Assembly: GCF_002252565.1 (NCBI RefSeq)
Contig: NZ_NPML01000018.1
Location: forward strand, 303,907 to 367,906
DNA: 64,000 bases
Direction of reading: 5' to 3'
Origin: Petroclostridium xylanilyticum
GTDB lineage: Bacteria > Bacillota > Clostridia > SK-Y3
Shown: piece by piece, positions 1 to 64,000 of the stretch
Position numbering within the stretch: the first letter of the stretch is position 1
Layout: every line of letters begins with the position of its first letter
The notes under the pieces: generated by a model
Told to the model about the DNA's origin: nothing
Seen by the model: the letters and a program-made list of their open reading frames with translations, nothing else
Database searches by the model: none
Made by a program: the position numbers and the translations under genes

Positions 1-394
1 CTTTTTGTCCATTAATATCTGATAAATCTACTATCTTAGTCTTATAATGTACTGAACCAAAACTCTTCTCTATCTCACCATCTTGTTGTATATTCCCAAA
101 ATTCAGGATAATGGTATTTACCTGCATTCTATATCTCAATGCTATGCTCATGTCATAAGTTAGCATACTCTGGAGGTCGGGTTTTGATTTAACATTCGTA
201 ATTTCAACATGAAGTAGCGAATCATTTTCAAGCAGAAGCATGAGCAACGGCTTTTTATAATTTTCTATCTGTTCCACTTCCACTATTTCCTTAACCCTTG
301 CTAACTTTAACCCAATCCCTTCAAACGATAAACCCTTAAAGATTCTATTAAAATATCCTTCAATAAAACTCTCTTGTTTAAAATTTGCTCTCAT
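1..394 (-). CDS. Rpn/PD-(D/E)XK-like nuclease family protein, partial (C-terminus outside window)
   Basis: The minus-strand frame opens at ATG 394 (MRANFKQESFIEGYF) and reads 131 codons without a stop off the left edge. The segment LLMLLLENDSLLHVEI, followed by YDMSIALRYRMQVNTIILN, follows the pattern of Rpn-type recombination-promoting nucleases and related PD-(D/E)XK transposase-like proteins: a strand ending in H-x-E, a helix rich in M/Y/R, then a strand with V/I. In that family the second acidic strand usually reads ExQ or ExK; here it reads EIT, so catalysis is uncertain. A hairpin with a T-tract (441-520) lies just upstream. The family call is inference from pattern; the open frame is seen directly. 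Confidence 0.5.
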   Translation of the reverse strand, partial: MRANFKQESFIEGYFNRIFKGLSFEGIGLKLARVKEIVEVEQIENYKKPLLMLLLENDSLLHVEITNVKSKPDLQSMLTYDMSIALRYRMQVNTIILNFGNIQQDGEIEKSFGSVHYKTKIVDLSDINGQK

Positions 395-440
395 GACTTT
401 CACCTCTTGCCTTAAACTTTATCTTTCAAAAATTTTCTTG

Positions 441-520
441 TAAAAAATAAAAAAGCACATCCTCCTTAATTACTGCCAGTATAAACCTGGCTGTGAAAAG
501 AGAATGTGCTCTCCGCCTGT
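441..520 (-). terminator. Structured T-tract hairpin element, copy 1
   Basis: On the minus strand a stem AGCACAT/ATGTGCT (outer arms at 511-505 and 459-453) encloses a smaller CCAG/CTGG hairpin and is followed by TTTTTTATTTTTT. It looks like an intrinsic terminator with a second internal hairpin. Copy 2 at 3,555-3,627 has the same layout, with compensatory base changes in the outer stem. It lies just before the partial gene at 394, so it could act as an attenuator. The rest of the gap 395-775 shows no gene. Confidence 0.6.
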
Positions 521-717
521 GTCGCTAACGCCATTGTAGCGCATATAAAAGAAGAATACAATTAGATTTTAATAACTACGATTTTTATCTTGCTTGATAT
601 GGTTACCTTTCCTGTATCAAAACCCTTATTTAAAAGCCAACCTTTCAATAATAAGTACCAACAATAGTGTTGAAAGAAGTCGATAATAATTCTTTGTTTT
701 AATGAATAATGAATAAA

Positions 718-758
718 ACCAAGAACTTGTCCTTCTGATTAGTCCTTGGTTTTCTATC
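718..758 (-). terminator. Terminator downstream of the MazF-like gene
   Basis: An inverted repeat (AAACCAAGAACT / AGTCCTTGGTTT) lies just past the stop of the 776-1279 gene and reads into a TTTTATTC run on the minus strand. One base in the stem is mismatched. Confidence 0.5.
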
Positions 759-775
759 CTTTAATTTCGTTATAA

Positions 776-1279
776 TTACTTCCTCGAGTATTTCCCCACA
801 TGCATATTTTCAATAGAATTTAGCAAATCTTGAATAACCTCATTAATAGACGCAAACAAATCATAGTTATAAAAAATTGCTTCATCTATATCCCTTGTGT
901 TTACAACTTGTCCCATATACCAGTCTTCAAACAGTTCATCTTTTGATACAGTATATACCTGGTCAAGAAGTACAACACTATCCTTATCTAAGAAAGGGTA
1001 ATCCTTTTTATATAATGGTGCGTGATAAGGATATTTTAATTTTTGGGGTTGTATTATATTGCCATATGTATCTTTTTCTAAATAGTGTATCATGTCTGAA
1101 ACTGGACAAATAATAACTCTGCTTGATTTAGGGTTATATCTGCTAATAATTATAAATGGTCTTGCCTTTTGTGAAGCAATCGAAGGGTCACTATTACCAG
1201 TTAAATCAAACCAGTGAATGCAACCCTTCTCAAAATGGGTACTCTTTTGTGGATTTTTCGGCAGCACTGGACAGGGCAA
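776..1279 (-). CDS. MazF/PemK-like endoribonuclease toxin
   Basis: This is probably the toxin of a type II toxin-antitoxin pair, a ribosome-independent mRNA interferase. The first third reads FEKGCIHWFDLTGN, then KARPFIIISRYNPKSSRVI and CPVSD. That is the MazF/PemK layout: G-x-I/V-x-W/Y-x-D, then RP-x-(I/V)(I/V)(I/V)S with N two residues on, then a C/I-PVT/S strand. At 167 aa it is longer than classic MazF (about 115 aa), with an extra helical C-terminus. The start is TTG (1279) or GTG (1267); a GGAGGGG run precedes the TTG. It begins 3 nt after the antitoxin stop, so the two are co-transcribed, antitoxin first. Confidence 0.72.
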   Translation of the reverse strand: MPCPVLPKNPQKSTHFEKGCIHWFDLTGNSDPSIASQKARPFIIISRYNPKSSRVIICPVSDMIHYLEKDTYGNIIQPQKLKYPYHAPLYKKDYPFLDKDSVVLLDQVYTVSKDELFEDWYMGQVVNTRDIDEAIFYNYDLFASINEVIQDLLNSIENMHVGKYSRK

Positions 1280-1282
1280 AAC

Positions 1283-1477
1283 TTACTCACCCCTCCGCCT
1301 TTTAGTCATTTTATCGAAAATCTCTTTTTCATCATCTGTTTCTACATAATCTTTATCGATATCCGCATAAAACTTTCTTCTCTTAACGGGGTTGAATATC
1401 ATATCAAGAGTGGAAACATCCTGCCGTTTAGGTATTTGATTTAATTTATAATCCTTAATACTAACTACCGTAGCCAT
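1283..1477 (-). CDS. Putative antitoxin paired with the MazF-like toxin
   Basis: A 64-aa charged protein (MATVVSIKDYKLNQIPKRQD...KRRRGE) sits directly upstream of the MazF-like gene with a 3-nt gap, the usual antitoxin-toxin order. The start chosen is ATG 1477, preceded by GGGGG at a 9-nt spacing; an in-frame TTG at 1486 is possible. I do not recognise the DNA-binding family. The basic C-terminal tail (KRRRGE) and acidic middle fit an antitoxin with a disordered toxin-wrapping segment. The role is inferred from position and size. Confidence 0.55.
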   Translation of the reverse strand: MATVVSIKDYKLNQIPKRQDVSTLDMIFNPVKRRKFYADIDKDYVETDDEKEIFDKMTKRRRGE

Positions 1478-1652
1478 TCTAAACAACCCCCTTCTTGTTT
1501 TTCTTATCCTTATGATATCACTTCCTTATGATTTTTTCAAGCATAATTCCAATTCTTAACTTCTATATATATTATGTCCACATTTATTTAATTGACACCT
1601 TACAAGGCAATTAAAATTTTTATTCTTTAAATAAAATTTTTGCACTGATTTT

Positions 1653-1681
1653 TTGATTTGTAATGTCCTTTTCTTTATAAT
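1653..1681 (+). promoter_or_regulatory. SigmaA-type promoter for the 98-aa gene
   Basis: TTGATT (1653-1658), a 17-bp spacer, and TATAAT (1676-1681) lie 33 bp before the ATG at 1714. The -10 box is a perfect consensus. Confidence 0.7.
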
Positions 1682-1713
1682 ACCTGAAAAATTTGTGCAA
1701 AGGAGCGATTATA

Positions 1714-2010
1714 ATGATAAATTTAGAAATTTTGAGAATAGAGTTAAATTACCTCAAACAGGTTGTTGAGAAGGAATTAGGGAATAAGGATGTAAGGAAG
1801 TTAAGTGAAGCAATCGCAGCATTAGTCACTTGTTTCCTTTATCCTAATACCTATGATTCCTTATCCCTTTCTTACATTCAAATAGTAGAACAGTATCTAT
1901 GTCAAGTTCAGCAAAAAATAGAACTCCATAAATACAAACTGTTACTTAACAACATCTCTACAATAATAACTTTTATGGAAAAAGTGAAATTTGAAATGCC
2001 TAAGTACTAA
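1714..2010 (+). CDS. Small helical protein of unknown function
   Basis: A 98-aa protein starting at ATG 1714, preceded by AAAGGAG at an 8-nt spacing; a longer frame from 1693 has no ribosome binding site. The N-terminus (INLEILRIELNYLKQVVEKE, then LSEAI) has the amphipathic helix-turn-helix spacing seen in small Spo0E-like phosphatases, but the diagnostic SQELD-type motif is absent, so I do not assign that role. It has its own consensus promoter and a shared downstream terminator, and is one of few plus-strand genes here. Function unknown. Confidence 0.55.
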   Translation: MINLEILRIELNYLKQVVEKELGNKDVRKLSEAIAALVTCFLYPNTYDSLSLSYIQIVEQYLCQVQQKIELHKYKLLLNNISTIITFMEKVKFEMPKY

Positions 2011-2016
2011 TAAAAT

Positions 2017-2062
2017 AAGGCTTTGTAGGATATATTCTCCTATCCCCAAAGCCTTTCCTTTT
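2017..2062. terminator. Bidirectional terminator between convergent genes
   Basis: AAGGCTTTG and CAAAGCCTT arms enclose a second pairing segment (TAGGATA/TCCTATCC). T-rich sequence follows on the plus strand and A-rich sequence precedes it, so it can serve both the 1714-2010 gene and the 2066-2341 gene. Confidence 0.75.
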
Positions 2063-2065
2063 GTC

Positions 2066-2341
2066 CTAATTTTCCTGATTCCCTTGTCCCTTTTTTATAA
2101 ATTCGTATAAATCAGTGTTATCCATCTTTCTAAAAGCAATAGCCTTTTCAATATTAGTTAAAACCACCTGATTCCCCTTAATTTCGCCAATCAAGGTGTA
2201 ATGTGGGTCATCGGTGTATCCAATAATAAAATTCTTTGCTCCTTTTTCAATATTAATTGATTCCAATTGTTTTAAAATATTTTCCCTGACTAATTCATAT
2301 TCATCAATAAGTTCATCACATTCAATTATAACCTTATTCAT
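2066..2341 (-). CDS. Hypothetical 91-aa protein
   Basis: ATG 2341 is preceded by GAAGGGAG with good spacing. The protein is acidic, with no membrane segment and no motif I recognise. Two short beta-rich stretches (KNFIIGYTDDPHYTLIGEIK and NQVVLTNIEKAIAF) suggest a small alpha/beta fold. It stands alone between a terminator and a 150-bp gap. Function unknown. Confidence 0.5.
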   Translation of the reverse strand: MNKVIIECDELIDEYELVRENILKQLESINIEKGAKNFIIGYTDDPHYTLIGEIKGNQVVLTNIEKAIAFRKMDNTDLYEFIKKGQGNQEN

Positions 2342-2495
2342 GTAAGGATTTCTCCCTTCCTATATACTATACGCTTTATTATATTGTAAAAACCTTAAAC
2401 CTTTCAACCATATTCCAAAACACGTCTTTGGTAGTATCTAATACATATTTATGTTCTTTGTTCCTTATCCCCCTTATTTTATCCCTATACCCCTC

Positions 2496-3218
2496 TTAAC
2501 ACACCTTCGTATATATTCCATTCTTACGCCTGTATACCGCATCTGAAACCTTATTGGGGTCGGAATCTGTTTCTATCAAATATTTAAGTAATTCCTGATT
2601 ATAATAACTAAACTTTGCAATAAAGATAGATGAATTGCCAGGAACTGCAATTAAGATATCATCTCCTACTTTACTTTGTATTTGTTTGTTAAATACCTTG
2701 GATAAAAGCAGCGAACTGGCATAATCGGTAGTATATCTTAGTGTATATACCTGCATTCCCTTATCTAAAGGCACGAGAGCAGCAGATATTTTATTTATAT
2801 TTTCCTCAGCCTTTCGTTCAAGTAAACTAAAATCCACATCGTCATCAGTAGTGAAGAAACGAAAAGTTTCTCCCATGTCTGAAACAAACAAGATATCAAT
2901 ATCCAAAAAGGCTTTCTTTCTGTAAAACTGAACTTTTGAATTTATCCCAAAATCATGTCTTTTTAATATCGGGTATACATTAGCATAATCTACTTTAAAT
3001 TTATATTTATTCAATATTTCAGAAGCAATTTTTACATATAATTCTTTTGTGTTACAGTAGTCAGTCATTTGATACTCTCTATACATACTGCCGAGCGGAA
3101 GTTCTACATAGGTTACTCCAGAGCCGAGATGAATTAAGTTTTCTCCTACTTTTACTTCTGGAAATACTTTCTTAAAATCATATGAAATTTTTTCTGTAAA
3201 CTCCTGAAATGTGAGCAT
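2496..3218 (-). CDS. DUF1444/UPF0354-like protein
   Basis: A 240-aa soluble protein. The middle (DIDILFVSDMGETFRFFTTD), then a helix with LLERKAEENINKIS, then LLLSKVF, GDDILIAVPG and SIFIAKF follow the order seen in YtpQ-like UPF0354 (DUF1444) proteins: a YxxD-like strand, an AxxN helix, and a final DxLLVAVP strand. The molecular function of that family is unknown. The similarity is judged from pattern, so it is moderate. The neighbours are small unknown genes on the same strand. Confidence 0.45.
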   Translation of the reverse strand: MLTFQEFTEKISYDFKKVFPEVKVGENLIHLGSGVTYVELPLGSMYREYQMTDYCNTKELYVKIASEILNKYKFKVDYANVYPILKRHDFGINSKVQFYRKKAFLDIDILFVSDMGETFRFFTTDDDVDFSLLERKAEENINKISAALVPLDKGMQVYTLRYTTDYASSLLLSKVFNKQIQSKVGDDILIAVPGNSSIFIAKFSYYNQELLKYLIETDSDPNKVSDAVYRRKNGIYTKVC

Positions 3219-3272
3219 CTTGTCATCCCCTTAAAACGGTTTACTTGTTACTCTAATATCAAAGCATTTTAA

Positions 3273-3497
3273 TTATGTCTGACACTTAATTCTAACAATG
3301 TAGTAAATTCCCCAGTCAATCATAGCCTCGTCAATAACAATTTGATACCTACAATTTTTGAAAACACCTTTCCCAAAGTGTTTGATATACGTAAATAAAT
3401 TTATCTGTTTCAAAAACTCACTGTTTTCATTGATACTACTATCGCTGCAATACTCTACCATTAATTGCCTGTTAACCACTAAAATCAAATCTTCCAT
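3273..3497 (-). CDS. Hypothetical 74-aa protein
   Basis: A short frame (MEDLILVVNRQLMVEYC...) with a weak GGGG upstream of ATG 3497. It is 55 bp downstream of the next minus-strand gene's terminator-like hairpin and 55 bp upstream of the DUF1444-like gene. No motif recognised. It could be a small partner of the 240-aa gene or a fragment. Confidence 0.35.
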   Translation of the reverse strand: MEDLILVVNRQLMVEYCSDSSINENSEFLKQINLFTYIKHFGKGVFKNCRYQIVIDEAMIDWGIYYIVRIKCQT

Positions 3498-3554
3498 AAC
3501 CCCTATATTTGACTCTCCCTCTTTACCTTCCTCATATTATCCACCAAATATAAA

Positions 3555-3627
3555 AAAGGCATATCTTCCTTAGGCCTCATTCCAGTTGCAACTGGCCGTA
3601 AAGGAGATATGCCCTCCATCAGTATCT
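3555..3627 (-). terminator. Structured T-tract hairpin element, copy 2
   Basis: It begins just after the stop of the 3630-4145 gene. The outer stem GGCATATCTCCTT/AAGGAAGATATGCC encloses CCAGTTGCAACTGG and ends in TTTTTTATAT. Sequence and layout match copy 1 (441-520), including the segment before the stem (GAYACWGRYGGAG). Confidence 0.7.
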
Positions 3628-3629
3628 TT

Positions 3630-4145
3630 CTAGTAAATAATTATCCTGCGATATATTAAGTCCTCTACCTTATTAGAAATGTCATATTTCCTTAGGTAGT
3701 CTTCCACATCCTGCACTATCCAAATGCTTTCAGAAGCCTCTTTCAATATGCTTCTGTCCATTGATGGTATGTAGGTAAATATATCTTCTACAATACCATC
3801 CATACAAATTTGTGTAAAACATATAGTTTCAGGTCTTAAGTACATTCCACAACTGAAGTATCCTTCTGCATATGGAACATTTCCTTTTTTATATAACTGT
3901 CCTTTACCATGAGCGTGAACTCCTTTTATTCCCCCTATATATTTAACATCTCCATTTTTATAGGGTATTACCACGGTTGGAAACCATCTTACACAAAACT
4001 CACTATTAAACTTTCTACATGATTGAAAAAATTCTAATTGCTCACGTGTTAATCTAATACCTACGCCATCCCTACGTTTTACACAATCGTCTGTTAATAC
4101 TTTGTTAATCCCTGGTACCTTATTACCTATTTCTTTTTTTATCAT
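3630..4145 (-). CDS. Hypothetical 171-aa protein
   Basis: ATG 4145 (MIKKEIGNKVPG) is preceded by AAAGGAGAG at good spacing, so I prefer it to an upstream in-frame start at 4202. The protein is soluble, with a glycine/histidine-rich central segment (GGIKGVHAHGKGQLYKKG) and scattered cysteines but no clear metal site. I do not recognise it. Copy 2 of the hairpin element ends its transcript. Confidence 0.5.
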   Translation of the reverse strand: MIKKEIGNKVPGINKVLTDDCVKRRDGVGIRLTREQLEFFQSCRKFNSEFCVRWFPTVVIPYKNGDVKYIGGIKGVHAHGKGQLYKKGNVPYAEGYFSCGMYLRPETICFTQICMDGIVEDIFTYIPSMDRSILKEASESIWIVQDVEDYLRKYDISNKVEDLIYRRIIIY

Positions 4146-4785
4146 CTGAATCTCTCCTTTAAAAATTATGTTTTCAATTAATATGGAGCCAAATGCTCTC
4201 ATATGTATTTTTAGTTCAAGGAGAGTTGTTTCTATCGATAGGTCAGGATTACTAAGGATACATTATTGTCTCTCTATCATGTCAAGACCGTGAAAGATTT
4301 AATTGTCAAGGTTCTAAGTTTTTATAGCATATAAAATAATGATAGAAAAATATTACCACAATTTTCTTTAATATACAAGATTTCCAGAAGAATTTGTTAT
4401 AAAAATGTAATATTTCTTAGTAATGGGTCATATATTAGGCTATTTTCTATTTATAACCCTATAAACTATTATATAAAATCATTTTTTGAGCAAATACATT
4501 AAATATATATAGTTTATGGAGTTCACACCCTAAAACAGCATAATTTGTAGGTTAAAAAAATAAAGCCCTGTACATTTTGTTGCTTGACTGCTAAAATCCC
4601 AATATCCTTTCTAATCGGTCATAATATTAAATACTCCATTTTATCAAAATCAATATCATCTACTCACATTTCAGCCCTACATTTGTTGGGTGAGTAAGAA
4701 AATATATTCTCATTTTGTATACCCTTATTCTACGATACACTTATAGATAGATGTAATCTATTTATTAATCCTATGTATATCATAT
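4146..4785. other. 640-bp AT-rich gap without an evident gene
   Basis: Read on both strands. It holds AT-rich sequence with stops in all frames and no clear hairpin, promoter or RNA gene. Confidence 0.5.
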
Positions 4786-5367
4786 CTAATCTGTAGGTTC
4801 TATAATCTCTAACTTAAAGTTCCATCCTTCACAAGACATCATCATCCTACCGAATTCTTCTAGGCTGTATTCCTGACCGTCTATGATAAATTTGGGTGTT
4901 CTATCATCATATCTATCATCCCATTCAATACGTCCTTCTACTATATTACCTTTAAAAGAAATAAGTTCATGTCCTTGAAATACTTCTCTTTTTATGAACT
5001 TTTGTGATAATCCTTTTCTTATCTTTTTATAAAGCCTTTTTAAGGCATAATTTGAATCTTCTTCAAAATCCTGATGTACCTCAAAGGAATATCCTATTTT
5101 ATCTACCCCTGTAAACTCTACCGCTTCCCAACAAATACCTGTTGGATGAATTTTCTTTCTTATTTGAAAGCAGTGTTCTATTCCATCACAATCTTTAAAA
5201 GTTGCTTCTTTCTTAAAATTCTTATAGTCTTCAACTCCTAAAGCATCAGCCATATATCTGTTATAGCAGTCTTCACATATAGACTGGGGCGGCTCACCTT
5301 CTTTTATAGTTAATACTACCATGCCATACCCGCTAGAGTCTTTTCCACACCATTGACATCTATTCAT
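4786..5367 (-). CDS. Zinc-ribbon-containing uncharacterised protein
   Basis: A 193-aa protein with an N-terminal CQWC...CEDC tetracysteine site (residues about 4-7 and 31-34), likely a zinc ribbon. A domain rich in beta strands follows (TFKDCDGIEHCFQIRKK, WEAVEFTG, HELISFKGNIVEGRIEW), and then a short C-terminal helix region (FGRMMMSCEGWNFKLEI). The ATG is preceded by AAGGAGAG. It lies 42 bp downstream of the ADP-ribosylglycohydrolase gene on the same strand, so they may share a transcript. Family not named with certainty. Confidence 0.55.
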   Translation of the reverse strand: MNRCQWCGKDSSGYGMVVLTIKEGEPPQSICEDCYNRYMADALGVEDYKNFKKEATFKDCDGIEHCFQIRKKIHPTGICWEAVEFTGVDKIGYSFEVHQDFEEDSNYALKRLYKKIRKGLSQKFIKREVFQGHELISFKGNIVEGRIEWDDRYDDRTPKFIIDGQEYSLEEFGRMMMSCEGWNFKLEIIEPTD

Positions 5368-5409
5368 GCAAATTCTCTCCTTAAAATCACCTTGAATTAC
5401 CCTTGATTC

Positions 5410-6300
5410 CTATACTTTCCTATTACCCTTTATTATCCTCTTTGCAATAGAAGTTAACTGCTCTTTTACCAATATCTTTCCCTTCCACCTGTCAGGGATA
5501 GCATCATAGCCATAGTACACCCCAGCCATTCCTCCTGTAATAGCGGCTATAGTGTCTGCATCTCCACCAAGGTTGGCTGCTTGGCATACGGCATCCTCAA
5601 AGGATGAGGTGTTAATAAAACACCATAATGCACATATCAAAGTATCAAACACATATCCCGTTGGCTTCAATTCATCTTTTGATAACTGGAATACCTGCTT
5701 ATATTCTGGATACTTTTCTATGTACTCTCTTATACAAGGCACTTTAGGCTTACCATTGAGATACTGGTAAACTAACAGATTATAAAACTGGCAGGCATCC
5801 GTTGCTTTCTGGTCATAATGGGTAAGCAGGCTTTGTGAAGCAGTTATCTCCAGCATTTTTTCAGCGTCATTATAATATAACGCAACTGGCAAGCATCTCA
5901 TAAGTGAACCATTCCCAGCACTCATACCACCTGTTGTCTGATGGGCGTAGTAGGCTGTTTTCATCCAGTCACTGCTTCGTTTATACTCGCTAAGTGCAAT
6001 TCGGATAATGTTGCCTATGTCCTTGGGTTTACTATCATACCATTTAATAAAGTGTTTTCCGATATCTCCGATAGGATTCTCTGGGTTGTCCAGGATGCCT
6101 TCTGCGACAGCAATAGTCATCATAGTATCGTCCGTCACTTCTCCAGGTGCTAAATCCCAACAGCCTCCACCTATAATATCCTTTAAATATCCATATTTCC
6201 TTTTAATCTCATCCTTTGAGATGAATTCCAGCGTTCCGCCAAGGGCATCTCCACAGGCAACGCCAAAAAGCCCTCCGAGTATGCGTTCATATCTATCCAT
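5410..6300 (-). CDS. ADP-ribosylglycohydrolase (DraG/ARH family)
   Basis: It hydrolyses the bond between ADP-ribose and a substrate such as a modified protein, nucleic acid or small molecule, using two metal ions. The hallmarks are present in order: GLFGVACGDALGG (residues 10-22), the metal motif T56-D57-D58 with TMM following, a helical core, and the C-terminal GGDADTIAAITGGMAG with its D-x-D-T metal ligands. The start at ATG 6300 (MDRYERIL) has AAAGGAAG upstream. At 296 aa it is full length. In defence islands such enzymes can reverse or provide immunity to ADP-ribosylating toxins, but no ADP-ribosyltransferase is seen next to it. Confidence 0.9.
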   Translation of the reverse strand: MDRYERILGGLFGVACGDALGGTLEFISKDEIKRKYGYLKDIIGGGCWDLAPGEVTDDTMMTIAVAEGILDNPENPIGDIGKHFIKWYDSKPKDIGNIIRIALSEYKRSSDWMKTAYYAHQTTGGMSAGNGSLMRCLPVALYYNDAEKMLEITASQSLLTHYDQKATDACQFYNLLVYQYLNGKPKVPCIREYIEKYPEYKQVFQLSKDELKPTGYVFDTLICALWCFINTSSFEDAVCQAANLGGDADTIAAITGGMAGVYYGYDAIPDRWKGKILVKEQLTSIAKRIIKGNRKV

Positions 6301-6333
6301 GAAACACACTTCCTTTAAACTCAGTATCTATGA

Positions 6334-6777
6334 TTATTTATTTGTGCAAAAGTATTTTGCAATGCTGCATATTGCTTCATCAAATTTATATTTCCAACCC
6401 TCATCTGTATCCTCTTTGCTGTTAAATGTAATTTCTTCTACCTTTTCTTCAAAAAGCAAAGTTAACCTATAGTCGCCATAATCATCTAAAGGACATTCAT
6501 AAGTAACACTCTTAATTTTGTTTATATTAAAATATTCTATAACTATATGCTTATCACCATTAATCGAAACTTTAATAAATTTGTTGTTCTTTAAGACAAA
6601 ATATAACTGTAAAGTTTTTTCATCAACAAATAAGTATTTTGGATAAAAATATAATATATCATTCTCATCAATTACTTGTGAAACTTTTTCAAACATACTT
6701 GCATATTTACGGTCGGTATTATTGTTGTAACGGTTGTTATAAAAGTAATCCTTAATTTCTTTAAAATCTACATTCAT
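6334..6777 (-). CDS. Hypothetical 147-aa protein
   Basis: An acidic, tyrosine-rich soluble protein (MNVDFKEIKDYFYNNRYNNN) with a beta-rich centre (LYFVLKNNKFIKVSINGDKH, RLTLLFEEKVEEITF). The overall shape resembles a PH-like or immunity-type small fold, but no motif is diagnostic. It starts 26 bp after the SEFIR gene stop and ends 34 bp before the glycohydrolase, so these three genes look like one transcription unit. Confidence 0.5.
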   Translation of the reverse strand: MNVDFKEIKDYFYNNRYNNNTDRKYASMFEKVSQVIDENDILYFYPKYLFVDEKTLQLYFVLKNNKFIKVSINGDKHIVIEYFNINKIKSVTYECPLDDYGDYRLTLLFEEKVEEITFNSKEDTDEGWKYKFDEAICSIAKYFCTNK

Positions 6778-6802
6778 CTTAAATCACCTCATTTTTTATG
6801 AG

Positions 6803-7777
6803 TTAATGGTTTAAATATTGAACAATTTGTTTCCATATTTCAGCGGCAATTCCGTATGCATCACTCGCATTACTTCCCGTCATAAAATTCATTGTCATTT
6901 TTAATTTTAAATCTTTAGTTTTAGTTACTTCACATTCAACTACATCATTAAACGAATTATCGCTATCAATATTAAATCTTCCATATGACAAATAAATATT
7001 TTGATTTTTACCACTAAATAAATTTCCAAGCCAAATCTTAACTGCATACTTTTCCATACCGTTAATATAAAATCTCAATATAGTCTTTTGATTATGTACA
7101 ATATCTTTATCGTAATCAAAATTATTATTCTTTTGTTTGGTCTGTTCCGCAAATTCGTATAAAAGCGATAATATTTTAGAGTAACTTTGTTTCATAAATT
7201 TGTTTTTATCCAAATCCGTTATTTCTTTAAAATTGGGAATTATATTAGTAATTTCGTTTACTGTCCTATCATAAATAATTTTCTTTGATTTCAATTTGGG
7301 TTTGGCTCCTACCTTTGGTACATCAATTACATCTACCTGATAAATCCTATGCAGTAATTCATCAAACTTAATATCAAATTGGTCATCATGTGAAAAGTCA
7401 ATGAAATGAAACCCTTCCAAATAAAATGGAACAGCCTTTCTATAGTCTCCCTTATGCCTCATTATTAGAATTATCTTATCTGGATTATCTTTTATATATC
7501 GTATTAATAAATTTGTCTCATAGCCAACTCCGCCCTGGAAGGTGTCTGCTTTCTTAGCATAGTTTTCAGTAAGAATAAGTAAGATATTATCACTATTTTT
7601 TATTTTTTCTATCATCATCCTATTCAAATTAACAGTCTTACTTTGCGTTTCAAATTTATCAATCGTTGCATCAACACCGTTTTCCCTTAATTTAGCCGCT
7701 AAAACTGTTACCCAGTTTTCGTGTTCCTCACTATCCCAACTATAACTGATAAATACCGAAGGATGTTCTTTGGACAT
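6803..7777 (-). CDS. SEFIR/TIR-like domain protein
   Basis: Residues 5-150 form a TIR-superfamily SEFIR domain: PSVFISYSWDSEEHENWV at the N-terminus, then LRENGVDATIDKFE, MIEKIKNSDNILLILTENYA, and a late DFSHDDQFD segment. The remainder (about 170 aa) is a domain I do not recognise, ending in a beta-rich region that could sense a ligand. TIR-type domains in bacteria can be NAD-processing effectors or protein adaptors; SEFIR domains are common in phage defence islands. The location within 1.2 kb of a BREX operon supports a defence role by inference. Confidence 0.78.
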   Translation of the reverse strand: MSKEHPSVFISYSWDSEEHENWVTVLAAKLRENGVDATIDKFETQSKTVNLNRMMIEKIKNSDNILLILTENYAKKADTFQGGVGYETNLLIRYIKDNPDKIILIMRHKGDYRKAVPFYLEGFHFIDFSHDDQFDIKFDELLHRIYQVDVIDVPKVGAKPKLKSKKIIYDRTVNEITNIIPNFKEITDLDKNKFMKQSYSKILSLLYEFAEQTKQKNNNFDYDKDIVHNQKTILRFYINGMEKYAVKIWLGNLFSGKNQNIYLSYGRFNIDSDNSFNDVVECEVTKTKDLKLKMTMNFMTGSNASDAYGIAAEIWKQIVQYLNH

Positions 7778-7929
7778 TTTTATCCCCTTTCATTATATTG
7801 TTGTTTTTCAAAACTTTACTCTAAGCATAGTTCTTGAATTATGATTTTACAATCATTATCAATAATCAGTTAAAACTAATACTCTATTCCTAACATTCCC
7901 CTAGTTCTCCTCTTTGCTCAGTTATGCAG

Positions 7930-8544
7930 TTAATTAACATTACTTCTTTTCAACAAGTTCCCTTCAATTATCTTTCTATCACTTCCATAAATCCAGTAAT
8001 CAATGTTGCTGGTTTCCCACGGGTAATATTCATTTCTTCTTTTTAAACGGTCCAAAACAGTATCCCCCAAATCTGCCTTTCTCTTTTCAATAGAAACAAA
8101 TGCAATCGGGATATCTTTACTTATGGCATATTCTTTTGCATCATGCCAATTATGCTTATACTTGTTTTCACCATTTGTATAATTGAGCATAACCAATAGG
8201 CCAAAAGCAATCCCATCATAATTTTTCGTGTTTTCCAAATAGGCTGCAATTGAATCTATCTTCTCTAAATATTTAACAACTGTTGTTTCTACTTCAACTA
8301 CTATAAAAGGCTTATCTCCTTTACATAATAGAATATCTGCGTTCTTTTGTCCTTTTCTTCCCTTGCCAACAAAAGGAGATGGGGCTCCATCCAACACAGA
8401 ATGGTCAGAGGACTTTTTAATCCATTCGCTTGACAAAAACCCTATAACAGAACTGTGAGAACTGCCGTACATTCTGGTGATAATACCCCAATAAAACATC
8501 CTGATAAAATTTTCTATAGAAGCAGAAATCATACTGTTCACCAT
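7930..8544 (-). CDS. PD-(D/E)XK-like nuclease-fold protein
   Basis: A 204-aa protein with NADILLCKGDKPFIVVEVET: an aspartate followed 13 residues later by E-x-E at the end of a hydrophobic strand, the spacing of PD-(D/E)XK endonucleases. An upstream helix (FIRMFYWGIITRMYG) and a later strand (IPIAFVSIEKR) fit the fold. The usual lysine of ExK is replaced by E-V-E, as in some restriction endonuclease-like families. It lies between the SEFIR gene and the BREX operon, on the same strand, and may be an accessory nuclease. Family call is inference. Confidence 0.55.
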   Translation of the reverse strand: MVNSMISASIENFIRMFYWGIITRMYGSSHSSVIGFLSSEWIKKSSDHSVLDGAPSPFVGKGRKGQKNADILLCKGDKPFIVVEVETTVVKYLEKIDSIAAYLENTKNYDGIAFGLLVMLNYTNGENKYKHNWHDAKEYAISKDIPIAFVSIEKRKADLGDTVLDRLKRRNEYYPWETSNIDYWIYGSDRKIIEGNLLKRSNVN

Positions 8545-8622
8545 TCATTTTCTTAAAACTATTCCCTTGTTATTGGCCATAGCACTACTGAGTTTATTCA
8601 CACATTTAATTGCTGATGTATC

Positions 8623-8937
8623 CTATTTTACATCAAATCCCTGTTTTTTTAATCTCCTTACCATTTCTTCTTTTCCAGCGCAGTGAAGCATCTCTTCCCA
8701 AGTCTTAAATTTTGTTTTCTCACGAACCACTTTATCAAGTTCTTCTTGAGCAAGATTGTCATAATCCTCTTGAGTGTTTACTTCAAATCCTCCAAATTTA
8801 AAGAATTCCTCTATACTACTGAAATCCGTATACTTCTTCATGAAATCCTTATTGAATAATTCATTAAAATTTGCACGGCCATCTGCTTTTTTTACTTTCT
8901 TTTCAAGTTCTTTTAATTGTTTCTCAATACTGTTCAT
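8623..8937 (-). CDS. Small charged protein attached to the BREX operon
   Basis: A 104-aa, lysine/glutamate-rich, mostly helical protein (MNSIEKQLKELEKKVKK) with an N-terminal coiled-coil-like heptad region and the aromatic motif SIEEFFKFGGFEV. It begins 16 bp after the BrxHI stop with a GGAGGGG-type site just upstream, so it is probably the last gene of the BREX transcript. No known domain recognised. Confidence 0.55.
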   Translation of the reverse strand: MNSIEKQLKELEKKVKKADGRANFNELFNKDFMKKYTDFSSIEEFFKFGGFEVNTQEDYDNLAQEELDKVVREKTKFKTWEEMLHCAGKEEMVRRLKKQGFDVK

Positions 8938-8953
8938 AGAGACCCCTCCCTGT

Positions 8954-11101
8954 TTAATAATAGATTTTTAATATCTTAATTTGATTTTCTTTAATAAATT
9001 CCTTTGTTTTCTCAAGGTCATAAATATAATCAAACAACTGTTTTCTTCTTAATTCCTGCGGTAAATATCTTTGAAATTTTGATGTAGTAATATCAGGTAC
9101 TCTTTCAATTAATTCTGTTATTTTGTCTTCCTCAAAGTAGTTTGGATTAGTTCTAATCTTATTTATTTCTTCCGATATAATATCAAAATTGATTTTAAAT
9201 TCTTTATCTCTGCATCGAAGTTTAAATCCCTTCCAAGTTACTCCTACAATATCATAATATCTATTAATTAAAGATAATACTGTTGCCAACGTATAATTTA
9301 CTCTATTCCCCGCATATGTATAAAAAATATAATCGTTTTTGCTTTCTTCAATAAGTATTTTACCTCTTTCTAATCCAAAACTTCTTTCTTCATAACGAAT
9401 TTCATCTAACAAATCAAGTTCCGTCTTATTTAAGAAATTGTATGCCTCATTTGACGTTAGTACATTTAAATACTCTTGAGCCAATTCAAATGATACAAAA
9501 CCACCTTCAGACATCCATTTTGGAGGTCGTGCATATTCGGCTTCAATAACATATAAAATACCTCTATCATAGTCAATTTTATCTGTTTGCCAGCACCTGC
9601 CTGCAAGCACAAACTGAAAATTATCCCCTAATGCATTTACAAACCATCTTTCTAAACTTCCTATAGGACGATTTTTATATTTAACTGTAAACTCTTTATT
9701 AGTATCAAAAGCAGAGTATAAGGTTATAAAATTCCTTGCCCCAAACTTTTTTTCTGTTTCAGTATCAATAAATATCTTTCCTCTTTCATACATCAAATAC
9801 TTGTTCTCCACCATATGCTTAATTAAAAACATAAAATCTTCTTTAGATACTTCTGAAAATGAGTATATATTTTTAAATAATTCATAAATGGATTCCAAGT
9901 CAGTTCCCATAGTTGATAAGGTAATTGCCAATATTTGTTGAAACAGTATATCATAAGCCTTTCTTACAAGATAAACATCTTCTACCCATCCTCTAATTGC
10001 TAAATTCAATATTGCAATTGAGAAAACAAGTTTCTCCTTATCGGTAGGGAAAAACACAAAATGTGCAATACTGTTCTCCCTTCTTCCCGTTCTACCAAGT
10101 CTCTGCAAGAAAGAAGATACGGAATTAGGTGAATCTAACTGCAAAACAATATCAAGGTCTCCTATATCTATACCAAGTTCCAGTGTACTTGTTGCTATTA
10201 TAGCAGTATTATTGCCTATCTTAAATTTTTCTTCTGCAATTTCTCTAAAATATTTATTAATAGAAGAATGATGCACATGACAATCTATACCACTACCTTC
10301 AATAAGCAGTTTTAATTCTTCTGCTGCTGTTCTGCTATTTGAAAAGAACAGTGCTTTTTTCCCAAAAATCCTTTTCGCAATCTCCTTCTGAAAATCATCT
10401 TTTGTCTCATCCACATACTTTATTTCAATTTTTTTAGGTTTCTTTTCTTTTGGAGGATTAATTACTATTCCTTCCCTAGTACTGCTTCCCTGCATCCACT
10501 TTAAAATTTCATGCGGATTTCCTACTGTTGCAGAAAGACCTATTCGTTGTATATCGAATTTTGAAAATGATTGTATTCTTTCAACAACAGCCATAAGATG
10601 GATACCTCTTTCACTATCCGCAAATGCATGTATCTCATCTATTACTATAAATCTTATATTTTTAAATAGTTCCTTTTTATCAACTTTTTGGCTCATCAAA
10701 ATCACTTCAAGGGACTCAGGGGTAATCATTAAAATTTGAGAAGGATTTTTATAGAACTTTCTCTTTTCGCTACTTTCTACATCCCCATGCCACTTAAAAA
10801 CATCCGAATATATAAAAGAAGAAAGTTTTTTCAGCCTTTCTTCCTGATTATTTAATAGTGCTTTTATAGGTGATACATAAATTACGGATATAGGTTCTAA
10901 TTTCTCTGAATATACTACGTTTAGTACTGGTAAAAAAGCGGCTTCTGTTTTACCTCCGGCAGTAGGTGCAAGAATAATAGCATTTTTACCACTTATAATT
11001 TCAGGGAAACTCAACTCTTGCACCGGCGTTAGATTTCTCCACCCCAATTTTGTTACAATTCCATTTTTAATTGGCTCACATAAGAGATTAAAGTTACTCA
11101 T
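8954..11101 (-). CDS. brxHI: BrxHI-type Lhr-like DEAD/DEAH helicase of BREX
   Basis: A superfamily 2 helicase of 715 aa. Features in order: Q28 in TPVQELSFP, Walker A APTAGGKTE (45-53), DEIH near residue 152, the SAT motif in GLSATVGNP, then the second RecA domain with STLELGIDIGDLDIVLQ and QRLGRTGRR. A C-terminal Lhr-like half follows. BrxHI helicases occur in BREX types 2 and 6 next to brxD, which is the arrangement here (11 bp downstream of brxD). Length matches the family. Its precise role in phage exclusion is not known. Symbol given by family and context. Confidence 0.85.
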   Translation of the reverse strand: MSNFNLLCEPIKNGIVTKLGWRNLTPVQELSFPEIISGKNAIILAPTAGGKTEAAFLPVLNVVYSEKLEPISVIYVSPIKALLNNQEERLKKLSSFIYSDVFKWHGDVESSEKRKFYKNPSQILMITPESLEVILMSQKVDKKELFKNIRFIVIDEIHAFADSERGIHLMAVVERIQSFSKFDIQRIGLSATVGNPHEILKWMQGSSTREGIVINPPKEKKPKKIEIKYVDETKDDFQKEIAKRIFGKKALFFSNSRTAAEELKLLIEGSGIDCHVHHSSINKYFREIAEEKFKIGNNTAIIATSTLELGIDIGDLDIVLQLDSPNSVSSFLQRLGRTGRRENSIAHFVFFPTDKEKLVFSIAILNLAIRGWVEDVYLVRKAYDILFQQILAITLSTMGTDLESIYELFKNIYSFSEVSKEDFMFLIKHMVENKYLMYERGKIFIDTETEKKFGARNFITLYSAFDTNKEFTVKYKNRPIGSLERWFVNALGDNFQFVLAGRCWQTDKIDYDRGILYVIEAEYARPPKWMSEGGFVSFELAQEYLNVLTSNEAYNFLNKTELDLLDEIRYEERSFGLERGKILIEESKNDYIFYTYAGNRVNYTLATVLSLINRYYDIVGVTWKGFKLRCRDKEFKINFDIISEEINKIRTNPNYFEEDKITELIERVPDITTSKFQRYLPQELRRKQLFDYIYDLEKTKEFIKENQIKILKIYY

Positions 11102-11112
11102 ATTCCTACCAC

Positions 11113-12393
11113 CTAAAAGTTAACTATGTGTGCAGTTTCCTTTTCTACTTCAACTGCTTTATTTATTAATTCATCATTAAATTTAAACTGCTCTTCAGGT
11201 ATATAGTCATCATACATCTGTGCCTTGTCTAATATATCAACAAAAACCCTTAAATAACCTCTTGGACCTACCTTAATTTCTCCTCCAAAGCCTGAAGTCA
11301 CTTCCTTGACAAGTTTCTCAATAAAATGCTCTGTAATTTTTAACTCTGGGTTCCAATTATAAACTTGTCCATGTATCTGCTTTACTTTTTGGGATATCTG
11401 AATTAATTTATCGTTATTAAATTTCTCAAGATAAATTAATGGTTGTCTTAAATTTCTATGTTTTTCATCTTTTTCTACTTTTACTCTTTGATAAATAGGT
11501 TCATAACTCTTAAAACCCTTCTCACTTTCCATCAACTCGTCAGTACCAGTATACAGAAAATAGCAGTTTGGAAATCCATTTCTATCTGTTTCATCAATGA
11601 AAAGCCTTAAATTTTCATATGCTTGGTCTCTCATATCTTTTCGTGGTAGTTTTTGCACCGTTTCAACTTCATCTAATATTATCACAAGGCCTTCATATCC
11701 TGTGCTTTTTATCATATGAAGCAATGCCCTGAAAAACTCAAATGAGTTCTCTCTTTTTACAGAACCAGTTACACCAAGTTTTCTCTTTATTTCTATGCCT
11801 ATATTCTCACCTTTTAACCACCCTACTGCAGCCTGGGCTAATATAGTATCGCCTTTATATTTAGCATTATAAAATGCCCGTATGGAGTTAGCAAATGAAG
11901 ATGCTATTGAACCTACAACAAGCAACTCCTCATTTATCTTCTTGTCCATAGCCTTTTTAAACTCTTCCTCATTGTCTTCAGGTGATATTCCTTCAATTGC
12001 TGAAACTTTATCCTCCAAATCTAAAAGCCATTCTTCAAGGATTATAGAAAAAGCAGGTATTTTCTTATTATCTGCTACTCTTAATCCCCCCATTATTTTT
12101 CTATATAATTCTTCAAAGTTATGTAACGGGGCTTCAGATGATATGACAACAGAAGATACAACAAAATTCTTGCTAAATGCCATTTCTCTAACTGCCGTAC
12201 TAAAAAATGTTTTACCTGAACCATAATCACCTATAATAAATTTAAATGCACTTTTATCTTTTCTTACATATTCCAACTGACTTTCAATCTCTTTTAATTC
12301 TTCATCAATGCCAACGGCAATATATTCTGTTCCTTCCGCTGGAACTGTGCCATTTCGAAGTGCATTTATTATATCTTTAAGAACTTCACTCAT
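11113..12393 (-). CDS. brxD: BrxD-like AAA ATPase (DUF2791) of BREX
   Basis: A 426-aa P-loop ATPase. ATG 12393 (MSEVLKDIINALRNGTVPAEG) has GGAGGTGG upstream and overlaps the end of pglZ by 8 bp, which supports coupled translation. Walker A is GDYGSGKT (residues 55-62), Walker B is GLVIILDEVE, and a sensor region follows (CYFLYTGTDELM). The N-terminal motif ALRNGTVP and the GxRGYLRVFVDILD stretch near the C-terminus are typical of the BREX-linked BrxD/DUF2791 family. It works with the BrxHI helicase in types 2 and 6. Confidence 0.83.
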   Translation of the reverse strand: MSEVLKDIINALRNGTVPAEGTEYIAVGIDEELKEIESQLEYVRKDKSAFKFIIGDYGSGKTFFSTAVREMAFSKNFVVSSVVISSEAPLHNFEELYRKIMGGLRVADNKKIPAFSIILEEWLLDLEDKVSAIEGISPEDNEEEFKKAMDKKINEELLVVGSIASSFANSIRAFYNAKYKGDTILAQAAVGWLKGENIGIEIKRKLGVTGSVKRENSFEFFRALLHMIKSTGYEGLVIILDEVETVQKLPRKDMRDQAYENLRLFIDETDRNGFPNCYFLYTGTDELMESEKGFKSYEPIYQRVKVEKDEKHRNLRQPLIYLEKFNNDKLIQISQKVKQIHGQVYNWNPELKITEHFIEKLVKEVTSGFGGEIKVGPRGYLRVFVDILDKAQMYDDYIPEEQFKFNDELINKAVEVEKETAHIVNF

Positions 12394-14860
12394 TCCATCC
12401 ACCTCCAAAGAGATTTTCAGTATTAATTTTATAAACAATAAACTCCCCTGCTGATGTTGTATCTATTATTTTAATTCCTGCCCCTTGCAATTTCTTTATA
12501 AATCTTCTCAACATACCATCAATCAATCCTGCATTCCCAAATTGATTCTTAAATATTTTTTCAATATCTTTTGTATTAAGAGAATTAAATCTATATAAAT
12601 TGGTTAAAAATACATGTTCTTTATCATTAATTTTGAATGGCAATTTCAATTTTTTGCCATCATGAAAGATTACTGTTTCTCCGGTACTATCTATTGTTTT
12701 AGTTACTGTATACGAAGTAAACTTACTACTTGGTAATGGCCTGGCATATATAAAAGGAATAATTACTTCTTCAATACTGCACCCACCATGACTGTAAAAA
12801 TCCTTTTCTCCTCCACCAATGAAATATCCTCTGTTAGTATAGGATAATATATAGTTATCAAGTGTTATACCATCTTCAAGTTCTATATAGTGTTTTGATT
12901 CTAAAAATCTTGGTTTCACAGTTGTTAAGCCATCTACATCTTTAATATTTATATATTCATCTACACGCATCATGCCGTGGTCTGCTGCTATTACTACACT
13001 TGCATTATCAGGTATCTTGTTAATAAGTGTCTTTATACTATTTTCAAAAACTTTTTCCTGCTTAGCATAAAACAAATATAAATCCTCTGTAGCCCTATGC
13101 CCGTCTTTATCAAACATATTATATATAAAAATATTAATCTTTTTATCTAGGAGCAAGTTCCCTTCGATATCATCCTGCTTTAAATAAGATTCAGATTTAG
13201 TCACATAAGTTACATTCTCTTTATTATTATCTATAATATTCCTGTATATGGCTTCTCTAGATATCGCTGTAATAGACGGCAAAAGTGAAAAAGATGATTT
13301 AATACTTGTTTCACGGTTTAACAAAATATCTTTAAAATACTTATAAACTACATTAATCCATGCATCATATCTCATTCCATCAAAAATAATGATAAATATT
13401 TTATCATCTTTCAAATCTACTATTTTCTCAATATCGCTGCTTAATATTGGTCTCGACGGTCCATAATCAGATGATATCCAGGACTTATAATTTTTAATAT
13501 AAAATTCCGCAAAAGTTTTTCTAAACTTGTTTAAAAGATTGCTAATTCTTCTATCTAAAGCAGCATATCTCCCCTTCTCGATTATATTCCATTCGTCAGA
13601 AAATCTAATTTTACTTAGTAGATACTGTAAATTTGACAGTTTATCTCTATATAAGTCCACCCAATCCGTATATAGATTTAAACTAGTGATTCTAACAGAA
13701 TCTTTTTCAATTGATTCTACTAGAGACATAAGTTCAACAAAATCATTAAAAAAACTCTTAACCTTATTTGTATTTTCAGTAGTATAAGGTATATCTTTTA
13801 GTGTTTCCTTTACTTCCTGAAGATTTTCCAAGCCGTATTTAAAAACTTTTTTTAGTCCTTCAATATTAAACTCCTTTATTATATTTCTAATCCCATCTAA
13901 AACGCAAATATAAGAAGTAATATTTTCTTTAATAAATTGTATGTGGTTCTGTTCTACAGAATACAGGTCTATTCCTGAATCCAATACCCACTTTTCCGCT
14001 CTATCTTTCATAGAGACAAATAATTTCTTGTCTTTCTTTTCGATAATCTTAACCTGTGTAACCAAGTCTTTATAATATCTTTCAAAGGCCTCTACTTTGA
14101 CAAATTCTAATCCTATAACCTTTTTGACATTGTCTCCATTTAATTTATTAAAAAAATCTAATATGTAGCAAGTCCACATCAGTTTCTCGAATTCATTAAA
14201 TACCCCTTGATTAATCACGCTGTGCATGAGTTCTCCGCCATTATCATAAAAGACTTTACAAAGTAATTCTTTTATATCTGTTGCATAATTCTTTTGATTG
14301 ATTCCACCATGCAATTCTATTATATTTTTATAAAATATATAACAATCAGCATCTCCATCAATCGATGTAGCATCCATGTCATATAAGGCAGATAGGACTA
14401 TCCTATCCACCTCCTCCATGTTAATCATTTTCTTCTTGAACTTCTTTCTGTAGTGAATAAGTTCATTAAAAATATTTCTAACATCAGAAACACTGTAATG
14501 ATTAATTCTTTCATGCCACAATAAATCTTCTTCTACAGTATCTAAAACATCTTTAATATCTATATTATTTACTCTTCCACCATCTGCTCTCTTAATAAAG
14601 TCTTGGAGTTTCTCTAGTAATCCTTCATTCTTGAGAGCAAATATATATCTATCCTCACATTTATGTTTTATGTGTTCATAATAGGCTCTAAAGATTACAT
14701 TCTCTTCAATAGATACTAATTTATATGGATAGATATAAACATTTATCTCATCACATCCATCCAAAACACCACTTTTATCAAGGTACATCATAAAGGGCTT
14801 TGAAAATGTAGTCTTTTTTTCTATAAACTTACCAAGATAATACTTATAACTATCCTCCAT
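12386..14860 (-). CDS. pglZ: PglZ, alkaline-phosphatase-fold protein of BREX
   Basis: An 824-aa protein with the PglZ core in its second half: FIIIFDGMRYDAW (D near 492), a threonine/serine-rich nucleophile region (SFSLLPSITAISREA), AADHGMM near 623 and SHGG near 687. These are the metal and phosphate ligands of the alkaline-phosphatase superfamily. PglZ is the common marker of all BREX systems and is needed for phage exclusion; its substrate is not established. The start at ATG 14860 has AAAGGAGGG upstream, better than an upstream in-frame start at 14878. It sits 25 bp after brxC. Confidence 0.9.
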   Translation of the reverse strand: MEDSYKYYLGKFIEKKTTFSKPFMMYLDKSGVLDGCDEINVYIYPYKLVSIEENVIFRAYYEHIKHKCEDRYIFALKNEGLLEKLQDFIKRADGGRVNNIDIKDVLDTVEEDLLWHERINHYSVSDVRNIFNELIHYRKKFKKKMINMEEVDRIVLSALYDMDATSIDGDADCYIFYKNIIELHGGINQKNYATDIKELLCKVFYDNGGELMHSVINQGVFNEFEKLMWTCYILDFFNKLNGDNVKKVIGLEFVKVEAFERYYKDLVTQVKIIEKKDKKLFVSMKDRAEKWVLDSGIDLYSVEQNHIQFIKENITSYICVLDGIRNIIKEFNIEGLKKVFKYGLENLQEVKETLKDIPYTTENTNKVKSFFNDFVELMSLVESIEKDSVRITSLNLYTDWVDLYRDKLSNLQYLLSKIRFSDEWNIIEKGRYAALDRRISNLLNKFRKTFAEFYIKNYKSWISSDYGPSRPILSSDIEKIVDLKDDKIFIIIFDGMRYDAWINVVYKYFKDILLNRETSIKSSFSLLPSITAISREAIYRNIIDNNKENVTYVTKSESYLKQDDIEGNLLLDKKINIFIYNMFDKDGHRATEDLYLFYAKQEKVFENSIKTLINKIPDNASVVIAADHGMMRVDEYINIKDVDGLTTVKPRFLESKHYIELEDGITLDNYILSYTNRGYFIGGGEKDFYSHGGCSIEEVIIPFIYARPLPSSKFTSYTVTKTIDSTGETVIFHDGKKLKLPFKINDKEHVFLTNLYRFNSLNTKDIEKIFKNQFGNAGLIDGMLRRFIKKLQGAGIKIIDTTSAGEFIVYKINTENLFGGGWNE

Positions 14861-14884
14861 AATAGCCCTCCTTTCCACACAAGC

Positions 14885-19501
<4,617 letters not shown>

Positions 19502-19505
<4 letters not shown>

Positions 19506-20284
19506 TTAACCACCTTCTCAACTAACTGTTCAAGGCTATCATATTTAAATTGATATTGGGAATTATCTCCCATTACATAGTTTTCAATATACCCTTCATC
19601 CATCATCCATTTTAAATATTTCTTAATCAAAGGTTCACTCATCAAAAAATATTTAAATACATCTGCATTTAAAATTACATCTGCTCTCGGCATCTTATTA
19701 TCTTTAATTTTTCTAAACTCATAGTATAAACAAAAAACAAGCGCCTCGTTAGTAGGTCTAATATTCCAATTCAATCTATACCTTTTTGCACTTGAAACTT
19801 TATCGCTAACTGCATTTAAAATTCCAAAATCCTTTAGTATGTTAACAACAACATTAAAAGTTTTTTCAACTGAACTCTCTTTTGCATCAGGCATTTTTAA
19901 TCTAAAATACTCAAGTAAATCCTTGCTTGATATCTCGTCCTTCAAATCCCCTTTAGCAAATGATTTTACACAATCACCAACACAAGTATGCTTTGTACAG
20001 GTAACATAATAAAGGACTTCTTTTTTAGACTGGTAATTGGTTATTTCATTTATATACTTCAGTAAAGGAGTATAAATTATATCGTTTCCTTCAGTTTCAA
20101 TAAAACGCTCAAAAAATCTTCTTCTATACTTCAGTGATGCCTTTTCTCCAAAGGGCATCACTGATTCAACATACTGCCTTACTAACTCTTTATTTCTATT
20201 ATGCTCTATATATCTTATGCAATCTAATGTTGTTTCTACTGGCACCTTCTCTGATAAAGGCAAAAACTTCTGTAAACCATTCAT
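19502..20284 (-). CDS. brxA: BrxA-like (DUF1819-type) BREX protein
   Basis: A 260-aa helical protein. ATG 20284 follows GAAGGTG at 6 nt. The order of segments matches BrxA: a region of basic helices (SLKYRRRFFERFI), a helical core with LLKYINEITN and a cysteine-containing helix, then a small winged-helix-like part (VNILKDFGILNA) and a C-terminal extension of about 80 aa that BrxA usually lacks. BrxA is a small DNA-binding protein of types 1, 3, 5 and 6. The identity is supported by position but not by a diagnostic motif. Confidence 0.6.
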
Positions 20285-20314
20285 CTTTATCACCTTCAAT
20301 TCTACATAGGTAAA

Positions 20315-23300
20315 CTATCTTCTAAAAGCCTTCTTAATTTGACTGTTAAAAATCTCTATATAATCTTCTTTATCTTTAATATTAAGTCCTTCAAATAATT
20401 TCAATATATCTCTCGCTTTTTTCTCGTTTGGATTTACTTCTGTATATTCCTTAATGGCATCAATAAAATATTCTTTATGAATTTCATCATCCCATTCAGA
20501 TAAACCATAATAATTGCTGTCATAGTATTTTACAAGGTCTTTTGGTTCTTTATCTGCATTTTTATTTTTAATATAACTATTCCATGTATCAGCAAATTCG
20601 TTTAGTGCTTCTTTCACTATGTCTTTTGATTTTTTAGTAGGATTATCTTTTCTCATAATGTTTATAAGTTCTTCAAAATTATGTAGTTTCTCTTTAAGAG
20701 TATTTCTAATATCATCAAGGCTAATATATTTCTTCTTACTTTTCAATATTTCAATTGCTTCGTCTTTTAAATACTCATTAACAACAGTATATAACTCTGA
20801 AAGATTATAAAATTTCCAAGGTTCATTTCCTCCATAGAGTCTTGCATAGTTTTCACGCAGCAAAGAAACAGTAACGAATTCGTAACCATATTTTTCTGCA
20901 ATTTCCTGTAAAGACTTGTTATTTATAATATGCTCTGTTATAAATTCGCTTGGCGTTAACTCATTCATAATATCTCTTAACGCCATATTAACTATCTCTT
21001 CTTCATTAACTACACCTCTATTTTTTCTTATTTCATATCTATAAGTTTCTTCTTTTATACCATAATTATTGTTCCTTAAATCTTTTTCAATCTCATATAT
21101 TTCTTCATACCCTAACCCATACATATAATAAATTCGCCTATTTATTTCATTTACACATTTTTCAATTTCCCTTTCTAATCTTGCCCTGTTTTTTATTTGG
21201 TGGAAAATGTCATCAATTTTTGTATTTATTAAGCAAATTTTCTCTTTTTTTAATTTTTTTATATTATTCATTATAGTTTTTGTACACTGTGATATCTTAT
21301 TTTCTTTGTCGTCCAAAATAATAGGTAGCCTCCCTACATAATGGCCATCCATATCCATGTTTAATGAAGAATTATTAAATATAAAATATTTTAGATAATA
21401 TGTAAGTAAGTTCGAATTAATTAATCCTATCATATAAAATAAATCAACTTTTATTCCTTTATCAAAGACTAAATTAGTTATAGTATCATAAGTAATGTCT
21501 TTATTATCTAGAATTGCTCCTATGATTCTAACTTTCGAGGATACTAATCTTTGTATACCAATCCTGTCGCTCATTTGCCTTAATATTTGATTTCTGTAAC
21601 TATTTAGTTGTTTATGGTTTATATCAATGTAAACGGAATCTCGAATATAATATCTTTCGATGTTTCTCCCGCCTAAAATCCTATATTGATGTTTATCATC
21701 ACAAGATAAAGATATAACTTCTATTTTACTTTGAATTGGTGCTCCTCTAAAAATGCTACATATTCTCTCTAATGGTAGAATCTCTTTATTGTTTTTAATA
21801 GAATTAAAAATGTTAATATTTTTATCATTTAAATACATATGCAATATATCTTTCTGTAAATATTCTTCTTTCACTAAATGGAAGTTTTCAAAGTTATCCA
21901 TTCTATAATTAAGTCTTGTATATATCATTGTATCTGTTTTTTCATTACTTTTTTTTATTAAAAAGATAGTTTGTTCTCCACCTACATCATCAAAAGCAAT
22001 CCCAACATCACATAGTGACTTAATATGATATTTAATTATTTCTTCTCTTATAGGTTTGTACGATTTTACCCAAGTAGTCACTTTGGGTATTATATATCCC
22101 AAACTTCCTAAATCTTTTAATCGTTTTAATCCTATGTATACAAAAATTGATGAAATATTTAATACACCATCCCTTAAAAAATCATACTGTCTCGATTTTT
22201 CTTTACTAATATTAAAATATGGTGGATTCCCAACTACATAATCATATTTTTTAGCCCAAAATTCACAAAGCCTTACTAACTCCTCTGCCTTATCCCTACT
22301 CAAAGTATCTTGTCTGTGTATTCCAGCCATATCTTTATAATTTATTGTAAAATAAAGACTATGATTTTCTAACTGTTGTTTTAAATCCTGCCAATCATAA
22401 TCCTCTTCCCATTTAATCAAACTGTCGCATTCCATGATGTTCAATTCATCTGTAAAATTTTCAAGGTCTTTTAGCAGCAGATTAATAGTAGTCAACTGAA
22501 CAGCAAAACTATCTATGTCCGCTCCAAAAATACAGTGCTTTAGAATGTGATAATGAATTCTATCCTTTACCCAGTATTCCTTACCCTTCATATTTTCATT
22601 TTTATATATATAATCTACATCAGCATATTTTTCTCTTAACCTATCTATGTTTTCTTCAAACTTCTTTTTCAATATATCATATGCCATAATCAGGAAATGT
22701 CCGCTGCCGCATGCAGGGTCTAAAACAGAAACAAAAGGATTTTCAACTACATCTGCTTCTGCAACCGTATTATTTAAAATATATTCAATAACAAAATCTG
22801 GAGTATAAAACTGTCCAATTGCTTTACGGGTTTCCCTGTCCATGAATTTTTCATAAACGTCACCAAGTATATTCCCTTCTGCAGGAACATTAAAGTCAAA
22901 TTTCGATGTATCAAGTTTTTCAATAATTTTAGCAACATTTTCCTCATAACTATAAATTGGTGTTTTTTTATATTCCTTGCTATCCAGTATAAACTTTAGT
23001 TCAAGTTCCTGTTTAGTAGGATTTAATTTCTCATATTTATCCTCTTTAAAAAGAGCAATATTTTTAAAGGATTCTTTCATATCAGCAAAAGCAAACTTTA
23101 GCAGTTCCCCAAAAGTATAATTGGAAATCAGGCTTATCCACTTATCTCTGCCCCTTGCAGATAATTTCTTCCCTATGTTAGGGTCTTTTGGCTCTCCCAT
23201 AATAAAATCTTCTTCAGGATTAAACATAAATCCTTTATCTTCACATATCCTTATAAACAAAACCTTGTTTATAAGCGTATAAGAAGTCCTATGGCAAAAA

Positions 23301-23494
23301 TTCTCATTCCACTTATCTTTATCATCCTTACCTATACCATTTTCTCTATACTCTTTTTCAATGAAATTTCTAAAATCTTCATTATTATCATATTTATATG
23401 CAAAAAGTTCCCTATATACGGAAACCATATTTTTATGAATCTGTTTTAATTCGTCTATTAAAGCATCCTTATTAAATATAACTGCTTCTTCCAC
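20315..23494 (-). CDS. pglX: PglX, BREX adenine-specific DNA methyltransferase
   Basis: A 1059-aa Eco57I-type methyltransferase. GTG 23494 has AGGAGG at a 9-nt spacing. Helical N-terminal domain, residues 1-200. AdoMet motif I LDPACGSGHFL near residue 260, preceded by IGQFYTPDFVIEYIL. Catalytic motif IV NPPYF near residue 425, giving N6-adenine methylation. A target-recognition region follows (about 520-800), then a helical C-terminus. PglX marks host DNA at a non-palindromic site and so distinguishes it from phage DNA. It is downstream of a lone paralogue of its own N-terminal domain (23510-24121). Confidence 0.92.
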   Translation of the reverse strand: MEEAVIFNKDALIDELKQIHKNMVSVYRELFAYKYDNNEDFRNFIEKEYRENGIGKDDKDKWNENFCHRTSYTLINKVLFIRICEDKGFMFNPEEDFIMGEPKDPNIGKKLSARGRDKWISLISNYTFGELLKFAFADMKESFKNIALFKEDKYEKLNPTKQELELKFILDSKEYKKTPIYSYEENVAKIIEKLDTSKFDFNVPAEGNILGDVYEKFMDRETRKAIGQFYTPDFVIEYILNNTVAEADVVENPFVSVLDPACGSGHFLIMAYDILKKKFEENIDRLREKYADVDYIYKNENMKGKEYWVKDRIHYHILKHCIFGADIDSFAVQLTTINLLLKDLENFTDELNIMECDSLIKWEEDYDWQDLKQQLENHSLYFTINYKDMAGIHRQDTLSRDKAEELVRLCEFWAKKYDYVVGNPPYFNISKEKSRQYDFLRDGVLNISSIFVYIGLKRLKDLGSLGYIIPKVTTWVKSYKPIREEIIKYHIKSLCDVGIAFDDVGGEQTIFLIKKSNEKTDTMIYTRLNYRMDNFENFHLVKEEYLQKDILHMYLNDKNINIFNSIKNNKEILPLERICSIFRGAPIQSKIEVISLSCDDKHQYRILGGRNIERYYIRDSVYIDINHKQLNSYRNQILRQMSDRIGIQRLVSSKVRIIGAILDNKDITYDTITNLVFDKGIKVDLFYMIGLINSNLLTYYLKYFIFNNSSLNMDMDGHYVGRLPIILDDKENKISQCTKTIMNNIKKLKKEKICLINTKIDDIFHQIKNRARLEREIEKCVNEINRRIYYMYGLGYEEIYEIEKDLRNNNYGIKEETYRYEIRKNRGVVNEEEIVNMALRDIMNELTPSEFITEHIINNKSLQEIAEKYGYEFVTVSLLRENYARLYGGNEPWKFYNLSELYTVVNEYLKDEAIEILKSKKKYISLDDIRNTLKEKLHNFEELINIMRKDNPTKKSKDIVKEALNEFADTWNSYIKNKNADKEPKDLVKYYDSNYYGLSEWDDEIHKEYFIDAIKEYTEVNPNEKKARDILKLFEGLNIKDKEDYIEIFNSQIKKAFRR

Positions 23495-23509
23495 TTAAGT
23501 TCTACCTCC

Positions 23510-24121
23510 TTACCGTATCCCAAGATTATTCAATAAAAAGTCAATTGCAGGTGAAGGTAATAAATACTTCTGGAGGTTCTCCCTCTCTTCAGAAGGATAT
23601 ATCTTTTCTACAACAGTGATAGCCGTATTGGGGTTCATAGTTTTAAAATCATAATCCTTTAATAATTCCAAATAGTTTTTCTCTCTATTCTGTGAAGGAT
23701 TGAAAATGCTTTTTAACCTTGAATAATAATCATCGTATGCAGTCTCTGCAAACGCCTTTCCTATTCCTTTTTCCCGTCTTAAATCATCACATGCAAATTG
23801 AAATAATTTTACATAGTCATTTCTGAAGTTTTTGCTCATCTCTCTCCATTTTGATATACCTTCAGCATTAAGTTTAGAATTAATTTTAAGATTTGTATCC
23901 TCAATTAAACGAATCAAAATATACTTAAAAACAATATGTACAGCAACCTTCAATTCTATATACCCTTTTATCTTGTCCTTACTAACTTTTCCACGATATT
24001 CCTTAAGAAATAAAGTCTCTTCTGCGCTACCTGTTATTGCACCCCTGATAGATTTTAAAATATCTCCTTTAAAATTAGTTAAAATTTCTATAAATTTATC
24101 TTTATTAGCACTAATATCCAT
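23510..24121 (-). CDS. Standalone paralogue of the PglX N-terminal domain; first gene of the BREX operon
   Basis: A 203-aa helical protein starting at ATG 24121 after AGGGGTG. Its segments line up with the N-terminus of the adjacent PglX: VFKYILIRLIEDTNL with NKVLFIRICEDKGF, LNAEGISKWREM with LSARGRDKWISL, KLFQFACDDLRR with KFAFADMKE, and AITVVEKIYP with VAKIIEKLD. It stops where PglX would begin its methyltransferase core. No catalytic motif is present. It may be a specificity or assembly subunit, or occupy the place of BrxE. The similarity is seen by eye; the role is inference. Confidence 0.6.
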   Translation of the reverse strand: MDISANKDKFIEILTNFKGDILKSIRGAITGSAEETLFLKEYRGKVSKDKIKGYIELKVAVHIVFKYILIRLIEDTNLKINSKLNAEGISKWREMSKNFRNDYVKLFQFACDDLRREKGIGKAFAETAYDDYYSRLKSIFNPSQNREKNYLELLKDYDFKTMNPNTAITVVEKIYPSEERENLQKYLLPSPAIDFLLNNLGIR

Positions 24122-24252
24122 AAAAACACCCCTGCTCATAAATCAATTATATAAAAATTGAGATTCAACCTTGCCTATATTCCTTATCAACTCTTATTAC
24201 TATTTCTTTTAATAATATTCGACAATTGTAATTAAAATCCTTTTAAATTTGA

Positions 24253-24293
24253 TATAAAAAGCAAAAGCGCACACTATTAAAGCATGTGCTTTA
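24253..24293 (-). terminator. Possible terminator after the lipoprotein gene
   Basis: AAAGCACA and TGTGCGCTTT arms on the minus strand, followed by TGCTTTTT. The stem needs a 2-nt bulge, so this is a weak call. Confidence 0.35.
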
Positions 24294-24310
24294 TATCACA
24301 TACTCCCTAA

Positions 24311-25633
24311 TCACGGTCCCGTACCAACACCGTCAATCCTCCAGCCGCTTTTTTCAGATTCTTTCTTCAATATAACAAATCTTGGCCAGATTCCATCATC
24401 TGCTGTTATTAGTTTCTTGAAATCAAAATCAACTTTAACCTGATACTCCAACACCCCTGGTTCATTGTGAAATCCCTTTAACTCTTTTATCTCCAACAAT
24501 TTTGCGCTATTAATGTTGTAGTCAATTTTATCCTCGTCCTTATTGAAAAGGTATTGGTTATCCATATTAGTTGATAAGTGCTGTGATAGATTTTTCCTCA
24601 TCATACAGGCCCATACCATTTTTATGTCGTGTTTGTCTAATGCCTTGAAATACTCTCTAATAATATCCTCCGGCTCCATTTTGGACAACTTGATTTCCAA
24701 TTCATCCTCATAATCGATATAATCTGCAATCCATCCATCCCATTCCTTACCCGTAATATCTTTTAAACTCTTTCTATCGAGAGAACATGCAAAAGAATCA
24801 TGCCTTCCAGCATCGATATATGCTCCAATAATCTGGTCATTATATTTAAGAACAATACCTCTTGCATCTCTTCTTGGTTTCATAAACTCGGGAAGCGATT
24901 CCCTCAGCCTGTAAATCTCTACTACTACATCTTTTCCAAGATACTCAGTAAAATCAAAACCTATTTGCTTGGGTAGTTCATTATTATAAGCCCAGTATAT
25001 CTTTACTGGGTATTCTCCTGCCTTATGTTTAACACTTTCAGGCAATTTCTCCTTTAAAGTGTTTATTCTATAGTCAACAGTCCAGTTATACTTGCCAAAT
25101 AGTTGTATTACCTGATGTTCAATATTCGTATCAGGATTTGTATACTCATTTAAATCCGCAATATATCTAAAGAAACTGTAGTCAGGCTCAACCTTTTCCC
25201 CATCTTTCTCTATGTACCCTATCTCATAGAGAGTATCATATGCAAATGTAATCTCTTTTTCTCTGCCATCTGCTCCTGTAATAATCAACTTATTATTTTT
25301 ACGGGCCATTCCACTCATTTTGCTTATTTTGGATTGGTCCGTCAATGGTTTGCTTTCCTCTATCATGGATATGATATCATGTATCATTTTATTGTCTGTA
25401 ATGGATATAGGTTTTACCTCATTCCAGTAAGGTCCATTTGTATCAAGGATAAGTTCAATCTTTGTAATATCCTTAGTCCTGTCAGCAGTTCCATGCTCCT
25501 CGTTTCTAACTTTATCTTTTTGTGTCTCTTGCTCTAAAGAAATTTGACTGTTTTGCACTGTATTACAGCCTGTCGAAAAAACTATTATTGTTGTCAATAA
25601 AAGCATCAAACATCTCCTGTACAACTTATACAC
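24311..25633 (-). CDS. Lipoprotein with a DUF4829-like C-terminal domain
   Basis: A secreted, membrane-anchored protein of up to 440 aa. The N-terminus has basic residues (YRRC), a hydrophobic stretch (LMLLLTTIIVF) and a lipobox ending STGC, so the cysteine would be lipidated. Starts at GTG 25633, TTG 25624 (after GAGGTG) or ATG 25606 are all possible; the first two keep the basic n-region. The C-terminal 110 aa (PEDIIREYFKALDKHDIKM...) have the NTF2-like pattern of DUF4829 proteins found in Clostridia and Bacilli. Middle regions are unassigned. Independent of the BREX operon. Confidence 0.7.
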   Translation of the reverse strand: MYKLYRRCLMLLLTTIIVFSTGCNTVQNSQISLEQETQKDKVRNEEHGTADRTKDITKIELILDTNGPYWNEVKPISITDNKMIHDIISMIEESKPLTDQSKISKMSGMARKNNKLIITGADGREKEITFAYDTLYEIGYIEKDGEKVEPDYSFFRYIADLNEYTNPDTNIEHQVIQLFGKYNWTVDYRINTLKEKLPESVKHKAGEYPVKIYWAYNNELPKQIGFDFTEYLGKDVVVEIYRLRESLPEFMKPRRDARGIVLKYNDQIIGAYIDAGRHDSFACSLDRKSLKDITGKEWDGWIADYIDYEDELEIKLSKMEPEDIIREYFKALDKHDIKMVWACMMRKNLSQHLSTNMDNQYLFNKDEDKIDYNINSAKLLEIKELKGFHNEPGVLEYQVKVDFDFKKLITADDGIWPRFVILKKESEKSGWRIDGVGTGP

Positions 25634-25701
25634 CTCGCTATTTCAGCAAATCCGCATTATCAATCCATGAAACAGAATCCAGCACCTACAACCTTATTTC
25701 T

Positions 25702-26073
25702 CTACCACTTTTCCCGTAAAATCTCTTCACGCTTCTTCTGAAATTCTTCTTCAGTAATCAGACCATCTTCTTTTAGCCTGTTCAGTTTTCTAAGCCTCGT
25801 TTCAAAATCACCACTTACAGATATTGACTGATTTTTCATCTCTGCATTTGCGCCAGTGTCAATGTCTATCTCCCATGACGCAACACCTTTGTCACCAAAA
25901 AAGTTATAGGCTTGAAACCCTGTTATACCAACTGCAATCAGTGTCCAGAATACACCAAACATACCTGCACTGGGAATTGCTACAAATAACCCAATAAACA
26001 CAAAAACAATACCTACTATCATACCAAACAATGATGCTGGCTTACTTGGTTTAACCCTTATTCCTCTTGGCAT
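25702..26073 (-). CDS. Small membrane protein with C-terminal SHOCT domain
   Basis: ATG 26073 (MPRGIRVKPSKPAS) has AAGGGAG upstream, unlike the further in-frame start at 26121. Two hydrophobic segments (FGMIVGIVFVFIGLFVAI and FGVFWTLIAVGITGFQAY) cross the membrane. The last 32 residues (RLRKLNRLKEDGLITEEEF) are a SHOCT helix pair, a short oligomerisation motif common at protein C-termini. 123 aa. Unknown role. Confidence 0.75.
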   Translation of the reverse strand: MPRGIRVKPSKPASLFGMIVGIVFVFIGLFVAIPSAGMFGVFWTLIAVGITGFQAYNFFGDKGVASWEIDIDTGANAEMKNQSISVSGDFETRLRKLNRLKEDGLITEEEFQKKREEILREKW

Positions 26074-26557
26074 AAAACCAACTCCCTTAAAATAATCGAT
26101 TTTTCCAATTAACATATACATGTAATATCGGCCTTTTCTCCATTTTGATTCTCGGTTTTATTATCTACAATACATTTTACACCAATCTTTCCTGTAACTG
26201 AACTATAATCTGACCATTCAAGTCAAATTATTCAGGCTGAAGCCATTATATCATTCAGATAATGAATATATTAATAATAGGCAAATATCTACTGCCGATA
26301 CTACTATCCTTTATCACCATTTAGACTATCTACACTAATTTTATTCGATAATTATAAGCAGGAATCCTTTTACATTCCTAAAATTCTCCATAAATGAAGT
26401 ACATACCAGTTAAGGTATGCACTTTGTCTCTTAACCAAATTAAGTTATCACGGTGAAAATAATCATCTATCTAATTATACCCTATCATCCTCAAGAACAG
26501 CAAATATATCACTAAGACAATCATCTTCTTTGCTCAGGTAGTCTATTACTTAAAACT
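26074..26557. other. 480-bp gap without an evident gene
   Basis: AT-rich. A small inverted repeat CATACC/GGTATG is present near 26402-26419. A short minus-strand open stretch at about 26115-26215 ends in stops and has no ribosome binding site; it may be a gene fragment. Nothing else seen. Confidence 0.4.
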
Positions 26558-27082
26558 TTAACCTTGTATTATAGACCCCTTATACCTTTTTGCCTCTTTT
26601 TCTGTCAGAATATAGATATTATCAAAATTAGCAATGTATTTATAACTTTCATTGTAATAGTGTAAAAAGTCATTTACTTCAGTTTCATCAGAAATTATTG
26701 CAGAATACGTACACTTACATTCATCAAAATTATAACCAAATACTTGAATATGTTTTATAAAAATAGGCTCATATCCTTGATTTATTAACATTTCATAAAG
26801 TTCGTCCTCTATATCCTTTCTTAACCATTCTTTTGCAGTAATATGGTCCCATGCACTATCTCCATCTGTTGAAATAGAGACTTGTCCAATTATTTCACCA
26901 TTAATTGAATCAGTTTCTTCTGCAGTGGTGAAATCTAACTTTTTTGCAAAGCAATCTAACTCATTCCAGTAAAATATCAATGTCGTTTCGTAGATATAAT
27001 TACCAAAACTATCCATCCGAACTACCTTTTCGAAAATTTCTTTTATTAAATATGGAATATGAATTTTAATTTGTTTCTTCAT
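26558..27082 (-). CDS. Hypothetical 174-aa protein
   Basis: An acidic soluble protein (MKKQIKIHIPYLIKEIFEKV) with alternating strands and helices and no known motif. GGAGG precedes the ATG. There is no neighbour closer than 220 bp, so it is probably transcribed alone. Function unknown. Confidence 0.5.
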   Translation of the reverse strand: MKKQIKIHIPYLIKEIFEKVVRMDSFGNYIYETTLIFYWNELDCFAKKLDFTTAEETDSINGEIIGQVSISTDGDSAWDHITAKEWLRKDIEDELYEMLINQGYEPIFIKHIQVFGYNFDECKCTYSAIISDETEVNDFLHYYNESYKYIANFDNIYILTEKEAKRYKGSIIQG

Positions 27083-27304
27083 TTGATTTCCTCCTGTTCT
27101 TAACCTATTATTTTATACTTTATTACTTCTCATAAGAGAATTACAATTAAGTAACTCTCTTATAAGAATAAATTAATTTACTCTTTGTCTTCATAACGTA
27201 TAAGATACTCACCTGTGATATAGGTGCTATTTCGTTAAAATATCCTATCAGGATTTAAAATCATATATATGTTTATATCCCGCTCTCGTAAAACCCAGCG
27301 AATT

Positions 27305-27679
27305 TTATAAATAACTAGTTAACTTCGGGCTCAACTTTTCTGTTTCGAAATGCCGTAAAAGACCTTCCTTGTTTAATATGAATCTTCTATCTACACCCTT
27401 TGGGCGTCTGGCTGTTCTACGGGATATTTCAATATCTCTTATTTTTCCGCTTGCATTGAAAGATATCGTTATATAAGTTGAAACTCCACTTGCTTTATAA
27501 CTAATAGCCACTCCTATAGATTCTCCATACGTAAGAAATTTGTACATCCACCTTGAGAATTTTTCTACTTCTTCTACAATTTCATAGATTTCCTCTATAG
27601 TATAAGTCCTTGCGTAACATCCCTTTTGAACTGCATTAAGTTTGGCTTCAATTCGAGCCTATTCATTTTTATCAATCAT
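27305..27679 (-). pseudogene. Unknown gene interrupted by an in-frame amber codon
   Basis: ATG 27679 is preceded by AAAGGTGG at ideal spacing and opens MIDKNE, then hits TAG at 27659-27661. The same frame continues (ARIEAKLNAVQKGCYARTYT ...) without another stop through ATG 27547 to 27305. The continuous reading would give about 124 aa, with a helical N-terminus and a beta-rich C-terminus (SGVSTYITISFNASGKIR). Only the last 80 residues are open from an internal ATG, which lacks a good ribosome binding site. A single TAG points to a nonsense mutation or readthrough. No family recognised. Confidence 0.55.
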
Positions 27680-27727
27680 AGCAAATCCACCTTTGTTTCT
27701 TATTACCTATCTATCTGTCCACTTTTC

Positions 27728-27856
27728 TCATTTTTTCTTATATAATTTGTTATGAATAAGTTTTGTAATCACATATTTTGTTTTCAGAAGAAACATTTTG
27801 CTGAATGCTACCTTCTGTTTTTTTCTTTTATTTGGACTTCTTGCCCTACTTTCCAT
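27728..27856 (-). CDS. 42-aa highly basic small protein
   Basis: ATG 27856 follows GAGGGGGTGAG, one of the strongest ribosome binding sites in the region. The peptide (MESRARSPNKRKKQKVAFSK...) has about 15 lysines and arginines and one hydrophobic stretch. It ends 49 bp before the interrupted gene at 27679, so the two are likely co-transcribed. No family known to me; it could bind nucleic acid or be membrane-active. Confidence 0.45.
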   Translation of the reverse strand: MESRARSPNKRKKQKVAFSKMFLLKTKYVITKLIHNKLYKKK

Positions 27857-28485
27857 AGAAACTCACCCCCTCAAAATTATCCTCTATTTTTAGTTTAACA
27901 CCATTTTTTTGCCATCAAATGCAATTTAGAATTTTTTAATTTTTTTTGCAGAATTTTTTATTTATTTTCTTTGCTTACTCCTTCATGCCTTTTCCCCCTA
28001 CTCCTTAATTCCTTTTTAACTCTTCTATTTATAAGCATAACACATGAAAATAAGAAAACTCTGATTTTCTATAGGACTTTAGTCCCATTTTTTATATTTT
28101 TTAAAAAATTTTTTGTCTTTTACCTTGTAGCCATCCTGCCTGTAATTGGAAATAAAAAAACTGCCTACTTTCTTAATTGTAGACAGTTTAATAAGAGGAG
28201 CATAAATGATGAAACCAGTTCTTTACTGAAGCATTTTATATACAATTAGTTATTCACGTCAAGTATATTTTTACTCTACACTTTTATCTTAATCTCTTAC
28301 CCTTTACCCTATAGTTAGGTCAAAGGCTTATGGATTAAGGAGTTTGGTGAATTTTAATGTGACAAAAATATAACCATGCATTAAATATCAACCTTATAAC
28401 TAATTCCTTAACCCTCCTCTCTAACCAAAAAGGCTGACAGATTAGTATACTACAACTACCCGTCAGCCTAGTTAAATAATGTTAA
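27857..28485. other. 630-bp gap; holds the DGQHR gene terminator
   Basis: AT-rich, with a run of T/A at 27930-27965 and a hairpin AACTG...CAGTT near 28150-28190. A short plus-strand open stretch here lacks a ribosome binding site. The last 60 bp carry the terminator annotated separately. Confidence 0.4.
28427..28471 (-). terminator. Terminator downstream of the DGQHR-domain gene
   Basis: AGGCTGAC/GTCAGCCT arms separated by about 26 bases. On the minus strand the stem is followed by TTTTT, 15 bp after the stop codon. Confidence 0.65.
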
Positions 28486-29553
28486 TTATTCAGTCTTTTC
28501 GTTTAACAGTTTTTTAAACATTCTTTCTATCTTGTTTTTAAACTTCTGCCTGCTTTCACTGGTGTTAATAATAGAATATCCTCTTTCCTTTCCACCCTTT
28601 ATCACTTCACCGTACCATACTTTAGAGGATTTTAGCAGGTCAAGTTCATTTATAAGGGGCAGATACTCCTTCCAATTTTCCTTTTCCCTTAGAACTTTGC
28701 TTATCGCCACATACCCGTAGAACATGAAGTTTTCCCCTAATAGCGATGTTTCCTTACTTTTCGCCCTCTTTTCGTAGTTATGAAGTTCAGGTATAATGTT
28801 TATCAGTTCATTGAAAAACTCTGCAAGGTATTTAGATAATTCCATCGCCTGAACCCTTGTCTCTAAATCCTCATACACTAATTGTATAGCATTTACCAAA
28901 GTTGCAAATGTAACAATATGCTTTTCGTCCTTTTTAGGTATTGAATTTCTTACCACTTCCACCCTACCAGCCAGGTCGCTACTTTTCATAAGTTCCCTGA
29001 CAATAATGTTTGCAAGTCCTGACCGATTGAAATACTCGGCACGACTGGAACTAATTTTAAGCCCTTGGGAGAATTGATGAAATTGCTGCTGGGCAGTCTG
29101 CACATCATAATTGGTGATTTTTACAGGGAATTTAAGTTCAGTTAAATCAAAGGCTGTATTCCCTTTTTCGTTTCCTTCGAGAATCATGGCCAAAGCCCTG
29201 ATTCTGTGCTGTCCATCGGAGATATTTATTTCACCGTCTACAGTAAGGTTCCCCTCCTCATCAAGTTCGACTTTTTCATTGCCATCTTCAAGCACATTTA
29301 ATGTAATCATATCTGTGAAATATTGGCCTGACAGCATAGAAGTATAGATTTTTTTCACATTGGCTTTGCTGTACACAGCAACCTCAGTTTCCGTATTGTC
29401 CTTTCCCCTTTTAACCTTTGTTCCTCTCTGAATCTCTGGGTTATATGTTATTATCCCATCCCTCCACATCTGCGCTAATTCCTGGCCATCAATAACAGTT
29501 TGATATTCCTTCTCACCTATCTGACTCACGTTCCTGAACACGTATTCCGACAT
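28486..29553 (-). CDS. DGQHR-domain protein (DndB-like)
   Basis: A 355-aa protein. ATG 29553 (MSEYVFRNVSQIG) follows GGGAGG, so the 40 codons upstream are probably not translated. The signature NISDGQHRIRALAMIL and the preceding NPEIQRGTKVKRG define the DGQHR family, whose best-known member is DndB, the transcriptional regulator of phosphorothioate DNA modification. No dndACDE genes are visible, so this is an orphan or belongs to a different modification system. It is 192 bp downstream of a YgjP-type metallopeptidase on the same strand. Confidence 0.78.
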   Translation of the reverse strand: MSEYVFRNVSQIGEKEYQTVIDGQELAQMWRDGIITYNPEIQRGTKVKRGKDNTETEVAVYSKANVKKIYTSMLSGQYFTDMITLNVLEDGNEKVELDEEGNLTVDGEINISDGQHRIRALAMILEGNEKGNTAFDLTELKFPVKITNYDVQTAQQQFHQFSQGLKISSSRAEYFNRSGLANIIVRELMKSSDLAGRVEVVRNSIPKKDEKHIVTFATLVNAIQLVYEDLETRVQAMELSKYLAEFFNELINIIPELHNYEKRAKSKETSLLGENFMFYGYVAISKVLREKENWKEYLPLINELDLLKSSKVWYGEVIKGGKERGYSIINTSESRQKFKNKIERMFKKLLNEKTE

Positions 29554-29745
29554 ATGTACTTTTCCTCCCTTGTTGTTTTTTACATTTATAATAATACAGC
29601 AAACTTTTCCAATACTAAAATTATGGACAATATTTTCTGGTTGTATTCTATCAGATATAGGTTTAAGGGACAAGGGAAAAGTTGATTGTGAATCTGTAAA
29701 ACTTATCTTAAATTCCTTAATCCTTTTACCCTTAACCCTGTAAAA

Positions 29746-30480
29746 CTATATTCCCAATCTATTTCCGTTTACTTTCAGCCACTCTCTGCCCTCAGTATAG
29801 TTTGGCAGGATAGACACTACAAGATTCCAGAAGTCCTTTGAATGGTTCATAATCCTTAGGTGGCACAATTCGTGTACAACTACATAATCAATTATATCAA
29901 TAGGTGCCATGACCAACCTCCAGTTTAAGTTTATATTTCCCTTTTTGCTGCAACTCCCCCATCTGGTTTTCTGGTCTTTAATCACCACTTTGCAGGGAGC
30001 CACTTTGAGTTGCAAAGAATACTTTTCAATTCTTTCTTTAACAATTTCAGCAAAACGCTGCCTGTACCATTTTATTAATGCTTCTTTTATTGCCTGTTTC
30101 CTGCTTTCCTCTGACATTCCCTGAGATATGTAAACTACCACAGTATCTTCCTGCATAAGTACTTCAACCTTGCCTAAATCCCTTTCCACTATTTCAAGGG
30201 TATACTCTTTACCAAGATACGGAAATTTCTCCCTACTTACAAATTCCCTGCATACCGTATTTGCCTTCCTTTCTCTTACTTCATTTACTTTTTTGACAAT
30301 CCAGTCTGCTTTTTTCTGTACTACTTCGCAAATTTGTTTTTCGTTGATGCGTAAAGGAGCGGATACCTTTACCTCACCGTTCATATCAATAGTTATCCCT
30401 ATTGTTTTCCGCTTGGTTTTAACTACAGTATAAGTAATTTTGTTATTGCTAGTTTCAACAAAATATTCTTTATTCTTCAT
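29746..30480 (-). CDS. YgjP/DUF45-type zinc metallopeptidase
   Basis: A 244-aa protein with the catalytic motif VVHELCHLRIMNHSKDFW: H-E-x-x-H plus a downstream H and F/W, as in YgjP (M48-like) proteins. The N-terminal half has the family's beta strands (KRKTIGITIDMNGEVKVSAP) and the central QKTRWGSCSKKGNINLNWRL, which is highly diagnostic. The enzyme is cytosolic; substrates are not known. YgjP-type genes are frequent in restriction-modification islands, in keeping with the surroundings here. Confidence 0.9.
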   Translation of the reverse strand: MKNKEYFVETSNNKITYTVVKTKRKTIGITIDMNGEVKVSAPLRINEKQICEVVQKKADWIVKKVNEVRERKANTVCREFVSREKFPYLGKEYTLEIVERDLGKVEVLMQEDTVVVYISQGMSEESRKQAIKEALIKWYRQRFAEIVKERIEKYSLQLKVAPCKVVIKDQKTRWGSCSKKGNINLNWRLVMAPIDIIDYVVVHELCHLRIMNHSKDFWNLVVSILPNYTEGREWLKVNGNRLGI

Positions 30481-30567
30481 ATTTTATCATCTAATTATAG
30501 TTTCGAACATCAAATACAGTTAAACATTAATACTTTAATAGTATCATAGCAAAACTTAAAAATGAAG

Positions 30568-30606
30568 AGAAAAATCACTGCTTTATAGTTAAAGCAGTGA
30601 TAAAAG
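30568..30606 (-). terminator. Hairpin terminator
   Basis: TCACTGCTTTA/TAAAGCAGTGA with a 4-base loop; on the minus strand it is followed by TTTTTC. It is downstream of the SymE-like gene and upstream of the metallopeptidase gene. Confidence 0.7.
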
Positions 30607-30725
30607 AATACAAGTAATATCTCAAAATGCAATAAATTTAATCTTACAAATGTTAAGTATAAGGTTATAGCGTACTTCCCATAAATCGAGGCAGGTATTA
30701 ACCTGCTCCGTTACGTATTATATAT

Positions 30726-30950
30726 TTAACAACTCTTTTTAAAGACCTTATTATTATCCTTTTTAACTAAACTAACGTTATTTTTAGCAGAAGCAATCCT
30801 AATTACTAAAACTCCATTTTTTGCTAAAACAACTATCTTCTTCCCTATTTCAAACCCAAGTTCCTTAAGCCATTTGCCTTGCAGCCTTATCTGAGGTACT
30901 TCCTTATCTCCTGTATAACTATAATAAACACTTAGAATACGTTTTTGCAT
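30726..30950 (-). CDS. SymE-like toxin family protein
   Basis: A 74-aa protein with VPQIRLQGKWLKELGFEIG, the AbrB/SpoVT-fold signature of SymE-type proteins, followed by KKIVVLAKNGVLVI. In E. coli SymE is an SOS-induced toxin repressed by the antisense RNA SymR, and it is linked to restriction loci. Whether this copy is toxic is unknown. A lysine-rich tail ends the protein. A hairpin (GCAGG/CCTGC) lies just after the stop near 30690-30710. The SpoVS-like gene is 28 bp upstream, so they share a transcript. Confidence 0.75.
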   Translation of the reverse strand: MQKRILSVYYSYTGDKEVPQIRLQGKWLKELGFEIGKKIVVLAKNGVLVIRIASAKNNVSLVKKDNNKVFKKSC

Positions 30951-30977
30951 TTTAACACCTCTGTAGTTGCTGCAAGA

Positions 30978-31271
30978 TTAAATGCTTTTTTCCTTAGCAA
31001 TCAATGTCCATCGAATGGCAGTCTTACTAATTGGCTGTATATCATTTCCTGTTGTGTTTACTTTAATGTAATACGGCCTCAAATTAAACCTATACCCTTT
31101 ATTCACCAGAGATTCAAGCGCCTGTATAATGGCTTTTACTGTCGTATATGTTGCCTTTACACCTATAGCATCAATATGGACAATGCCATCCTCAACTACG
31201 TATTTATTAATTGTATCAGCAATAGCGTTAATATTACCATTTCCTGAAACCTTTAATACCTGTATATCCAT
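30978..31271 (-). CDS. SpoVS-like protein
   Basis: A 97-aa protein with the SpoVS layout: an N-terminal strand VLKVSGNGNINAIADTINKY, then VHIDAIGVKATYTTVKAI (SpoVS has a closely similar IQAIGAGA...AVKAI) and a final strand RPYYIKVNT. SpoVS is a small Alba-like, probably nucleic-acid-binding protein linked to sporulation. It is normally a core gene, so this divergent copy beside a SymE-like toxin in an island is unusual. The ATG follows AAGGAGG. Confidence 0.7.
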   Translation of the reverse strand: MDIQVLKVSGNGNINAIADTINKYVVEDGIVHIDAIGVKATYTTVKAIIQALESLVNKGYRFNLRPYYIKVNTTGNDIQPISKTAIRWTLIAKEKSI

Positions 31272-31409
31272 GCCTTATATGCCTCCTTACTTTATTTGTA
31301 AGGCATATTAAGGATTGAATATAAGGCATTTCAAGTATTAATTTTCATTCTTCATTACTTCAGTTCAAAACAAGAATTGAACCAAAACTAAAATTGATTA
31401 GAATATTTC

Positions 31410-31495
31410 ATTAATACTTCATACTTCATTAACTTCAAGGCGTCTCTCAATGTTTCGCAAAGTTTTCTTGAACTGAAGTACCTTGAAGTATTAAT
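31410..31495. repeat. Inverted repeat cluster upstream of the primase gene
   Basis: ATTAATACTTCA (31410-31421) and its exact complement TGAAGTATTAAT (31484-31495) frame a region with further ACTTCA/TGAAGT pairs. AT content is high. Such clusters beside a replication gene can be a plasmid origin or an autoregulatory operator. Confidence 0.5.
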
Positions 31496-31578
31496 AACAT
31501 ATTAACCATATTTTTAAGTTTGTCAAATTTTTAGGCTTTATTTTTTTGTTACATTTTTGTTACAAAATAAAGTTCTTC

Positions 31579-31606
31579 TTGAAATGCACTGATTTATGGC
31601 TATAAT
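31579..31606 (+). promoter_or_regulatory. SigmaA-type promoter of the primase gene
   Basis: TTGAAA (31579-31584), a 16-bp spacer and TATAAT (31601-31606), 37 bp before the start codon, with CGGAGGA as ribosome binding site. Confidence 0.75.
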
Positions 31607-31642
31607 ACGTTCATTAAAAATTACGGAACGGAGGAATAGCCT

Positions 31643-33709
31643 ATGAACAGCAGTTTAGATAACATCATTACCAAAAAGACATCTCACGATGTTGGTGTTT
31701 TAATATTTCAATACCTAAATGATATTGAACCTCTAATCCAGCAGTCTCTCACTGCCGCAAAATTGAAAGACTTCTACGGGCTTAAAGGAAAGTATAACAA
31801 AGGACGTTTTGTCTGTCCGTTTCACCCCGGGGCAGATAACCCTACCTCTTTATCTTTAAATGACAACAAACGGAACTTTCACTGCAACGCCTGCGGTAAA
31901 AGCGGTACATACCTTGAATTTATCATGTATATGCAAAATTTCTCAGGTAGGAACAGCCTCAATGAAGCAAAAATTTTTGCCGCAAACAACTTTGCTGGCC
32001 TGAATCTAGGATTCAACTCAATCGCTGATTTTGAGCAGAAGTTAAAAGATAAAATACTGGAACGCTATCATAAAACAAATAGCCTTAGATATACCGACTA
32101 CTGTAATATCTGGCTGCTTCCTGAAAGATATTTTTCTAATGCAGCAGAATCACAAGGCCGCCAAATCCAAAGGGAAGAAGAACAAATAAAGCCTTCTTCC
32201 AAGGTTTGTCCTTCCAATTCTACAAACAAGCCCGGTTTTATACTGGAAGCACTGAACCTTGAAATGACCATTAGGCATCATAAAGCCCAGAATATAATTG
32301 ACAATGGGATTACTGATTATGATAAAGCAATTCAGGATGCTAAAAACAGTAAACTGATTAACGACTTTACTCAAAATGCAGATAAATTAAATTCTGTCGA
32401 TAAACTCTCTGATTTTATGAGTAAGAAATATAATATAGACATAGATACTGCTTTGAGATATGGACTTATCTATTTTGATAAGGCTAGCCAGAAGCAACTC
32501 TACTACAGTGATTTCTTTATGCTGAATAACAGAGTCCTGTTTCCCGTTCGAGACCATGAAACTGGCATAGTTGTCGGGTACCAGTGCCGACAAACAGATT
32601 TAAATGCTCCAAAACAGTACAAATACCTTAACGTGACCGATTATCAGGATAACTTGACAGCAAATAAAAACGGAACGGCTTTTAGAAATTTTGTTCCGTT
32701 TAAACCTGGAAACTTCCTTTTTAACCTTTACGAACTGAAGAATAAATGCATTAATGCATTATGGATTACAGAAGGCATTGCAGATGCAATAAAACTTTCC
32801 TGCATGGGATATGACGCTGTTTCTCCAGGGCAGGCAAACTTAACCGACTTTCAAATATATTTAATTGATAAATACTTCGGCAGAGATGTGGCTGTTAACC
32901 TGTTCTTTGATAATGATGAACATAAAGTTGGACAAAGCAAAAGCATTGCAGCCGCCTACCGCCTTTGGCAGTTTGGTTTCAGGAATATTAGAATTATAAG
33001 CACCTTTAAAGAACTGGGAAAAGATATTACCGATTGTTCCGTTAAACTGCGTGATGATAACATTCTAAGGCTTTTAATTAGCCTATGGGAAAAACAAGCC
33101 TATTCATTTACCCCTGCAAGTAATGAAGATTTAAATGCTCTATTAAAAACAGGCCTATATACTGAAAGTGATATTCTATCCATAAACCCAAGAAACATTA
33201 AACAAGTAATCGGTTTTGCTGAAGCACTTGTTAAGCATATAGATTTAAAGGATATGAATTATAAGCAACTTGCAGTATTAAAGAAATTATGCTGCTTTAG
33301 AGAAGAAGAAATAAAAATTCTCTTTAACCTTTCTACAAAAGATTATCATGACATGCAGGATACTGATGAAACAGAGAATGCCGTAAAAGAAAACAACAAT
33401 ACTAATACAGACAGTACTCAAGAAGAAAGAAATATAGAAGAAAACCTAATCAACATTTCTAAAGCACAACTGTTTCACCTTAAAAAGAGATTTGATTTAG
33501 ATTTAATTCAAAAAATAGACAGTAAATGTTCGAAAAAACAGATTGCGGCTATTGTAGGCAATATAATAAAAAATAAAGATTTTGATGTATGGGATTATAT
33601 CCCTAAAAATGAAAGTTACCATTCTTCAACTGGTATAGCCCCTATCACCGATATACTGGATGATGGCAACTTCACCCCTGTATATGACGATGTCAGTATT
33701 CCTTTTTAA
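31643..33709 (+). CDS. CHC2 zinc-finger/TOPRIM DNA primase-like protein
   Basis: A 688-aa protein of plasmid or phage type. The N-terminal zinc finger is C58, H61, C81, C84 (VCPFH ... FHCNACGKSG), the DnaG CHC2 layout. A linker with unrelated sequence follows, then a TOPRIM domain with the catalytic glutamate in WITEGIADA (about residue 375) and aspartates in FFDNDEH (about 421). There is no helicase motif, so it is a primase only. It probably makes RNA primers for replication of a mobile element; the ParM-ParR pair is 1.3 kb away. It has its own promoter and runs opposite to most of the island. Confidence 0.85.
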   Translation: MNSSLDNIITKKTSHDVGVLIFQYLNDIEPLIQQSLTAAKLKDFYGLKGKYNKGRFVCPFHPGADNPTSLSLNDNKRNFHCNACGKSGTYLEFIMYMQNFSGRNSLNEAKIFAANNFAGLNLGFNSIADFEQKLKDKILERYHKTNSLRYTDYCNIWLLPERYFSNAAESQGRQIQREEEQIKPSSKVCPSNSTNKPGFILEALNLEMTIRHHKAQNIIDNGITDYDKAIQDAKNSKLINDFTQNADKLNSVDKLSDFMSKKYNIDIDTALRYGLIYFDKASQKQLYYSDFFMLNNRVLFPVRDHETGIVVGYQCRQTDLNAPKQYKYLNVTDYQDNLTANKNGTAFRNFVPFKPGNFLFNLYELKNKCINALWITEGIADAIKLSCMGYDAVSPGQANLTDFQIYLIDKYFGRDVAVNLFFDNDEHKVGQSKSIAAAYRLWQFGFRNIRIISTFKELGKDITDCSVKLRDDNILRLLISLWEKQAYSFTPASNEDLNALLKTGLYTESDILSINPRNIKQVIGFAEALVKHIDLKDMNYKQLAVLKKLCCFREEEIKILFNLSTKDYHDMQDTDETENAVKENNNTNTDSTQEERNIEENLINISKAQLFHLKKRFDLDLIQKIDSKCSKKQIAAIVGNIIKNKDFDVWDYIPKNESYHSSTGIAPITDILDDGNFTPVYDDVSIPF

Positions 33710-33808
33710 TATGCCATAGTTCTAAAAATTATTTTTATACAAAAAAACTTGACTTTACAAACCATAATTCTGTATCCTGTTTAAAATCAAATGAAAGGAC
33801 GTGGTTAT

Positions 33809-34096
33809 ATGAAAGCCAAGAATTTAAAACAAGAAATTAAGAATATCCTTTCTGCAATAGACAAGAACTTTGGTAAAGACTCAAGGGAATACCAGGATGC
33901 CGAATATTACCTTGACATACTTGAAACTGTTTACCATTATAACTACAACGACGGGATAGACTTGCTGAATGAGTTAAAGCAATTGCTAAGCAACTTATCA
34001 GATAAAATGCCCGAACTGGCACCTGAAAGGTTCTCACAGCAATATCCAGATGTAAGTGAGATGATAAAATATCTAGAAGAATGGTTACCTGATTAA
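33809..34096 (+). CDS. Hypothetical 95-aa protein downstream of the primase
   Basis: ATG 33809 (MKAKNLKQEIKNILSAID) has AAAGGA upstream; the first in-frame ATG at 33791 lies inside that site. The protein is helical and acidic and ends MIKYLEEWLPD. It is 100 bp after the primase and is closed by a strong terminator. Unknown function; its position suggests an element maintenance gene. Confidence 0.55.
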   Translation: MKAKNLKQEIKNILSAIDKNFGKDSREYQDAEYYLDILETVYHYNYNDGIDLLNELKQLLSNLSDKMPELAPERFSQQYPDVSEMIKYLEEWLPD

Positions 34097-34104
34097 TATT
34101 TTTT

Positions 34105-34147
34105 AAAGGCTTTCAGTTTTTGCTGGAAAGCCTTTTTTATTTTTTTA
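34105..34147 (+). terminator. Terminator after the 95-aa gene
   Basis: AAGGCTTTCAG/CTGGAAAGCCTT stem with a 5-6 base loop, followed by TTTTTTATTTTTTTA. Confidence 0.88.
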
Positions 34148-34802
34148 TAAGATTCAATGGGTAAGAAAAAATAATGCTCATATTATTTATGATTAAACCT
34201 AGTTTCTCTTCACTCTAATCTAAAATTGCTCTTTACCTGTTCAAACTATGTTTTTAGAATCACTTTTTTGCTCGTTAAATCTTTAAAATCGTTTCTAAAC
34301 CCTTTACCTGTTTAAAACTATGCATTTGCTCTGTTTTTTATAGAAAAAGAATGATTTCTAATAATTTATCTTACTTATTTTCTTATAAGGAAAACATTTC
34401 TAAAATCGAGTTTTACACTTCATGCTCCTGAAAAGAAAATTGCTTTTTATACAAAATAGGGAAAGAAACTGCAACAAAGCAATCTCTTCCCCTATTTTGC
34501 CCATTTACCAACTACATTCTCCAGAATGCATTCTAAATATAGCATATCCTAAAATTATTTGTAAAGAAGTATACCTTTAATTTTAATTATCCTCGAATTA
34601 TAGTTCCTTTTAGTTCCTAACTTTTTATTCCAGTTCTTTTTGGGACTTTGTATTATGGAATAAGGAATTAGGAGAAAGGGGGCAAGGAGGAATAAGGCTT
34701 AACATAAGGAAATTTATGGCTTATTCAATGTCTCTCCACCTATACTTTTATACAAGAAAAAAGCAGGAAGTCTTAAACTTCACTGCTTGTAAAGGTTAAA
34801 GT
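34148..34802. other. 650-bp gap with repeats and hairpins
   Basis: It contains two direct repeats of TTTACCTGTT...AAACTATG (near 34230 and 34309), a hairpin CAAAATAGGG/CCCTATTTTG (34452-34499), TAGTTCC-type repeats near 34600-34650 and a purine-rich stretch near 34660-34700. The terminator of parR closes it. No gene. Confidence 0.5.
34755..34790 (-). terminator. Terminator of the parM-parR operon
   Basis: AAGCAG/CTGCTT arms with an inner GAAGT/ACTTC pairing; on the minus strand followed by TTTTTTC. Confidence 0.7.
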
Positions 34803-35093
34803 CTATAGATTATCAAACATATCAAATATATCGTTAGGCAATTCATGTTGTATGCAACTATCATTCTCTTTTCCCTTGTTTTCTATGGTAATTCCTCCGC
34901 ATTCTGCTATTGCTTCTTTTACAGCCTGTTTAATTATTTCCTTATCTAGGCCCTTATCCCTTTCTCCTATATAACTTAACACTGCCTTAATTACATAATC
35001 TGTTTTGTACTTTTGTGCAGAAAGTATGTTATATACTTTGACATCCTCCTCCCTATCCATAGAAAAAGATAGGTTTATTCGTTTTGTTGCCAT
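34803..35093 (-). CDS. parR: ParR-like centromere-binding protein
   Basis: A 96-aa protein whose N-terminus (MATKRINLSFSMDREEDVKV) has the ribbon-helix-helix pattern of a beta strand followed by helices (YNILSAQKYKTDYVIKAVLSYI). It directly follows the ParM-like gene (4-bp gap), the order parM then parR that is typical of type II partition systems. The acidic C-terminal tail (LPNDIFDMFDNL) fits the ParR segment that contacts the ParM filament. Symbol assigned by context. Confidence 0.7.
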   Translation of the reverse strand: MATKRINLSFSMDREEDVKVYNILSAQKYKTDYVIKAVLSYIGERDKGLDKEIIKQAVKEAIAECGGITIENKGKENDSCIQHELPNDIFDMFDNL

Positions 35094-35097
35094 AAAA

Positions 35098-36009
35098 TCA
35101 CCTTCTTAGTTCTTGTTCCAGCAAAATCTTATATCCACGTGCATTAGCAAACTGGTCAAGGTTTTCTATATATTTTACTCTATCAGAAGACTCTATATAT
35201 TTCTTCAACATCATACCCCCGCCACCAACGATTATTGTTGGGTTTCTGAATTCAAAACCGTATTCCAAAATCTTTGTCAGCAAATTCTCTACATATTCTC
35301 TTGCTTTTATTTCTATCATTTTATTTATATCTGCATCAAATAAAACTGGCTGCTTACCTAAGATAATATCCTGTATCTGCTTTTCTGTCAGATTAATATT
35401 TATTTTTAATAATTCCTGCTGTATGGATGCAAACAATGTGATTGTACCGTTCGGCAGCGAATAGCAGGATGCCGTATTAATTATCCCGTTTTCTACTATG
35501 AAAAAATCTGTAGTATAGCCACCGATATCAATTACGTTTGCTACTGATACATTTTTATAGTCTTTGTAGATATTAATAAAGGCTGCGTAACCTTGGGGGT
35601 ATACCCTGCAATCAACAATATTAACCGCATAATCGCTTCCATTAAAACTAAACTTGATATTGTCCCTTATAAAGTATTCCCTGAATTTATGTTTCATTTT
35701 GCCGTAGTAAATGATAGGAAGCCCCACACCTAAAAGTACATCTGCTTTCGGTTCTATTCCTGCTTTGTTTATTGCATCTGCTATTGCAGCCAAAGATAAT
35801 ATAAATGCATCCTGATTCCGAGTCTTATCTAATTGAACACTCGACCTGTTGTTTCCTATGCTGTAATAAACACCTTGATATATAAGAAGATTTTGTTTTG
35901 TAATAGACTCTACATCAGATTTTGTAAAGCCCGACTGACAACTAAAACCCTCACTGCTTTTAGTATAAGCATTTCCATTGTCTACTCCTAAGATAATCTT
36001 ATTCTCCAT
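35098..36009 (-). CDS. parM: ParM/Alp-type actin-like segregation ATPase
   Basis: A 303-aa actin-like ATPase. Phosphate-1 motif GVDNGNAYTK near the N-terminus, phosphate-2 NVIDIGGYTTDFF, and adenosine motif IIVGGGGMML near the C-terminus. These are the actin/Hsp70 nucleotide ligands in the arrangement seen in plasmid ParM. The filament would push apart plasmid or element copies bound by ParR. This shows that part of the island is, or was, an autonomously replicating element. The start has GGAGG. Confidence 0.85.
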   Translation of the reverse strand: MENKIILGVDNGNAYTKSSEGFSCQSGFTKSDVESITKQNLLIYQGVYYSIGNNRSSVQLDKTRNQDAFILSLAAIADAINKAGIEPKADVLLGVGLPIIYYGKMKHKFREYFIRDNIKFSFNGSDYAVNIVDCRVYPQGYAAFINIYKDYKNVSVANVIDIGGYTTDFFIVENGIINTASCYSLPNGTITLFASIQQELLKININLTEKQIQDIILGKQPVLFDADINKMIEIKAREYVENLLTKILEYGFEFRNPTIIVGGGGMMLKKYIESSDRVKYIENLDQFANARGYKILLEQELRR

Positions 36010-36528
36010 GAAAATTCCTCCATTTCTTTGATAAATTTAAGTTCGCTATAGTTCTTTTAGTAAATTAATCTTTAAAATTTCAAGTCTGTTTTACAAAAAA
36101 ATTGCTTACCTGAATTGGTAAGCATACAAATATATTGTAACGGAGGTATTCAATTCTGATTTAATAAAATACCTTTTTATTAATAGGCGATTATTTTATA
36201 TTAAATCATCAAATACATTTTCAAGTGTTTTTATCATCTTTTCCCTAAATCCTTTTCCCTTTCTTCTTATCCCTTTTCTTATTATATATGTATTTAATAA
36301 AATCCCTCGACCCTCTGACACTACAGCATTTATATGGATTTTTAAGCGACAAAAACTAGTTTAAGGTATTAGGCAAAAGGTACATGGGCTAAGGGATTAA
36401 TATGTATAATATGAATTCTTAACCCTTTTGCCCTTCAGTAATTACTTTACAAAAATTTTACTATCAGAATTTGACTTACCCCTAACCCTTTGTATAATGT
36501 AAAAAATCGATTTGAAAGGATGAGTTAT
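36010..36528. other. 520-bp gap, candidate parC region
   Basis: Directly upstream of parM. It holds TATAGTTCTTTTAGTAA-type repeats similar to those on the other side of parR (near 34600), a hairpin GCTTACC/GGTAAGC (36104-36123), and a purine-rich stretch near 36360-36400. ParR binding sites often lie here. The similarity is weak. Confidence 0.35.
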
Positions 36529-36933
36529 ATGTGCGAAAATTTACTCATAAAGGATTTTAGGACGCTTAAGGTTTGGCAGAAGGCAAATAGTCTTGAGCAG
36601 GAAATAGGAGAATTGGTTAAAGGGTTTCCGAGTCATGAACAATATCGACTTGTCGACCAAATCATTAGAAGCAGTCGCAGCATCTCTGCAAACATCGCAG
36701 AGGGAAATACACAACTGTTTATCAAACGGGAATTATTTCATGCCAATGCTGCCCTTGGCAGTTGTGGTGAAACGAGAAACCATCTGTTAACAGCATATCA
36801 GAACAACTATATAAGTAAAGAACAATTCAAGATTTTAGATGAGAAATTTCTGGAACTAATAAAAATGCTGTATGGATACATAAAAAGTCTAAAATCTAAC
36901 TTAGATAATGAATCTGATGCTGCTGAACCCTAA
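36529..36933 (+). CDS. Four-helix-bundle protein (S23/IVP family)
   Basis: A 134-aa helical protein. Signature: DFRTLKVWQKANSLEQEI at the N-terminus, then QIIRSSRSISANIAEGN, the core of the S23-type four-helix bundle family first described from 23S rRNA intervening sequences. GAAAGGA precedes ATG 36529. Members often bind nucleic acid and one branch (bAvd) works with diversity-generating reverse transcriptases, but no reverse transcriptase is present here. Role unknown. Confidence 0.85.
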   Translation: MCENLLIKDFRTLKVWQKANSLEQEIGELVKGFPSHEQYRLVDQIIRSSRSISANIAEGNTQLFIKRELFHANAALGSCGETRNHLLTAYQNNYISKEQFKILDEKFLELIKMLYGYIKSLKSNLDNESDAAEP

Positions 36934-37054
36934 TACTAATTGGTTGAATTAAAATGTCTTTACTTATTCCTAATCCCTTTAACCTTTAATTCTTTAGCCC
37001 CTTGTACCATCTCTATAGGATAGCGTAAAATATTATTGGAAAGGAAGTGAAGAT

Positions 37055-37615
37055 GTGACTCCTGAAACGAAAATAGTAAGCCTTGAAGAGTTTTTAGAAA
37101 TGGACAAGGGAGAAGATAGACTTGAATACTTTAATGGTGAAGTAATCTATCTTCCTTCCCCATCAGTAGACCATCAGCGAATTCTGTTAAATATTGCAGC
37201 AGAATTCAGGAATTATTTTAGGAGCAAATCTTGTGAGGTATTCATCTCCCCACTGGATGTCTGGTTAACAAATAAAGACAAAACTGACATAGTAAAAGTT
37301 CAGCCTGATTTAATGGTGGTTTGTGATAAAACTGGATTAATGGAAAACGTATATGAGGGTGTACCAGCCTTAATTATTGAAATAATTTCTACTTCTAATC
37401 AAACCCATGACAGAATAAGAAAGTATATTACTTATATGGAATTTGGCATAAAAGAATATTGGATGATAAATCCAAAACTTAAAACTATTGAAGTATATAT
37501 ATTTGAGGAAGATGAGTATAAACAGACTGCTATTTACAAAGGCGATGATTGTGCAGTATCTCAAACTTTTTCTGGGCTAAAGGTTCACTTAGAAGAAGTT
37601 TTTACAAACGAATAA
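37055..37615 (+). CDS. Uma2-family (DUF820) putative endonuclease
   Basis: A 186-aa protein with the Uma2 layout: SLEEFLEMDKGEDRLEYFNG at the N-terminus (E of the fold), VQPDLMVVCDKTGL (PD motif), ALIIEIISTSNQTHDR (E-x-I) and YMEFGIKEYWMINP (K/EYW motif). This is the PD-(D/E)XK core of DUF820. GTG start at 37055 with AAAGGAAG upstream. Cellular function not established. Widespread in cyanobacteria and Firmicutes. Confidence 0.88.
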   Translation: MTPETKIVSLEEFLEMDKGEDRLEYFNGEVIYLPSPSVDHQRILLNIAAEFRNYFRSKSCEVFISPLDVWLTNKDKTDIVKVQPDLMVVCDKTGLMENVYEGVPALIIEIISTSNQTHDRIRKYITYMEFGIKEYWMINPKLKTIEVYIFEEDEYKQTAIYKGDDCAVSQTFSGLKVHLEEVFTNE

Positions 37616-37815
37616 GATTTAACTTTTACAGACTGTTAAGAAAAAACGGCTTGGAAAGACCGCTAAATCTCCAAAGCACTCAAAAAATCTTAATAGCCCT
37701 ATTTATTAAAAGGTTCTAGGGTTGAGGTGTCGACGCACTTCAGTTTTCACTTTTGTTTAAATATTATAGTACATTCTATGCTTACTTTTCATAACTATAT
37801 TACAAATACCTTAGC

Positions 37816-37875
37816 CCCGTAATGTACCTTGAATGCCTATAATGCACCTGAATTTCCAGTAACATGCCCTAAACC
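37816..37875. repeat. Iteron array A: three 20-bp units
   Basis: Units at 37816 (CCCGTAATGTACCTTGAATG), 37836 and 37856, contiguous and in the same orientation. They share the core pattern CC-GTAAnnTnCC. The spacing of exactly 20 bp is seen directly; what binds them is inference. Confidence 0.55.
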
Positions 37876-37892
37876 CTTTAACCTAAATTCGT

Positions 37893-38063
37893 TTAATCAA
37901 CCCAAATCCCTAATCGTTCCCAAGTCCTCCGTTTTGCGATAGTGATTCGGTCATATTTTAGAGCACTTTTAGGAATACTAACAGGCATAGCCTTTATAAT
38001 GTTTTTTCCTTTTGCTTCAGTAATCACTTTCTTGAGTTCATCCCATGTCAATTTCTTTTCCAT
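37893..38063 (-). CDS. 56-aa hypothetical protein
   Basis: ATG 38063 (MEKKLTWDELKKVITEAK) with AAAGGTG about 10 nt upstream. A helical N-terminus is followed by PVSIPKSALKYDRITIAKR and WERLGIWVD. It lies between two iteron arrays. No family recognised. It may be a small DNA-binding or phage-type protein. Confidence 0.4.
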   Translation of the reverse strand: MEKKLTWDELKKVITEAKGKNIIKAMPVSIPKSALKYDRITIAKRRTWERLGIWVD

Positions 38064-38228
38064 ATTGCATTACACACCTTTCAATTGATGCTTTAGTTCC
38101 ATAAAGTCCCTGATGACTCATGTCTTCTTTTAAATGTGCTTGATTCTCATTAATCAACTAATCATTCTTAATAATCATATAATACTCAGCACTCTTAAAC
38201 CTTTTTACCTATTTCTTTAATTCATAAT

Positions 38229-38288
38229 TCCTATAATTTCATAAAAATTCCGTAATATACCCTGTATTCCCGTAACGTACTTGAAATG
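38229..38288. repeat. Iteron array B: three 20-bp units
   Basis: Units at 38229, 38249 and 38269 (CCCGTAACGTACTTGAAATG), contiguous, same orientation as array A and with a shared core. Followed by GGGATAGGGATAAG, echoing the GGGTTAAGGGG that follows the iterons at 46408. Confidence 0.5.
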
Positions 38289-38542
38289 CCCGGGATAGGG
38301 ATAAGTTTCTAGGATTAAGAGTTAAGAAGTTATTTAACTTTTTTCTATTACTATATCGATATTATTATATTCGAAATATAAATAAGACGTCTAATCTCCT
38401 CAATTCTTACACCTTAATGCTCTTATCTTAAAAACAAATAACCTCGTAGCAAATTAGGAATTATCCTGCATCTACTACACTGAGTTAAATTTATTAGTTT
38501 ACTCTAGTGCATAAAGGTATGTGTCAAAGGTATCTTTAGATA

Positions 38543-41500
38543 TCACTCATCAAATTCAGTTATGTTTCCGTCCAGTCCTGAGTCAGTTATATAATATACC
38601 CCTGAAAAAGTTGGTATAGAATATACTTGCTTATCCAACATTGTAGCACTAAATATTCTTTTTTCTCCTAAGACAGTCCAAAAAATTTTGTAATCATTTA
38701 AATTTAAAAACTTAAACAAAGATTCCTTGTTAATAAGAAAGCCTAATTCTTCATTACATAATTCCATTGTATCAAAGCAAATTAAATTATTATTATAATC
38801 ATATAATGCTGAGTTTTCGTCACCATACTTCAGTCCTAAATCCTTAATAATGTCTTCACATGGTTTATACCACCCAAAGCCGTCTTCTGTAGAATAATCA
38901 TTTCCCATTTCACGAAAATATCTCTCAACTGGTACCATAACTTTACCTAAAATATTATGTTTGTTCGGTTCAATAATTTCTCTCCACTTAACACCATTAT
39001 AATAGTCCTTTTTAAAAAAATCATATGCTGTTGAATAGTAATACTCTCTATTAAATAATGATGTTCCTTCTGAACATTCTGGCAACTCTATTTCCATAAA
39101 GTTTATGTTTTTTAGTTGCTCAATTATGCTATTAAACTCTTTTGACTTTACTATATAACTTTTTATACTTATCCAGAAATTTTTTTGTGGATAATCATAT
39201 TTTTTTCTTCCAATTTCCGTTAGTTCAGTCCAGTTATAAAATCCATCTAATAGTAACCATTTATTTTTCTCTATAGGTAAATTTATTAATTCTGCAATAT
39301 TAGGCACATCAGAAAAATCCTTCAACCATAATTCATTTTCTATATCAAAATTTTTATAAATTTGACTTACATTAATGAAAAATTTAGGTTTTATCCTATC
39401 TTTTTTTATTATTACAGTTGGGTCAATATCACGAATGCATGGTTCAAATGAGCCTGGGCAAAAAATTTGTTCTCTATTTCTCCAACTCCAAGGAGCAACC
39501 ATTGTATAATTATCAGAAACCTGTGCTGCCAATTCGTGCAATGCTATCCATTGGTACTTCTTACCTATTCGTTCGTTTGATTCAAAATCTGTACTGTAAA
39601 TTCTTCTTTCTAATTCCCAATCATATTTACCATGTTTCTCCACATCATATCCTAAATCAAAAATTCTTTTTATTGCAATATTCATTAAATCTATTGGATG
39701 TAATTGTTTCCAACTCTTGAAATATGATTGGAACGTATATCTTCCAAAGTCACCGTATCCACCAGGCTTACCGTCTCTTGAGTATTCTACTTTCATTGAA
39801 TTTAAAATACGGTTTTGAGACCAATAATAATCCTTAAAACTCTCACTATTATAATCATACTTATATTTCTTTATTTCGTTATCTGCTGGTATTGAAGGAA
39901 AAGTACTCTTATAAGGAGGTTTTATTTTATTTATATCAATATTTAATTCAACACCTTTATAAATAGTATATTCTATAATATTCCTTGCATAGTCTCTCAA
40001 GAGAATATGTGGATATACTTCGTCCTTATTAAATATATTATCATACACAAAAAGAGATAGTTGCTTTAGATTTTCTATATTAGTTTCTTTTACAGCACAC
40101 CCATAGGCGATTGCATACAGTCTTTCCTTTATATAAGGGTCATCAATGTCTTTAAACATATTTAAAAGATTTGTTACAAGATTACTTCTATGCGTTAAGA
40201 GATTTATTATTGCTTTAGTACAACAATCTCTAAAATTCCTATTAGGGGTACACAAAAACCAAGATAACATAATTGCTGCACATTCTATGACATCATCACT
40301 TATTTGTTCTTTATCTTCATCTAACATAGCCCAGTCAATAAGCCTACTAATAGATGACGTATCATCATTGTAGATTCCGTTAAACAATGGTACGAATATT
40401 GCATCTCTATCAGGCATTTGAATTGAATATAAAGTCCTAAATGTTCGTTTGGCATTAAAAGGATGTTTAGGTCGAATAGAAAGTAAAATTATAGTGTTCC
40501 AAAATTCTTCAAATGTTCCTTTGTATTTGCGAACACACTCGTTTACATAGTCAATTACCTTATCCTTTATTGAATCTTCCTTTCTCCAATGAAGACTATT
40601 TATAAATGCCATTATTGTATCATAACTGTCAGCACTATCAGCAAGCAACTCATATATTTCCATATTTATTTTTTCTGGTGCTTGTATAGCCAATGCTTCT
40701 ATTATCCCTTGTCTATTCCTTATTTTCTCATCTTTTATTAGTTTCCTAATATTATCTATAGAAAAATCATCTACTATATAAGAAACCACCATATGTTCTT
40801 CTAATTTTTCATAAGTAATATAGATATAGTCTTCGCCATCATATGAAATGTTTTTTGTTAATATACCTTCAGAAATTAATCCTTCAATAACATTACCTTC
40901 TATGTTGTATTTCTTTTGTGATTTTATTATTAAATCAATAATTTTGTCAATTTTTATATAATTATTAAGGCAATTATTTGAAATTCTATATTTTACAATC
41001 TCCTCAATAACACTTTTAACAAAAGGTATATATTCATAATAGTTGTATTTTTTAGATAAATTGTAATTGATTTTTTTTATGTAATTGTCAAACACCGTAC
41101 TTATAGAAATATCTGAAATAAAATCCACATTGTTTTCAACACTTTTGCAAAACAACAGTAAAAATAGAGGATTGCTAAACTCTGGGTTCATTAGTGGTAC
41201 ATTAGGTTGCGGTATCTTATAAAATTCAAAGAATTTTTTCATTGCAGCATATTCTACATTTCTAAATCCGTAATGAGTAATTTTTACTAAAGAATCATTT
41301 AAATATTCATTATCACCTATTATAGCCTTCAAGTATGTAGTTCTTATAGACAATACAAGTCCTAAATATTCATATTTTTTTATTTTTTCTATAACCCCAG
41401 CCAAATAGTTTGGCCATAAATCCTTTCCTCCACCCTCATTAATTGCATCAATAAAAATTATTAGTCTTGATTTTTGATTTTTTCCTATAATGTTTAAACT

Positions 41501-42667
41501 ATCTAACAATTCATCAGCAGATGTATTCAATCCAAGAAAATTGCATATCTGCTTCCAAGGTTCTTCATAGGCGTTAAACTGCTGCCCTAATAGCAAAATT
41601 GATTTTTTATTTTCTTCACATCTTTTACTTACAACATCTGCTATTAAATGTGACTTCCCAATACCCCCTTCACCTTGAATCAATAGTATTGGATTATTAA
41701 AAAGTTCAATTTCTTTACTTTCTAGATAATCCATAAAGTTATTAATGTTATGATATGCTTGGCGAATTTTATATAGTTTATAATCATATGATGTACTATT
41801 TTTGTTAACATCTTTCTCTATATTCTTTATTTCATCAATAACTTTATTTAGTAAATTAATTATAATATTGAAATCAAAATAATCCATATTGTTAAATGGA
41901 ATCTTGTGAATAATTTCGGTAAGTTTATGAATATATTTTGATACTTTCTCTTCTTTGATGTTGTTAAGTGAAATAAGTACGTCATTCGCATTCGTAATGA
42001 ATTTCTTTTTAAATTTATTACTTCTAGCGATTCCTTCAAAAACATCGCTAATTTCAAGAGATACGTTTATCTGAGGCAAATACCTATCACCTAAATTTTT
42101 TATAGCAATTTGGTTTTGTTCCTTAAACCATTCATCCGTTAGTTTTAACAATATTTTATCACTACAAAAATCATTTCTTACTTGTTGTAATTCATCCTTT
42201 ACTTCTTTTAATTGTAATTCTATGCTTCCTTTCGTCTGAATAATAGTATATATTAAATACCTATCATCTGGATTAACTTTATTTTTTGCAAAATTTTCTA
42301 CAATGGAATAAATCATTTCAACAAAGCCCTTTGTTATATTCTTATCGGTAACTTTTGGCTTGTATCCATTTTCTTCACAATATGTAATAATGTTTTCAGT
42401 CATATTGTCTACAAATATTGCTTTTGGAAGTTTAGATATATCTGGCTGCAGTACATGTTCCATTATTTTAAATAAAACATTATAATTATTTACATAGTTA
42501 TTAAACTGACTACTAACTATAATAGTGCCATCATTCCTTCTTTCAAATTCTATTGTTTTTTGTTTCAAGGTTTCTATTAATTTTTGCAAAGACTTTCTAT
42601 CAATAAATTTTTTTAATTCTTCATACATTTTACTTGATGCTATACTTATTAAAAAATCAAATATCAT
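38543..42667 (-). CDS. Avs-like STAND NTPase, antiphage defence
   Basis: A 1374-aa protein of AVAST type. The N-terminal 320 residues are helical with no recognisable effector domain. The NTPase module follows: LLIQGEGGIGKSHL (Walker A near 326-334), ILLLGQQFNAYEEPWKQIC, and RLIIFIDAINEGGG (Walker B near 405). LLGQ-F and the PW-x-QI stretch are characteristic of Avs proteins. A long C-terminal region (about 700 aa) would be the sensor. Avs proteins recognise conserved phage proteins such as terminase or portal and then trigger cell death or growth arrest. It has no obvious operon partner, so its effector must be within the N-terminal part. Confidence 0.7.
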   Translation of the reverse strand: MIFDFLISIASSKMYEELKKFIDRKSLQKLIETLKQKTIEFERRNDGTIIVSSQFNNYVNNYNVLFKIMEHVLQPDISKLPKAIFVDNMTENIITYCEENGYKPKVTDKNITKGFVEMIYSIVENFAKNKVNPDDRYLIYTIIQTKGSIELQLKEVKDELQQVRNDFCSDKILLKLTDEWFKEQNQIAIKNLGDRYLPQINVSLEISDVFEGIARSNKFKKKFITNANDVLISLNNIKEEKVSKYIHKLTEIIHKIPFNNMDYFDFNIIINLLNKVIDEIKNIEKDVNKNSTSYDYKLYKIRQAYHNINNFMDYLESKEIELFNNPILLIQGEGGIGKSHLIADVVSKRCEENKKSILLLGQQFNAYEEPWKQICNFLGLNTSADELLDSLNIIGKNQKSRLIIFIDAINEGGGKDLWPNYLAGVIEKIKKYEYLGLVLSIRTTYLKAIIGDNEYLNDSLVKITHYGFRNVEYAAMKKFFEFYKIPQPNVPLMNPEFSNPLFLLLFCKSVENNVDFISDISISTVFDNYIKKINYNLSKKYNYYEYIPFVKSVIEEIVKYRISNNCLNNYIKIDKIIDLIIKSQKKYNIEGNVIEGLISEGILTKNISYDGEDYIYITYEKLEEHMVVSYIVDDFSIDNIRKLIKDEKIRNRQGIIEALAIQAPEKINMEIYELLADSADSYDTIMAFINSLHWRKEDSIKDKVIDYVNECVRKYKGTFEEFWNTIILLSIRPKHPFNAKRTFRTLYSIQMPDRDAIFVPLFNGIYNDDTSSISRLIDWAMLDEDKEQISDDVIECAAIMLSWFLCTPNRNFRDCCTKAIINLLTHRSNLVTNLLNMFKDIDDPYIKERLYAIAYGCAVKETNIENLKQLSLFVYDNIFNKDEVYPHILLRDYARNIIEYTIYKGVELNIDINKIKPPYKSTFPSIPADNEIKKYKYDYNSESFKDYYWSQNRILNSMKVEYSRDGKPGGYGDFGRYTFQSYFKSWKQLHPIDLMNIAIKRIFDLGYDVEKHGKYDWELERRIYSTDFESNERIGKKYQWIALHELAAQVSDNYTMVAPWSWRNREQIFCPGSFEPCIRDIDPTVIIKKDRIKPKFFINVSQIYKNFDIENELWLKDFSDVPNIAELINLPIEKNKWLLLDGFYNWTELTEIGRKKYDYPQKNFWISIKSYIVKSKEFNSIIEQLKNINFMEIELPECSEGTSLFNREYYYSTAYDFFKKDYYNGVKWREIIEPNKHNILGKVMVPVERYFREMGNDYSTEDGFGWYKPCEDIIKDLGLKYGDENSALYDYNNNLICFDTMELCNEELGFLINKESLFKFLNLNDYKIFWTVLGEKRIFSATMLDKQVYSIPTFSGVYYITDSGLDGNITEFDE

Positions 42668-43237
42668 AACATCATTTCTCCTTTTACGCTTATTTAATAA
42701 TTAATCCTTTAGTAAGAAATTAATTTTCTAAATGAGCATATAATGGTTTTGATTTATATCTTTTTAAAGATGATTCCCTGTATAATATTATATTGTAGGA
42801 TACTAATGCAGCCATCATAGTTCATCTGTTCTAGTTCTAAAGTTAGGTGGTTCATTTTGATATCATATCCATAAACTTGATATACGCATTATACAAAACT
42901 AGTGTTCTCACTTCAATTGTATTCCTATTGTATGCCTCGTTAGGTTCCACTTCATTATTTTCCATTAACTCCATTAAATAAACTTGTTCCGTTAGTATAG
43001 GGTTAAGGGGTTAGGGTTAAGAGGTCAGGTTCAGGAGCAAGGATAGCCATCCCTTTAATAAACAAATCCTTCATAATCCACTTATCATACAAATTACGAA
43101 GAATTTTTCTATTTCCTCTATCTACCCATAATAATTGCAATATTGTATACTGATTTAGTTTAGAAAAAGTATTCTTAAGATAGTCTGTAAGAACAGTAAA
43201 TACCCCCATTGCTTTACCTTACCTTTCTCATAAGTAT
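42668..43237. other. 570-bp gap with left-end-like repeat copy R1
   Basis: It holds R1 (annotated separately). A 68-codon minus-strand frame (43003-43209) overlaps R1, so I do not call it a gene, though its first 20 codons have a fair ribosome binding site. Confidence 0.4.
42975..43117. repeat. Dispersed repeat R1 (iteron + G-rich + degenerate hairpin)
   Basis: TAAATAAACTTGTTCCGTTA followed by GTATAGGGTTAAGGGG and, after 60 bp, AATCCTTCATAATCC. It aligns along its length to R2 at 46448-46580, with small indels. Confidence 0.65.
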
Positions 43238-44119
43238 TTAATTACCTTCTATATTAATGCTATTCTCTATATTTTCTAATCTTTTTAACAAACTTTCATA
43301 ATTTGTCTTATATAATTCTAATTCATTTGATAATCTGTTAATCTCTTCTTGCAACTTTTCATTATCTAAATTATTAATGTTATTACTAATTTGTTCTAAT
43401 GTCTTATTCATAATATCTAATTTGCCTTGAATATCTTTTAATTCAACTTGATTTTCTATTTTTACTGTTGTAGCAGCATCAGAAGTTTTAAAATAGCCCC
43501 CAATACCTGTAATAAATCCAATTGTACTAACAATCAAAGCCAGCGCCAAGATATATCTTGCTGCTTTTAAAATATCAGCGGTATTGTCTCCAATATTTTG
43601 ATTATATATTGCAGAATTTAATAGTTTCTTTGATATAACCTTTTTATCGAAATTATCCTTAGGAATATCTGATTTGAAGTCAAATACATCTGGTATAAAA
43701 AATGACTTCCTTCCTTTTACATTAACACACCTAAAGGAAATCAACATTGATAACACTAACAACACCATTGATATTGCTAATATTAATTTTGTAAGGATAA
43801 TTGAAGTATTTATAAATGCGAAAGATATAAATGCAAAGAGAGCCGAAACATAAGACAATAACTTTATCGCTTTTTCTTCTAATTTATCAATTCTCTCGTT
43901 AGCATCATTATAAAATTCTCTGCAAACACTATATACCATATCAGTATCTTTAGATGTAAAGTCAGGTAATTCTTCATTAGGTTCTTTAGGTGTCTCATGA
44001 AAAGATATCGAATGTATAAACAGGAAACTAAAATCATCTACTAACTTCTTAACCTTTTTCAAATTAAACTTCTCTTTTTCTATCAAAGGACATAAATATT
44101 TATCTTGCCAATTATCCAT
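43238..44119 (-). CDS. Membrane protein of the graspetide locus, three TM segments and C-terminal coiled coil
   Basis: ATG 44119 (MDNWQDKYLCPLIEKEK) follows GGGGGG, so the protein is 293 aa. Hydrophobic segments: LLSYVSALFAFISFAFI and LAISMVLLVLSMLISF (two in tandem), then ILALALIVSTIGFITGI, and finally a coiled coil rich in asparagine, leucine and glutamate (LDIMNKTLEQISNNINNLDN). It starts 16 bp after the ATP-grasp gene. It is not a known transporter. It may anchor, export or confer immunity to the peptide. I do not recognise the family; the layout resembles SLATT-type membrane effectors only loosely. Confidence 0.65.
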   Translation of the reverse strand: MDNWQDKYLCPLIEKEKFNLKKVKKLVDDFSFLFIHSISFHETPKEPNEELPDFTSKDTDMVYSVCREFYNDANERIDKLEEKAIKLLSYVSALFAFISFAFINTSIILTKLILAISMVLLVLSMLISFRCVNVKGRKSFFIPDVFDFKSDIPKDNFDKKVISKKLLNSAIYNQNIGDNTADILKAARYILALALIVSTIGFITGIGGYFKTSDAATTVKIENQVELKDIQGKLDIMNKTLEQISNNINNLDNEKLQEEINRLSNELELYKTNYESLLKRLENIENSINIEGN

Positions 44120-44135
44120 TATCTCAGCCCCCCTT

Positions 44136-45077
44136 TTAGTGCAGTAATTCACTAATAATTGCATCGCTAATTGGCAAGTTAAGTTCCCGTTCCAACCATA
44201 CCCATTCTCCAGCAGGGTTAGTTTCAAGAAAATAATATTCTCCTTCATGAGTTAATATAAAGTCGAATGCCGAATACACTAAATCTAATTTTTTATGCAT
44301 TTCAAAAATTAAAGCCTGTAAATCATCAGGTAATTTATGTTCTTTGTAATCTTTTAATAGATTGGGTTTTCTCCAATCAGTTTTGTCTATATCATTAGTT
44401 TCTATTTCGACTGAAAATATTTGTTTGCCAATAACAGTTACTCTAATATCACGATATTTCTTTATTTTATTTTGTATAAGAACAGGAGATTCGAAAATTG
44501 CATCCTGTTCCAACCAGTCAGTATCTTTAATTTCAGAAGTATAAATTGAGTATGCTCCATTCTTTGTAATCTGTAATCCGTGACAAATTGGTTTAATAAT
44601 GCAGTTGCTATTATTTTTTTTAAAATTTGTTATCTGCTTAGGGTCATTTGATAAAATGGTATTGGGTATCTTAAATCCTACTTCCTTGGCTACAGATAAC
44701 TGATATATTTTTCTTTCCGCTTTATATGTAGAGAATAATGGATTAATCCATTTACAATTTAATGCCAAATACAGGCCTTCTAAAAAATCCCTTCTTTCTC
44801 CATTGATAAAATTAGTGTCATCTAAGTTTTGACAATTAGGAAATATTGTAGGAGCCCTTCTAAAGTAAACTGAATGTAGGTCCCTAAAGTTATACTTATA
44901 ATCGTTATATTTCACACTAATATCATCAGTAAAATCAAAGGTTATGCTGTATTCTACAATATCTTCTGAGTTTAATCTCAAATATGGTATTTTTCTATCC
45001 TTAAAATTATATATCAAATAATCTATTGCTAAATCATCTTTATTCGTTACAAATAACACTTTAGGGTATATTAACAT
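44136..45077 (-). CDS. ATP-grasp ligase for graspetide maturation (MvdC/MvdD, RimK-like)
   Basis: A 313-aa ATP-grasp enzyme. The N-terminal pre-ATP-grasp domain (VLFVTNKDDLAIDYLIYNF, then DLHSVYFRRAP) is the pattern of microviridin/graspetide ligases, and the catalytic part has CIIKPICHG, VLIQNKI, RDIRVTVIG and EYYFLETNPAGEW. In such enzymes ATP is used to form ester or amide links between side chains of Ser/Thr/Lys and Asp/Glu in the precursor. It overlaps the precursor stop by one base (TAATG), so the two are translationally coupled. Confidence 0.85.
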   Translation of the reverse strand: MLIYPKVLFVTNKDDLAIDYLIYNFKDRKIPYLRLNSEDIVEYSITFDFTDDISVKYNDYKYNFRDLHSVYFRRAPTIFPNCQNLDDTNFINGERRDFLEGLYLALNCKWINPLFSTYKAERKIYQLSVAKEVGFKIPNTILSNDPKQITNFKKNNSNCIIKPICHGLQITKNGAYSIYTSEIKDTDWLEQDAIFESPVLIQNKIKKYRDIRVTVIGKQIFSVEIETNDIDKTDWRKPNLLKDYKEHKLPDDLQALIFEMHKKLDLVYSAFDFILTHEGEYYFLETNPAGEWVWLERELNLPISDAIISELLH

Positions 45078-45556
45078 TATGATTTTTCACTCCTGTCTAT
45101 AGACTCCCTAGTAAAAGTGGTTATAGTTTGAAAAAGCAAATTATCACTGCTACCTGACCTTTCCGTCCTATCTATTCCTTCTCTCGTCCTTGTTATTAAT
45201 GTTTCACCAAATGCATTCATTTCATTTTCTTGCATATTTTCATCGTATCCGTAGGCTTTCTCCGACCTGTCTATTCCTTCCCTAGTCTCAGTAATTAAAG
45301 TTTTATCAGCGAAGGAGAGATTGTTTTCAATGCCTCTTGACCTTTCTGACCTATCAATACCTTCCCGTGTCTTTGTAATCAATGTTTCTGTTCTCCCACT
45401 AAGACTTGATGATTCAATATATTTTCTAATTAACGGCTCTCCTGATTCATCAACCCATAACCCTGATACAAAGTCATAACTTTTATTGGATGACTCAGCA
45501 GTTTCATTACAGCCACATTCAATCCTATATTTTAACAACGGACTTTTTTGGTTCAT
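45077..45556 (-). CDS. Graspetide (omega-ester RiPP) precursor with four core repeats
   Basis: A 159-aa protein. The first 55 residues serve as leader (MNQKSPLLKYRIECGCNETA ...). After that come four repeats with consensus T-L-I-T-x-T-R-E-G-I-D-R-S/T-E: TLITKTREGIDRSERS, TLITETREGIDRSEK, TLITRTREGIDRTERS and TITTFTRESIDRSEKS. Each has three Thr/Ser acceptors and three acid donors (E, D, E), as needed for side-chain ring formation. Spacers are variable and polar. Directly followed by the ATP-grasp gene. Leader and core roles are inferred from the graspetide family. Confidence 0.82.
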   Translation of the reverse strand: MNQKSPLLKYRIECGCNETAESSNKSYDFVSGLWVDESGEPLIRKYIESSSLSGRTETLITKTREGIDRSERSRGIENNLSFADKTLITETREGIDRSEKAYGYDENMQENEMNAFGETLITRTREGIDRTERSGSSDNLLFQTITTFTRESIDRSEKS

Positions 45557-45917
45557 GTTTTAACTTCCTTTCTATAAATAATTTTTATATTATATATTTC
45601 GTCAAAAACATACAACTTCCTTTATGTTACATGTCAAAATGTGAATATTGTAAATACTTCACTATATAAAAAAGGCTGAACGTTTATGAAAATAGGCGTC
45701 CAGCCTTTAGCAAAAATATTTATTCTGACTCAATTAAATTCTCCAATCTATTTCTATATTTCCCTCATGTTCCTTCCGAATTCCAGCCGTTCTCCATCCT
45801 TTTACTCTTATCTCTTTTCTTAACTCCTAAACGCCCCACGTTTTCCGCCTAATCCTGAAAATATAACATTTCCTTCTCTAAAATATTTTAAAAAAACTTG
45901 TTATTAAATAATATAGT
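45557..45917. other. 360-bp gap with a terminator
   Basis: Upstream of the precursor gene, so it should hold the promoter of the graspetide operon; no strong consensus was found. A terminator lies at 45666-45711. Confidence 0.4.
45666..45711 (-). terminator. Terminator of the 70-aa gene
   Basis: AAAGGCTGGACGCC/AACGTTCAGCCTTT-type arms around ATTTTCATAA; on the minus strand ended by TTTTTTATATAG. Confidence 0.75.
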
Positions 45918-46130
45918 TTATCCTTTATGACATAGTGGACAACAAGTTGCGCATCCATCAGCGTCACTGTAAATTTCTTTTGCTTTCTCTACAGCACCCA
46001 CACAATTAGCAAAATAACCTAGATATGTTTTGTTTGAAATATTCAGTTCATTCGCATGTTCCTCAGTATGTACTTCATGATGTAAACCAGGATTTCTGGT
46101 TTGGTCGTTATTAACATAGTAGTATGGCAT
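45918..46130 (-). CDS. Small cysteine-containing protein
   Basis: A 70-aa protein (MPYYYVNNDQTRNPGLHHEV) with LGYFANCVGAVEKAKEIYSD and a final CATCCPLCHKG. The pattern HEVH...LGxFxxCxxAVxxAKxxYxxADGCxxC recurs in a widespread small bacterial family of unknown function. It probably binds zinc through the C-terminal cysteines. GGAGG precedes the ATG. Confidence 0.65.
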   Translation of the reverse strand: MPYYYVNNDQTRNPGLHHEVHTEEHANELNISNKTYLGYFANCVGAVEKAKEIYSDADGCATCCPLCHKG

Positions 46131-46396
46131 TATTCTGCCTCCTTTCTAAAAATAATAGTAGTTGATATATTCATATGAAGCAAACGAAGTGAGTCTATAT
46201 ATAAGTCATTAAGAATGTATATCCTACTATAGATTGTATATTAAAAGTATAAATTTGTCAATAAATCCACAATTTTATTTCTTCTTGCCTAAATTTCTTC
46301 CGTACTTTCGACCATAACCTATATATTCCCATGTCAGATATCAATAATGTTTTCTTTACCCTTATTCCTTTCCCCTTACCCCTTAATCCTGCCTTC

Positions 46397-46467
46397 TGTG
46401 TAAACATCAAATAAACTCTTTCCCTTGCAAATAAAGTCGTTCCGTTGCAAAAAAACTTGTTCCGTGA
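46397..46467. repeat. Candidate transposon left end: TGTGTAAAC plus three 20-bp iterons
   Basis: TGTGTAAACAT at 46397, then units at 46408 (CAAATAAACTCTTTCCCTTG), 46428 (CAAATAAAGTCGTTCCGTTG) and 46448 (CAAAAAAACTTGTTCCGTGA). It matches in inverted orientation the array at 49725-49787. This arrangement is that of TnsB-binding sites at Tn7-like ends; the assignment is inference. Confidence 0.6.
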
Positions 46468-46580
46468 GTATAGGGTTAAGGGGCAAGGTGCAAGGGTCAA
46501 GGATACCCTTCCATAAAAACAATCAATCCTTCATAATCCTTTTATCATGCGGATTACGAAGGATTTTATTTTTTCCCTTA
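46448..46580. repeat. Dispersed repeat R2 with hairpin
   Basis: Homologous to R1 at 42975. After GTATAGGGTTAAGGGG it contains a 15-bp arm hairpin (46525-46539 and 46551-46565; ATCCTTCATAATCC against GGATTACGAAGGAT, one mismatch). Confidence 0.7.
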
Positions 46581-46714
46581 TTCCTTTCCCCTTACCCCTT
46601 CTCCCCCTATTTCGGAACATCTTTATTTTCATCCATTTTATCCCATCCATCAACCATGCGGGTTTGCGGGGATGAGATTAGAATGCGTTTATTTTATATT
46701 CACACAGATATTTT

Positions 46715-47428
46715 TCAGTCTGAATAAATATCTACTATCATATCTGTTATTTCTCTCATGCTTTTTATTTCTATACAGTCTATATTGCTATTAACAGATT
46801 TATTTTTTCTGTTATACCAAATTGGAAACATTCCAGCATTTTTAGCCCCTTCAACATCATGTTTATAACTATCCCCGATAAACCAAATATCCTCTGGCTT
46901 AAAACCTAATTTTCGTCTTGCTAAATCAAATATAATTTTGTTTGGTTTGCGTAAACAGTAATCACAACTCGATATTATGAATTCGAAATTCGGATGAAGT
47001 CCATGTTGTTCAAGTTCAAACTTTAAATTATCTGCAGTAAATGATGAATTACTTAATACACCATATTTTATTTTTAATCTGTCTAATTCATGAAATAAGT
47101 CTTGTATTCCTTCACTTGGCGAACTCTTATATGAATATTTAACAAAAATCTTTTCTATTTCATTAATATCTTTTTTAAACTTAATATCAACGTATTCAAA
47201 TAATAACTTTTCAAAACTCATGAAACTAATTTCCAAATTAGTTTTATCACGCTTATCAAAAGTTTCCTTTGTCAATTCTTTTGCTAACTCTTGAATTTGT
47301 TCCGCAGTTATTTTATGTGGATTATCTGAAACTTCTAATATTCTTTTAATTCCTTCAATTGGATTATTATGATAATATTCTAAAACTGTATCTCCCAAAT
47401 CAAATAGTATCCCTAAAGGTTTATTCAT
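46715..47428 (-). CDS. HAD-superfamily hydrolase
   Basis: A 237-aa enzyme with the four HAD motifs: I LFDLGDTV (nucleophile D; the general acid two residues on is D), II GVLSNSS, III K in RKPNKIIF, and IV FIGDSYKHDVEGAKNAGM. A helical cap lies between I and II. Likely a phosphatase of a small metabolite; substrate unknown. It sits inside the span framed by the candidate Tn7-like ends, so it may be cargo. Confidence 0.88.
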   Translation of the reverse strand: MNKPLGILFDLGDTVLEYYHNNPIEGIKRILEVSDNPHKITAEQIQELAKELTKETFDKRDKTNLEISFMSFEKLLFEYVDIKFKKDINEIEKIFVKYSYKSSPSEGIQDLFHELDRLKIKYGVLSNSSFTADNLKFELEQHGLHPNFEFIISSCDYCLRKPNKIIFDLARRKLGFKPEDIWFIGDSYKHDVEGAKNAGMFPIWYNRKNKSVNSNIDCIEIKSMREITDMIVDIYSD

Positions 47429-47550
47429 AAAACACCTCTTACTATTAATAATGAAGATTTAATTATTAATACCCAATATCATACAACTGTGTTTTCTATT
47501 TTTCGATTATATCATATGCATTTTAATAAATCATCCAAATATTACAATTC

Positions 47551-48559
47551 TTATAAACCCATATCCTCCAACACTCTTTTAATCTCCTCCACCACCTGCT
47601 TTCTATATTTGTTCCCTACTCCTACCATATCCACAATTGTATAAACCCCAAAATCTTTTCCTTCTTCCTTCAACTTCCTGACTGCCCACTGTATCCGTCT
47701 CTTGTGCAAATCTACAGGTATCTCTATAACGGAATTAATGAATGCCTTAGTCAATGATAATTTATCCAGTTGAAGGTCAAAACTTTTAAGTCCTGACATG
47801 GTTTTAATTAATCGCAGGCTGATTCTCTGAGGCTTTTCATCACTTTCTAGAATCTTTTGAACAGTTTGCCTTACACATTTAAGGATTACTTTATCCCTTG
47901 CTTCCCAATCAACATTGCTGTAAGCCTGAACATATTTCTTTGCAGGGGTGTTTTTCTCCCACCACTCCCTGTCATTTTTGCATAGCCAGACACAGGTGTA
48001 TTTGGCCAGCCGCCACAACTCAAGCCTGCCTTTATCTGGATTTTCCCTGACTATCTGAAGCCATTTTTCCCTGTTAAACCGTCTCTTGATTTCAAACTCC
48101 GCAGAACTGATGCCTTTTTGCTTTGCTACCTTTCCGTTTTTCCCCTGCTCTTTTTTAAAAGCGTACCTTTTCACAGTTTTAATATCCGCATTAAGTTTCG
48201 CTGCAACTTCCTGAATGCTCACGCCGCTATCAAGCAATTCCCGAACCTTAGCCTCTCACAAAGGCCTATGCTTTGCAACCCTGACAAACCTGCGCTGCCC
48301 CTTACCCCTTTCACCTTGCTCCTTTGTCACTGTTTCCATATACTCAAACCCGCAGGAACAGGAGAAAAATCCATTCACATTTTTATTCCTGCGGCGGTAC
48401 TTTATCAACAGGTTTTCCACTATAGGCTCAAGAAAGTGGTCGGCGGCAGGATTTAGGCAAACCCAGGGTCCTTCTCCGAAAGGTCTGTAATTTAACTCTT
48501 TTATAAAAAGTTCATCTGCTCCTATACCTAAAAACCTTGCCAGTACCAGACAATAACTT
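47551..48559 (-). pseudogene. tnsD: Truncated, nonsense-broken tnsD/tniQ-family transposition gene
   Basis: Reading the minus strand from 48559, an open frame runs FLGIGADELFIKEL, FGEGPWVCLNPAADH, then FFSCSCGFEY and RRFVRVAKHRPL, meets TGA at 48256-48258, and continues (EAKVRELLDSGVSIQEVAAK) for 228 codons from TTG 48237. The zinc-finger C...H...C-x-C-G-F block is that of TnsD/TniQ target-selection proteins, and the C-terminal part resembles the TnsD C-terminal domain (WLQIVRENPDKGRLELWRL). TGA probably replaces TGG (Trp). The N-terminal half is missing: the frame ends exactly where the first ~230-bp repeat begins. Confidence 0.75.
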
Positions 48560-49300
48560 TATTTTCATTTTAATAGGACTTTCCTTTCTAGTAAAAATAT
48601 TTTTTGTTTCTAAATTATAATCTATATGACTTTTGAAACAGAAAAAACAGGGCATGTTCTATAGAAAATGCAAATAAATCCCTTACATGAACTCCCTACA
48701 ATTACCAATCATCTTATACCTTAAACCCATATCAAATCTCGTATTTCCAATGTTTGTCCTTGTTCCTTATACCTTTCAATACCACAACTTTATTTTTATT
48801 TTAATAGAACTTTAACATCCGTAAAAATACCTTTTCTTTTTCTAGAATTTCTTCTTCATCATTTCTGAAACAGAAAAAATATGCCAAGTTATTATAAAAA
48901 ATAAATAATGTCCTAATTCCTTTTCCCTTTTATCCCCATTTCCCTTGTATTTTATATACTTTATCCCCATTCTTGCATCAAGAAATGTGAATAAAATCTT
49001 AATATAAGGACTTTATTTTCATTTTGATAGAACTTTACCGCTTATGAAACAACTTTTCTGTTTCTAAGAATTTTTATCCATATGATTTTTGGAAACAGAA
49101 AAAAAGCCCTATGTTATATCTAAAAAGTAAATAATGTCCTTTCATAAAATTCCTTTATTTCCCTTTTCCCTTAAAGCCTAAAAATACATGAAAGCCAATA
49201 TTCTCAATACTTTCCTTTATCCTTTATCCCTTTAGATAATACTACTTTATTTTATTTTTGAAACAACTAATTAAGCCCTATTTTAAGCCTAAAATATTTC
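48556..49300. repeat. Tandem array of about 230-bp diverged repeats
   Basis: The motif ACTTTATTTTCATTTTRATAG recurs at 48556, 48787, 49010 and, shorter, 49244 (spacings 231, 223, 234). Each of the first three units also has GTTTCTA...GAAACAGAAAAA as a hairpin about 40 bp on, and an AAATAAA-TCC-type motif near its end. No coding potential. Confidence 0.7.
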
Positions 49301-49724
49301 CTATTTTCCTTACCCCTTTTTCCTTAATCCTAACTATATGTAATCAAAACAAACTCCTATCAAAAATCAAATAAACTCCTTTCACAAATTCCCCTCAAAC
49401 CCTTGATACTACTTACTTGTTATTCTCTTCCAATTTCCCATTTAATTCCTATTCACTTATTCCTTACTTCCTAAAGTCCTTTCATTCCTCAATTTTTGGG
49501 GCAAAAAATGAAAATAAAGTGCTTTTAGGATTGAGGGTTAAGGGGGAAGGATTAAGGAGAATATTATCCATTTCTCCTCTCCATTTTCTTTTCCATTCAA
49601 TCTCTCAATTCCTTTATTTTACTGGGCTTGAGCCTTATTCCTTGTTCCTTATACCTATCAATCTTCTAAACAAAAAACCATAGTTCCAAGGTAATCCTCA
49701 TACCTTTTCCCTATGGTCTCCTGA
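49301..49724. other. Non-coding stretch between the repeat array and the right end
   Basis: Contains plus-oriented iteron-like motifs (AAACAAACTCCTATC near 49349 and CAAATAAACTCCTTTC near 49367), a further AAAATGAAAATAAAG followed by GAGGGTTAAGGGGG near 49505, and pyrimidine-rich runs. No gene. Confidence 0.5.
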
Positions 49725-49787
49725 AACAACTTTATTTGCATTTTAAAAAGAATTTGCAAAATGAAAGGAGTTTATTTGGTTTAGACA
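49725..49787. repeat. Candidate Tn7-like right end
   Basis: On the minus strand: TGTCTAAAC at 49787, then CAAATAAACTCCTTTC, CAAATTCTTTTTAAAATG and CAAATAAAGTTGTTTC, spaced 22 and 18 bp. It is the inverted counterpart of the array at 46397-46467. The end lies 15 bp from the recR stop. Confidence 0.6.
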
Positions 49788-49802
49788 AATCTTTGTCTTT
49801 AT

Positions 49803-50402
49803 CTATATCTCTCTACGTCCTTCTATTGCTTTAGTAATCGTTACTTCATCAGCATATTCCAGGTCGCCGCCGATAGGGATACCGTGGGCAATTCTGGTAA
49901 CTTTTATACCTAGCGGCTTTAAAAGCTTGGAAATATACATCGCTGTCGCTTCCCCCTCAATATTGGGGTCTGTTGCCATTATAACTTCTTTTACATTACC
50001 ATCTTTTACTCTATTCAGTAGTTCTTTAATCCTTATATCTTCAGGACCTATACCTTCCATGGGAGATATTGCACCATGCAGTACATGGTACACCCCATTG
50101 TACTCACGGGTTTTTTCCATTGCGATTACATCTCTCGGATTTTCTACAACGCAAATGGTGCCTGCATCTCGTTTTTCACTGCTGCATACCGCACATGGAT
50201 TTATATCTGTAAGGTTTTGACAGACTGAGCAATAAGTCATCCTGCTTTTTGCTCCCTGGATAGCGTCTATGAGATTTGCTATAGCAGAGGGAGATAAACT
50301 TAATACATGAAATGCAAGACGCTGGGCAGTTTTATGACCTATACCCGGCATTTTTTCAAATTCTTCTATCAATCTCGCCAATGGCGCAACATAATAACTC
50401 AT
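49803..50402 (-). CDS. recR: Recombination protein RecR
   Basis: A 199-aa protein ([20 protein letters not shown]), the start of RecR, with the helix-hairpin-helix [15 protein letters not shown], the four-cysteine zinc finger ([16 protein letters not shown]) and the TOPRIM segment ([16 protein letters not shown]). It acts with RecO/RecF in gap repair. ATG 50402 has GGGGGGTGA upstream; a GTG at 50411 is also in frame. Part of the conserved dnaX-ybaB-recR block. Its 3' end borders the accessory island. Confidence 0.97.
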
Positions 50403-50412
50403 CGTAATCACC

Positions 50413-50509
50413 CCCCAAAAGAATTGAGAATTGATAATTGAAAATTGAGAATTACAGTGTTAATTTTTAATTTTTAATTCTCAATTCTCCATTCTCAATT
50501 CTCTATTCA
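50413..50509. repeat. AT-rich palindromic intergenic repeat
   Basis: AATTGAGAATT-type units on one side and AATTCTCAATTC-type units on the other, forming a long imperfect hairpin between ybaB and recR. Such elements are common noise in clostridial genomes; function unknown. Confidence 0.7.
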
Positions 50510-50845
50510 TTAAAACATTCCCGGTATATTAAACCCTCCAGTAATCTTACCCATTTCTGAAGATACCATTTCGTCTGCTTTTCTCATGGCTTCGTTTACG
50601 GCTGCAAGTATTAAATCCTGTAACATTTCTACATCATCAGGGTCTACAACTTCCGGGCTTATTTTTATTTCCTGAATCTGTTTCTTTCCAGTTGCTATTA
50701 CCGTAATAGCACCACCACCAGCAGAAGCTTCGACAGTTCTCTGTTCCAGTTCCTCCTGAAGTTTGGCCATCTCTTTCTGCATTTTTTGAGCCTGCTTTAT
50801 CATGTTATTCATATTCCCCATGCCTGGGAATCCACCTCTAGCCAT
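50510..50845 (-). CDS. ybaB: YbaB/EbfC nucleoid-associated protein
   Basis: A 111-aa DNA-binding protein with glycine-rich N-terminus ([20 protein letters not shown]), the helix [20 protein letters not shown] and the EbfC strand [15 protein letters not shown], then [15 protein letters not shown]. Full length. Conserved neighbour of dnaX and recR; it has been linked to recombination and nucleoid structure. Confidence 0.96.
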
Positions 50846-50967
50846 TATTATACCTCCTTATTTTTAGCTCAGAGTCCGGAACTCGGAATTTGGAAAGACA
50901 GCTCCGGGCTCTGGACTTGTTTTTATTCTAAGCATATCAAATATATTGCCATTAATCAATGATTATC

Positions 50968-52602
50968 TTATTCGTCATATATCTGCATTGTATCTCCCAA
51001 TTCGTCTTTTAATCTGATGAGCTGATCTAGCATGTCTTCTTGGCTGGCTTTGCCATTTTGTTCTAGTTCTTTTTCCAAAAAGCATTTTACTTTTACAGGA
51101 TTGCCGGATAATTTTTCAATTACCTGCTCCAGAAGTTCTATATTCTCACTTCTTGAAGATACCATTAGCTTATTAGTTGCAGAAGAATTTTTAAATATTA
51201 TCCCCAAAGTACCTTCTACCGGTTCTACTTTTACGTCTGATAGGTGACCATATAGTGCAAGTTTTCCCATTCTTTTTACTTCATTAATGATTTCCGGCCA
51301 TAAGTCTAAAGCTTTATTGATTTCTATATGAGTGGAACTATCCGCTTTTTTCACAGTTCTAGGTTTCTTTTCAGGCAATTTGTTTTGTTTGCTGTTATCC
51401 TCTTTAATTCCAACGACCGGCACTTTTTCATCCATCTTAACTGCTACTACCCCATTCGCCAGCTTGTACTCTAGTTCAGCAATTCTATCCAAAAGTGACT
51501 CTGTGGATGTATCCAGATTCTGCTGGCATAGTTTAATAACTGCAATTTCCAGTATAATCCTTGGGCTTGTTGCCCATTTTGCCGTTGAATGTGCTTCAGA
51601 TAGTACTTTTATGCAATTTATTATTTTCTCCTGGGTGAAATTTATACTTTGCTCTTTTAGCCGCAATACTGTTTCCTGTGCTAACTCCAAAACATTTTCA
51701 GGCTTCTCCAGCACCTTACATAACAGCAAATTTCTAAAGTGTTCAATAAAATCATCCATAAAATGAATGATATCCCTTCCGTCCATTACAAGCTGATCAA
51801 TTAACTGTACTGCCTTGTTAGGATTTCTATCAGCTACGCTTTGCGCTATATCAAATAAAAAAGAATTATCCACAACACCTAGAACTGCTGCTATATCTTC
51901 ATATTTAATAGTATCTTTACTAAAAGCTATACACTGGTCTAAAATACTTAAAGCGTCTCTCATAGACCCGTCGGATACTCTGCCAACCAGCCGCAGCCCT
52001 TGTTCATCTATATTAATTCTATCTTTACTAATTACCTGTCTGAGTCTTCCTACAATATCGTCTACAGTAATTCTCTTAAAGTCAAACCTTTGACATCGCG
52101 ATAATATGGTGGCGGGAATCTTATGGGGTTCTGTAGTAGCTAAAATAAACAAGACGTGTGAAGGAGGTTCCTCCAGGGTTTTTAATAATGCGTTAAACGC
52201 TCCGGTTGATAACATATGAACCTCGTCAATAATATACACTTTATATTTACTCCTGGCTGGTGAATACGCCACTTCGTCCCGGATTTCACGTACATTATCT
52301 ACCCCATTATTGGATGCAGCATCTATTTCCACTACATCCATAATACTTCCATCCATAATACCCTTGCATATTTCACATTGATTACATGGATTGCCATCCT
52401 GGCTGTTAATACAGTTGATAGCCCTGCTAAATATCTTTGCCGTCGAGGTTTTACCTGTCCCTCGTGTACCGCAGAAAAGATAGGCATGGGCTATTCTCTG
52501 AGAGAGAATTTGATTTTTAAGCGTTTCAGTTATATGCTTTTGCCCTACAACATCCTCAAAAACCTGAGGCCTCCATTTTCTATACAGAGCCTGGTATGAC
52601 AT
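50968..52602 (-). CDS. dnaX: DNA polymerase III subunits gamma/tau
   Basis: A 544-aa clamp-loader ATPase: Walker A GTRGTGKT, a zinc site (CINSQDGNPCNQCEIC), Walker B YIIDEVHML, sensor 1 (LATTEPHKIP) and the SRC motif (ILSRCQRF). The C-terminal half is the tau-type extension. It opens with MSYQALYRKWRPQ and has AAGGTGTATC upstream. It loads the beta clamp and links polymerase to helicase. Confidence 0.98.
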   Translation of the reverse strand: MSYQALYRKWRPQVFEDVVGQKHITETLKNQILSQRIAHAYLFCGTRGTGKTSTAKIFSRAINCINSQDGNPCNQCEICKGIMDGSIMDVVEIDAASNNGVDNVREIRDEVAYSPARSKYKVYIIDEVHMLSTGAFNALLKTLEEPPSHVLFILATTEPHKIPATILSRCQRFDFKRITVDDIVGRLRQVISKDRINIDEQGLRLVGRVSDGSMRDALSILDQCIAFSKDTIKYEDIAAVLGVVDNSFLFDIAQSVADRNPNKAVQLIDQLVMDGRDIIHFMDDFIEHFRNLLLCKVLEKPENVLELAQETVLRLKEQSINFTQEKIINCIKVLSEAHSTAKWATSPRIILEIAVIKLCQQNLDTSTESLLDRIAELEYKLANGVVAVKMDEKVPVVGIKEDNSKQNKLPEKKPRTVKKADSSTHIEINKALDLWPEIINEVKRMGKLALYGHLSDVKVEPVEGTLGIIFKNSSATNKLMVSSRSENIELLEQVIEKLSGNPVKVKCFLEKELEQNGKASQEDMLDQLIRLKDELGDTMQIYDE

Positions 52603-52858
52603 TGATACACCTTCTTTAGCTATAGTGGAGAGTGGAGAGTGAGGAGTGGGGAGATAAGTACCCTCAACCTACTTCCAACTACCTTTCTTTATAATATCAT
52701 ATTGCATTAAAAAAGGAAAAGACATTTAAAATAAACTGCTCTAAAAAAACCATACAACCATCATTTCATTAGCATAAATGAAAGAGAGTAGAGTTTCAGG
52801 AGTTTTGAGTATTAATTACTCCTCACTCCTGACTCCCCACTCCCTACTAAATATTAAA
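52603..52858. repeat. Palindromic GAGTGGGGA/TCCCCACTC intergenic repeat
   Basis: GAGGAGTGGGGA near 52640 and its complementary CTCCTCACTCC...CTCCCCACTCC near 52820 frame the gap between SRP RNA and dnaX, able to form a long hairpin. Imperfect repeats; likely mobile debris. Confidence 0.6.
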
Positions 52859-53127
52859 GGTCGTACACCCTTTTTCGAATTACCTTTACATGCGTTACTC
52901 CTGCAGTTAGCTCGGACCAGGCAACCTCACGGCACACGGAAGTATTCGCTTATCGCTGCTTCGTTCCCGACCTGACGAGGTTCACGAGTTTCCGTTGCGT
53001 AAGACCCAATCTTCATCACCACTTACAGAAGCCTGACCATACAAAGAATAACCCTCTAAAGGGAATTCGCCCTTGCTACAGCGGGTTGCAAGTACAGGGC
53101 ACCGCTACCTCCCCGGCTAGTACGACC
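52859..53127 (-). ncRNA. ffs: Signal recognition particle RNA, long bacterial type
   Basis: A 269-nt RNA gene of the Bacillus scRNA kind. The conserved helix-8 core GTCAGGTCGGGAACGAAGC is present, with the flanking GGTGCCCTGTACTTGC near the 5' end (Alu domain). The ends GGTCGTAC...GTACGACC pair over 8 bp to close the molecule. Located just upstream of dnaX, as in many Firmicutes. It binds Ffh and delivers membrane proteins to the translocon. Confidence 0.97.
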
Positions 53128-53477
53128 AAAACTTATTTCATTACAGAAATTGTGTACAGATAATAGAATCTCCAGTATTATTCATTTCTATACTATACAC
53201 CATTCCGAATGAAATTTTAACAATATTAAAGGACATTTTCAGTGTCACAAAGTTTATTATAATACATTATGCAGAATAATTCAACTGCTAATTTTATAAT
53301 AATATTGTTTAATCCATTGAATATTGTCAATATTTGTGTTATGATTTGCATAAGATTTTGTTGTTGCTACTTCATAACTCTGTTATGAGTAGCTTTCTTT
53401 TTTCTTTTTATTTTATCACACAAATACGTAATTTTACATCGGAAATTTGATAGATTTGCGGATTTTTTAAGCCGGCA
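53128..53477. other. 350-bp gap upstream of the SRP RNA
   Basis: It must hold the ffs promoter; TATAGTATAG near 53190 is an AT-rich candidate -10 but too far from the 5' end, so it is not called. AT-rich elsewhere. Confidence 0.35.
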
Positions 53478-53600
53478 CTAACACATTTCTTGAATAAGGT
53501 CCTTGAAGATATCCTTTAGATAGGAACTGATATCTCCTACATTTTGAAAGTTGTTCCCTTTGATAATATCTCTAACCTGTTCTTTTGTTAATGTTGACAT
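53478..53600 (-). pseudogene. IS256-family transposase N-terminal remnant
   Basis: ATG 53600 after TAAGGAGGAG opens MSTLTKEQVRDIIKGN, then FQNVGDISSYLKD and FKDLIQEM, the N-terminus of IS256-family transposases, then TGT and TAG at 53478. Only 40 aa of about 400 are left. The upstream segment 53601-53690 could be the IS left end (GTGTATAGATGATTAAATAT on the minus strand). Confidence 0.8.
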
Positions 53601-53690
53601 AAAGAATCTCCTCCTTAGCTTTAATTATTTCTAATTCTTGCCAAGAAGGAGATATTTAATCATCTATACACTAAATTTTTTACATCCTCT
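53601..53690 (-). mobile_element. Left-end remnant of an IS256-family element
   Basis: Leader of the truncated transposase with AGTGTATAGATGATTAAATA, resembling IS256-type ends. No right end found. Boundaries are inference. Confidence 0.5.
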
Positions 53691-53759
53691 TTATGATGAA
53701 TATTATGGCCAGAACATAGAAAAAAAGAATGAAGAATATCTTTCTTCCCTCTTGTGATA

Positions 53760-54158
53760 CTACCTGTAACTATGCGGTACATAATGAAATTTAGCCTTAT
53801 GTGCAATAATCTCTTTCTCTTTAAAAGCAGCTTTAAAACCATGTGAAAGCTTGGCAATGCATTCATCACAGTATCTGCCTGATTGTATTGAGGTTCCACA
53901 ACACTCGCAGTGAAGAAATCCATTCTCCTTTTCAACAATTTGGAGTCGGCACTCCCTTAAATATCTTTTAATCTTACTTATTGATATATCCAAATTTGTT
54001 GCAACCTCATACATATTGGAATAAGGGTGCTGATACAGATATTCTTTTATCTTGTCAAATTCTTTTTCATCCAGTTCTTTACAAATTGGGCATATATCAA
54101 AAGTTTCATTTGACTGAAATATTTTACCACATCTTTTACAATTTTTAATTTGAAGCAT
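53760..54158 (-). CDS. YvyF-like (TIGR03826 type) zinc-finger/HTH protein
   Basis: ATG 54158 (MLQIKNCKRCGKIFQSNETF) follows GGGAGGG. Residues 1-30 carry a C4 zinc ribbon (CKRC...CPIC), residues 40-85 a helix-turn-helix (EVATNLDISISKIKRYLRE, then CRLQIVE), and residues 90-115 a second C4 site (CECCGTSIQSGRYCDEC). The layout is that of the YvyF flagellar-operon regulator; the flagellar genes are not in this window, so this copy is an orphan. 132 aa. Confidence 0.75.
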   Translation of the reverse strand: MLQIKNCKRCGKIFQSNETFDICPICKELDEKEFDKIKEYLYQHPYSNMYEVATNLDISISKIKRYLRECRLQIVEKENGFLHCECCGTSIQSGRYCDECIAKLSHGFKAAFKEKEIIAHKAKFHYVPHSYR

Positions 54159-54450
54159 GTTTTTCCCTCCCATTCTCTAACCACAAAAACAATAAACTTT
54201 TTTAATATAAGTATAAGACTTATAAGAAAAAATGTAAATGAATGGAATGTCTTAATTTTAACAGCCTTTATGCCTATATAAGTCAGGACTTAAGTCCTAT
54301 GCCTTATAATTAAGTTTTATCGAATAATGTAAAAAATATCGATGTAGTTTGTTTGGCAAGGGGGCTTCTTTAGTCTTTCTGTCAGGGAAGAATTTAAATT
54401 TGAATAATACCAATATCATTTGCTGGTTATACTAAATTGAGGAGGTGTAC

Positions 54451-54783
54451 ATGATGCGTTTAATAGCTAGATTGCCAAATAAAGACCAGGTGAGCTTTCT
54501 TGTTGATTCCCTAAGAAACATCGGATTTGACCGTAAGGACATGATTATCAGCGACCTTGCAGAGGAACAAAAATGGAATACTCCTGAAGAAGCTGCTGAA
54601 GAAATATCTTTTATAAAAACTGAACGTGATGGTTTATGGGAGATGGGAACCTTTTCAGAAGGAATTAAGGGATTCAAAGGTGATACAGGAATAATTGTCG
54701 CCGTTAAAAGTCCCAAACATGAAGCTGATAAGGTTAGATCTATAATGAAACAATCGGGAGCAGTTGAAATTATTCAGGATTAG
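54451..54783 (+). CDS. Hypothetical protein, 110 aa
   Basis: Start ATG 54451 or 54454, with GAGGAGGTG upstream. An alpha/beta protein (MRLIARLPNKDQVSFLVDSL, then FDRKDMIISDL and DTGIIVAVKSPKHEADKV). The compact layout suggests a GlnB-like or stress-linked small fold, but no motif is diagnostic. It stands alone, followed by a strong hairpin. Confidence 0.6.
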   Translation: MMRLIARLPNKDQVSFLVDSLRNIGFDRKDMIISDLAEEQKWNTPEEAAEEISFIKTERDGLWEMGTFSEGIKGFKGDTGIIVAVKSPKHEADKVRSIMKQSGAVEIIQD

Positions 54784-54840
54784 GGAGAGTTTTCATTTCA
54801 TATATAGATATGTGCTTAAAAATGAGTCTTGGGATAGTGT

Positions 54841-54876
54841 AGAGTAAAAGGCTGGGAGACCCCAGCCTTTTACTCT
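54841..54876. terminator. Bidirectional terminator hairpin
   Basis: AGAGTAAAAGGCTGGG/CCCAGCCTTTTACTCT, perfectly paired over 16 bp with a short loop. It serves the 54451 gene and the rib operon from opposite sides. Confidence 0.85.
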
Positions 54877-54948
54877 GCACAGGTCCCCGTGTCTTCTTGT
54901 AATCGAAGAAAATTGTTTTTATATTTTCGAACATACCTATCAGCACTT

Positions 54949-55410
54949 TTAAATCTCTTTTAATAAATTTGCCATTTCAATTGCTGTTACAGCTGCCTCG
55001 TACCCCTTGTTGCCTGCTTTTGTACCTGCTCTTTCAATAGCCTGTTCAATGGTATCTGTTGTAAGTACCCCAAATATAATAGGTAGTTCTGTTTCCAATG
55101 ATACATTGGCAATTCCTTTTGAAACTTCACTGGCAACATAATCAAAGTGGGGAGTGGAGCCTCTTATCACAGCCCCCAGGCAGATTACTGCATCATATTT
55201 TTTAGATTTTGCCATCTTTTTAGCTAACAACGGAATTTCAAAAGCTCCAGGCACCCATGCTATTTCAATTTCATTCTCTTCCACACCATGGCGCTTTAAG
55301 GCATCAATAGCTCCGGATAAAAGCTTATTTCCTATAAATTCATTGAATCTTCCTATGACAATACCAAATTTCAACCCTTGCGCAATTAACTTTCCTTCAA
55401 ATATTCTCAT
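54949..55410 (-). CDS. ribH: 6,7-dimethyl-8-ribityllumazine synthase
   Basis: A 153-aa enzyme that condenses 5-amino-6-ribitylaminouracil with dihydroxybutanone phosphate. Motifs: [34 protein letters not shown] (active-site arginine/histidine), and [13 protein letters not shown] at the end. It forms a capsid-like oligomer. Two bases after ribBA; last gene of the operon. Confidence 0.97.
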
Positions 55411-55412
55411 CC

Positions 55413-56624
55413 TTATTGATCCTCCTTAAAATTTAGAATATGACCCATTTTTTCCTTTTTAATCCTTAAATAATATTCGTTTCTTTCATTGTGATTCACT
55501 TGTATTGGAACTCTCTCCACTATTTCTATTCCATGTCCCAGAATACCTGACAGCTTTTTCGGATTGTTTGTCATAAGTTTTATTTTCTTAACTCCAAGGT
55601 CTGATAAAATTTGCGCTCCTATCCCGTAATCTCTCATATCTGCCGGAAAACCTAAGGCTATGTTTGCTTCTACAGTATCCATTCCCTGGTCTTGAAGAGC
55701 ATATGCCCTGATCTTATTGATAAGACCTATACCACGGCCTTCCTGGCGCATATATAGTAGTATACCCCGCCCTTCCTGATTAATTGCCTGCATTGCTGCT
55801 GCAAGCTGGTCCCCACAGTCACATCTGAGGGACCCGAAACAATCTCCTGTTAAACATTCTGAATGCACCCTCACCAGCACAGGCTCTCCATTTGTCACAT
55901 CTCCCTTTACCAATGCTACATGATGTTCGCCATTAAGCTTGTTTTCATACCCAACAATTTTAAAATCACCATACTTAGTCGGCAATTGTGCTTCAGATAC
56001 TCTCTCCACCAAGCATTCATTTTTTCTTCGATAAGCTATTAAATCTTCTATGGTAATTATTTTTAAATTATGCTCTTTTACATATTCCATCAGTTCAGGT
56101 ACTCTCGCCATGGTACCGTCTTCATTCATAATTTCACATATTACTCCTGCAGGATAAAGGTTAGCCATTCTTGCTAAATCTACGGCTGCCTCAGTATGTC
56201 CGGCCCTTTTTAATACGCCCCCCTCTCTGGCTTCAAGAGGGAAGATATGACCAGGCCTGTTAAAATCCCTGGCTGCAGCTTTGGGGTCTATTAATTTTAA
56301 CACAGTTGCAGCCCTTTCTGCTGCAGATATGCCGGTTGTAGTCCCAACTGCATCAACAGAGACAGTAAATGCCGTTCCCTTATAGTCGGTATTTTTTGCT
56401 ACCATTGGATGAATGTCCAACTCATCCAATCTTCTTTTTTCCATAGGCACACATATAAGCCCTCTTCCATACTTAGCCATAAAATTAATGGCTTCGGGGG
56501 TAACTTTCTCTGCCGCCATAAGGAGGTCGCCTTCATTCTCCCTGCTTTCGTCATCAACAACCACTATCATTTTTCCGGCCTTGATGTCTTCTATAGCTTC
56601 TTCAATGGTATTAAATTTACACAT
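55413..56624 (-). CDS. ribBA: Bifunctional DHBP synthase/GTP cyclohydrolase II
   Basis: Residues 1-200: 3,4-dihydroxy-2-butanone 4-phosphate synthase ([30 protein letters not shown]). Residues 205-400: GTP cyclohydrolase II ([18 protein letters not shown] zinc site, RQEGRGIGL). Both halves have their key motifs, so both activities are expected. Start ATG 56624 ([10 protein letters not shown]) with GGAG upstream; the GTG codons before are less likely. Makes the two precursors of riboflavin. Confidence 0.96.
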
Positions 56625-56704
56625 ATTCACCACTCCACAATTTAATAAATTTTTATCCTAAGGAAATAACCCACCAATCAAGCAGTTTATAAATATATTT
56701 CCTG

Positions 56705-57355
56705 TTATAAAAACCCGTTTTCACGCAGAAAATCCATATCTATAGATTTTTTTAGCTTTATATCCTCTCTAAACATCATAAGCTTTTCAACATATTTGCC
56801 AATCATGTCGCACTCCAGATTAACTTCATCCCCCACATTCTTTTCCAGAATGGTGGTCTCATCTCTGGTAAGTGGAATAATTGAAACTTTGAGCACTTTA
56901 TCATCCACATATGCCACAGTTAAACTGGTCCCATCTATCGCAATGGAGCCTTTATGAACCACATATTTTAATATGTCTCCCGGTGCTTCTATTGATACCC
57001 AGGTTGCATTATCTTCTTCCTGAAAACCTGTAATAACACCAACTCCATCGATGTGGCCGGAAACAATATGGCCTCCAAACCTATCCCCAACCTTCAGGGC
57101 TCTTTCCAGGTTAACCCTGCTCCCCGTTTTTAAGTGTTTTAAATTACTCCTTCTCATGGTTTCGGGCATAACATCTACCGAAAAGCTATTATGGGTAAAC
57201 TCTGTAACAGTAAGACATACACCATTTGTGCTAATACTGTCACCCTGTTTTATATCTTCTAAAATCTTACTGGCTGTAATGGTAATTTTAGCAGAATTTA
57301 CACCCTTTATCACTGATTTAACTGTCCCTATCTCCTCAATTAATCCTGTAAACAT
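56705..57355 (-). CDS. ribE: Riboflavin synthase, alpha subunit
   Basis: About 216 aa with two similar lumazine-binding repeats; starts MFTGLIEEIGTV, the conserved N-terminus. Motifs GVCLTVT, VNLERALKVGDRFGGHIV and DGTSLTV. ATG 57355 overlaps the ribD stop (TGATG), with GGAG 10 nt upstream; ATG 57361 is an alternative. Dismutates two lumazines to riboflavin. Confidence 0.95.
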   Translation of the reverse strand: MFTGLIEEIGTVKSVIKGVNSAKITITASKILEDIKQGDSISTNGVCLTVTEFTHNSFSVDVMPETMRRSNLKHLKTGSRVNLERALKVGDRFGGHIVSGHIDGVGVITGFQEEDNATWVSIEAPGDILKYVVHKGSIAIDGTSLTVAYVDDKVLKVSIIPLTRDETTILEKNVGDEVNLECDMIGKYVEKLMMFREDIKLKKSIDMDFLRENGFL

Positions 57356-58461
57356 CAGCATAATTCTCCTTTTGTCAGATAGGCTTCTATCATGATATCT
57401 TGATCAAATCTTAATATGTTGATATTATCCAAAATAAAGGCATCTTTTATATATTTTTTACCTTCACCCCCTACCGGTGTCTTCGCATTACTGCCCCCAA
57501 TTATTTTAGGTGCAATAAATGCCAGAATCTTATCTACAATACCCTCATTTAATGCACTATAATTGAGGGTACTCCCCCCTTCCAGAAGAACACTATCTAT
57601 TTTCTTTTCTCCTAATGCTTTCATCAAATAGGCTAGATCTATCTTATTATCTCTTATAGGTGTTTTTATAATCTCTGCACCTTTTTCCTCAAGGGCTTTA
57701 AGCTTATTTTTGTCAGCCTTTTCGGTGGTAGCGACAATTGTTTTGGCATCTGAGTTCAGGTTTAAAACCTTTGCCTCCAGGGGGATCCTTGCATAAGTAT
57801 CTATTATTACTCTTACAGGGTCAACTCCTTTATTTTCGTCCAACCTGGTAGTTAATAAAGGATCATCGGTTAAAATAGTTCCAATTCCTACCATAATGGC
57901 AGCTACTCTATGTCTTAATTGATGGACATATTTTCGTGATTCTTGATTGGTTATCCATTTTGAGTCTCCGGTTACGGTAGCAATTTTTCCATCTAACGTC
58001 ATAGCAGTTTTTAGTATACAGAAGGGTGTTTCGGTAGTTATGTATTTTATAAAAATTTCGTTTAGCTTTTTTACTTCTTCCTCCAGGACTCCGGTTATTA
58101 CTTCTATTCCATTATTTCTTAAAATCTCAATTCCCCTGCCTGCTACAAGAGGATTAGGGTCTTCCATGCCTACTACAACCTTTGATATCCCCTTCTCTAC
58201 TATGGCATTTGCACAGGGAGGCGTTTTGCCGTAATGGGAACAGGGTTCCAATGTAACATACATGGTTGCTCCCTTTACATCTTCACTGGCATTTTTAAAA
58301 GCGTTGACTTCCGCATGAGGCCCTCCATAAAATGCATGATATCCTTCCCCGATAATTCTGCCATCTTTTACAATAACGGCACCTACCAAAGGATTAGGAT
58401 TCGTATGCCCAACACCCAACTTCGATAATTCAATTGCTCTCTTCATGTATTCGATGTTCAC
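57355..58461 (-). CDS. ribD: Bifunctional riboflavin-specific deaminase/reductase
   Basis: 368 aa. The deaminase domain has the zinc site HAEVNAF and CSHYGKTPPC; the reductase domain has ILKTAMTLDGKIA and LLEGGSTLN. The start is GTG 58461 with GAGGTGG upstream; an internal ATG 58446 lacks a site. The GTGA overlaps the stop of the 68-aa frame upstream. First conserved gene behind the FMN riboswitch. Confidence 0.96.
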   Translation of the reverse strand: MNIEYMKRAIELSKLGVGHTNPNPLVGAVIVKDGRIIGEGYHAFYGGPHAEVNAFKNASEDVKGATMYVTLEPCSHYGKTPPCANAIVEKGISKVVVGMEDPNPLVAGRGIEILRNNGIEVITGVLEEEVKKLNEIFIKYITTETPFCILKTAMTLDGKIATVTGDSKWITNQESRKYVHQLRHRVAAIMVGIGTILTDDPLLTTRLDENKGVDPVRVIIDTYARIPLEAKVLNLNSDAKTIVATTEKADKNKLKALEEKGAEIIKTPIRDNKIDLAYLMKALGEKKIDSVLLEGGSTLNYSALNEGIVDKILAFIAPKIIGGSNAKTPVGGEGKKYIKDAFILDNINILRFDQDIMIEAYLTKGELC

Positions 58462-58664
58462 GTAACCACCTCTGTTTCGACCCTTAAGTAGTAACTATTC
58501 AGCAGTTGACAAACATCCTTCCAATTGAAGCCGTCGGCATCAACTGGCATCCGTACCAGATTAGACTTATAACGTCGTCCATAGCGTTTTTCCGGCCTCA
58601 ATTTCCAGGATTGGTTTATCAACCGCTGGATAGTTACCTTAAGTATATTGTTAGCAAAATACAT
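58458..58664 (-). CDS. 68-aa frame between riboswitch terminator and ribD
   Basis: A frame with basic stretches (SWKLRPEKRYGRRYKSN) and WKDVCQLLNSYYLRVE, ending in the GTGA overlap with ribD. It lies past the FMN terminator, so if translated it would be FMN-controlled. No family recognised. It may be a coupled leader peptide or, from its isolated look, a remnant of an inserted element. Confidence 0.35.
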   Translation of the reverse strand: MYFANNILKVTIQRLINQSWKLRPEKRYGRRYKSNLVRMPVDADGFNWKDVCQLLNSYYLRVETEVVT

Positions 58665-58678
58665 AAAAATAGCATAAC

Positions 58679-58713
58679 AAAAGGCCCTAAAAATAATATT
58701 TTCAGGGCCTTTT
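58679..58713 (-). terminator. Terminator of the FMN riboswitch
   Basis: AAAAGGCCCTGAAAAT and ATTTTTAGGGCCTTTT arms, about 60 bp downstream of the aptamer on the minus strand; ends in TTTTG. This is the expression platform: FMN binding would favour it and switch the operon off. Confidence 0.85.
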
Positions 58714-58772
58714 ATTTAATAGTTTTGCATAATACAGTTTAACTATAACGTACTAATTTAATAAAAAACGCA

Positions 58773-58880
58773 TCTTCTCCCATCCAGACTTTACTGTCGG
58801 TCCTGGAATCTAACCAGGTCAACCATAGCATGGCTCGCGGACTTTACCGCCGGTCGGGAATTACACCCTGCCCTGAAGAT
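58773..58880 (-). promoter_or_regulatory. FMN riboswitch (RFN element)
   Basis: The aptamer has the conserved blocks on the minus strand: AGGGCAGGGTG, CCGACCGGCGGTAAAGTC, CCGCGAGCC, GACCTGGTTAGATTCCAG, GACCGACAGTAAAGTCTGG and ATGGGAGAAGAT. The end stem ATCTTC/GAAGAT pairs exactly. It controls ribD-ribE-ribBA-ribH by sensing flavin mononucleotide. Confidence 0.98.
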
Positions 58881-58912
58881 TATTACAGCAAGTATTCATT
58901 TTACCTGTTTAA

Positions 58913-58941
58913 ATTATATTACTTTACTCCTTTTCTGTCAA
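58913..58941 (-). promoter_or_regulatory. Consensus promoter of the rib operon, within the direct repeat
   Basis: TTGACA (58941-58936), exactly 17 bp, TATAAT (58918-58913) on the minus strand, about 33 bp before the FMN aptamer. Both hexamers are perfect consensus. The whole promoter lies in the 42-bp direct repeat. Confidence 0.88.
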
Positions 58942-58954
58942 TACCTATCTTTTC
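58913..58954. repeat. 42-bp direct repeat, left copy
   Basis: Identical to 61234-61275. It carries the final codons of the activase gene (EKIGIDRKGVK and stop on the minus strand) and the rib promoter. Likely target-site duplication of the IS; long duplications are known for IS1634-type elements. Confidence 0.85.
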
Positions 58955-59114
58955 ATGGACATACCCCGGGTCTTTGACAGTTGAATAAAGTACAAGTTTT
59001 CTGAAAGCCTTAGTAATAGGGCTTTTTTTATTGTTTTTTTGTCAATTTTTTGTGTTTTAACTTGCGTAGTTTTGCGTTATTTGGTATAATATAGGTGTTT
59101 GGAGGAATATTGCC

Positions 59115-59270
59115 ATGAGATTACAGATATCTAGATCAAAAAATGCAGCTTCATTTTATGTTATAAAAACTATATATACCAATGGAAAAGAGCATACACA
59201 AATTGTTGAAAAACTCGGGACTTATAATGAACTTCTTAAGAAACTAAACGGCCAAGACCCGGGTATTTGA
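59115..59270 (+). pseudogene. Truncated N-terminus of an IS1634-like transposase
   Basis: ATG 59115 after GGAGGA opens MRLQISRSKNAASFYV, closely similar to MKLTISKSKNSTSLYV of the intact copy, and both run to KLNGQDP. The outer copy is cut there by the left end of the inner element and stops after two more codons. 51 aa. Confidence 0.85.
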
Positions 59271-59394
59271 CAGTTGAATAAAGAAAAAATCTTTAAAAGC
59301 CTTGATTTAGGCTTATTTTTTTGTCAAACTTTACGTTTTAATATTGCGGAATATGTAGTAATATGTTATAATATAAAGGTCTGGAGGTGTTAGT

Positions 59395-61136
59395 TTGAAA
59401 CTTACTATATCCAAATCCAAAAATTCTACTTCGCTGTATGTAGCTAAGTCAATATATGTTAACGGAACAAGAACTTCTAAGATTGTAGAAAAATTAGGGA
59501 CAGTTGCTGAATTAGAAAAGAAATTGAATGGTCAAGACCCTATCGAATGGGCAAAAAAATACATTGAAGAACTCAATAAGAAAGAAAAAGAAGAGAAGCG
59601 AGAAGTGCTCGTTAAATATTCTCCATCAAAGCTTATAAACAAAGGCGAGCAGCGCTCCTTTAACGGTGGTTATCTATTTCTTCAAAAAATATACCATGAA
59701 CTCGGACTTCATAAGATTTGCAAGGAAATATCACAAAAATATAAATTTGATTTTGACATGAATTCTATTCTTTCAAGATTGATTTATAGTAGAGTGATCT
59801 TCCCATCCTCTAAACTTGCTACATATGAGCTTTCTAAAAAATTTATCGAGCAGCCGAATTTTGATTTGCATCAAATATACAGAGCTCTTGAATTCCTTGC
59901 TAAGGAGACAGATTTTATCCAGTCCTCCTTGTCTGAAAACAGCCTGAAGGTTTCCAAAAGAAATACCGGTATTCTTTACTATGATTGCACCAATTACTTT
60001 TTTGAAATTGAACAGGAGGAGGGCGACAAGCAATATGGTCCTTCTAAAGATCACAAGCCCAATCCGATCATTCAAATGGGACTGTTTATGGACGGAGATG
60101 GAATCCCTCTGGCTTTCAGCATTAACAGAGGGAATATGAACGAGCAGCTGACTTTAAAGCCATTAGAAAAGAAAATTATTTCTGACTTTGAGCTTTCTAA
60201 ATTTATCCTATGTACAGATGCAGGGCTGGCTTCTGAAGATAATCGAAAGTTCAACAGCAAGGATGAGCGTGCTTTTATTACCCCACAATCTGTCAAAAAA
60301 CTAAACGAACATCTAAAAAAATGGGCTCTTGCGTCAGATGGCTGGAAGCTTGCAGGCAGCGATAAAACCTATGATATTTCTAAACTTGATGAAATGATAG
60401 ATAAAGCTGCTCCTGAAGATAAATCAAAAATACGGGCAAAAGTATTTTACAAGGAGCGCTGGATTAAAGAAAAGGCTTTGAACAAAGGCTTATTGTAACC
60501 TACTCAATCAAATACAGGGATTATCAGCGTAAAATCCGCAACTCTCAAATAGAAAGAGCTCAAAAGGCAATAGAAAACAACCCGACAAAAATCAAGAAAT
60601 GCAATGCTAACGATTACAAAAGGTTTATTACCAAAACAAGCTGTACTGCTGATGGAGAAGTTGCAGAAAACGAGATATACAGCATTGATTCTGCTCTAAT
60701 CCAGAAGGAAGAAGCCTTTGATGGTTTTTATGGGGTTTGCACAAACCTTGAGGATGATGTATCTGAAATAATCAAGGTGAATCACAGAAGATGGGAGATT
60801 GAAGAATGCTTTAGGATTATGAAAAGTGAATTCAAAGCAAGACCCGTGTACTTAAGCAACGATGACAGGATAGAAGCACATTTTATCACTTGCTTTATAT
60901 CATTGATTATTTACAGGCTGCTCGAAAAAAAGCTCGAAGAAAAATTCACATGTCATGAGATTATTGGCGGGCTGAGAGATATGGATTTTTTGGAAGTTAA
61001 AGGCGAAGGCTATGTTCCAACCTACACAAGAACAGATTTTACCGATGCGCTTCCTGCTGTTTTTAACTTTCGTACCGACTACCAGATTGTTACTACGAGT
61101 ATGATGAAAACAATTTTTAAAGAAACGAAAAAATAA
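59395..61136 (+). pseudogene. IS1634-like transposase with a -1 frameshift
   Basis: TTG 59395 after GGAGGTG. DDE/RNase H-like transposase of the IS4 superfamily: the first D in ILYYDCTNYFFE, the second D in FILCTDAGLASE, and the final E in HRRWEIEECFRIMKSEF. The first frame stops at 60496-60498 after 367 codons. The continuation (IVTYSIKYR...) is in the -1 frame and stays open to 61136, where the last D/E motif lies. Joined, it would be about 580 aa. The break is probably inactivating; slippage at GAA-AAG is possible but unproven. Confidence 0.85.
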
Positions 61137-61233
61137 AAACATTACGCACTTTTTATAACAATAAGAAATCCTGCAAAACCTTTTAAATCAAGGCTTTCCA
61201 GGATTTTTGTTTTGTTCAAGTGTCAAATATGGG

Positions 61234-61275
61234 ATTATATTACTTTACTCCTTTTCTGTCAATACCTATCTTTTC
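61234..61275. repeat. 42-bp direct repeat, right copy
   Basis: Identical to 58913-58954. It is the true 3' end of the activase gene and holds a second copy of the TTGACA-17-TATAAT promoter (61262-61234), which here reads into the IS right end, antisense to the transposase. Confidence 0.85.
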
Positions 61276-62019
61276 TGCATAATAGCAACATCCTATTGCG
61301 CCGTTAAATTGGGGGTCGTCCAAGGGTATTACTTCATCATAATCATTTTTAAGATATTCTTTAATAGCACCGTTATGAGCTACTCCGCCAGATAGAATTA
61401 ACTGCCTTCCCTTAAATTTTGTTAACAAGGGCTGCAGCCTTTTATACATGGAATAGTTAACTGCGGCACAAAGTCTGTGGATATCAACACCTTCTGCAAT
61501 CTTTCCAATAAGTTCTGATTCTGAAAAGACTGCACAGGTGGAATTAAGTTCTACAGGACTTTCATAATACCTGGACATCTCCCCCAGAGGTAGTTCAAGG
61601 ACATTCGCCATGTTCTCCAGATATCGTCCGCAAGATGCTGCACATTTTTCATTAAGCTCAAGATCAGTTATAATCCCCTTTTCTACCCTAACAGCTTTAA
61701 CATCCTGTCCACCTACATCCAGGAGTATAAAATCGCTAAGTCCTGTCTGATAAAACACGCCATATACATGGGCCTTTATTTCATTAATGAGCCTGAACTC
61801 CCTAAGGTCTGTATTATTCCTGCCATAGCCGGTGGATATTGCCATATCAACATCTTTTAAATCCAACTTTTCAAGGTCAACAATTACTTTGCCGTCAAAA
61901 CTGCAATAGTTTCTGTAAAATGTCATGGTACTCACTTTAAACTTATACATGATTTTGCGGTTTTCCATTAGGACAATTTTTACTTCCCTGCTTCCAAGAT
62001 CAATTCCAAGTACTTTCAA
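61240..62019 (-). CDS. Acyl-CoA dehydratase activase (BadF/BcrA ATPase family)
   Basis: A 259-aa ATPase with an actin-like fold: GIDLGSREVKIVLM, LDVGGQDVKAVRV, and LSGGVAHNGAI. The [4Fe-4S] ligands are in NEKCAASCGRYLENMA and NSTCAVFSESE. It injects high-energy electrons, driven by ATP, into its partner, the protein encoded upstream. The start overlaps the upstream stop (ATGA). The last codons lie in the IS direct repeat, so the protein is complete. Confidence 0.92.
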   Translation of the reverse strand: MKVLGIDLGSREVKIVLMENRKIMYKFKVSTMTFYRNYCSFDGKVIVDLEKLDLKDVDMAISTGYGRNNTDLREFRLINEIKAHVYGVFYQTGLSDFILLDVGGQDVKAVRVEKGIITDLELNEKCAASCGRYLENMANVLELPLGEMSRYYESPVELNSTCAVFSESELIGKIAEGVDIHRLCAAVNYSMYKRLQPLLTKFKGRQLILSGGVAHNGAIKEYLKNDYDEVIPLDDPQFNGAIGCCYYAEKIGIDRKGVK

Positions 62020-63017
62020 TTTCCCACTCCCTTCAAATCCAGCAGCATATCAAGAAAGGCCTCTATTCTAAGCTTGCTCCTTGAATCAAGACGGTTGAAC
62101 TTGTCTCCTTCTATGTTTAAAACAGGTATATCCAGTTCTTTTTTTATTACTATATCCTCTATTGTCCTATAACAAAAAGCCTGGGTATAGTGAATGATTC
62201 CATCTATCTTTCTTTTCTCTACCTGTTTTTTTATTTCCTTTAACCTAAAATCTATATCATAGGGATAAGTATAATCATAGTATTGTTCATATATGTTTGA
62301 TGCTTTATCGCTTCGCGGGAACGCGAATTCTCTTTGAACTTCGTTATACACAAAGTGGGCATTAAAATTTTCTACATATTCATATATATCACAGGTCATA
62401 GGAGGAACACCGATGAATCCAAGTCTTATTTTTTTATTGGTCGGGTTTCTCCTCTCTATTTCAAGCAGCTTGTCGCCAAGCAGTCTTTCAAATTCATCAA
62501 CATCCCCGTTAAAATCACTAAGACTCACTTGATATAGATGATTTTCAAAACCGGTCACCTTGTTCTCTAAGAATGTCATCTCATCTATTCTTTTTGCCAT
62601 TGCTCTAATTTTATTTAATCTTCTCCTAACCTCTTCTACATCAGCTAAATTAACACTAAATATATCCATTAATTCATCTATTGAAGCCTTGATATTTTCT
62701 ACATTATGACAATGAGGATATGAGAAGGGGTATATTTTGACTCCATTCATTTTTAATACCTCAATCAGCGCCTTGGTGTTTGAACAGTCCCCTTCCATAA
62801 CCCCAACTATTTCTTTAATGCCATTCTTAAGGCAGACACCATATATTCCTTTTATCCAGGCACAGGAACTTTTGGGAAAACCGTCTCTTTCTGCGAAATC
62901 TATATATTTTGCATATTCACCGGATGTAATAAAAAGGTTATTGAGATCTAAAACCCTATAGCCCGCTGCGAGCAAAACCTCTATAGGGACAGTTGTCGTA
63001 ATACCGATGGTTTTCAT
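62016..63017 (-). CDS. 2-hydroxyacyl-CoA dehydratase D-type or double-cubane cluster protein
   Basis: A 333-aa HgdB-family protein (MKTIGITTTVPIEVLLAAGY). Cysteines at SCAWIKG, VMEGDCSN and HCHNVE near the N-terminal half, plus FCYRTIE, are candidate Fe-S ligands. It has no second dehydratase subunit and pairs only with the activase. This two-gene layout is also that of double-cubane cluster proteins, which reduce small substrates at low potential. Shared 4-bp overlap with the activase gene. Substrate unknown. Confidence 0.8.
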   Translation of the reverse strand: MKTIGITTTVPIEVLLAAGYRVLDLNNLFITSGEYAKYIDFAERDGFPKSSCAWIKGIYGVCLKNGIKEIVGVMEGDCSNTKALIEVLKMNGVKIYPFSYPHCHNVENIKASIDELMDIFSVNLADVEEVRRRLNKIRAMAKRIDEMTFLENKVTGFENHLYQVSLSDFNGDVDEFERLLGDKLLEIERRNPTNKKIRLGFIGVPPMTCDIYEYVENFNAHFVYNEVQREFAFPRSDKASNIYEQYYDYTYPYDIDFRLKEIKKQVEKRKIDGIIHYTQAFCYRTIEDIVIKKELDIPVLNIEGDKFNRLDSRSKLRIEAFLDMLLDLKGVGN

Positions 63018-63119
63018 ACCTCACCTCCAGATATAACTTACACCTTGGTATAGATTCAGAATTTTTATCTGTTTTTCGCAACCTATCTACTTTTTTAAAA
63101 TTTGCAACAAAAAAAGGGC

Positions 63120-63245
63120 GAACCTCCCCCCTATATAAACAAAAAAGGCCCATCTGGCCTTTAATAAACAAAAATTACTACCTTTACCGGTAGCTGGCCC
63201 ATAGTTTTGTTTATAGACAGGATGGTTTCGAACTGTCTTATTTAA
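63120..63245 (-). promoter_or_regulatory. Structured leader with terminator upstream of the dehydratase/activase operon
   Basis: On the minus strand in order: GACAG/CTGTC hairpin, GGGCCAGCTACCGGTAAAG with CTACC/GGTAG pairing, and a GGCC-AGAT-GGGCC stem with TTTTTTG. The last can pair with the earlier GGGCC, as an antiterminator would. I do not recognise a named riboswitch class. Confidence 0.5.
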
Positions 63246-63497
63246 TTTTCTGATTTAGTATAACATATAAAATAACGTATAGCAATAGGAAGAGTTTTCC
63301 CCTTTTCCCCTTCCATTACAGATACAGAGATATAAAAGTTGATTAAATTTAACTATTTTATAATAAAATTAATAAAAAATTTCATTTTGCATAACATAGG
63401 TTTTTGTTATGATATAGTTATACCCTTTTTAGTAACAAATACAGTACAATAGACTGCTTTCATTCATTTAAATATTGATGATTTTAGGGGGATATAC

Positions 63498-64000
63498 ATG
63501 GAAGTACTCAGAAAACTAGTTAGTAAAGATGGCTCAGTAAAGTATCTTTTTAAACTTGAAGATAGTAACACTATAGAAACTTTATATATGCATGATAGAA
63601 ATCAAAAACTAACCTATCAAAGTACCGTTTGTGTTTCTTCACAAGTAGGCTGCAAATTAGGATGCATATATTGTGCTACAGGAATGCAGGGATATGTCAG
63701 AAACCTTTCAGCAGATGAAATTGTACAACAGGTAAGCATATGTAACTTTCACTATACATATTCCAAAATTCCTGCAATCGATGCTGTAGTTTTTGCCGGT
63801 ATGGGTGAACCCCTACTCAATTATGAAAATGTAAAGATGGCTATACATAAGATTTATTCAGATTTGGGCATAAACCACTTTGAAGTGGTAACCGTAGGAA
63901 TAGTACCTTATATTCATGAAATGATAAAGGATTTTTATGATAAAGGTATTCATATAAGACTAAACATTTCTCTCCATGCATCAACAAATGAACTAAGAAA
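63498..64000 (+). CDS. RlmN/Cfr-family radical SAM protein, partial
   Basis: ATG 63498 after GGGGGAT; the frame runs 167 codons off the right edge. The radical SAM motif C52-x3-C56-x2-C59 lies in VSSQVGCKLGCIYCATGM. VFAGMGEPLLNYENV and NISLHAS follow, as in RlmN/Cfr methyltransferases of 23S rRNA A2503. The N-terminal accessory domain of typical RlmN (about 60-70 aa before DG-x-x-KYLF) is missing, so this is a short variant. The C-terminus is not visible. Confidence 0.85.
   Translation, partial: MEVLRKLVSKDGSVKYLFKLEDSNTIETLYMHDRNQKLTYQSTVCVSSQVGCKLGCIYCATGMQGYVRNLSADEIVQQVSICNFHYTYSKIPAIDAVVFAGMGEPLLNYENVKMAIHKIYSDLGINHFEVVTVGIVPYIHEMIKDFYDKGIHIRLNISLHASTNELR

What the first reader, a model, noticed from the sequence alone, without database searches (positions are those of the whole stretch)
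8954..24121. BREX operon with a mosaic gene set (BrxF and BrxA with BrxD and BrxHI)
The sequence shows PglX, BrxA-like, BrxF-like, BrxC, PglZ, BrxD and BrxHI in one tightly spaced operon with overlaps. Published BREX types place BrxF in type 3 with a different helicase (BrxHII), and BrxD plus BrxHI in types 2 and 6, which lack BrxF. No BrxB, BrxL or PglW is seen. The set may be an unlisted subtype.
Basis: partly seen in the sequence, partly recalled or inferred. Interest (0 to 1): 0.75.

Follow-up and report, generated by a model that had tools for sequence, protein, structure and literature searches.

The report
Unlisted BREX phage-defence type in Clostridia
This is a nine-gene bacterial anti-phage operon of the BREX kind whose set of parts fits none of the published BREX types, includes a stand-alone copy of the front end of its own DNA-marking enzyme, and has spread between distantly related Clostridia on what looks like a Tn7-like jumping element.

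Summary
On the minus strand, 24121 to 8623, lies one tight operon: a 203/209-aa gene, a PglX-like N6-adenine methylase, a 265-aa protein, BrxF, BrxC, PglZ, BrxD, BrxHI and a 104-aa gene. The 152-aa protein is a BrxF (hhalign E 2e-8 to BREX-3 BrxF), not a BrxB. The 265-aa protein is BrxA-like by predicted fold (SspB, Z 11.7 over 228 residues), not by sequence. No BrxB, BrxE, BrxL, BrxHII or PglW was found. The eight core genes recur in the same order in three other genomes: Lutispora thermophila, a third family of the same class, and one genome of another class (BrxC 49%). In trees these four form one clade for BrxC, PglZ, BrxD and BrxHI, nested in none of types 1, 2, 3 or 6: a separate BREX lineage with an unlisted gene set, not a recent patchwork. 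The first gene is a stand-alone paralogue of PglX's N-terminal helical domain; I found no report of this in BREX. PglX keeps its ends and swaps its recognition domain between loci. BrxC is 87-96% identical in hosts whose DnaX is 43-46% identical, so the operon moved horizontally; a Tn7-like TnsABCD set lies nearby. Activity is untested.

The parts
23510..24139 (-). First gene (209 aa; 203 aa from the conserved ATG at 24121): stand-alone paralogue of the PglX N-terminal helical domain, ending just before methylase motif I
   Evidence: BLASTP to the operon's own PglX E 1e-5; hhalign score 45.8 over 195 residues against a best of 22.2 in 300 column shuffles and 13.5 for the reversed profile; its only match in 72,556 plasmid records is an N-6 DNA methylase, E 8e-5; kept in all four loci. 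HMMER alone does not reach significance.
20315..23494 (-). PglX-like N6-adenine DNA methyltransferase (1059 aa); motifs DPACGSGHF and NPPY; recognition region about residues 427-930
   Evidence: PF07669 E 6e-21, N6_Mtase, TaqI_C; NCBIfam BREX PglX models hit below cut-off; ends mostly 80-98% identical between loci, most of the middle 8-30%
19502..20299 (-). 265-aa BrxA-like DNA-binding protein (helical N-terminus and two winged-helix units)
   Evidence: no family hit; AlphaFold2 model, mean pLDDT 67.5; best fold match SspB 6juf/6lb9, Z 11.7/11.5, 228-233 of 265 residues, rmsd 4.0, other rows mostly one domain at Z 9.4 or less; DUF4007/SspB is called BrxA-like in PMC12839542
19047..19505 (-). 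BrxF-like small P-loop protein (152 aa), Walker A G-E-H-M-S-G-K-T intact, lacks the cap insert of BREX-3 BrxF
   Evidence: PADLOC BrxF E 5e-7; hhalign to BREX-3 BrxF prob 95, E 2.4e-8; to BrxB E 0.47; alignment
14885..19054 (-). BrxC, AAA+ ATPase (1381 aa from the conserved ATG at 19030), Walker A GLPGCGKS
   Evidence: PADLOC BrxC E 2e-10; no Pfam DUF6079/DUF499 hit at 0.01 but strong matches to DUF6079-bearing relatives, E 1e-44 to 1e-111
12386..14878 (-). PglZ (824-830 aa), predicted metal-dependent nuclease
   Evidence: PF08665 E 1e-12; BREX-3 and BREX-4 PglZ models E 2e-12 and 3e-9; catalytic residues invariant
11113..12438 (-). BrxD ORC/Cdc6-type ATPase (426 aa from the ATG conserved with G483)
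   Evidence: PF10923 E 3e-117, NCBIfam BrxD 367 bits over a cut-off of 350
8954..11101 (-). BrxHI, Lhr/Ski2-type helicase
   Evidence: PADLOC BrxHI E 2e-209; DEAD, Helicase_C, WH_Lhr
8623..8937 (-). 104-aa accessory gene of unknown function, related to phage proteins
   Evidence: 85-92% identical in two of the relatives, absent in the fourth; phrog_2211 E 2e-16; 24 phage records

Best explanation
An RM-like anti-phage system of the BREX kind, in a lineage outside the published types. Inferred working: PglX, aimed by its exchangeable recognition domain, methylates adenine at an asymmetric site in host DNA when assembled with BrxC, BrxF and PglZ. BrxF bridges BrxC and PglZ as BrxB does in type 1. 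The SspB/BrxA-like 265-aa protein binds DNA and tunes BrxC. On unmarked phage DNA the same complex goes to restriction: BrxD loads or activates the BrxHI helicase, and PglZ nicks or cuts the exposed DNA, so no BrxL is needed. The free copy of the PglX N-terminal domain docks where that domain docks, or pairs with it as the homologous domains of type I methylases do, and so sets the balance between methylation and restriction. Shown here: the genes, their order and its conservation, intact catalytic motifs in PglX and PglZ, recognition-domain exchange, horizontal spread. Inferred: every functional step, by homology with type 1 work (PMC11842806, PMC11974810, PMC13326643). The stated confidence is for a BREX-type system in a lineage outside the published types; the role given to the first gene is much less sure (about 0.3).
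For: Operon and domains. Same eight genes in order in four genomes of two classes. BrxF and not BrxB. SspB/BrxA-like fold. Catalytic residues kept in PglZ and motifs in PglX. Recognition-domain exchange between conserved ends. Own clade for BrxC, PglZ, BrxD, BrxHI; type 6 grouping rejected for BrxC and PglZ. First gene = PglX N-terminal domain. Literature: BrxB bridges BrxC and PglZ, BrxA curbs BrxC DNA binding (PMC13326643); the PglX N-terminal domain proposed among cis-inhibitory elements relieved by partners (PMC11842806); PglZ a metal-dependent nuclease (PMC11974810).
Against: No activity, methylome or complex was tested. The methylase scores below every BREX PglX cut-off and its best PADLOC hit is a type II methylase, so 'PglX' leans on position. 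BrxA-likeness rests on a model of mean pLDDT 67.5. BrxF keeps an intact Walker A, whereas BrxF/BrxB are described as inactive. The role of the first gene is a guess, and it could be degenerate. Only four loci; they share ancestry, three of them very closely.
Confidence: 0.75

Rival explanations
1. It is a recent mosaic: type 3 parts (BrxF, BrxC, PglZ) joined with the BrxD-BrxHI pair of type 2/6 by recombination.
For: Gene content; PglZ falls beside type 3 with weak support 81/84, and BrxC with type 3 is not rejected (p 0.08); BrxD/BrxHI are nearest to type 6/2 and two-gene cassettes.
Against: No gene is nested inside a known type; identities to known types are only 20-39%; all genes of the fourth locus (G483) diverge from the window together (PglZ 38%, BrxC 48%, BrxD and BrxHI 61%), so the set was joined before that split.
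Confidence: 0.13
2. It is a diverged type 6 or type 2 locus in which BrxF replaced BrxB or PglW.
For: Both carry PglZ-BrxD-BrxHI in this order; PglZ grouping with type 2 is not firmly rejected (p 0.059).
Against: No BrxE, BrxA of DUF1819 type, BrxB or PglW; type 6 grouping rejected for BrxC and PglZ; type 2 grouping at p 0.048 for BrxC and 0.036 for BrxHI.
Confidence: 0.07
3. A decayed or inactive defence island carried by a transposon, not a working system.
For: Only four loci found; in G483 the PglX gene is split by an IS3-like insertion.
Against: All eight core frames are open and 83-98% conserved in three loci outside the methylase recognition domain; catalytic residues kept; the recognition domain is exchanged, which suggests selection on specificity.
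Confidence: 0.05

Closest known systems
BREX type 3 (BrxF, BrxC, PglXI, BrxHII, PglZ, BrxA-like)
   Same: BrxF next to BrxC; PglZ closest to type 3, weakly; tripartite DNA-binding protein
   Different: Methylase is not PglXI: the variable recognition region lies after the catalytic domain, not inserted in it; BrxHI+BrxD instead of BrxHII; BrxF without the cap insert and with Walker A intact; extra copy of the PglX N-terminal domain
BREX type 6 (BrxE, BrxA, BrxB, BrxC, PglX, PglZ, BrxD, BrxHI)
   Same: PglZ-BrxD-BrxHI in this order at the 3' end of the operon
   Different: No BrxE, no DUF1819 BrxA, no BrxB; methylase gene upstream of BrxC; BrxC and PglZ grouping with type 6 rejected
BREX type 2 / Pgl (PglW, PglX, PglY, PglZ, BrxD, BrxHI)
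   Same: BrxD and BrxHI pair
   Different: No PglW; has BrxF and a BrxA-like protein as separate genes
TPR protein + BrxC-like (DUF6079) pairs in other genomes of the phylum
   Same: Their BrxC-like protein is the nearest found to this BrxC (BLASTP E 4e-87)
   Different: Two genes only; no separate PglZ, BrxD, BrxHI or methylase matching this operon seen beside them
N-terminal helical domain of PglX / type I methylases (M.EcoKI)
   Same: The first gene aligns over 195 residues with this operon's PglX N-terminal domain
   Different: Here it is a free-standing protein without a methylase domain

Membership tests
BREX (whole family) | PglZ and BrxC present in one operon | tested here: met
BREX (whole family) | DNA-modifying enzyme, usually an N6-adenine methylase | tested here: met
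   PF07669, motifs I and IV
BREX (whole family) | BrxA-like DNA-binding protein (core according to PMC12839542) | tested here: inconclusive
   predicted fold only: SspB Z 11.7 over 228 residues, model pLDDT 67.5; no sequence match
BREX (whole family) | BrxB/BrxF-like P-loop protein (core according to PMC12839542) | tested here: met
   BrxF by profile comparison
BREX (whole family) | Site-specific methylation and phage restriction | not testable with these tools
   needs methylome and plating
BREX type 3 | BrxF | tested here: met
BREX type 3 | PglXI methylase with recognition domain inserted in the catalytic fold | tested here: not met
   hits PglX models; variable region follows NPPY; BLASTP to a type 3 PglXI E 7.6
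BREX type 3 | BrxHII helicase | tested here: not met
   helicase is BrxHI with WH_Lhr
BREX type 3 | BrxC and PglZ inside the type 3 clade | tested here: not met
   own clade, at most sister to type 3; sparse reference sampling
BREX type 6 | BrxE, BrxA (DUF1819) and BrxB (DUF1788) | tested here: not met
   no hits in the operon; models do find them in a true type 6 locus; first gene does not match BrxE
BREX type 6 | BrxD and BrxHI | tested here: met
BREX type 6 | BrxC and PglZ group with type 6 | tested here: not met
   AU p 5e-63 and 6e-4
BREX type 2 | PglW | tested here: not met
   no large kinase protein among the scanned proteins; the 1374-aa ORF at 38543-42667 has no Pfam hit
BREX type 2 | BrxD and BrxHI | tested here: met
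BREX type 1 | BrxL and BrxB | tested here: not met
   no such hit in the operon or the scanned flanks
BREX types 4 and 5 | PAPS reductase with BrxL (4); second BrxC and BrxHII (5) | tested here: not met
   no such genes in the operon; no type 4 or 5 references in the trees
BREX-related (BR 1-3, BRC) | DUF499 ATPase (BR) or HerA/FtsK (BRC) | tested here: not met
   no such Pfam hit in the operon or the scanned flanks
PglX N-terminal domain (first gene) | Collinear sequence similarity over the whole domain | tested here: met
   not significant by HMMER
Tn7-like transposon carrying the island | TnsA, TnsB, TnsC, TnsD genes | tested here: met
   TnsA, TnsC (TniB/AAA) and TnsD by Pfam; TnsB by size, order and a Mu-transpos_C hit
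Tn7-like transposon carrying the island | Terminal repeats and target-site duplication enclosing the operon | not tested
   element ends were not mapped

The most novel reading that the evidence does not exclude
A further BREX type defined by a free-standing copy of the methylase N-terminal domain that acts in trans: it competes with, or pairs with, the PglX N-terminal domain in the BrxC-BrxF-PglZ complex and so switches the complex between marking self DNA and restricting unmarked DNA.
Probability: 0.3. Interest if true: 0.8.

Novelty: new variant of a known kind. Interest (0 to 1): 0.62.

Why it matters
How BREX chooses between methylating self DNA and restricting phage DNA is open. PglX alone is inactive, and its N-terminal domain has been proposed as an inhibitory or docking element (PMC11842806, PMC12839542). 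Here evolution has put that domain on a separate gene and kept it across two bacterial classes, so its role can be tested by deleting one small gene. The operon also combines BrxF with BrxD-BrxHI, which separates the sensing/bridging part from the helicase part used to define types, and shows that the published classes are incomplete. The exchange of the recognition domain between near-identical operons gives ready-made pairs for reading out specificity.

Tried and rejected
First gene as BrxE, the first gene of type 6 operons: no similarity. 152-aa protein as BrxB: no match. 265-aa protein by sequence against DUF1819 BrxA, BREX-3 BrxA and BrxB: nothing convincing (best E 0.009 over 59 residues); PDB by sequence: nothing. 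First gene by sequence or fold against PDB: nothing; model pLDDT 58, no fold match above helical-bundle noise. HMMER profile of the first gene against PglX: below threshold, so the homology rests on BLASTP, hhalign with shuffles and the blind plasmid hit. BrxC and PglZ in plasmids, BrxC in phages: no match. BrxF and PglX in viral contigs: none. Genome-contig scan with a BrxC alignment: the tool chose poor patterns and found only the Lutispora locus, so rarity is not measured by it. Further BrxC searches in the orders of G148 and G058 and the classes of G483 and G573: nothing new. 57 of 358 genomes with BrxF matches: 20 neighbourhoods read, none with BrxD/BrxHI beside BrxF. Promoter and terminator scan: no excess over shuffles. 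'BREX type 7' or similar in papers: none found. The 2015 founding paper is not held and the supplements of PMC12839542 could not be read.
Full report
WHAT IS THERE. On the minus strand from 24139 (or the internal ATG at 24121) down to 8623 lie nine co-directional genes with gaps of -53 to +16 bases: a 203/209-aa gene, a methylase of 1059 aa, a 265-aa gene, BrxF (152 aa), BrxC (1381 aa from its conserved ATG), PglZ, BrxD, BrxHI and a 104-aa gene. BrxD and BrxHI are unmistakable. BrxC, PglZ and the methylase are recognised but lie far from the known families: BrxC scores E 2e-10 in PADLOC and nothing in Pfam for DUF6079 or DUF499, PglZ has only the PglZ domain at E 1e-12 and BREX-3/4 models below cut-off, and the methylase is an Eco57I/TaqI-type N6-adenine enzyme that hits BREX PglX models below their cut-offs. 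'PglX' is thus a name from position and class.

THE SMALL PROTEINS. The 152-aa protein is a BrxF: profile comparison with BrxF of five BREX-3 loci gives E 2.4e-8 over 122 residues, with BrxB E 0.47. It differs from BREX-3 BrxF in lacking the insert before the C-terminal strand and in keeping a full Walker A in all four loci. The 265-aa protein has no sequence family; its model (mean pLDDT 67.5) has a helical N-terminus and two winged-helix units, and its best structural match is SspB (Z 11.7, rmsd 4.0, 228 of 265 residues), above rows that match one domain only. SspB/DUF4007 is described as BrxA-like in PMC12839542. The fold call is therefore supported, not proven.

THE FIRST GENE. It matches the N-terminal domain of the operon's own methylase: BLASTP E 1e-5, repeated with the other loci; profile-profile score 45.8 over 195 collinear residues against a best of 22.2 in 300 column shuffles, 13.5 for the reversed profile and about 23 or less for the other proteins of the operon. 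The match runs through the GQFYTP segment just before methylase motif I. A blind search of 72,556 plasmids gave one hit, an N-6 DNA methylase (E 8e-5). HMMER alone misses it. It is not BrxE. I found no report of a free-standing PglX N-terminal domain in BREX; the paper supplements could not be read.

RELATIVES. Whole-genome searches with BrxC found the same eight genes in the same order in G058 (identified by a second search as Lutispora thermophila DSM 19022; BrxC 96%), G148 (another family, 87%) and G483 (another class, 49%). In G483 the methylase gene is split by an opposite-strand insertion with IS3-like transposase genes. The methylase is mostly 80-98% identical over its first 400 and last 110 residues but 8-30% over most of the region 450-850: the recognition region is exchanged while the rest is kept, as expected of a specificity determinant.

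PLACE AMONG BREX TYPES. I took references from plasmids for types 1, 2, 3 and 6; types 4 and 5 are missing. In trees of BrxC, PglZ, BrxD and BrxHI the window loci form one fully supported clade, inside no known type. Grouping with type 6 is rejected for BrxC (p 5e-63) and PglZ (p 6e-4), and with type 1 for PglZ (p 5e-4); sister to type 3 is not rejected, and type 2 is borderline. All genes of G483 diverge together, so the set was already joined before that split. The survey PMC12839542 assigns BrxF to type 3 and describes BrxD/BrxHI as a type 2 dyad. In 358 genomes of the phylum 57 had BrxF-like matches; of these I read 20 neighbourhoods and none had BrxD/BrxHI beside BrxF.

MOBILITY. DnaX of the window's host is 46% and 43% identical to DnaX of G058 and G148, while BrxC is 96% and 87%: the operon was transferred horizontally. 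Neighbouring genes are shared too. About 27-33 kb beyond the left edge of the window lie TnsA, a TnsB-sized protein with a Mu-transpos_C hit, TnsC and TnsD, 89-98% identical in G058 and 39-53% in G148; a TnsD fragment lies at 47551-48237. A Tn7-like element is likely as carrier; its ends were not mapped, and the low Tns identity to G148 means that the operon there may sit in a different element.

MECHANISM. From type 1 work: BrxB bridges PglZ and BrxC; [quoted passage not shown] BrxA curbs BrxC's DNA binding; PglZ is a metal-dependent nuclease; the N-terminal domain of PglX is among the elements proposed to inhibit it until partners bind (PMC13326643, PMC11842806, PMC11974810). BrxD is proposed to load BrxHI (PMC12839542). 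I infer the same scheme here, with BrxF as bridge, BrxD-BrxHI in place of BrxL, PglZ as nuclease, and the free N-terminal domain as a trans-acting docking or pairing partner of PglX. No functional step is shown.

LIMITS. Four loci, three of them closely related; sparse references; no methylome; one moderate and one poor structure model; supplements of the main survey not readable, so an earlier listing of these loci cannot be excluded.

Noticed in passing
L041, L043, L044, L047, L050, L051, L053 (e.g. L050:5933-11814): Two-gene cassette in other genomes of the phylum: a TPR-repeat protein of about 330-350 aa beside a BrxC-like DUF6079 protein of 1350-1850 aa; in L051 and L053 a PglZ-like domain is fused at its C-terminus. 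Nearest relatives found of the window's BrxC. No TPR mention in PMC12839542.
   Followed up: partly
G000:C18 about 270647-277018 (L152:6648-13019), and window 47551-48237: Tn7-like TnsABCD set left of the window and a TnsD fragment on the right; close copies in Lutispora, more distant ones in G148; probable carrier of the island.
   Followed up: partly
L039:18609-20000 and L040:1-3655 (G483): The methylase gene of the fourth locus is split by an opposite-strand insertion with IS3-like transposase genes.
   Followed up: partly
window 8623-8937: 104-aa gene after BrxHI, related to short stretches of phage proteins of unknown function (phrog_2211; Geobacillus phage phiOH2 47%).
   Followed up: partly
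window 776-8544: Further defence-like genes beside the operon: TIR/SEFIR protein (6803-7777) next to DUF3908 (6334-6777), ADP-ribosylglycohydrolase (5410-6309), DUF7685/7686/7713 protein (4786-5367), and a 204-aa weakly HSDR_N-like protein (7930-8544); a MazF-like toxin at 776-1279.
   Followed up: no
window 28486-29673: DndB-like protein (PF14072, E 4e-53), shared with Lutispora (86%); none of the proteins scanned around it hit other Dnd genes.
   Followed up: no
window 31643-36009: DnaG-like primase and ParM/actin-like partition protein with a 96-aa neighbour: plasmid- or phage-like genes inside the element.
   Followed up: no
window 38543-45556: 1374-aa protein without any Pfam or PHROG hit, next to an ATP-grasp (RimK) protein and two more unknowns.
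   Followed up: no
L052:6065-12659 (G537): N6/N4 methylase, a protein weakly similar to the 265-aa gene, and a BrxC in a row; possibly another BREX-related system.
   Followed up: partly
L088:19093-23646 and L090:12725-27047: Second BrxD-like/BrxHI-like pair directly behind a type 6 BREX on an Aulosira plasmid; tandem near-copies of a BrxD-BrxHI-HNH cassette on a Deinococcus plasmid.
   Followed up: no
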